From contig LWCA01000230.1 in NCBI GenBank assembly GCA_001642005.1, positions 1 through 38,143 of the forward strand: DNA of 38,143 nt, read 5' to 3'. This document shows, in pieces, positions 1-38,143 of this stretch. A model generated the notes under the pieces. The model saw only the letters and a list, made by a program, of their open reading frames with translations, had not been told where the DNA came from and made no database searches. The number at the start of each line of letters is the position of its first letter. The stretch's first letter is position 1. The DNA comes from Intoshia linei. Taxonomy: Eukaryota > Orthonectida > Rhopaluridae. A program made the position numbers and the translations under genes.

Positions 1-51
1 TTTATAATAAAGTTACAATAAAAACGACATTACTTATGAAACGACCTAATA

Positions 52-3000
52 TTAGATACAGTGGAATGTGAGAAAACTATTCTCATGAAATGGACAATGT
101 CCATTGGACATTTGTGATTAAATTATTAAGATTAAAGAGTTGTAGTTTAGGAACCAGTGTTATACATTTGTATATAATTTTTACTGTAAAGAGATATTTT
201 AGCATACCTTATCCAGCTGAAATATAGCAAAATTATCTTTATCTTTAATTTGATTGCTTTGGAATATATCTAAAATACATTGCAATGTATCACTATATTG
301 GCTTTAATATTAGAAGTACAAATTTTAAAATTAATTAATTAATTTAACATACTAAACATTTTTTTAAGTCTAACGATGCAATGGATAAAATCCACGAAAT
401 ATAGCTTTCCTGTGTTGCCACTATATCGGCAAATTATACATTTCAATGTTTGATTGGAAACTTTGTAATCTGATATAATAAAAACATAAATAAAATTTTG
501 ACCAATTAATTACTCAGACTGTTCAAGGCATTACGTAGTTCATAACTGTTAAAATATCCATTATTATCCAAATCAAATTGCTTGAATGTTTCCTAATATG
601 CGCTGTATATTTATAGTTAAAGAAGTTGAAAATTTATATTAGTTTATATCGAAATTTTGATTTTGATTCATTTATTCGACGAACCGTATACGGCCTTTTG
701 ACCAATCAAACATTATACATTAGCAAAAATGTTACCATTGTTAGCATTTATTAGCTTGTTAGCTGGTATTAGTATCAGCAAAATTAAAAATTATTTCCTT
801 TTTGTAAATACATTATTGCAGAGTTGGCAGATGTTAGCATTTTATCCCAAACCCTAGACCAGGCATTCTCAACCCTTTTTCGCTGTGGACTCCTAAGATG
901 ATATTATAAAAACCCTGTGGACCCCAAAAAAATTAATAATAATTACAATTTTTAATGAATCATTACATTTGGGTGAAATAAATGTTGGTCAAAAGACATG
1001 GAGTACTCTATTTTTGCGAGATGATAAAATATTAATATTAACCTTTAACCCGTCAATGTTCCCAAAATGGAACATGTTTTTCAGGTATTGTTTACAGTAC
1101 ATTATTAATATGTTTACTACATATTTTTATCAGATCAATAAAAAATCTATATTATCTATCTTCCCTGTGAAAAATTAATATTTTATATCCCTTGGTTGAT
1201 GTTTCAAAGAATCATGAATATTGACTGATTTTTTGTCCCATTTTCAATTTGAAATTTAAAGCTTTATTTTATGACTAGAAACTTAATTTTAATAAATTTT
1301 AATAAAATAATTAAATAAAACCGCTGCTCCTATAATAGAACAACGGAGATTTCCCAATAAGTTTTTACACTTGTAAGTAATTTAATTTAATACCAAAGAA
1401 TTTACTTTTACACGATTTGCACGATTTATATTAGTATTTCTGAGCCGTTAGGTTTTAAAAACGACTATATGTTACTGAAAATGTCTATAATATGTAATAA
1501 ATGTATATAATTTTCATGGACCCCCAAAAAAGTGCTGTGGACCCCGTTGAGAATGGCTGCCCTAGACGACCGCTAAATTATCATTTTAAAAATCTCACTT
1601 TTATCCGGTCATTAATTAAATTTAATACAAGACACCATTTGAAGCCCTTTATTAAAAACACCCTTCTTAGAATTTTACAAAAAACTTTGTGAGAAAAATC
1701 TTTTAATCCAACCCCAAAATAAAAAATCCAATTTTACCAACCATTAAATCTTAAGTTAAGATAAAATCTTATTTTCTACTTTTTTTTTTGAAATCTTCTA
1801 TTTTACCAAACCTCACAAAAAACAACTCTTAATCCAACCACAAAATAAAAAACCACCATTTTAGCAACCATTAACGAAAAATCCCTTTTTCCGAGTTCTG
1901 AGTTCTAAAAATTAAAAATTTGGAGACTACAAGCGTCATTGCATTCAGTTTACATTTTACAAATTAGTCATTAATCTATTTAAAACATTTTGCTAGTACC
2001 ATCAAATCGACCACCCTTGTACATTAGTATTAGTTTTGGTCACTATATCATTACGTAAATAATAATAATATACTATAATCAATAATATATTATTATATTT
2101 TAATTAATATACTTATTATATTAATTATGGCTTGTATTTATAGTGTCAGTATTTTAAATAGTTTGTCAGTAAAAATATTAAATTGTCAGTTGATATAATA
2201 AATTTTAAGTATTTTAGGTTTTTTTAGGTTAGTATTTTTTTTACTGAGAAAATATTATTTTATATGAATGTGTTTATTTTTATATCTTTTTTATGGAGTA
2301 ACTTAACATGAACAAAAACTGACAAATATGTAATTGAATACTGACAAAGTACATAATAATATTTATACTAACAATTTTTTTTGAAAATACTGTAAATATA
2401 TATTTTTTATTAAAATACTGACAGTTTCGGTAATTAAATACTGACAAATAAAATAGTTCTCATTAAAATTATTCACCCTCCATTTTTGTAATTCGCACCA
2501 TAAATCCAAAAATTCATTCAATTCCAATTTTCCAGACATATTTTTCTAAAATAAATTCAATTTTATATAACAGCTTCTGCTAATTACGTGACACAAAAAA
2601 AATAAAAAGTAAAATTACTATATAATATAAAAATTTAAAAATAATATATTTGACATTTTTAATAATATTGGTTGCAGCGCTCCCTGAAGAAAGCACTAAC
2701 GGCCACGTTGAAAACCACTGTTATATTATACTGTATATCAATGATTATTTTAATTATTTAGAATTAACTAATGCTTTAGTTGAAAATGTGCCGGGTTTAA
2801 ATGTCATTTTGTGATTAGTTATGATATTAAATATTCACTTAAATACTGATTCAAGTTTATAGTGTTCACAGTCAGTGATAATCACAATTATTTGTTATGT
2901 TTGTATAATTATCATTTTTTATCATAATCTACATTTGTACGTATATCAAATAACCGTTACAAATTGGGTATTATTAAATTATAAAAAAAAATTAAAATAT

Positions 3001-3225
3001 ACATCCCACGAAGCAATCATTGTTCGGCAAGTTTCCATTGTAACCTTTGGAAAATTTTTGGCTAAATTAAAACATGAAAAAATGTTTTAAAAAATATAAA
3101 ATGTTGATTCATTTCATTAATGCAGTGACTATTACCGATCACTGCGGCTCACTGGTACCCATGAGTAGTGTTAACGTGATCCGCATAGATATTTCAGTTT
3201 ATTTTATAAAAAAGTTTTTTTATTA

Positions 3226-3258
<33 letters not shown>

Positions 3259-3579
3259 GATTTTATATTTTTTAATCTTTGCACATTTCCAAATATCGAT
3301 GTGCTTTTTCAATCAAAATTTAAATTGCGCCCAAATATTTATGTACTTCACAAATGTGCCCTGAAGTTAAAAAGGTTAAGAAGCACTGAATTAATCTAAT
3401 GATATTTCAAATTCATCATATTACAAACATACATTACATTTCATGAAAGCTTCATTGATAATATCGACCAATTGTCTAACACCAATTTCTTCATTTTCAT
3501 TAGCAATCGCTTTGAACGTCTTTTTAAGTGATTTCATATAAGAACTATCGTGTACAAATTTGTTCATTACATCTTTTTT
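52..3579 (-). CDS. Calpain penta-EF-hand exons and C terminus
   Basis: Exon 3579-3438 (LKKTFKAIANENEEIGVRQL), exon 2545-2477 (NMSGKLELNEFLDLWCELQ), exon 592-514 (ETFKQFDLDNNGYFNSYELR), exon 460-353 (GKLYFVDFIHCIVRLKKMF), exon 269-208 and terminal exon 81-52 (NSFLTFHCI then stop). The loop D-L-D-N-N-G-Y-F-N-S-Y-E has canonical Ca2+ ligand positions 1, 3, 5 and 12. The other hands look degenerate. Exon 3579-3438 ends one base into a codon while 2545-2477 starts in frame, so a small exon is missing. A candidate reading TFSTKAL lies near 2765-2810 on this strand, but no good acceptor is visible. Confidence 0.85.
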
Positions 3580-6500
3580 CTACAATAGAAATAATAATGA
3601 TACCAATATAAATTTAATGCGGCTCTAAAACAGGTTTAAATTAGCATTGAAAAGCGTGTCTTAATTTTGAGAATTTTTTTAATATTGACGTTAAATGACC
3701 TTTTTTATTTGCTTAATTTCGGTATAAAAAATGGTTTATAAAGGCACCTGTCAAGCATGGTTGGTATATAAAAATATTTATACTACAATGTATTTCAATA
3801 ACTTTGTTTTTGATAAATTATGTGAAGTTTTTCAAATTAGGATTACATATTACAATATTGTAGTATTAATAGTTTTAAAAGATTCTTCATCATATTTTAA
3901 GTTCATTTATGATATACGGTATATGATTTATCATATATGTTTTCTATAGAAAAGAAGAAAAAATATTAAAAAATACAAATAATCAAATTTAATGTTTTTT
4001 AAAATAATACGTGTATTGTTGCTTAATTATTTATATCAATTTATCTCTGCAATTTTCAGATTAGTACTTGCTTCAACCCCTTCACTTTCACAATTAAACT
4101 TGTGAGAAAGTCGTTCAATGTTTAAAATGTTGTCATGTGGAACATTTAATAATAATATACCAGGGGTGGCTTAACAGGTCGATCCCGAAATTTTTTGAGT
4201 CGATCGCTGAAATATAAAATAAAATAAAACGTTAACAGATATGAAAAGTAGTATTGATTCTTTTAAAAACACAATTCCTTTAATAATTAATGATCTCAAT
4301 TAAAAAAATTTAAATATTTTTCCAATATCACCAATTTTTGTAAAGATAACCCTAATGTTAATATTAATTGTGATAAATTTATTACTGAAATAAAAATTGT
4401 TCCACAAGATTTCAACAAAAGATTAAGTAATTTTCAAAAAATAAAAGATATATTAGAATATTAATTATCATTTCAAATCTGACGTAAATACAAGTTATAT
4501 TTTAAAAAAAAATCACTTATTTGATTTTGTTTGCGATAAAATAGAAATTGCAAATTGTATCATTAAAATCTGATCTATTTTTAAGGGCTCATTCTATGGA
4601 TAACGATTTCTGGAAATATGTATCCAAAGAGAAATACAATATAATTAAGATGTGTTCAGAATATGTTCAATCATGTTTCGGTTCGACATACTTATTCGAA
4701 TCAGCGTTTTCTGTAATGAACTCAATAAAATCGAAAAATCGGTCGTCCCTTACTGATAAAAACTTGGAAAATTTAATTAAATTATCCTTGTCAAATTACA
4801 CTCATAATTTTAATAAACTAGTAAATGACACAAAAATACAACCATCTCATTAATGATTAAAAGTAAATATTTCAACTAATTATTAACTAACATAAATATT
4901 TTAGTAATGCAACGAAAAATTTGGATTTTTTTTAACTATGAAGTGTATTTAATTTATATAATAAAATTTTTATATTTTTTAATTTATATTATAATGTCAT
5001 ATTACTTATTAAAAATCAGTATAATCGATTGCTAGTATTTAAAAAAAATATAAAGTCGATCTCTAAAAAATCAAGTTGGCCAGCCCTGTAATATACAATT
5101 ATAGACATTTGACCACTTATATACTACGCTTGTTAATATATAATAATTATATAGTACAATATTTCATTATTTAAAAATTAATATTTCTAAATAAATGACA
5201 TTTTTACCTTTTCTGAGGGGGGTACATATGTTATTTCGTTATTTTCTCTAAAAAAAAATTTTAAAATAAATAATTATATACAGTCAATCCTGTTCAACAT
5301 GAAAATCAAAATTGATAAAATTTCGTACGCTCATGTTCAAATTTAACGGGATTGACTATATTGAAATAAGAATCACGCAAAGATTAAATTAAAAAATCTC
5401 AATTTAAAAATGAAATAATATAAATAACCTATATTGATATTTCATTTCACCAAAAACAGTAAGCATAAAATCTCCAATTTCATCTGGTTTATATGAGGTA
5501 GGAATAATACAATATTCTCCTTCTTCTAATTCAAGACGCATAACTACATCTCTGGAATTTTGGTATTTTGACTTACCAAATGATGGATTATGACTAAAAT
5601 AGTGTCTATCCAGTAGTTTGTTTTTATACTTGTCTTTAATCTATAAGAGTATCATCATTTTAATACACAACCTTTTAAAACTACATATTATTTAAATATT
5701 AGTCATCAAACAAAGATTCGAACGATTAAGGTTTAATTATTAAGGGTTTACAATTTAAAGAAATAACTGACATGATTTAGAAAAATAAGTTATCTCCGTA
5801 TTAAATATTTTTAAAAAAAAATCGCACGGACGGATAAAATCATGCAATAAATTTAAATTATATACAAAATTTTAAATTTTAATTTTAAAAAACAAAGGGA
5901 GCAAACGATGAAATGACTGAACTAGTGGTGGGAGAATCATTCGCACCATAATCGTCCCATAGCGAGACTTGACATTGCCCAGTGCATATGTTAATTTATA
6001 AAAATTTTATTATAATTTATCAAGTCGCAGTGGATTGTTGGAGTGGCGGTTCGACACTACAAATATTTAATATTATTACCACCGGAACCAAATTTTAAAA
6101 TTTTTTTCATGTAATATTGTAATTAAAACCTTATAAATCATAAAACCGATTGACAATCTCCGATCCACATTATTTAATTTAGCCAATTTTTGAGTTAAAC
6201 AAATTATAATTGTTTGATTTTGATTCCTAGTCTGATTTTTAGTTTGATTTTCTTTTTTAATATCAAAATTTTGAACTTTAACAATGTATTGAGGATTTGC
6301 CCAGAAAGTTTCTAGTAAAGAATTAATTCACACAAGAAATAAAAACCATTAAAATTTCGACAACCACCAGCATTAATTCCACTAATCCAGTTTCCACTAA
6401 AAGTGTGTTTTTCCCAATAACTTTCAATACATTTATTTTGTTTAGTTGAATAAGGAGGACACAAAGAACAAATATCAACTTGAGTAAAATTTTCAATAAA

Positions 6501-9486
6501 TTCTGATAAAGGTATCCTTAAAAATATACATAAATTTATGAAAAAAAATAATAATAATATTAATACGTCAATACAAATCAAGTAAAAAACACTATAACAG
6601 TATAAGTATCCAAGTTGGCCAACAAAATACTATGCTTAGATCAATTATTATGCAAAACCCAAATTTTGCATTTTGAGCAATTTAATCATTGTCCAACGTT
6701 ACGAATTATAGAATTACCAAGATTCACCATCATTTTCAAAGTTTAATTTAATGCTTTTTTTATCATTTTCGTGCAACATGTTCCATTCTTTAGAACTTAA
6801 AAAAGAAATTTAAAAATTTTATATAAAAAATGAGGCGTAATTACTTGTCACTCCATGGACCATTCCATTCGTGTTCATTTCCCCATGGATTTCTAATACG
6901 AATCATATTTGTTTGACAAGGTTTATCGTTAACTTTATATTGAATTTGCTTTACGTTGGTTATTGTATAAGCGTGATTTGCAATCAAACCATTTTTTTGT
7001 TTTTGTTCGTTGTGACCTTTCTGTTAAAATATGTTGTAAAAAGTATATTAATTAATATACTACCATCTGATTTATTGTGTAAAGATCCCTAAACCCCATA
7101 ATTAAATTCAATCTTAATGGATAATCTATTAATTCTTGGGGGGAATGTAATCAAAATTAAAAAAATTTCCCAAGATTAAAATTTATATTTCACATCTTTT
7201 AATTATTAAAGATAATTGTATTGTAAATGCAATAATAATTATATTTAAATTATAATGAACAGCAAAAATTACATTGATGGAGCAACCAATTAGACATTTT
7301 CTTTTCCTTGAATTCAACAACAGATTGAATAAACTTTCAATAGAGCAGTCTTTCATTTCATAAATTTCACAAACGCCACCAGTAAAATCTACCATAGCTT
7401 CGCTAATAATACCACCTTTTAATGATTCATACGAACCACGAAATCTAAATTTTTTAATTTTAATTTAATTAGACTGTTAAGAATAATTAATAACATTTAA
7501 AACAATGGTTTCGGATTCAAATAGTTCATGAATCCAATTTCAAAATATTTATTTTTTTAACCCCAAAGGTAACAAGAAATACAGTATTCTCTCGCCAACT
7601 CTAACTCGCAATTCATTTAAAATATAAACTAAAAGTTTTAAAACAATTTTTCAAAATAAGTTAAGTTATTTTGTATCAAATTTTACAATTTGTATTAAAA
7701 TTTACATTTTATTGCAATTTAACCTTTAATTTAAAGGTTTTATCTGCTGTTTCTATAGTTAAAATTATCTATCTTGCCAACTTTTTCTAAATGGCAAGAA
7801 TGGTGAGTAATAGAGAGAATATTGTATATAATTTATGAAAAAAAAAATTTCTTATACGATTTGGTAAAATAGTGTTTTTCAAAAAAATATTGGAAATAAG
7901 TGATTTTCTTTTAATTTAGGTTAATAAAATTGTATTTTTTATTTTGGGTTTTGGTTTAACAAGTTTTTGCTCATAATTTGATAAAATCGGATTTTTCAAA
8001 AAACCATGGTTAAAATTCGATTTTTCCATGAAAATTTAAATGGTATTTTTTATTAAATTTTATTAATGGTGAAATTAATAGTGGGATTTTTGAAATAATA
8101 ATGTAGCGGTCGTCTAAGCTTTAGGATAAATCCACAAATTTGGTATTAATATTAAAAATTCTAAAATTAAACATAAGTTGATAAAATTTTTATATAATTT
8201 ATTTGAATCTCACGGACTCCAAGGTATATAATTTTGGACCCAAGGGGGTCCAGGGACCCCAATCGGGAACCACTAATTTAAAGTATGTAAAAATGAAAAA
8301 CTTTGCATATGCTTTTTCTAAAAGTGAAGACCAAAACTCGTTTTTCGTTTCAGAATGTAAAAAAACTAAATCATCGTCAATTGTCGGTAATCTATCATCA
8401 ACAGTAACTTGTATCCATTTTCCATAAGAATAAAATGAGAATTTAAAACTTCCATTATAATTTGGATCATTAAATGATTGATTAGTATCAACAACAGTTG
8501 AAAATATTTGATTATATTCGCATATTGCAGCAATTACAGCTAATAACCAACAGTCTCCTAAAATAATAAATGTAACATTTAAAAATAGCTAGGACTATTC
8601 AAAATCAAATTTAAATTAAATTGAATTGATTTTATTAAATTGGACTTATTGACTAATTACTTAAAGATTTACTTATATTTCAAAAATTTAACGTAATTAT
8701 GATATTCTAAATTAAAGCGCATCTACAATTTGTAGATACATAAATAAGAAATTGCCTGTTCGTAAAAATTCCGCCAAAATAGTATAATGATATATTTATT
8801 AAAAATCATCTTCATGGTTTTATAATCATTACCTGTGAAAATTAAAAAAATTGGCGCAATTTTACATGATTCAAATTTAAATAAAAATAAATTACAGAAT
8901 GGAATATATTTTTGATAATTGAGGTAATGTTATGAATATTATGATAAATAATGATAAAATTTGAATATAAAATTGATTAATGTAAATTTTGACATTAACC
9001 ATTTTATTTTTAAATCGATTTTAATTAACTGAAAAGATAAAATCTTTCAATCATTTTTTAGATAAAAAATAAACAATAAATATATTGAATTTGTCAATTT
9101 TTCGAGACAAATTTATTCATATAGAATCTATATGATTGAACCAATACTTGATAGAAATAACCAGTTTATGCGTTAAAATTTACATTTAAACAACTACAAT
9201 TAACATTATCATTGATAACCCATATATTAATAAAAATTTTAAAATAACCAAGTAATCCCTGTTTAACATCAAATCGTGATATACCACCAACGACAAATTT
9301 TGGATTATCGCAAATTTCCTATTAATAAAAATTAAAATAATAAAATTTTTAGATTTAGATTTGACTTGAATAATAAAGCATTACATGAGGTCTTTTCCAG
9401 ACAATTTTGTTGGGTAGATTTTGATTGGGAAAAATAGAACTATTATTAGCCGGAAATGTTGAATCTTCAAACAAATTTTTTTTCAT
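52..9486 (-). CDS. Classical calpain (Ca2+-dependent cysteine protease), multi-exon
   Basis: Assembled from phase-consistent exons, in transcript order: 9486-9385, 9318-9249, 8557-8302, 7444-7273, 7020-6845, 6795-6718, 6516-6347, 6311-6130, 5640-5429, 5247-5208, 3579-3438, (one unresolved), 2545-2477, 592-514, 460-353, 269-208, 81-52. About 650 residues are recovered, against about 700 for family members. Order seen: LFED/FPA N-terminal motif, papain-like protease core, calpain beta-sandwich (AGGCRNF, TFWANPQY, IGFMIY), then penta-EF-hand. The Cys (GDCWLLA), His (NHAYT) and Asn (NPWG) of the triad are all present, so an active intracellular protease is expected. The start ATG at 9486-9484 is tentative, because an acceptor-like AG lies 11 nt upstream and a further 5' exon is possible. 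The stop is TAA at 52-54. Confidence 0.9.
860..1559. mobile_element. hAT MITE, 700 bp, perfect 8-bp TSD
   Basis: The left end starts CAGGCATTCTCAACC. The right end, read on the other strand, starts CAGCCATTCTCAACG. Both are followed by GTCCACAGC-like sequence. The duplication CCCTAGAC flanks it exactly at 852-859 and 1560-1567. No transposase is visible, so it is a non-autonomous element inside a calpain intron. Confidence 0.9.
1568..1905. repeat. Fragment of the internal-repeat MITE family (family A)
   Basis: Starts GACCGCTAAATTAT and continues with units of the type CCAACCCCAAAATAAAAAAT and TTTACCAACCATTAA. The same sequence occurs in the element at 17791-18520 and, inverted, at 7825-8270 and 24640-25010. 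No terminal repeat is visible next to this copy. Confidence 0.6.
1919..2025. repeat. Dispersed repeat, copy 1 (partner at 28932-29010)
   Basis: Shares AGCGTCATTG, GTTTACATTTTA and TAGTACCA..AAAT.GACCACCCTT with 28932-29010 in the same order and orientation. No terminal repeats or coding sequence were seen. Confidence 0.55.
2128..2455. repeat. TGTCAGTATTTTAAATA motif cluster, copy 1
   Basis: GGCTTGTATTTATAGTGTCAG is followed by repeated TGTCAGT..TTAAA units on the left and the inverse ACTGACAAATA..TAATT units on the right, giving a loose palindrome. A second copy lies at 34571-34830. It could be a foldback or MITE family; no clear TSD was found. Confidence 0.6.
3123..3388. mobile_element. Small hAT-like MITE, 266 bp, with ATT microsatellite
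   Basis: Left end CAGTGACTATTACCG. Right end on the other strand CAGTGCTTCTTAACC. The flanks CATTAATG (3115-3122) and AATTAATC (3389-3396) match at 6 of 8 positions. An (ATT)n run lies at about 3223-3256. It is related to 30839-31261, sharing CATGAGTAG.GTT and GTACCGC/GATCCGC-like internal sequence. It sits 50 bp from calpain exon 3579-3438. Confidence 0.75.
4161..5088 (+). mobile_element. hAT element, 928 bp, with transposase remnant and perfect TSD
   Basis: Ends CAGGGGTGGCTTAACAGG and, inverted, CAGGGCTGGCCAACTTG, each with a GTCGATC/GATCGAC motif close inside. The TSD TAATATAC is perfect at 4153-4160 and 5089-5096. The inside keeps a 3' transposase fragment, so this is an internally decayed or deleted copy rather than a MITE. 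It lies in the calpain intron 3580-5207, antisense to the gene. Confidence 0.92.
4548..4853 (+). pseudogene. hAT transposase C-terminal (dimerisation) fragment
   Basis: An open stretch of about 100 codons contains CFGSTYLFESAFSVMNSIKS and RSSLTDKNLENLIKLSLSN. This is the hAT-family C-terminal dimerisation region of the ZBED/SCAND3/GTF2IRD2-like type (FGSTYLCE..FS.M...K...RS.LTD..L). Upstream frames within the element are full of stops, so the zinc finger and catalytic core are missing. The fragment should not make an active transposase. Confidence 0.85.
5208..6516 (-). CDS. Calpain beta-sandwich (C2-like) exons
   Basis: Exons 6516-6347, 6311-6130, 5640-5429 and 5247-5208. They read WIPLSEFIENFTQVDIC, then GNWISGINAGGCRNFNETF (across a junction), ANPQYIVKVQNF, LSIGFMIYK, then RDVVMRLELEEGEYCIIPTS and GDFMLTVFGE. 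These match the usual calpain domain that follows the protease core. The intron 5248-5428 contains a 78-bp Tigger-type MITE. Confidence 0.9.
5281..5358. mobile_element. 78-bp Tigger-type MITE
   Basis: Starts CAGTCAATCCTGTTCAACAT and ends with the inverse AATTTAACGGGATTGACTA, with TA on both sides (5279-5280 and 5359-5360). It lies inside calpain intron 5248-5428. Confidence 0.75.
6718..9486 (-). CDS. Calpain protease-core exons (catalytic triad)
   Basis: Six exons encode the two protease subdomains. Exon 9318-9249 reads EICDNPKFVVGGISRFDV and runs into exon 8557-8302, which opens with the GDCWLLAVIAAI catalytic-cysteine motif and ends LLEKAYAK. Exon 7444-7273 continues with FRGSYESLKGG and DFTGGVCEIYEM, ending LIGCSIN. 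Exon 7020-6845 carries the catalytic His (GLIANHAYTITNV) and Asn (IRIRNPWGNEHEWNGPWSD). Exon 6795-6718 gives SKEWNMLHENDKKSI and joins through a split W codon. Every junction keeps frame with GT..AG boundaries. The 0.86-kb intron 7445-8301 holds a hAT MITE that itself contains a Tigger-type MITE. Confidence 0.92.
7503..8275. mobile_element. hAT MITE (family A) in calpain intron, 7/8 TSD
   Basis: Left end CAATGGTTTCGGATTCAAAT. Right end on the other strand AGTGGTTCCCGATTGGGGTC. Flanks ATTTAAAA (7495-7502) and ATTTAAAG (8276-8283) match at 7 of 8. It is interrupted by a Tigger-type MITE at 7582-7824. The right end is about 26 bp from the splice donor of calpain exon 8557-8302. Confidence 0.85.
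7582..7824. mobile_element. Tigger-type MITE nested in a hAT MITE, 243 bp
   Basis: Ends CAGTATTCTCTCGCCAACT and the inverse CAATATTCTCTCTATTACTC, flanked by TA (7580-7581, 7825-7826). The interior is closely similar to 30134-30351. Its position inside 7503-8275 dates it after the hAT insertion. Confidence 0.85.
8558..9248. other. Calpain intron, 691 bp, no recognisable element
   Basis: Bounded by the donor after exon 9318-9249 and the acceptor before exon 8557-8302. Nothing recognisable was found in it. Confidence 0.7.
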
Positions 9487-9497
9487 TGTATATGCGT

Positions 9498-12400
9498 CTA
9501 TTTAAAGAGTGTAAATAGCATATATACTAATCTTTTAATTTTAAATGTTTAAATTTAGTTTAGTAACATGATAAAATTTGTATCTAAACACTGAAAAATA
9601 TAAAGTATATAAATTTGTTTGCAAAATCAATAATTTTATATTAAAAAATGTCTGACTTTTGATAAAAATTAAAATTATTATGTTTCTAAACTATTGTAAA
9701 ATATGCAGTGATTACAAGAATTCTTTTAATTTATGTACATTTTAATTGCATGTAAATGAATTCAAAATTTATAATTACGATAAATATTAAAATTTAAAGT
9801 TTTTTTACATATACAAATACAAGTTTGTTTAGTATCATCATGTATAACTGTTTTATGTTTATTTTTACCCTTTAATTTATACGAAAGCATACTTATTAAT
9901 CCCTAACACAATTTGACAGGGTAATAATCTCACATAGTTTAGATTCCAATATTTATACGTATACCAGTAACTTCCTAGCAGGAAGGCACAATCTGTCAAA
10001 TAAAAAAAAGTAATTGTAACAAATTAATTTGATTGTTTGGATTTTGGACCCGGTTTGGAAACTCTATTCTAAGATATGTAATTTAACATAATATAATGTA
10101 TATAATATTTTGAAGCATATTATTAAAAATTTATCAAATTTTGACACACTACATATATGAAAAATAATCTTAATTTTAATATATTATTATTTAAATTGGT
10201 TTGATTAAAAATAATTATGTTAATTAATTTTATGAGTGTGACTATACACTTATTTAACGACGTTCTTTATAAAGCGTTAAATCAATTTATTTTTTGATTT
10301 ATATTTTCTTTAATTCTATGATTGGTTTTATATTTGTATAAATATCTTTATTTTAAGAATTTTAAGATCTGGGAATGAAAGTTTTAAAAATATTCACGAA
10401 AATTTCGTTAAAAATATTATTGAAATTCATTTATTTTATATTTTTCCTTGTATTCTTTGTATTTGCCTATTTGCAGGTATATATAATTTAAAAACAAAAT
10501 ATGCTCGTAAAAACTTTTTATTTATTTTACATTTAAATGTTTTGTTTAAATTATTATAATCAGGCCTGGACACCAATGTCCATCTGAATAATTTTCGTAA
10601 CCCTTTGACAAAAATCGTAAATATTAGTATAAATATTTTTCACATTCACCAGTTACAAAATTATGCAAGATTAGTAGATCAATAATTCTAAACTTATTAA
10701 ATATTGTCGGCCCTGGTTTAAACTTTAAAGTATCAGAAATTATGATTGTATGTTTAGATCAACGACATGGATTTTTATATATGGCTGGTAATTATTTAAC
10801 AGTTTAAATTCGTGATTCAAACTAAAATTACATTTACAGATTATATTGTATCTAGAATCCATCTAGTAATCTAATGTAATCTAGTATCTAGAATCTAAAA
10901 TATTTTTAAAAAAAAAGGGTAATCTGTTGATTTGACTGAGAAACTGCACTTTTTTGGGTTTGCAAATGATATTTATGATAATGCTTATTATTTTAAAAAC
11001 TATCATATATTTTATCTTTATTTATACATTAAAGTAAAAAGTAGTGTGATATGACGGTTCCACCTGAAACAAAATTGGGAACCAATCCTTTAAAGGATTT
11101 ATAATAGTGAATAGTAGGATTTTTAAGTTAGATTTTCAACGTGAATTTATTTATTTGGTAGAATAAAAATGTGCCCTCGCCAGAGCTAGATGCTATTTGT
11201 ACGTAGCACATAACAGTCAACCTAGTCTTTTATAAAATTCTAGGACTTTTTATTTAAATTTTTTAAAAAAAGGTTATTTGGGTTTTGACGATGAGATTTA
11301 TGACAAAGAGTATTGCTTTAAAAAGCGCCCCGGTATACATGTATATGTTTTTTAAATTTTAGGGCGGTTAATTTTTTAGATAAACGGTAAAACACGTAAT
11401 ACAGACAAAAATTTAATTTTATATAAGTAAAGGATAAATAATTGCTCATTTATCCCACATGTTAAGTCTTAAGACTTATATTAATTAATTTGTCACTAAT
11501 TCAATTCCTAAAAAATATATTGCGATTTTACGATTTTCAGAACTTTACATTTTCCAAAGAGAAATTTATATTCTGTTATTAAATGGTTTAATAAAATTTT
11601 TTTTATAAATTTTAAAAATTCCAGAACTTTTAGAAATTAGATACTCACGCAAATATTCAAATTTATATTGATAAGAGTTGCAAAAATATGGGGTGTGTTA
11701 CACAAAAATTGTAATAACCACTTCAGTAATGTATATCTAATTCTATTTAGCCTGTCTACTTGTTTGCGAGTCTTTTTTCTATATGGGTTGTATTTTGCGA
11801 TGTAGCTAATCTCAGTAATTAATTTAAAAATTCAAACATGATAAAAGAAGGGCCGGAAATCTTTTATAGCAGAGGGTTAATTTCTCAAGTTAAAAATCTT
11901 ACGACACTTATAATAAGTATATAATATATTTATATAGCAATATAGAAAGTAAATTCGAAAATAAAATCAAAAGTGGAGTATTAATTATGAGGTTAGATTC
12001 GAAAATTATTTTCTGGTGTATTTTAAAATAAAATTGTTAATCAGGGCTTCCAATTGCAGCAAAAGTTAAATTATTTATTTTTACGAGAGACAATGATAAT
12101 TATTTTTATCAAACTTTTAAATGTAAGAAACAATTACGAATAATTTTCATTCAACATATCTTGTAGGTTTCAATGCTGCGCAAGTGAACCTTGTTTATTC
12201 AGCAATCTATTTCTTTTATTATTTTTTATTAAATTTAATTTATTGATGTGTGTATTTATAATGCTAGGACTCGTTTGATTTATCCAAAAAGGGACAATTT
12301 TTGTTTTTGACCTTGAACGACTCAATTTCTAAAAATGAATATTGTGATAAAAACTTACCATCGTCAAACTGTAATAGAAATAAGAAATGTTTAAAACTCG

Positions 12401-12907
12401 ACTCCTTTTACTTTCTTAAATAAATAGACATATAAAAATTAGAAATACATTTTTACCTAAATTACTTTACAATTGTTATTAAGTAATAATTTTTTTAAGT
12501 ATGACAAATTAAATGAATTATATTAATGTATTATTAACACGAAAACACGTTTTGTCACCACTGGCGTAAATGGAAAACATTTCATCACATAATCCTAAAT
12601 CCATACTAATGGTTTTCTACAGTGGGCGAATCGCTAGTTTTAGAAATATTGGTTGAAGAAACGTTGAAATGAACCTACAACGTATATTAATAAACATACG
12701 TAAATTTCATTATTTCATACTCTTATTTATACTTATATTTTAGGAAAGATGTGTTTTGTATATGTTCTGACATGCTATGTTACAGTTACATCACTCATAT
12801 TAGTATATTCTCTATATTCATATCAAAAAATATCCGAAACAAAACTGAAGAAAGAAATTTTATTGTAGCTATTTACATTATGTTAATGAAGAATTAGATA
12901 AGACTTT
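9498..12907. other. Unassigned region upstream of calpain
   Basis: 3.4 kb with no convincing exon on either strand. It may hold the calpain promoter and a 5' exon. The only distinct feature is the conserved repeat at 11040-11240. The weakly matching ends CAGGCCTGG at 10561 and GGCCCTG at 10709-10715 have no matching target duplication. Confidence 0.5.
11040..11240 (+). repeat. Conserved ~190-bp repeat with hairpin, copy 1
   Basis: Aligns along its length with 34868-35066: TTGGGAACCA..CTTTAAAGGA, ATAATAG, TTAGATTTTCAACGTGAATT, GGTAGAATAAAAATGTGCCC and then CAGAGCTAGATGCT...AACAGTCAACCTAG. The last part can fold as a hairpin. A third, diverged copy is at 28595-28740 in the opposite orientation. 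Confidence 0.7.
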
Positions 12908-12915
12908 AATATACG

Positions 12916-13134
12916 CAGGGCCATGGAGATTCAGAAGTAGGCCCGGTCAGATGGACATTGTAGGCGCCATATCAAAGTTATTTTAAAAATGGGACGCCTA
13001 TACATTGTTTAATCGATCGTTTATTGTCTAAAAATTAAAAATAACAGTTGGAAATAGTATTAGTCATTTTAAAAATAGCTAAATTTATCGGTAGATATTA
13101 ATAAATTAAAATAGTAAGACACTCCACGGTCCTG
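12916..13134. mobile_element. hAT MITE, 219 bp, 7/8 TSD
   Basis: Left end CAGGGCCATGGAGATTC. Right end on the other strand CAGGACCGTGGAGTGTC. Flanks AATATACG (12908-12915) and AATATACC (13135-13142) match at 7 of 8. No coding sequence. Confidence 0.85.
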
Positions 13135-13154
13135 AATATACCAATAATCTAGTG

Positions 13155-13253
13155 CAGGGGTTATCAAACATTTTTATATCACCACCCACACATGAAATAA
13201 AAAATTAATTTTTATATAAATTATTAACCAATCCGTCGTACGTGTATGTAAAG
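13155..13253. repeat. Solitary hAT-like end interrupted by a later insertion
   Basis: Starts CAGGGGTTATCAAACATTTT with CACCACCCACAC inside, the usual look of a hAT end. No matching right end was found downstream. The element 13254-14122 has inserted just behind it, so the remainder may be deleted or too decayed to see. Confidence 0.45.
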
Positions 13254-14122
13254 CAGTGATTCCCAACGTGGGGCTTAGAAAATTTGAGTGGGGCTTGTGA
13301 ATATTTGGTTGGGCTTTAAAAATTTTAGAAAACAAAATAATTGATTATAATTAGTTATTAATGATTTTCTATTGTTACAAATTCATTGATAAGCTCAATT
13401 TTTATTAAAATTTATATATATTTTTAGAGGTATTTTTACATGCGGTTTTGATTACAATTATGGTAATTGAATAAGATGTTGATAATGAATTGACATTCTT
13501 AAATTAATTTTTCGAAAAATATAATTAATATCTTTAAATAAATTATAGAGATTAAATTAGTTTTGATATTTCAAAAAAATTTATTCGGTAAATTGCCAAC
13601 CCTAGAAAAAATCCTTTTTTCCACTATTTTTTTAAAAAATCTAATTTTACTAACCTTTAATGGAAAAATCCACTTTTTAACATTTTTCTTTGTATATATA
13701 AATTATATATATTTATATCTAATTTGAATCATTTTTTAATAATTAATTGATGATAAGTGATCATTTATCACATTTAACTTTAAAGTTATAACTTATAACT
13801 ACTATTTGAAACACAGTGGTAACCTTTACCAGGTAAAGTTACAGCAATGATAATTTTTAAACAAGATAAACTAAACTTTGGTAAATTCGCATATTTTTGA
13901 TAGACTAAAAATATTTACACCAAACTCAAAAATCACAAATGAATTCGGTTTATTGTATGTTATATTTAGGTATATTTAATTTTAATTTTTGCGCAGTAGT
14001 ATATAAACATAAAAAAATCTGTTAATACACCACATGGAAATATTTGTTATAAATTGTAGTGGGGCGTAGAAATTCCGTAAGGATAAAGTGGGGCATGACA
14101 CTTAAAAGGTTGGGAAACACTG
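13254..14122. mobile_element. hAT MITE, 869 bp, perfect TSD
   Basis: Left end CAGTGATTCCCAACGTGGGG. Right end on the other strand CAGTGTTTCCCAACCTTTTA. TSD ATGTAAAG is perfect at 13246-13253 and 14123-14130. Subterminal GTGGGGC motifs repeat at both ends. About 13590-13680 resembles the family-A internal repeat. Confidence 0.92.
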
Positions 14123-14659
14123 ATGTAAAGTATTATAGTTAAAAATGAATTCCTGCTTGTTTGTTACTATTTATTTAGAAAAGGAAGAGACGTCGAATTT
14201 AAAACACATATTTTAGGTCATATTTAAAAAACATTACCATTATCGTACATTTCAATCTCAGAAACTTGCATCTTTAAAGTCAAAAACCCAAAGTATTCTT
14301 TATTTTAAAAGTGAAAAGTCCCATATTTTTAAAAAATGCAAATTCTACATAAAATATTTGAACCCCATATTTGGCATCATAGAAACATTTACGCGGTGAA
14401 GTAATGTTACCAAAATTGAGTATAATTAAATAAATTTAAAAATGATATTAACAAAGTTATATTTCCGTTCATAATATAGATTCTTCTAGATTTATTCTGA
14501 AATTTTAATGAATAATCATTTTTGACCAGGCATACGTAGATTTGTCAGGTTAAAATTTAAGATGTGATACATTGATAGTTTTAAATTTCCTAGAATTTGT
14601 TTTTTAAAATAAATGGTAACGGACAAACATACATTTTTAGCTATATTATTTTTATATAT

Positions 14660-15277
14660 GTCGTATAGAATGTATAAAACTTTCATTTATATTTTAGTTT
14701 AATTTTGGGTTTTAGCAATTTTTTTTGAACCAAAATTTAAGGGGGGTTTTTTTAGATTTTTTTGTAAACCAAATTTTAAGGAACGATTCTTAGAAATTTT
14801 TTTTTAAACCAAACTTTCACGGGGGGTCTTTTAAGATTTTTTTTGAACCAAAATTTTAAGAGGGTTTTTAAGATTTTTTTGGAACTAAACTTTTAAGAGG
14901 GGTTTTTAGGAATTTTTTTTGAGCCAAACTTTAAAGGGGGTTTTTTAGGAAATTTTTTTTTCCAAAATTTCAAGAGGGTCTTTTAAGATTTTTTTTGAAC
15001 CAAAATTTCAAAAGGCGTATTAATGCTGTTTCTACATTGATATCAATTATCGTTCAATTGATAAGTATAAAATTTTTCACTACAATCCCTCGAAATTTTA
15101 GTTCAAAAAAAATTTTAAAAACCCTCTTAAAATTTTGGTTCAAAAAAATCTTAAAAACCCCTACTCAAAGTTTGGTTCAAAAAAAATTTCCTAAAAATCC
15201 ACCTTAAAAGTTTGATTTAAAAAAAATTCAAAGAAACGCCTTTAAATTATAAATGAAAGTTTTACACATGATACGAC
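14660..15277. mobile_element. Foldback element with tandem-repeat arms
   Basis: Outer inverted repeat: GTCGTATAGAATGTATAAAA on the left, and GTCGTATCATGTGTAAAACT read from the right on the other strand. The left arm (about 14703-14998) is roughly eight units of 38-40 bp, each of the type GGGTTTTTTAAGA followed by TTTTTTTGAACCAAAATTT. The right arm (about 15094-15240) has about four inverted units. The small open frame at 14995-15207 is simply the repeat translated. No TSD was identified. Confidence 0.75.
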
Positions 15278-15345
15278 TAACCCATAGAATGTGTACATTC
15301 TACGACTTGCCCGTGGAATGTGTACATTTCACAGTTGTACACATT
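15278..15345. repeat. GAATGTGTACATTC short repeats beside the foldback
   Basis: GAATGTGTACATTC, then GAATGTGTACATTTC, then the inverse GTACACATTC within 60 bp. GAATGTATAAAA also appears at the left end of the foldback, so these are probably outer parts of the same element. Confidence 0.5.
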
Positions 15346-15424
15346 CTATGCAACATATATAATTAATTAAGAATAAAAATTATTATAAAATATATTTTTA
15401 ACATATATATATTTGTAAATAGTT

Positions 15425-16257
15425 TTAATTTTTGGCCAAAATTTTAAAATGACTACTTTTTTTATTTCCTGTATAACATTCCTGCTCATGTTGAGAAACC
15501 TGGTCTAGAATATTATGTGATTGTATTTTTATAATTAATTTGATATTTTTTACATTTAGTGAAGCCATCGGTTGTATTTTCTGCATAGTCTTGGCTTTTT
15601 CAATATTATTCATTGCAACGAATAAGTAAACGTTATAATTAATTAATTCTAAAACTGTAACACTAGATTTCATAGATTTAAAAAACCATAAATTCTACAT
15701 TGATGTACATTTTAAAATTTAAATAAATAACAAAATGTCATATTGTAAATATCGAATCTTGCAAAATCAAAATATTTTTGATAAAACATAATTGAATACA
15801 CATAAACAGTGATTTGCTTAAATTTTTTTATAATAAAAAATAAATTGTAAGTTCTTTTTAGTATAATTATTCTAGAAAAAAATTTAGCGTAATACACAGA
15901 ATCAGAAAGATAACAAATTTTAACTAAGCGTTTTTTATGTTAGTAGTTATGCTCATTAAAATTTACTATTCATTTAAAAACCTTATTTTTAGATGTGTAT
16001 ACTTTACGAGAATAGATTTGAAAGTAAAATGTTATAATTAATGTTTATAAATACAGATTTAACCAAAATTTGGGGTTATTCCATTTTGTAATATTTAAAT
16101 TAGAAATGACCTTTTCAATTTTATGCTTTAAATAATTAATGATAGGATTCTTTTTTTCGATATGAATATAAATGATGAATTGCAGTGACGTACTGAAATT
16201 GTCAATATGGATAATTTTTTGATTGATAGTATCTAAAAATTCTCCAAGACACGTCAT
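15425..16257 (-). CDS. Hypothetical protein, two-exon model, 138 aa
   Basis: Exon 16257-16111 starts MTCLGEFLDTINQK and ends KHKIEK at an AAG|GTCATT donor. Exon 15694-15425 starts after ATGTAG, reads NLWFFKSMKSSVTVLELIN and ends FKILAKN then TAA. Both exons are in phase, but the intron (416 nt) and the start are predictions. No family recognised. An in-frame TAA lies directly upstream of the ATG. It begins 226 bp beyond the stop of the next gene on the same strand and could be that gene's missing C terminus if an intron was misjudged. Confidence 0.45.
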
Positions 16258-16483
16258 TTAAATTTTATTCTTAAATTTCAACGAAATACAAAATGGAATA
16301 GACTCACTCATTTGTATTAATCTATTATTTCTAGTAAATGCAAAAGTCAACTCGAAGATAAATAAAATTTAAAAGGAAAATAAAAATTAGATAATTTAGT
16401 TATTAAAAATTAGTATACCATGTAAATCTGATACATATCATCTTAATTTGTTAATATTAAATCAAAACCTGCAAAAATAAAAT

Positions 16484-19095
16484 TTATTTGCACACTTCAA
16501 TAAAATTCTGAATGAGAATTTTAATATTTTGATTTTTAGAAAAAAATTTAAATTGACACCGATTACTGAAAATATTTTTTTCATTGACAAGTGAAAGAGA
16601 TTGCTGAAAATCTTCATTTTCTTCCATTTCATAATTTTCTACATTATCAACATAACAGTAATTACCCATCATAAATTTGACATGTAAACAAGGGTACTTG
16701 CTAGAAATTTTATTCAAAATATCCGAGTAGTTTAAATACAATACATTTGTAAAAAGAGAATAAAAAAAAGATACAAATTGATAAATTGATTGAAATAATG
16801 TAGAAAAGCTGAATTTGAAATTTTTTTTAAAATATTTTAAAAAATTGAATACTGTTGGAAATATGAGTTCGCCATCTACAATTAGTCCAATTATCATTAA
16901 ATTATTCAAATTATTTTCAATCTTTTTTTGGGTTTTTAAATTTGAATTATTATAGATATTACGATTTTTGAAATGTGCTGTTTTAGGTCTATTTTTATTA
17001 TTTGGTATATTTTCAATTGAATCAGACTCACTTGACGTGTAATAACAATCTGTTGATATTGAACCCCACGAGTTATCCAGAATTTGAAATTCATCATCAT
17101 CCATGTCAGAATCAATTTCCTTTACACTTTCAAAACAAAAAGTATGACTTTTACGTTGTGTAATGTTAGACTTTTTACAAATTTTGGATTTTTCATTTTG
17201 TTTTATTTCAGGTATATATGCTGTTTTATATTTGCCATCGGATTCCTCCTTTTTTAATTGTTTCCAGTTGCCCTTCTTTTCATTCATTTCACCAAAAAAG
17301 TTTTGGAAAAACATCATGCTGATTGGACCTCTCAAATGAAATACAATATTATGGCCTACAAAATCATATTCATATAAAATTTCAATTAAACGATCCGTGT
17401 AAAAATTGATCATATTCACATTAAATATATTCGATTCTTGGACAATATAAGCTAGCACAGTATAACTAAATAATTTAATTAAAAATTTAATAATAAAAAA
17501 AAAAGTAATCTTTATTTTTTAAATGTCTCATTATACATAATTATATAATAAAATTACTTTTTTTTAAGATAAATGCTTTTGTAAACGGCACTTTTTGCAA
17601 ATTTATCGTCTCCGATAAAAATAACCAATTTTTCATTTACTATATTTAAAAATGTAAATATTTATAATACAAACTAATTCCTCGTTAACGGAATAATTGG
17701 TCCAGAAAAAAATCTCACTCGGTTACGAGGATTTTTTTGGGAAAACATTCTCGTTAACGAAATTTTTTATAAATAATGCATATATTAAAACAGTGGTTCT
17801 CGATTGGGGTTCAAAATTATATGACTGGGGTTAGTAAGATTCAAATAAAATATGGAAAAATTTTAATCAACTTTTATTTATTTTTATAGAAGAATTTTTA
17901 TTATTTATTACCGAGTTTCTAGATGTTCATTACCCCGAAGCTTAGATGACCGCTACATTATTATTTCAAAAATCCCACTTTTATCCACCATTAATAAACT
18001 TTAGTCAAAAATACCATTTTAAGCCCTAAAGAAAAATCCGATTTTACGAAATCATATGAAAAAAATTAACTTAATCAAAACCACAAAATAAAAAATCCAT
18101 TTTAATAACCCTTAAGGTAAAAATACCCCTTTTTCCAATATTTTTTTGCAAAACACGATTTTACCAAATTTTATGAGAAAAACCTCTTATTCCAACCCCA
18201 AAATAAAATCCAATATTATCAACGCTTTAGGGAAATACCCTCTTTTTCCAATATTATTTTGAAAAATACGATTATACTAAATCTTATGAGCAACAACTTT
18301 TTAATCAAAAACTCAAAATAAAAAATAAAATTTTAGCAACCGTCAATCAAAAATTCTTCAATTTCAAATATTTTTTTGAAAAACACTATTTTACTAAATC
18401 TTATGATGAAAAACCTTTGAAATTTTTTATCAATGTTTTATATTTCATGTTTTCCTTGGGCTCCAAAAAAATAAATATTTTGAAATGGGGTTCGTAAACT
18501 ATTTGAAACGAATACTATTGCATTAAAATAATGAAAAGATTTTAATTTCAATTACTTAACATATATTTGCAGGTATATATCAAAAAAAAATAATTTTTTT
18601 TACATCTTAAAGTTTTAGTATAATTATGATGCTAATCATTTTAAGTTAAAATTTAACGGAACTTTTTGTACTTTAGAAAAAAATTAAATAAAATTCATAG
18701 TCCGTTATTCAGGATTTTTTTTTTGGATAACGAGGAATTCAGTTAAATAGGAATTAGCCTGTATAAATGTAACATAATCGTCCTTACCGATTAAATAGTG
18801 TCCAACCACCAATTTTATAAATTTTTATTTAAAATAGCCAATCAAAATAATAATAAACTATTGAGTTTATAGATATGTATGGTAGATACTATATATCCAT
18901 ACAGTTTATATATAAAAATTTTTGAAATGCGAATACAGCACATATTTTGATAAGTAATGCTAAAATAAAGGCGGCCCATATATACTAATATATACAATTA
19001 CCTTCAATTTGAAGATGGACATTTTGATAAACATTCTTTGATATTTTATTTTCGGGGAAAGTAATAATATAGTCATCATCCTCAAAATTAGCCAT
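16484..19095 (-). CDS. Unrecognised protein, three exons, 385 aa, acidic low-complexity middle
   Basis: Exons 19095-19002 (MANFEDDDYIITFPENKISK), 17639-17558 (NEKLVIFIGDDKFAKSAVYK) and 17465-16484. All junctions keep phase (GTA and AAT codons are split), with GTAATT donors and AG acceptors. The third exon continues with YTVLAYIVQES and HNIVFHLRGPISMMFF, then a charged Ser/Asp/Asn-rich stretch (about residues 115-240), then hydrophobic strands. The strand-helix-strand start with a late RGP motif faintly recalls longin-type trafficking proteins such as MON1/CCZ1, but this is not an assignment. Intron 17640-19001 carries a Tigger-type element split by a hAT MITE. The stop is TAA at 16484-16486. 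Confidence 0.7.
17670..18761. mobile_element. Tigger-type element split by a hAT MITE
   Basis: Left end CAAACTAATTCCTCGTTAAC. Right end on the other strand CAGGCTAATTCCTATTTAAC. TA lies on each side (17668-17669, 18762-18763). The interior ACGAGG/CCTCGT motifs repeat. About 730 bp of its length is the later hAT insertion 17791-18520, leaving roughly 360 bp without coding capacity. Its left end is 28 bp upstream of the acceptor of exon 17639-17558. Confidence 0.75.
17791..18520. mobile_element. hAT MITE (family A), 730 bp, with internal tandem repeats
   Basis: Left end CAGTGGTTCTCGATTGGGGT. Right end on the other strand CAATAGTATTCGTTTCAAAT. Flanks TATTAAAA (17783-17790) and CATTAAAA (18521-18528) match at 7 of 8. 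The interior at 17940-18420 is about three to four units of roughly 120-130 bp, each with CCCAAAATAAAAAA.CCA and CCCTTTTTCCAATATTTTT. It is inserted in a Tigger-type element. Confidence 0.88.
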
Positions 19096-19556
19096 TACGA
19101 ATAATTTATTTCTATGTTGTAGCAACCTTTAAACCAATTTGATACAATGGTTTCCAAGATTTTATATTTTATATATACATTTTTCAATATAAATTTAAAC
19201 ATCAGACAAATTTAATGGATACCGTAAAATTATAAATTATTATTTATCACACTATAAAAATTAAGTACAATTGTAATGTAAAATTAATTCATTTCAGATT
19301 TTGAAAAATAATTTAAATATTTGACTAAAAATTTATATAAAATAACGTGTAAATAATCCATTTCTAGTCAATCTAAAACCTCTAAAAATTCAACACCAAA
19401 TGATCAGTTTATCAGTTTTATTTACAAAAAATATATATGATATTGTATAAACTACAAATATTTGTATTAAAACATATACTATTCTCATTATAAATATTTG
19501 TTCAATAATTTTAAGATGATGGACATAAAAAAATATTAAATAAAAATCATTTAAAA
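19096..19556. promoter_or_regulatory. 461-bp divergent intergenic region, candidate shared promoter
   Basis: Lies between the start codon of the 385-aa gene (minus, 19095) and that of the 124-aa gene (plus, 19557). No coding exon or transposon end was recognised. A shared promoter is inferred only from the head-to-head arrangement; no motif was identified. Confidence 0.35.
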
Positions 19557-20192
19557 ATGGGAAGCTTATGCTCAAAAAAAGAAGACGATAATGTGGTATA
19601 AATATACTTAGATATCCACAATGTACTTTAAAAAAATTAATTATAATTTCATGATATTCACATTAGGAAACATTAAATAATCAACAAATAAATGAAGAAA
19701 ATAACGATTTGATAAAATATGCTACAACTCCACAAATTAGTATAAAAAACGGATGTGAAGATATTGTGTATAAAAATTTTGGTGCTGATTTAGACACGTT
19801 GAAAAATAAAGATGCAGACGATTTGATTAGCTCACTCAATGTTACAGGTGAAAAATTTAAATAATATAATAAACATAAAAATTTTACAAATACAGACAAT
19901 ATTACAATTATATCAGCCTGGTCTCAGTCAATTCGGATGAGAACTAAAAAGTTAAGATACAAATTTAGCCAACCAAACTTTAAAAATTTTCAACCCTATT
20001 TTTAGTTTATTCAGTGCTACCAATAATGTAATTAAGAAAAATGGCATTTAAGATTAACTAATTAATATGTAATATTCAAAATTAGAGGACAGTGAAAAAA
20101 AAACAGATGAATGTGATTCAGAAAATCAAAATAAAGAAATACGACGTAATTATATTAAAATTCTCATCATCTATCGAAGGTTCCAATCTTAA
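19557..20192 (+). CDS. Small protein with N-myristoylation-type start, four exons, 124 aa
   Basis: Exons 19557-19595 (MGSLCSKKEDDNV), 19667-19847 (ETLNNQQINEENNDLIKYAT through DDLISSLNVT), 19896-19950 (NITIISAWSQSIRMRTK) and 20093-20192 (EKKTDECDSENQNKEIRRNY to RRFQS then TAA). Donors are GTATAA, GTGAAA and GTTAAG; acceptors end TTAG, ACAG and ACAG; phases agree throughout. Gly2 with Ser and Lys following, plus Cys5, fits a dually acylated (myristate, palmitate) membrane-anchored protein. The family is not recognised and the rest is hydrophilic. The final acceptor (GGACAG) was chosen because a nearer AG would create an early stop. Confidence 0.65.
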
Positions 20193-20238
20193 TATAACCA
20201 ATAAGATTAATTTTAACTCTTAAAAATTCATAAATTTT

Positions 20239-20258
20239 CCGTTTCCCGAAGGGAAACG
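20239..20258. repeat. Short perfect hairpin
   Basis: CGTTTCCC, loop GAA, GGGAAACG: an 8-bp perfect stem in the 337 bp between two convergent genes. It may act in the 3' ends or be chance; no run of T directly follows. Confidence 0.4.
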
Positions 20259-20529
20259 TTTTGACAAGTTTTTTCTAATGTTAAACTTAACCATGAATTA
20301 GGTAACATATATTATACACTAACTTTAGAACTCAAAGTAAGGTCACTACTGACGCCAGAAACCGAAACAAAAAAATACGCATATTTTTCTCTTCCTATTA
20401 CATTGTGCAATGACAAATTGTCCTTTAATTTTGAAGATTCAGTTATTTAATATTTTTAATAAATGTACATAATAATTTCAATTTTTAACATACTATAATT
20501 ACTTTTATAAATATTATTCATATTTTATT

Positions 20530-20713
20530 TTAACAATTCTCATAATTATTGCCGCATAATTCAATGATACTTTGCTTACTTGCAATCGAATAATAAGAAA
20601 CATATATTCCCATTTCACTTGACCCCAAACTTGTAACACATCGTAAATGTTCAAATGCAATATGAATCAAACTAAATCTTTTATTAATAGAGTAAGTAAA
20701 TAATACATTTAAA
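20530..20713 (-). CDS. CIT: Terminal CNH exon of the citron-like gene
   Basis: Begins after GTATGTAG and reads LNVLFTYSINKRFSLIHIAF, then SLGSSEMGIYVSYYSIASKQ, then SIIELCGNN to a TAA stop. This follows the order of the citron CNH end (LFVTHFNSLEVIEI, then GPAISSGAIYLASS, then VICCKGN). It converges on the plus-strand 124-aa gene, 337 bp away. Confidence 0.72.
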
Positions 20714-23700
20714 CTACATACCATATATTGGTTTTAGAAAGGGTACTAGAGAGGTTCATATGCAAAAATATTTTTTTAAAATATACCAGTACAAATAATT
20801 GAAATGTAATCTCTAAAGCAAAAGTGGGCAACCTTATGATGGTCACGGTATAACCTCACAAGGAAAGAGAAAAACACAAGAGAAGTATAAAAGAAAGATA
20901 TATAATACTTTTTTATCCTGATAAATTCTGATAATTTGGCAAATCAAACACATTAAAAATTTAACTAATAACGTTCATCGTACCACGCGTGGCACGTGGT
21001 AACCGTGGAAATAGGTGTATTAATGAATCTTTATTCATATTTTCTTATCCTATCAAAGAAATTTTTCATCAAATCACAATTAATCCTTGATAATTAATTA
21101 ATAAAATAATTACTACCGCTGTTAGTACTTAGAAAAATGACTGTGGATTAAAAAATGAAATCTATGGACATATAAAAATTAAAATAAAATCATTGGTGTA
21201 GGTTGTCCATTATTGCTCTAAAGGAGATACACAAAAATATAAAAAATGTTGCATCATAGATTATATCAGTGTTTCTTAAACATAGCTATACAGACCCCAC
21301 TTTCAATAAAAAGTTTTATAATTTAATTTAACATTATTTAAATTAAAAAGTTTTGGTGTTTTAGACCGGGAAGATAATTTCAGACGTTAAAAATTTTTCT
21401 CAATAAAATGAAAGAAGTCTGTCTTGGAAGTTGTAGTAATTACGTTTTTTTAAGTTGTAGGAATTTTAATTATTCAATATTAATTGCTATTTGCCAAATT
21501 TTGGGTAATAAAATGGTAATTTGAGTTCTTGATATTAAAGACGCAAATTTCTGAGAATTCAATTTATAATAAAACACTCACTGGAAAACACTTATTAAAA
21601 TTATTTAAATTTGTGTTATTTTTCTATTGGGTATTGTCAAGTATGATTGATAAGCTTTTCTAACATATCTATATTAGAAAGTTACACATCCCTGATATAA
21701 AATAAAATGTTAAATGTATACGTTATATATGGCGAAAAATTGATTCGTAAAATTTGTAGTACATGTTCGAAAAAAATGTAAATGTATTGTCCATTGCAAT
21801 CTAAATAATTAAAATGAAATATCAGTATTATTAATAGTGACTATAACAGTGATTCTCAATTTGTGATCCGCGGGCCATTTTGAAAATACTTTAAAAAATT
21901 TTGTTTTTGTTTAAAAAAATCTATGGAAAAATTAAAAAAAATGGGAATATTCAAAAATTGCAAGAACACATTGTCTGAAAAATATAGTTTCATTTTTCAC
22001 CGTTGGCTACTTTTGAATTGATTAAAAAAAGATAAATTCATTTTTTTTCAAGATCAACTGGGATAAAATGTCTCAAACTAATTTTATTTACAATGACAAG
22101 ACTATTAATTGATTAAATAATTAGTAAAGTGTTTTCTTTGCCGTAATTAATCCTTCATTTTTAGGAAGCAAAGTTTTCTGAATGTTACCTGGGAATATTG
22201 TATTAGTGACAAGTTATGACTCATAACTTTTTTTAAAAAAAACGGGATTTAAAGTTTTTTCCGTGGATACTCAAATGTATCTTAATTTTTGGTCGGATAA
22301 AGCTCACCCATAAATTTTGTCTGTAAATTTCTGGGATTGTCAAGTTTCTAAATAAATGTTTACACATACAGAAAGATGTACATTTTTAGCAATTTGTAAC
22401 TTATGTAATTAAGAATATATATATTAAAAATTTTCAACTAAAAGTTGAGAATGACATATACAATGACATTTAAATTTTCTTAAACATTACGTATTGTAAC
22501 GGGATTAGGACAAACTAATGAAAAATTTGACGTAATTTCATTGTTCTTCAAAACGGAAATATTTACTAAAAAAATATAAAATTATGTAATTAATAAAAAT
22601 TACCATCTGTACAAAGCAAAGTACACTTTGCTTCATAAAATATATGAACAAACAACAAGGGAGATTTTGTCAACAATGAAAATTTGTCTAAAATATGTAA
22701 TACAATAACATTAAAGCAACATAAATAATAAAATATGTATTTTAAGGGAAGTTTTTTTTCATGCAATTTTTATAGACTTTGAAGATAATATTGGGACTAA
22801 CATTTGGTAGGGTTTTTAAGGGAAGTTTTTTTCACCAAATTTTTAATGGTTTTGAAGATAAGTTTGGTCCCAAGATTTGGTAGTGTTTTTAAGGGAATAT
22901 TTTTAACATTTAACGTTAGGATCTTCAAAATTGTTCCCTTAAAAACCCTACTAAAATTGTGGCTAAAAAAGGGTTAAAAACCGTACCAAGTTTTGGACCC
23001 AAAATTATCATCAAAATCTTTAAAATTAAGTGAAAAATTAATATGATAAATTATTAAAATCTATGATTATGCAGCTCTAAGATGTATCGCTTAAATGAAT
23101 ATAGCTCTAGAGCAAGGGTTCTCAACCTTTTTTAAAAATTGCCCCCTCCATAATTCATAAACAAGTTTTTATTTACTCAATTTTTTAAAGAATCCGTCCA
23201 TAGAACCAATAATTATCTTAAAAAAAATTGTAATACTTTTGTATGTTATTTTAGACATTGGAAAGCATTAACAACATAGTAAAATAAGTTAATTAACAAC
23301 ATAAAAAATGTTATTTTAAATATACAGTCAATTTAACCAACAGCAATTACATTAAAATTTCTTGTTCGTTAAAAAAAAGTTAACGAACAAACAAAATTCA
23401 TTTTTAATTCATTTATTTTTTTATAAAAATCACATATTGTTTTGGGTCTTTTTTTTAATATAGTTTCTTTCACTGTTTGTAATGCGATTAGGCCATTCAA
23501 GTTTCAAAAATAAAGAACTTTTCTAGTTTATCAATACATTCTAGATATAATGTCATCTTCTATGTCGATTTCACTACAGGTAGAATAACCAATGCTGTCT
23601 TTATGATTGGTGTCTTCTTCTATAAGCGGTATCAAAGAATCGATGAATTCATCGTCACTATAGTCGTTTTCATCATACGCACGGAATTCATCTGTGACAT

Positions 23701-26700
23701 TTCCATTATTTTCCACAAGATTTATCACTATTTGATAAAACGTATGTTCTAGAATTAGAATTTTTAAAAAACAGGCCTGTCTCATCGCAATTATAAATCT
23801 CAATATGACTATATTTCTCTTTACTTCTAAAAAAATCTGAAAAAGTTTCAAATTCACTTATATTAACAACACCTGCCTCACCACTAATAACACGAGAACG
23901 AATATTATGACGTTTTTAAAAACACGAAAACCAACCATTTGAAGCTCTGAAATTGGGTTTTTTTAGCCGTTTTCCGATTTTAAGAGCCATTGTTTGAATC
24001 GTATTTCCTGAATAATAAAATTTTTCTATCTCTTTCGAACAAACCATTCATATATGGTTTTTCAATTTCAGCCGTTGCAAAATTAAAAAAATGGGTTTGT
24101 CCTCAATAAAAATAAATAAATAATAAAAATAAATAATTTTTTTTTTAAGATTTTAAAAAGTTTGTTCGTTAATAAATTTAATTTTTTATAGTAATTGTAT
24201 ACCCATAAATTATTAATATTTTGTTTTTTCGTTAAAAGATAGGTTTATCATGTTGTTCGTTAAATTGAGGTTTGACTGTACTGCTAAATATCGATAAATT
24301 AATAATTCACTATCAGAAAATTGTATTAATAAGATTTTAATTTTTCAAATTATAATTTATAATAACAAATTTATAATTTATTAACTCTTTTTAGAGATTA
24401 TTTGTTAAAATTTTTAAATAAAGTATTTTATGAAATAAAATACAAAAATCGCCCCTATATTATAATTTCGCGCCCGATGGGACAATTCGCTCACAGTTGA
24501 GAATCACTGCTCTAGAGTATATAATCCGATTCAAATAGTGTACATTTCATTTGTTTCATTCATAGAACCATCATTTCAAAATATTTCTTTTTTTGGACCA
24601 AAAGAAACTTGAAATATACAACATTTATGAAAAAATTAAAAGTTTTTTCTCGTAAGATTTGGTAAAAGCGTGTTTTTCAAAAAAAAATTTGAAAAAGGTG
24701 ATTTCCCCCTTAATTTAGGTTGGTAAAATTGGATTTTTTATTTTGGATTAAGAAGTTGTTACTCATAAAATTTGGTCAAGTTGAATTTTTGAAAAAATGT
24801 TGGAAAAATCCTCTTTCTAATAAGTTAGGTTGATAATATAGGATTTTTTATTAATATTGATATTAATAGTGGGATATTTTAATTAATAATGTAGCGGTCG
24901 ACTAGGTTTTAGGATAAATTCACAACATCTGGCTACTTTGTAATAAATATTAAAAATTTTAAAATTAACTAAAGTTGACAAAATGTTTTGTACATTTTAT
25001 TTGAATCTCACGGACATTCAATGAATTCATTGAATTCAATAAAATGATTTTTTTCCAATAATCTTTCTATTAGGAATAGATTTCGTACATATTAAAAATT
25101 AATTCTTTGCGATATTTTTAAACTAATAGGTGACACTGAAAAAGGGTTGGGCGACTAGTGGTTTAATCCATAACTAATATGAACAACTGCTGCATATTAT
25201 AAAATTTCATATATTTAAAAAATACCAACATAGCTAGCTGATCCACAATCATAAGTCACTAAATTATTGTCACAACAATTTAAAAATGTATCATTATTTT
25301 TGTCAAAAATAATAAATCGTGAAACATGTTTAGATTCAAAGCTTTGAATAAGTTTAAATTGAATTTTTTTAGAATCTAAAAGGTATAAATGTAGACTTTC
25401 AGTAGTTTCGACAAATAAATAAAGACATTTTTCATGAGAATGAAACCCAAATTCCATTGTGACCACACTAGAATCAAATTCCTTAAATGGTAGCCTTACA
25501 ATTGAACAATGTTTATTAGATTCTTTCTTTGAAATTGAAGCAACATCAGCAAATTTGATGACATAGATAATTCTTTTAACTCCTGCCACAATAATAAGTA
25601 ATGAAAAATGAGCATCAAATTTAATTTCATGTATAGATTCGAAAGAATCTACCGCAAATAAATTTTTGTTTTGGGTGCAATACAAAAATAAATTGTTATC
25701 TCCTCCGATAGCCATATAATTTTGAGGTAATAATGTACAGCAAGTTAAACAAGTATTTTCAAAACTTTTTACAATACAATCACTAGATATTTTTTGATTT
25801 AATAATACGGTGCATAGTGGAGACATTAATTGAAACGATTGTTCAAGTGATTGAAAATTCAATACAATAGTCGGATATTCACCAGTCAAAGGAAGTATAG
25901 TGAATTGATCAATGCATTTAATGACGACGTAAATTTTTTTATCATAATCTTTCCCGACACATGTATAATAATAAATAATTTTAGCGACATGGGTTAAATC
26001 AAATGTTTTTAGACATTTTTGAGTCAATTGACCTTTTCGTAGTTCATAAAGCATCATTTCATAAAATGACAAATTTACCATACATTCAATAAATGATTCA
26101 TTTCTTTTGATTCGACATGAAATTTGTCGTGAAAAATTTTTACATTGATCAACTTTTATCGATTTATCAAAATTAACCATAAAATCGGAATTAACAATTT
26201 CACCATTGCATTTCGTACGTAGTTGATCCACACAATCGACATGAATTACGATACCACATTCTAAACATTTCGCCGCATTATTTACAAAATAAACTGGTTT
26301 CATGCAATTCATACACGTCTGTGTTTTGCAATTTAACCCTCGTTCAATCACATGATCATTGTGACAGTCGGGTTTTTCGAATACTTCACAATTTTCAATT
26401 TGTTTGTTTACGCTTTGAGAATTTTCGCTAACTGTAAAAACATGGAATTAAAATATATAAAATAAAAAATAAATATACGGTATTTATCTTTTATTGATAA
26501 TTTCTTTTTTAATTTTTCAATTTCCAGGTTCTTTTTTTGCAATTTCAATTCCAGCGATCTGACGGTATCCATTTTTTTTAAAACAATTTTTTTCGAAAAA
26601 AACTAAATTTAAAAAATAAAATTTACAAAAATAAATATATTTATATTACGGCCAAAATATTTCTTTTAGGTTTAGAATCAATTTTTTCATGAAGAAAATC

Positions 26701-29700
26701 AATCAACTTTATATGTTGTTGACCAACAGTTTTTAATTTTATTTGTTCTTCCTCGTTGGCCAACTAAATATAAAAAATTAAAAGTCTTCAAAAATGCATG
26801 TTTTACTTTTACAAGTTCCAATTTATTTTTGACGTTTAGTATGTCTTTTTTTAAAAGTGTACTTTCTTCTTTAAAGTTTTGCAAGTTTAATTTTAAATTT
26901 ACATTATCTTTTTTTAAAGTATGATTATTTAGAATAACATTGTTGAGTTGAATTTTATAATTAGTGTTATCGTCATTCAAATTTTGAATTTTTTTAACAT
27001 TTTCATAAATTAATTTTTTTGAATTTTCCAAATTTAATTGTAACAGTTCATTTTCTTTTGATAAAATTTCTTGTTTATTGTTTAAAAATTTTGAATAATT
27101 TGTTAATTTTTCCAATCTTTTTTTACTACAGTTCAATTCATCTTCAACTTTTTGAAAATTGTTTAATTTTTTTTCAAATAATTTTCTAAATTATAATTAT
27201 AATGATTGTAAAAATATTACATTTTAGTCATTTTTATCATACAATAATCAATTGTGACAAGAAATCAAATCAATTATACAAATAAAACTCAAGTTTTCTA
27301 ATAGTTTTTTTACCAGTTTGTGAAAAGATTTATTTAAATTTTAATTAAGAATACTTAGTAATTAAAATCTAATTGTTAAAAAATTTTTGAAAAGTAGTAA
27401 AAATATATTTTTCCTCAATTTTTTAAATTTGAGGGAATAATGGGAAATCGGATAATAATTAATCTAAAACATGTGTCTTTTATAAAGGAAATAATGAATA
27501 TAATTACATTTTTGATTTTTGCGCAGAAATTACTTTTGTTTGATCTTTAATCGTACATTCATCTTTTCCGGATTCAATTTTTAAATACTTTCTAAGTTTT
27601 AATCAAAAGTTTCAGAATACATCTTTTCATATTTCCATCATAAAAATTTTAAATAACGTAAATATAAATCAGTGTTTCCCAACCTTTCTTATGCTAGGCC
27701 CCACTGAAAAAAAATTCGAGAGAATTATAATAAAATAATAATAAAAACAATAATAATGTATTTATTTTTTAGAATTAATGAGACAATTGAGCCTGACGAT
27801 TCTGACAGAGTTTATTAATATTAGGTACTAATGTTGTAAGCTTTAATCGTAGATTATTTTTTTTGTCAGTAAGTCTAAAACTGCACTAAACCCGTATTCT
27901 GCTAAATAAGAGGATGGAAATGGCAACAAAGCAATCCTAGCAAAAGTAATTAAAGTCGGATAATTTTGTAAATTTGCAAATTTGGCATTTTGCATATACT
28001 CGTCAATTTAGTTAAATTTGAATTCAATAGCCCACGATCATTAAAGATATATTTGTTTTTTGTCATTCTAATAATTTAATAATACAATTAATTGGTTCAA
28101 GTATCACATAACCATTTATAAACCGTAAAATATTGTATAAAATTAACAATAAATTAATCTAAAGTTTCATAATCCTATACATTTATAATATTTCCCAGGA
28201 CCCACCAAAAAGTCGTAGGCCCCACCAAATTTCCAATGCCCCACTAGTGGGGCCTGGCCCCACGGTTGGGAAACATTGATATACATATAATATAAGTTAA
28301 TGTTATAAGAATTGTACGATCTATATGAAAATTTGAGTCCCGCTCCACAGAATTTTCAGTCCTTCTAAAATGTATACCCCCAGGTTCACATTTAAAGTCA
28401 GAAAAGGAAATAATTGAAGAAGAATACTCATTAATTTTATAATTTAAATACTCTTTTTCCTCAAATTTTTTAATTTTAGCAGAAAATTCCAACATTTTCG
28501 ATTCATACTCGGATAATTGATATTCTTGTTCATTAATCATTGTCAATTGTCTTTTGATTTTCTAAATAATGATAAAATTGATATTTAATTACTACAGCTT
28601 TAGCTTGGCTGTTTTGTACTATGTACAAACAGCACCTAGCTCTGAAGAGGGCGGATATTTTTAATTTAATCAAAAAAATTAAATCATCCATAAAAATGCA
28701 ACTATTCAATATTAACAATGCTTTAAAGGAGTGGGACCCAAACGTGTGTTATTACATCATTTTTATTTTTAAATTATTATCATTTTAGAATCATTAAATA
28801 TATCAAATGTTTTAATAAAATAATTTCCATAAAAAAAGTGTAAATAGTAAATTTCTTTTTTGAACATAAAGAATTAACTTAACATTAAAATATATTATGT
28901 ATACTTTTTAATTAATTTTAACCAAGTAAAAAGTGACACTCAATAGCGTCATTGTATCAGGTTTACATTTTAAAAAAATTTTTAGTACCACCAAATAGAC
29001 CACCCTTCATTATGACAGGATGATAAAAAAAATTAACACTTTCGTTTAATTAACATAATTGTAATTATAAATATATACATTTATATATATTATACCGTCA
29101 TCATTTTTTCGCGATCCAAATTCTTTTCCTCAGAATCTTGTAATTTTTTGTTTACAATGTTAATTTCGTCTTTATATTTATTTTTGAGAGATTCTATTTC
29201 AATTGTATATTCATTTTGAATAGATTCTAATCGCATCGATTCACTATTTTGTATTTTTTTATTTAACAATTTTTTCTAATAATAATAAATAAATTAACAA
29301 TAGACACTATACCTCATCCAAATCGCACCTCAATTCAAGTACAATCAATCGTTGTTGATCAGCCTCCTTTTTATAACTTCGAACTTCCTTTTTTAAGGAT
29401 TCAACATTATTATTATCAATAGTTTCAGTTAGAGTTAATATTTTCTTCTTTTGTAAAGCAATTTTTAAAATTTTTTCGTTCAATACACATTTTATTTGAT
29501 CGACTTCATTATTTTTACTATCTGCATAATATGAAATTTCACTTTTGAGATTAGAATTATCGGTTTTAATTTCGTCCATTTCGGTCAATAGCTTCTCAAT
29601 TTTTGTTTCAAATGCATTATTAATAGATTCGCTATGAAAAAATTAAGATACATAATTATAGTTTGTATATATCAGTGTTTCCCAACCTTTTTTACTACAT

Positions 29701-32700
29701 TACCCATATTATAGTACTTATTTGGATATTACCCACTATATTGTTTAACTACTTTTTGGATAATCAGGTTTTTAGAATAAGCCATATAAATTTTTTAAAA
29801 AACTAATTTTACAAAATAGTAAAATAAAGGGGAAATTGTGTTTTTGACCCAGAAGGACTCAATGGGAAAAATTATATTTCATACGTTACTGTGCATGCGG
29901 CGCAAAAAAATAACAAAATTCCTATTTTTTTAGAACAAATTTCGCGATTACCCATGAAAAATATCAAATTACACACTGGTGGGTAAATACCCACAGGATG
30001 GGAATCATTGTTCTAGATGGTTAATAAAAATATAATATTAAAGTTAGATTTACTTGGAGGACTGATCATAGGGAAACCCTGATATAAGCTACATATAATA
30101 ATCATATTTGTGAGTATAATTATAATTCAAGTACAGTATTCACTACACAACTCGCCATTAATTTAAAATATAAACTAAAAGTTTTAAAACCATTTTTCAA
30201 AATAAGTTAAGTTATTTTGTATTACAATTTACATTTTATTGCAATGTAACCCTTAATTAAAGGTTTTATCTGCTGTTTCTATAGTTTCAAATTCTCAATC
30301 TCGCCAAATTTTTCTAAATCCCAAGAATGGCGAGTTATAGAGAGAATACTGTATATAAAAATGTAATAAAGTAATGTTTTTCAAAATGTTACTTTATAGC
30401 AAACATAATACATGATAAGTACTCCGGTCGCGGGTTTCGAATATTTTAATAAAAATTAAGGAAGGTCAATAGACCAGATTCATATCGATATTAAGATAGA
30501 TATTTAAAAAATTCAAAGTTCAGTTTTAAGATTTACAGCATAACCCCTTATAACTAAAATCATAGAATTAATAAACAAAAGTTTTTACATTTCACAACCC
30601 TTTCATTTTTGCAGACCTGTGAAAGTGAAACGATATTTTGTTAAAAAGGTAAATGTTATAAATTATATATGAAAATGTAACCCTCTAACTTTAAATGGTA
30701 TTCGAATTGCTTCCTTGCAAGCGATTTTTCCAAAAATTTTTCATAACATTTACATTTTAACATTTTGTACATATTAATCAGGAATAGTAGAAACCGGACC
30801 GGCGGTTGAGAAATGGTGATCTATCTCAATCTTTAGAGCACTGATTCTTAATCGGTGCACCGCGGCGCACTTGTGCGCCATGAGTAGAGTTGATGTGTAC
30901 CGCAAAGAAATTTGACGTTATTTTATAAATTTTTAAAAATTAGTGTCAAACTTTTACATTGACAATTCTTTAATGAATATTTAGGGTTTGACTAATTAAT
31001 ATAATTTATATATATTAAATACTATGGTGAGTACCAAAAATATCAATATTTCATCATACATAAAATCTTCTTGACTAAATTTAACTGATCAAATAAAAAG
31101 TATTTGGGTATTATTATTATAACTTTATCGTTTTTAATCTTTATACATTTATTTATACATTTTAGAATGTCGATGTTTTCTTCTCATCAAAATTTAAGGT
31201 GTGCTCAAATTTTTATTTATTTCACAGGTACTCTTGAAGTAAAAGACGTTAAAAAATATTGATATAGATGGAGCGGAGAGCATTTGATTTAATATGTAAA
31301 CTTTAACTTATGCTACTATAATAACTGTGGCATTACTAATTCATTAGTAGCACCAAATAACAATAATGTATAATGCTCAGTAGAATTTATACTATAATGT
31401 TTATAATCGTGAATTGTTATAATTATAATTAAATTACAGCTTGTTTATAAATAATGAATTATTATTTTCTGTCACAGATTGTATATCAACATCTCGGTCC
31501 TTCAATTCCTGATCAAATTGTTCGAGTTTTGTCAATTGCTTCTTTAATACTCGGTTTAAATACTAAATATCAAAATTAAAATGTTTGTGAATATTACAAT
31601 TAACTATTAATAAAAGTATAAATTTTACAACAGTCATGTAAAACATACAAAGCGTCATGAAGTTTGATTTCACATGACTCATTTACAAGTTAATACGTGT
31701 CTTAGAGCAGAGTTTCTTAACCGTGGACCCAAAAATATTTTTCGACAGTGTTATTTGATTCAAATTTTTATTTTTTTAATACACATGCATTAAAGTAAAT
31801 TTCCTTAAAAATGTCCATGTCAAATATCAATCCTAGATGTGAACTACTCTTCCAAAAAAATATCTCAAAATTTAGACTCTAAATGTAAAGTCAAGATAAT
31901 TTTTGTATTTCGGTTCGAATTATATATTAATTATACATAATTATAACAGGGTGGTCCAAAAGACATGGCGAGTGAAAGCCGAAAAATATATTTTACACAG
32001 TTATTTTTCATCAGTAAGTAATGATGGGCAATGTAATAATTATATTTCTGTAAATAAATTTTTTCAAACGGTACGCTCTGGCGCATTTGTGCGTCCCAGT
32101 AAATTTTATGTGTGCCAAGCTAATAATTGAAAATGAGCTATACACCCTTTTACAAAGGGTCACTTAACCCAGATTTTTTTTCTTAAATTATTAAAAAACT
32201 CCAATTTGGGTAAAAATCAAAATCAGAAAATCTAGTTCGAAATTCCACGTCATATTCAATCACATATTTATTTTTTATTATTTACTTGTTTTACAAAATA
32301 TGTTACTAATAAATTTCGCGGGGCATACAATTTGATCTTGCGGACCACGCTTTGAGCCACCATGTATAATATTATAAATAAACCTCGTTATCCACAATGT
32401 ATACATTAATTTTTTGATTCAGAGACTCATTTTCTGTTACAAGTTTATTTAATTGATTTTTATACAAATTTAACTCAAATTCCAATTTTTGAATTAAAAT
32501 CCCTCTCTCATTATTTTTTTCATCTTCAATATTTGTATCAGATATTTGAAGTTTTTCACAATTCAAATTTCTAAAGTAAACATTCAGTTTTTGTATAATT
32601 ATTGTTAAATTATTTATTTAATTAACTTGGGATAATTCTCAAACAGAATATGACATACAAGGGTAGTCGTCAGGGATTGGAAATAATTGAAATTAATTAT

Positions 32701-35700
32701 GTTTTTAAAGTAATTGCAAAAATAAAAATAGAAAAATTTTTTCACGACGAAACATTGCATCAACTAATATATTTAAATTTTTTTTATGTGAAGCTAAAAT
32801 TTAATTTGTTCATTATTAATATTTCAACACTCATTGATTTTGTGGAATAATAGTAGTCAGACCTCTCATTGAGAGTTTGTCAATACCGCTATTTTAGTGT
32901 TTCGATATTTATGGCGGTATTGAGGGTTTAGCGTTGTTGAGAGTATATCGTTGTAGCGAATATATCATGGATACTGTTATTATGTATTAATAATCATTCA
33001 CATAGTAAAATAATAATAAAATGAAAGTTCATTCATCCCACAAATGCGTTTTTTAATTTAAGTTTGTAAATTTAATTAGGGTTTGATAAAATATAATTAA
33101 AATTAGATTAATTTTTTTAAAATAACAGTTGAGATTAAAATATTTATAATTTTAAATTAAGGATTAAACTCATTTTAATCAAATTTTTTTTTAAAATATT
33201 TGAAAATTTTGGCGGTACCTACAATCCATGTACAATGTAAATTATATAAGGTCAAGCCATCAGTTGACATTTGCGCTTTGTTGATATTGAAAAAAACAAA
33301 AAATCTTTATCATTATCAATATTTTGATTGGCTTCTCTTTATTTATCTTTAAATTTCAAAACTGACTTTAAGTAAGTTTAACTTTTTATCAGTAAATTTT
33401 TTTATCCAATTCAAAGATTTTAAAGATAATTTTTCCACAACAATTTTGTAGGTTTTAAATTATTTCAGTCAATTTTTAATAATGTCACTCTATAAATACT
33501 TCATTCAGCTGATTCGCCCATTTGAAACCGATAAAAATTATTTTTAAAATATTTAAAAATAATATTCCCTTAAAAACCATGTTGAGAGCATTAAAAAAGA
33601 AATTAATTTAAAACCACAATGAGTCAATCAAAAAATTTGTTATTTTCAGTGAGAACGTACTAATTAATAATTAATTTAAAAATGAAATTACCTTTCGAGA
33701 CATTTTCTGAAAAACCGGTTAAAAGAAAATCCAATTAAATTAAAATTAACAAAATTCAAAACATCTTTATTCAATTCTCTCCAGGAACTATAAATATTAT
33801 CAACATGAGAATTTTCTTGCAAATTTTCTTTGATATCTTGAATATTAAAACAATTCTTTATATTTTGATTTAAAAAAAAATCGTGTAGTAGAATTTTATG
33901 AAAATTTAAAATATTTGCATCATTGGTAAACAATAACTGATGAATCAAACTTTTGTAATCAGTATCATCAAATTCAATGCGATGATTAATATCTTTAACA
34001 CTTAAAATGCGACGTGTTGGTTTTCCGTACATTATCCTATATAAACATACGCCATAAGCATAAAAATCTGACTCAACTGTTGGTAAGTTTGGTTTCCCGT
34101 TGTTGTAATAATTTAATGACATGTAAAAAATATTTTCAATCATCTAATATGCTAAAATTAAAAAAAGGCTATAATTAAAAATTACCAAATGTTCTCTGTC
34201 TAAACGATTTTCATTCTTACAAATAGAATGTTCAAAATTACAAATTTTAAAATGACCAGTGGAAGAAATTAAAAAATTTTCAGGTATTATGTTTCTAAAA
34301 ATTAAAATATACATAATATTAATACTAATACTAGAATATCGTAATCCATTGAATAGTGTATAATTTATAATTATAATAAATATCCATAATAATGGCAGGC
34401 GTATATAAGACTTACATTACAAGTGGTCTCATATTTCATATATTAATTAAGAATCATCAAATTCAACATTACTTTTCAAAATACTGAAAAATTCTTTTTG
34501 ACGTTGCAATTATAGGGACACGATAAATCAGTGATTATCAAACTTTTTTAGAGCTCTTTTTTTCTCTTTTTTAATTGGCTTGTATTTATAGCGTCGTTAT
34601 TTTAATCCGTAAAGTGTCAGTATTTTAAATAGTTTGTCAGTTTATATAATAAATTGTCAGTATTTTAAGTGCCAGTTGACAAGATGTCAGTATAAATAAT
34701 TTATTGTCAGTCTTTAAATTAGAAGGGCAGTGAAAAAAATTATTTTGTCAGTACTTTAAATATACTGTCAGTATATCCTTGACTACACAGTATATACTGA
34801 CAAATATGTAATTAAATATTAACAAATGATTAATTAAGATGGAATAATTCAGTTTAAAGTAAAAATTAATCTGATATGATGGTTTCACTTGAAGCAAATT
34901 TGGGAACCACTACTTTAAAGGATTGATAATAGCGAAAAGTTCTATTTTTAAATTAGATTTTCAACGTGAATTTATTTTTTTGGTAGAATAAAAATGTGCC
35001 CTCGTGAGAGCTAGGTGCTGTTTTTACGTAGTACATAACAGTCAACCTAGCACTTTTATAAATGTAAGGATTATAAATTGTATAATATAATATAATACCC
35101 ATGTATAAACCCCAATTGGTGAAGTCCATCTATACATTTACCCATAGAATCAACATAAAATAAAAGATTTTCAAATTTGATTATTGGATTTCTTAATGAA
35201 TTAATTATACATTTCAATTAACATTATAAAAATATTTTAAATACTTAATTATAAAATTTTCTAAATTTCCTCCAATACAATATTCCATAATTAAATGAGC
35301 TTGCTTTTGATAAAAGAAAGAATAATACAATATTGGTAAAAAAAAATGATTTTCTGTTTTAGCCAAAATTTTTATTTCATTATAGCATTTATTGCTCTAA
35401 AAATAAAAAATTAGAAAAAATATATTGACAGGTACAGTACATAGTACATAGCATATACGCGTCACATAATTAGCATAAAATATATTTTTTTAATGTTGGA
35501 TCAGTTAAGTGTATATAATTTTTGATATTGAAGATGAATCTACTAAATTATTTTTCCGTAGTTTTGAAATAAAAAATATAATAAATTAAAAACTGAAAAA
35601 TTTTTAAAAAAAATGATGAAAAAATTCATTTACTGTGGATATAATCATCTAAAGGATTTAGAGAACTGACAATATAAATAAAAATATATAATTACAAAAA

Positions 35701-36389
35701 CGCCGTCGTTTAAAACATTGTCACGAGATGTGTGTAAAACTTGAGATATATTCAAATGATCACATATTATAGTTTTCATAACATAGATTGTATCACTTGG
35801 GTCTTTAACAAGATCAATTTGTGTCGTTTTCTTTTTACAAATTGTATTTACTTTTACAAAATCTGACAAAGAAATTGAAAATTTACTGAAAGATTCATAA
35901 ATATCGATATCTAATAGGTTATAATATACAAATATAAATTATAGGTTTATAACTAAATTATCAAAATATGAAAAAAGGTATTTTTACTAAACCATATATT
36001 TACTAATTTGTAAACTAAATAACGCATTTTCATAAAAATAATAATTCAGAAAAAAATCTAAAATTATTATCAGTTTAATTTAAACTTTAAAAGAGTTTTC
36101 ATTTACGAAATTGTTAAAATTGATTATTATCAAAGTTTAGTAAGAAAAAAAAATTATTTACAACTTTATATTATTATGAAAATTTAAAATTACAATTTTC
36201 TAAAAATTCTTTTCCATAAAAACCATCCGATTTTAAAAAATTAAAAATATTTGTAAATAAATCGATGAGAGATTCTTTGGATATGAGAAAATTTTTTCTG
36301 CTATTATATTCATTTACTTCACATTTTTTTAAAAGTAAATATGAATTGTAGGATTTCTCGTCTAGTGGTGCAAGTTTATAATTATCCAT
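20530..36389 (-). CDS. CIT: Citron-kinase-like protein with degenerate kinase domain (citron rho-interacting kinase family)
   Basis: Exons in transcript order: 36389-36194, 35910-35702, 35396-35245, 35191-35099, 34294-34186, 34143-33692, 32570-32384, 31562-31438, 29631-29313, 29275-29096, 28561-28428, 27185-26813, 26763-26650, 26602-26479, 26431-25226, 22687-22604, 22565-about 22486, 20713-20530. About 1440 residues, shorter than citron's roughly 2000, mostly in the coiled coil. Order: N-terminal helix, kinase fold, FNLIGFSF tail, long coiled coil, citron-specific QQHIKLIDFLHEKI segment, C1 zinc finger, CNH. Citron acts at the midbody in cytokinesis; here only a scaffold role is expected, since the catalytic residues are lost. 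All junctions keep phase except the last, so a small exon or different donor remains to be found near 20714-22485. The ATG at 36389 follows an acceptor-like TTTTAG. Confidence 0.88.
20819..21215. mobile_element. hAT MITE, 397 bp, perfect TSD
   Basis: Left end CAAAAGTGGGCAACCTTATG. Right end on the other strand CAATAATGGACAACCTACAC. TSD CTCTAAAG is perfect at 20811-20818 and 21216-21223. It lies in the last intron of the citron-like gene. A GTACCACGCGTGGCACGTGG stretch with short inverted repeats lies inside at about 20980-21000. Confidence 0.9.
21267..21700. repeat. Probable hAT-like element, left end only
   Basis: CAGTGTTTCTTAAACATAGC at 21267 followed by CAGACCCCAC looks like a hAT end. 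No matching right end was found, so the extent is a guess. Confidence 0.3.
21847..22457. mobile_element. Probable hAT MITE, TSD not matching
   Basis: Left end CAGTGATTCTCAATTTGTGA with CCGCGGGCC inside. A possible right end on the other strand is TGTCATTCTCAACTTTTAG. The eight bases on each side do not match, so the right border is uncertain. It lies in a citron-gene intron. Confidence 0.5.
22486..22687 (-). CDS. CIT: Two CNH exons of the citron-like gene between transposons
   Basis: Exon 22687-22604 reads KFSLLTKSPLLFVHIFYEAK then CTLLCTD, aligning with citron's LLCFHEFGVF region. A 38-nt intron (22603-22566, GTAATT to TTTTAG) follows. Exon 22565-22486 reads VNISVLKNNEITSNFSLVCP. Entry phase from exon 26431-25226 is correct. 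The exit at 22486 (AAT|GTTTAA) does not match the phase of the terminal exon, so the 3' boundary is uncertain. Confidence 0.72.
22740..23041. mobile_element. Small foldback with tandem arms
   Basis: Two units of about 73 bp (TTTTAAGGGAAGTTTTTTTC ... TTTGGTAG.GTTTTTAAGGG) and part of a third are followed by the inverse (TTCCCTTAAAAACCCTACT ... ATCAAAATCTTTAAAATTA). It has the same architecture as 14660-15277 but a different unit. It occupies the citron intron 22688-25225. Confidence 0.65.
23325..24278 (-). mobile_element. pogo/Tigger-type element nested in a hAT element, 954 bp
   Basis: Left end CAGTCAATTTAACCAACAG. Right end on the other strand CAGTCAAACCTCAATTTAAC. TA lies on both sides (23323-23324, 24279-24280). 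Inner copies of GTTCGTTAA repeat near both ends. It contains a broken transposase. Confidence 0.9.
23531..24080 (-). pseudogene. Tigger transposase remnant, frameshifted and internally deleted
   Basis: In one frame the CENP-B/HTH part reads KKPNFRASNGWF, then (after an in-frame stop) KRHNIRSRVISGEAGVV. The start of the DDE core, NCDETGLFF, follows near 23765-23795. An acidic C-terminal tail (DENDYSDDEFIDS, SEIDIEDDIIS) at 23531-23720 is in a different frame. The bulk of the DDE core is missing, so the copy is inactive. Confidence 0.8.
24518..25170. repeat. Old family-A element remnant
   Basis: GATTCAAATAGTG near 24528, inverted internal repeats at 24640-24870, and GTAGCGGTCGACTAG plus TTTGAATCTCACGGACAT at 24890-25018 match 7503-8275 in order. 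The left end abuts the TSD of 23113-24509. A hAT-like end (inverse CACTAGTCGCCCAACCC) appears at about 25163. No TSD was found. Confidence 0.55.
25226..26431 (-). CDS. CIT: C1 zinc finger and first part of CNH domain (citron-like gene)
   Basis: A single 1206-nt exon. The C1 finger is complete: His, x12, Cys (MN) Cys, x12, Cys (LE) Cys, x4, His (VD) Cys, x7, Cys, with core KCLECGIVIHVDC close to citron's. A region of about 110 residues follows in the place of citron's PH domain, but it is too diverged to call. The CNH begins near CTLLPQNYMAIGGDNNLFLY and reaches SLLIIVAGVKRIIYVIKFAD and FIIFDKNNDTFLNCCDNN. An in-frame TAA occurs at 25215-25217, but the G|GTATTT donor at 25225 lets the CNH continue in the next exon in matching phase. 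Confidence 0.87.
26479..32570 (-). CDS. CIT: Coiled-coil exons of the citron-like gene
   Basis: Eight exons (32570-32384 to 26602-26479), about 480 residues of Lys/Glu/Asn/Leu-rich heptad-like sequence, for example LIQKLEFELNLYKNQLNKL and LRLESI/NKYKDEINIVNKKL. The segment from exon 26763-26650, TVGQQHIKLIDFLHEKIDSK, is the strongest family marker, matching the corresponding citron stretch just before the C1 domain. Introns 26764-26812, 26603-26649 and 26432-26478 are 47-49 nt. Those at 27186-28427, 29632-31437 and 32571-33691 are enlarged by transposons or unassigned sequence. The donor of exon 28561-28428 could instead be at 28451, giving the same phase. Confidence 0.85.
27670..28278. mobile_element. 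hAT MITE, 609 bp, 7/8 TSD
   Basis: Left end CAGTGTTTCCCAACCTTTCT. Right end on the other strand CAATGTTTCCCAACCGTGGG. Flanks ATATAAAT (27662-27669) and ATATACAT (28279-28286) match at 7 of 8. Strong GGCCCCAC subterminal repeats. It lies in the citron intron 27186-28427. Confidence 0.88.
28595..28740 (-). repeat. Conserved hairpin repeat, copy 3 (diverged)
   Basis: On the minus strand it reads TTTGGGTCCCACTCCTTTAA ... CAGAGCTAGGTGCTGTTTGT then AGTACAAAACAGCC, the order of copies 1 and 2. It lies in the citron intron between exons 29275-29096 and 28561-28428. Confidence 0.55.
28932..29010. repeat. Dispersed repeat, copy 2 (partner at 1919-2025)
   Basis: AGCGTCATTGTATCAGG, TTTACATTTTA, TAGTACCACCAAATAGACCA and CCCTT, in the order seen in copy 1. 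Shorter than copy 1 in the middle. Confidence 0.55.
29673..30010. mobile_element. hAT MITE, 338 bp, without matching TSD
   Basis: Left end CAGTGTTTCCCAACCTTTTT. Right end on the other strand CAATGATTCCCATCCTGTGG. Subterminal TACCCA motifs occur at both ends. The flanks GTATATAT and TTCTAGAT do not match. It sits 41 bp upstream of citron exon 29631-29313. Confidence 0.7.
30134..30351. mobile_element. Tigger-type MITE, 218 bp
   Basis: Ends CAGTATTCACTACACAACTC and the inverse CAGTATTCTCTCTATAACTC, flanked by TA (30132-30133, 30352-30353). The interior matches 7582-7824 closely, for example AAATATAAACTAAAAGTTTT and GGTTTTATCTGCTGTTTCTA. Confidence 0.87.
30839..31261. mobile_element. hAT-like MITE related to 3123-3388, 423 bp
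   Basis: Left end CACTGATTCTTAATCGGTG then CGCGGCGCACTTGTGCGCC. Right end on the other strand CAATATTTTTTAACGTC. Flanks CTTTAGAG and ATATAGAT match at 5 of 8. Shares CCATGAGTAG and GTACCGCA with the family at 3123. Lies in a citron intron. Confidence 0.65.
31708..32364. repeat. Composite repeat region with hAT-like ends
   Basis: CAGAGTTTCTTAACCGTGGA at 31708, and the inverse CATGGTGGCTCAAAGCGTGG ending at about 32364, could be opposite ends but have no matching TSD. Inside, GTACGCTCTGGCGCATTTGT at about 32070 resembles the 30839 element end. No coding exon was recognised. Confidence 0.45.
32571..33691. other. Citron intron, 1.1 kb, mostly unassigned
   Basis: Between exons 34143-33692 and 32570-32384. 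Contains the 42-bp hairpin at 32881-32922. A plus-strand open frame at 32650-32850 has no recognisable features. Confidence 0.6.
32881..32922. repeat. Perfect 9-bp inverted repeat (hairpin)
   Basis: CAATACCGC at 32881-32889 and GCGGTATTG at 32914-32922, preceded by CAGACCTCTCATTGAGAG. It resembles a transposon terminal region but has no identified partner. Confidence 0.5.
33692..36389 (-). CDS. CIT: Pseudokinase domain exons of the citron-like gene
   Basis: Six exons, residues 1 to about 404. The AGC-kinase layout is clear: SLSDFVKVNTI start, YVMK with the ATP-site Lys111, helix-C Glu in NEIKIL (142), hinge HLIMEYCIGGNLENF, FIHG catalytic loop, PENFLISSTGHFKI, FYAYGVCLYRIMYG helix-F region, and a VNFNLIGFSF tail like citron's ELPFVGFSY. 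The glycine loop reads ICKKKTTQIDLV with no glycine. HRD is HGN (216-218), so the catalytic Asp is Asn. The following Lys of IKPEN is Ile220. DFG is NFE (236-238). APE reads SLN. Lys111, Glu142 and Asn223 remain. Catalysis is very unlikely; nucleotide binding cannot be judged. Confidence 0.88.
34529..34912. mobile_element. Possible hAT-like element around the TGTCAGT cluster
   Basis: CAGTGATTATCAAACTTTTT at 34529 and the inverse TAGTGGTTCCCAAATTTGC at 34912 look like opposite ends, but the flanks CGATAAAT and CTTTAAAG do not match. The right end is also inside the conserved repeat 34868-35066, so this pairing is doubtful. Confidence 0.35.
34571..34830. repeat. TGTCAGTATTTTAAATA motif cluster, copy 2
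   Basis: GGCTTGTATTTATAGCGTC, then seven or more TGTCAGT units with TTAAA spacers, then the inverse ACTGACAAATATGTAATTAA. It matches 2128-2455 in start, unit and order. Lies in the citron intron between the HGN and NFE exons. Confidence 0.65.
34868..35066 (+). repeat. Conserved ~190-bp repeat with hairpin, copy 2
   Basis: Near-collinear with 11040-11240, both starting TGATATGA.GGTT. The end GCTAGGTGCTGTT ... AACAGTCAACCTAGC can fold back with a short asymmetric bulge. Copy 3 lies at 28595-28740. Function unknown. Confidence 0.7.
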
Positions 36390-37527
36390 TTTTCTAAAAT
36401 GTTTTATTACAAAAATAATACATACAGGAAAATGCTAGACTATCAAAATGCTAAAATAACCAAAATAATCACAAAAAAAAAGTTAAATTAATTGTATCTA
36501 TAAATTTACCTCATTTAAATTATTTGATAGGCTGTCTACTAAAAAACACGGAAAACTGGTCCGATTTTGGTATGAATATATTCATTATCGAAATTAAAAC
36601 GGGCTAGATATTTAAAACAAAATTAACGAAACAGTAATGTATTGGACCCTTTCATCAATTCAGAAATACGTAATACAAGATTGTCCTATATTTCCTTAAA
36701 AGTTATCATTTAAAATTTAAATTACCTTTTTGACCAAAATATAAAATAATTTCAAAAATCGATTTTTTATCTGAAATTTTCATTTTCATCGTCAAAACCC
36801 CAATTACCTACTATTTATTAAACGAAAAAGAATAATTGTCCCATAATATAAACAAAAAATTTAAACCTTAAAAATTAATACATTCCTAGTTAAAACGAAT
36901 TTTTATATTAATTATATTATTGTGTAAAAATATATTATTGGAAACATCTACTCTCGAGACAGTCAAATATTGTTTGTACAATAGGGCTCTCGAATATGTA
37001 ATTATTTTTGAAATTACCTTTTTCTGATTTCCTAACAGTTTTAATAGTAAAAAATATGGAAACATTTTTAACGTAGGATCAATGCATTTTTTATAATTTT
37101 AAGATTTAACATAGATCATGTGACACTAATCATATTAATTAAAAAACATGAATAAAAAATCGTTTAATTTAGACACAGTTCACGGACAAAATTTTCGTCA
37201 TTTTTAAAAAAATAATATAATTTCACAAAAAGACATGAATTTATATGAAATGGGTCAAAATATTTTATATGCTTCTACTCAAATATTTTTTAAGTACCAT
37301 TGTAAAAAAATAATTTGGTTAAGTTTATAATATTAAGAGTAAAACGAATTTAAAAATGATAACATGTAATTCACCACTTTTGTGAATATTTTATTACCGT
37401 AGATACTATTTATATTTCTTAACTATTTTTTTACATAGAAAATTTGTACGAATTTAAATTAAATTGAACAAACAAATATGAATTAAATGTGTTTATAGTT
37501 TTGAACATATAATTTTAACTTTAATAG
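36390..37527. other. Upstream region of the citron-like gene, unassigned
   Basis: 1.1 kb with no recognised exon or transposon end. It may contain the citron promoter or a 5' exon. Confidence 0.5.
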
Positions 37528-37688
37528 TTAATTTACTAACATTAATTAATGTTGAAAATGATCTTTCACAAATTTCAATGGTCATTATTATACCGCATGA
37601 TTCAACAAAATATGAAAATATTTCGGAAATTTCAAATGATGAAATCATTTCAATATTCGACATTTTTAAGTTTTATAAATTCAGATAA
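37528..37688 (+). CDS. Possible terminal exon of an unknown plus-strand gene
   Basis: After a TTTAATAG acceptor-like site the plus strand stays open for 52 codons: NLLTLINVENDLSQISMVII, then PHDSTKYENISEISNDEIIS, then a TAA at 37686. The composition looks more protein-like than the overlapping frames. No upstream exon, start or family was found, so this is a weak call. Confidence 0.25.
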
Positions 37689-38143
37689 ATTTCAATTTAT
37701 CATAAATTGGAAATTGTATTATTTATTAACGAAACAACAACGCATTATTAAAATTTTAAACAAACTAACAGGGAAATCATAAAATGAAAATTAAACTTCA
37801 AGACGCGGGGGTTTTTTTGGATAAAAATTAAAAATATTATAATTCTTCAGCAACTTAAGCGGCGTTCATTTTCTATATATGTCATTTTTATATTAGAAAA
37901 ATAGAATAGCCCTATTTACAAACTAGACAAGCCAGTAATATACTCCCTCGCAGCAATTTTGCAATTGGTAGAAACTAGTCTCAATGAAACTCTAAGTCTC
38001 TCAATTTTTTTATGTATTAATGAGCGAAGCAAGATCTATCATAGGTTATGAAAAATTAAAAAATGGGCCGCATTAATTCGTAGAAATTGACCTTTTTCAT
38101 TTATATGTAGATATAAAAGTCTCAACAATTTTGCAAAACAATA
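37689..38143. other. Window end, nothing recognised
   Basis: No exon, repeat end or RNA gene was recognised in the last 455 bp. Confidence 0.5.

What the first reader, a model, noticed from the sequence alone, without database searches (positions are those of the whole stretch)
33692..36389. Citron-family protein whose kinase domain is a pseudokinase
The kinase fold is conserved in order, but the glycine loop has no glycine (ICKKKTTQIDLV), HRD is HGN, DFG is NFE, the Lys of the catalytic loop is Ile and APE reads SLN. The changes fall in four separate exons, all in frame, so this is not one sequencing error. The VAIK Lys and helix-C Glu remain. The exons keep open frames and phases, and the coiled coil, C1 and CNH are intact, which suggests selection for a scaffold without catalysis. 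Citron kinases normally have intact HRD and DFG motifs.
Basis: partly seen in the sequence, partly recalled or inferred. Interest (0 to 1): 0.85.

Follow-up and report, generated by a model that had tools for sequence, protein, structure and literature searches.

The report
Orthonectid citron with dead kinase domain
In the sequence held for a tiny parasitic animal there is one recognisable copy of the cell-division protein citron, and the part that is an enzyme in other animals has lost most of its catalytic residues while its reading frame stays open, so the protein probably works as a scaffold rather than as an enzyme.

Summary
The window is a whole contig of the orthonectid Intoshia linei; the gene is the deposited A3Q56_02467. 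Six exons (36389-33692, minus strand) join in frame into a domain matching Pkinase (E 4e-21) without the catalytic apparatus: no glycine loop, HRD is HGN, DFG is NFE, APE is SLN. The VAIK Lys and catalytic-loop Asn remain. Of 120 homologues 119 keep the HRD Asp and 120 the DFG Asp. Of 75 near-invariant columns this protein keeps 30, the same genome's ROCK 68. A citron-type linker and a C1-PH-CNH profile point to citron, not MRCK or ROCK. No second citron was found in the 34.7 Mb held and no pattern for an alternative exon. The CNH is not intact: about its second half is missing or unrecognisable. The whole gene is very divergent; dN/dS and expression could not be tested. Best reading: a citron pseudokinase acting as a scaffold, a parallel to the kinase-less citrons of C. 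elegans by another route.

The parts
36194..36389 (-). Exon A: start Met and the region before the kinase domain
   Evidence: gene model; same in deposited P0004
35741..35862 (-). Exon B: glycine loop without glycine (ICKKKTTQIDLV) and VAIK-equivalent YVMK with the Lys kept; the deposited model makes it longer at both ends
35245..35396 (-). Exon C: helix C (YNEIKIL) to hinge (IMEYCIGGNLENF)
35099..35191 (-). Exon D: helices before the catalytic loop; its last codons give the H and part of the G of HGN
34186..34294 (-). Exon E: catalytic loop NIIPEN and NFE in place of DFG
33692..34143 (-). Exon F: SLN in place of APE, DFYAYG in place of DxWSxG, C-lobe and C-tail ending LIGFSFNR
26479..32570 (-). 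Exons G-O: coiled coil by eye; exons N (26763-26650) and O (26602-26479) carry the citron-type linker QQHIKLIDFLHEK...KPKR
   Evidence: gene model; linker profile
25215..26431 (-). Exon P: C1 (8 of 8 zinc-ligand columns kept), PH-like stretch, first part of the CNH propeller, stop
22483..24102 (-). Stretch that the deposited model adds as 3' exons: a dispersed repeat with matches on 13 other contigs, plus two short exons; probably annotation error, possibly remnants of the CNH end

Best explanation
This is the one recognisable citron orthologue in the held genome of Intoshia linei, and its kinase domain is a pseudokinase. It keeps enough of a protein-kinase fold to match kinase profiles but should not bind Mg-ATP or transfer phosphate in the usual way, because the glycine loop, the HRD and DFG aspartates, the catalytic-loop lysine and the APE segment are gone. 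Shown here: the gene structure, the motif losses, the citron identity by linker and C-terminal profile, no other citron found in the held assembly. Inferred: the protein is made and acts as a Rho-pathway/midbody scaffold through its coiled coil, C1 and PH modules and a reduced CNH, with the pseudokinase as a binding or structural module; the phosphorylation steps that citron performs elsewhere are left to other kinases or are dispensable.
For: Spliced domain matches Pkinase E 4.4e-21 and MRCK beta E 1.6e-17. In 120 homologues HRD Asp 119, DFG Asp 120, second glycine 115 of 115 non-gap rows, VAIK Lys 115 of 115 non-gap rows; here N, N, K and K. In the 73 rows with the linker motif: HRD Asp 72, DFG Asp 73. 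ROCK of the same genome is canonical and keeps 68 of 75 near-invariant columns, this protein 30. Linker 23.8 bits, citron profile 46.3 v MRCK 4.4 bits. The five best Foldseek matches of the exon P model are the chains of the MRCK1 C1-PH-CNH module (E 2e-6 to 1e-5, TM about 0.3). No other citron seen in the genome. C. elegans has kinase-less citrons (PMC13108882, passages).
Against: The whole gene is very divergent (16.5% identity to starfish citron in C1-PH-CNH) and about half of the CNH is missing, so decay of the entire gene is possible. In human cells citron catalysis is needed for midbody organisation (PMC4821246, passages). No expression, binding or dN/dS evidence. The kinase tree cannot place the domain (end branch about 10). 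The linker motif in its exact form is absent from 19 of 87 long homologues, some named citron, so it is not universal in the family.
Confidence: 0.72

Rival explanations
1. A decaying gene: citron as a whole is under relaxed constraint in this reduced parasite and is on its way to being lost; the kinase domain went first and the CNH is following.
For: CNH reduced; C1-PH-CNH at 16.5% identity to starfish citron while 11 other citrons have 24.8-51.3%; a repeat copy lies just downstream.
Against: 1328 codons open without a stop across 16 exons with matching phases (a model chosen to be open); 8 of 8 C1 zinc-ligand columns kept; catalytic columns lost more often than other conserved columns, which free decay would not favour.
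Confidence: 0.2
2. A non-canonical active kinase or ATP-binding protein, working without the standard motifs.
For: VAIK Lys, catalytic-loop Asn and, with a one-residue gap, the helix-C Glu are kept.
Against: 14 of the 16 catalytic, nucleotide-binding and activation columns changed together.
Confidence: 0.06
3. An assembly, splicing-model or sequence error makes an ordinary citron kinase look dead.
For: Draft assembly; the ends of exon B differ between my model and the deposited one.
Against: The changes lie in four exons; the frames are open; the depositors' model has the same residues; no HRD, DFG, APE or glycine-loop pattern was found in three minus-strand frames between 33600 and 36450.
Confidence: 0.02

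Closest known systems
Citron Rho-interacting kinase (CIT-K / Drosophila Sticky)
   Same: Order kinase fold, coiled coil, KLIDFL linker, C1, PH-like stretch, CNH; C-tail end motif kept
   Different: Catalytic residues lost; CNH about half; 20-23% identity in the kinase domain
Kinase-less citrons CITK-1/CITK-2 of C. elegans and the mammalian CIT-N isoform (PMC13108882, passages)
   Same: Citron scaffold without catalysis
   Different: There the kinase domain is absent; here it is present as a pseudokinase
ROCK of the same genome (contig C1173)
   Same: Same AGC subgroup, kinase plus coiled coil
   Different: Canonical HRDIKPDN and DFG, 443 bits to ROCK1 of the PDB
Citron-like protein of the myxozoan Henneguya salminicola (P0052)
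   Same: A relative from another strongly reduced parasitic animal
   Different: Keeps the VAIK Lys and the HRD and DFG Asp

Membership tests
Citron | Domain order kinase, coiled coil, C1, PH, CNH | tested here: met
   C1 and CNH below Pfam's curated cut-offs, no Pfam PH match, the whole module matched by the citron profile and by fold; CNH partial
Citron | KLID[FY]L linker between coiled coil and C1 (recalled from human citron, then tested) | tested here: met
   73 of 120 homologues have it, 19 of 87 long ones do not; this protein 23.8 bits, 40 shuffles at most 6.3, ROCK and MRCK rows tried below zero
Citron | C-terminal module closer to citron than to MRCK | tested here: met
   46.3 v 4.4 bits; the MRCK profile had 3 rows, two of them near twins labelled MRCK by me; three citron trios gave 24.6-31.2
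Citron | Kinase domain branches with citrons | tested here: inconclusive
   end branch about 10 changes per column, place unsure; the best phmmer rows are citron-type, an MRCK-like row is seventh
Citron | Complete CNH propeller | tested here: not met
   I take it as a reduction within the family because the linker, C1 and the part of CNH present score as citron, so the claim is 'reduced citron orthologue'
Active AGC kinase | Glycine loop, HRD, DFG, APE | tested here: not met
Active AGC kinase | VAIK Lys | tested here: met
Active AGC kinase | Helix-C Glu | tested here: inconclusive
   present in YNEIKIL but one column off in the alignment
Pseudokinase | Loss of the residues needed for catalysis | tested here: met
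Pseudokinase | No catalytic activity in assay | not testable with these tools
   sequence prediction only

The most novel reading that the evidence does not exclude
Loss of citron catalysis is adaptive and tied to the syncytial plasmodium of orthonectids: a scaffold-only citron favours incomplete cytokinesis, so that catalytic loss of citron and syncytial growth evolved together, as loss of the kinase domain did separately in nematodes.
Probability: 0.12. Interest if true: 0.75.

Novelty: new variant of a known kind. Interest (0 to 1): 0.45.

Why it matters
What citron's kinase activity is for differs among animals: human and fly cells are reported to need it, nematodes have no kinase domain. 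A lineage that kept the kinase fold but erased its catalysis separates the scaffold role of that domain from its enzymatic role and offers a natural test of which citron functions need phosphorylation. It also shows that the database name for this protein ('protein kinase C') is misleading.

Tried and rejected
A second citron or an MRCK in the same genome: starfish citron gave 28 matches with E <= 1e-3 (26 of 70 candidates scored). I examined three contigs: C1173 is ROCK, C811 an NDR kinase, C1319 Akt-like by eye; the other matches were not classified. The only other CNH matches are on C1222 (a long ORF that reads like a Vps39-type protein by eye) and C904 (not identified); neither matched this protein. 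The held genome is 34.65 Mb and may be incomplete.

Alternative exons: none by pattern; motifs that span an exon junction would be missed.

A kinase tree to prove citron ancestry: the branch is too long. The first homologue search gave three distant kinases, the second this protein itself and two of those. INCENP (PF03941) was sought as a citron substrate: no match, but no control rang, so nothing follows. Anillin has one match. A link with syncytial life is weakened by Henneguya, whose citron-like protein keeps its catalytic residues (that myxozoans form multinucleate plasmodia is recalled).

In one search, 14 citrons were given; two (P0117, P0081) fell out because their C1 start was not located. 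In one search several C-terminal blocks were short, so I quote for that part.

Only exon P was folded (mean pLDDT 58.3).

Full report
What the window is. A search with the spliced protein returned P0004, 'hypothetical protein A3Q56_02467 [Intoshia linei]', with a UniRef name 'protein kinase C', on a contig of 38,143 bases, the length of the window. Intoshia linei is an orthonectid; [quoted passage not shown] The window is 24% G+C.

The gene. I built a 16-exon model on the minus strand from 36389 to 25215: 1328 residues, no internal stop, introns GT-AG, phases consistent. I chose splice sites by eye for open frame and homology, so openness of the joined frame is partly by construction; the share of intronic windows that are open (0.5-8% for A-E, 0 of 20,000 draws for F) shows that such exons are not what this DNA gives by chance. 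The deposited model has the same kinase residues, makes exon B longer at both ends, and adds 3' exons from a repeat with matches on 13 other contigs. With my exon B the VAIK Lys and the Glu of YNE are 18 residues apart (counted from the sequence).

The domain. Pfam Pkinase matches at E 4.4e-21, profile positions 19-198 of 263. The best solved relatives are MRCK beta (E 1.6e-17) and MRCK alpha, then RSK, NDR and ROCK1. PKA residue numbers below are recalled. A search with human citron gave 2523 proteins at E <= 1e-20, of which the best 120 were listed; those 120 were aligned with this protein and the I. linei ROCK. The length filter leaves out proteins longer than about 1876 residues, and at least eight rows are ROCK or MRCK by name or by my label. 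Of 120 rows: His164 118, Arg165 118, Asp166 119, Lys168 119, Asn171 120, Asp184 120, Gly186 120; Gly52 and Lys72 115 of 115, five rows having gaps. This protein reads H, G, N, I, N, N, E, K and K. The row without Asp166 is a fish isoform (P0032). In the 73 rows with the linker motif: Asp166 72, Asp184 73, Asn171 73.

Is this only fast evolution? The ROCK of the genome keeps 68 of 75 near-invariant columns and has an end branch of 0.9; the citron domain keeps 30 and has a branch of about 10. Catalytic, nucleotide-binding and activation columns: 2 of 16 kept here, 16 of 16 in ROCK; other columns: 28 of 59 here, 52 of 59 in ROCK; one-sided Fisher p 0.0098. I chose the 16 after seeing the alignment, so p is indicative. 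Against a kinase-only story, the C1-PH-CNH part is very divergent too: 16.5% to starfish citron, where 11 other citrons have 24.8-51.3%; in the kinase domain they have 46.5-63.4% and this protein 20.0%.

Is it citron? The linker QQHIKLIDFLHEK matches a profile from 73 homologues at 23.8 bits; 40 shuffles of the coil reach at most 6.3, and the I. linei ROCK and seven other rows (three ROCK, two MRCK, two unclassed) score below zero. The exact motif is absent from 19 of 87 long homologues, some named citron. A citron C1-to-end profile (12 rows) scores 46.3 bits, an MRCK one (3 rows) 4.4; citron profiles of 3 rows score 24.6-31.2. The exon P model (mean pLDDT 58.3; about 60-90 in the propeller part) has the five chains of the MRCK1 C1-PH-CNH structure as its best PDB matches, with low TM-scores of about 0.3. 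The eight C1 zinc-ligand columns are near-invariant with this protein included. The kinase tree is uninformative.

The CNH is not intact: the citron profile ends at position 375 of 577, and no stop-to-stop fragment on either strand of the contig continues it significantly (best E 1.8).

Other copies. Searching the genome with the deposited protein (31 of 45 candidates scored), the C1-PH-CNH part matched only this contig, and the only kinase-part match elsewhere was the ROCK. So no intact citron is visible that would make this a spare copy, within the 34.65 Mb held.

Function. CIT-K phosphorylates INCENP, and a kinase-dead form does not rescue localisation of the chromosomal passenger complex in HeLa cells although it localises normally; the isolated kinase domain binds passenger-complex parts weakly (PMC4821246, passages). 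Kinase-disrupting Cit variants in mice give binucleation without the small brain, and the authors conclude that catalysis and scaffolding both matter in human corticogenesis (PMC11527453, abstract). C. elegans CITK-1 and CITK-2 lack the kinase domain, their combined loss is reported as sterile and embryonic lethal, and a scaffolding role in neurons is suggested (PMC13108882, passages). I infer that the I. linei protein is a citron scaffold whose kinase-like domain serves binding or structure.

Print. Searches for citron kinase with pseudokinase (6 papers), orthonectid with pseudokinase (0), Intoshia linei with kinase (6) and pseudokinases, kinome, citron, AGC (2) showed nothing on this protein in their listings; of these papers I opened one (PMC3117856, passages). 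I did not look up the original genome paper; its citation was seen.

Noticed in passing
window 22483-24102: The deposited gene model A3Q56_02467 runs into a dispersed repeat (Tigger/pogo-like by eye; 23534-23857 has no Pfam match) with matches on 13 other contigs, so its 3' exons are doubtful.
   Followed up: partly
window 22483-22688: Two short deposited exons (KFSLLTKSPLLFVHIFYEA......FSLVCPNPVTI...) look by eye a little like the end of citron CNH; the profile search did not list them.
   Followed up: partly
window 6312-8588 (minus): Exons of a calpain: Peptidase_C2 E 5.8e-34 for 8202-8588, the others by eye.
   Followed up: partly
window 16484-17518 (minus): 344-aa open frame without a Pfam match at E <= 0.01.
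   Followed up: partly
window 4545-4853 (plus): Remnant of a hAT transposase C-terminal dimerisation region, E 1.7e-4.
   Followed up: partly
L038 (contig C1222) and L039 (contig C904): No MRCK was recognised among the matches examined; the only other CNH matches are on these two contigs, one reading like Vps39 by eye.
   Followed up: partly
P0052 (Henneguya salminicola): A myxozoan citron-like protein groups with a coral row and an unnamed row (97/94) and keeps its catalytic residues.
   Followed up: partly
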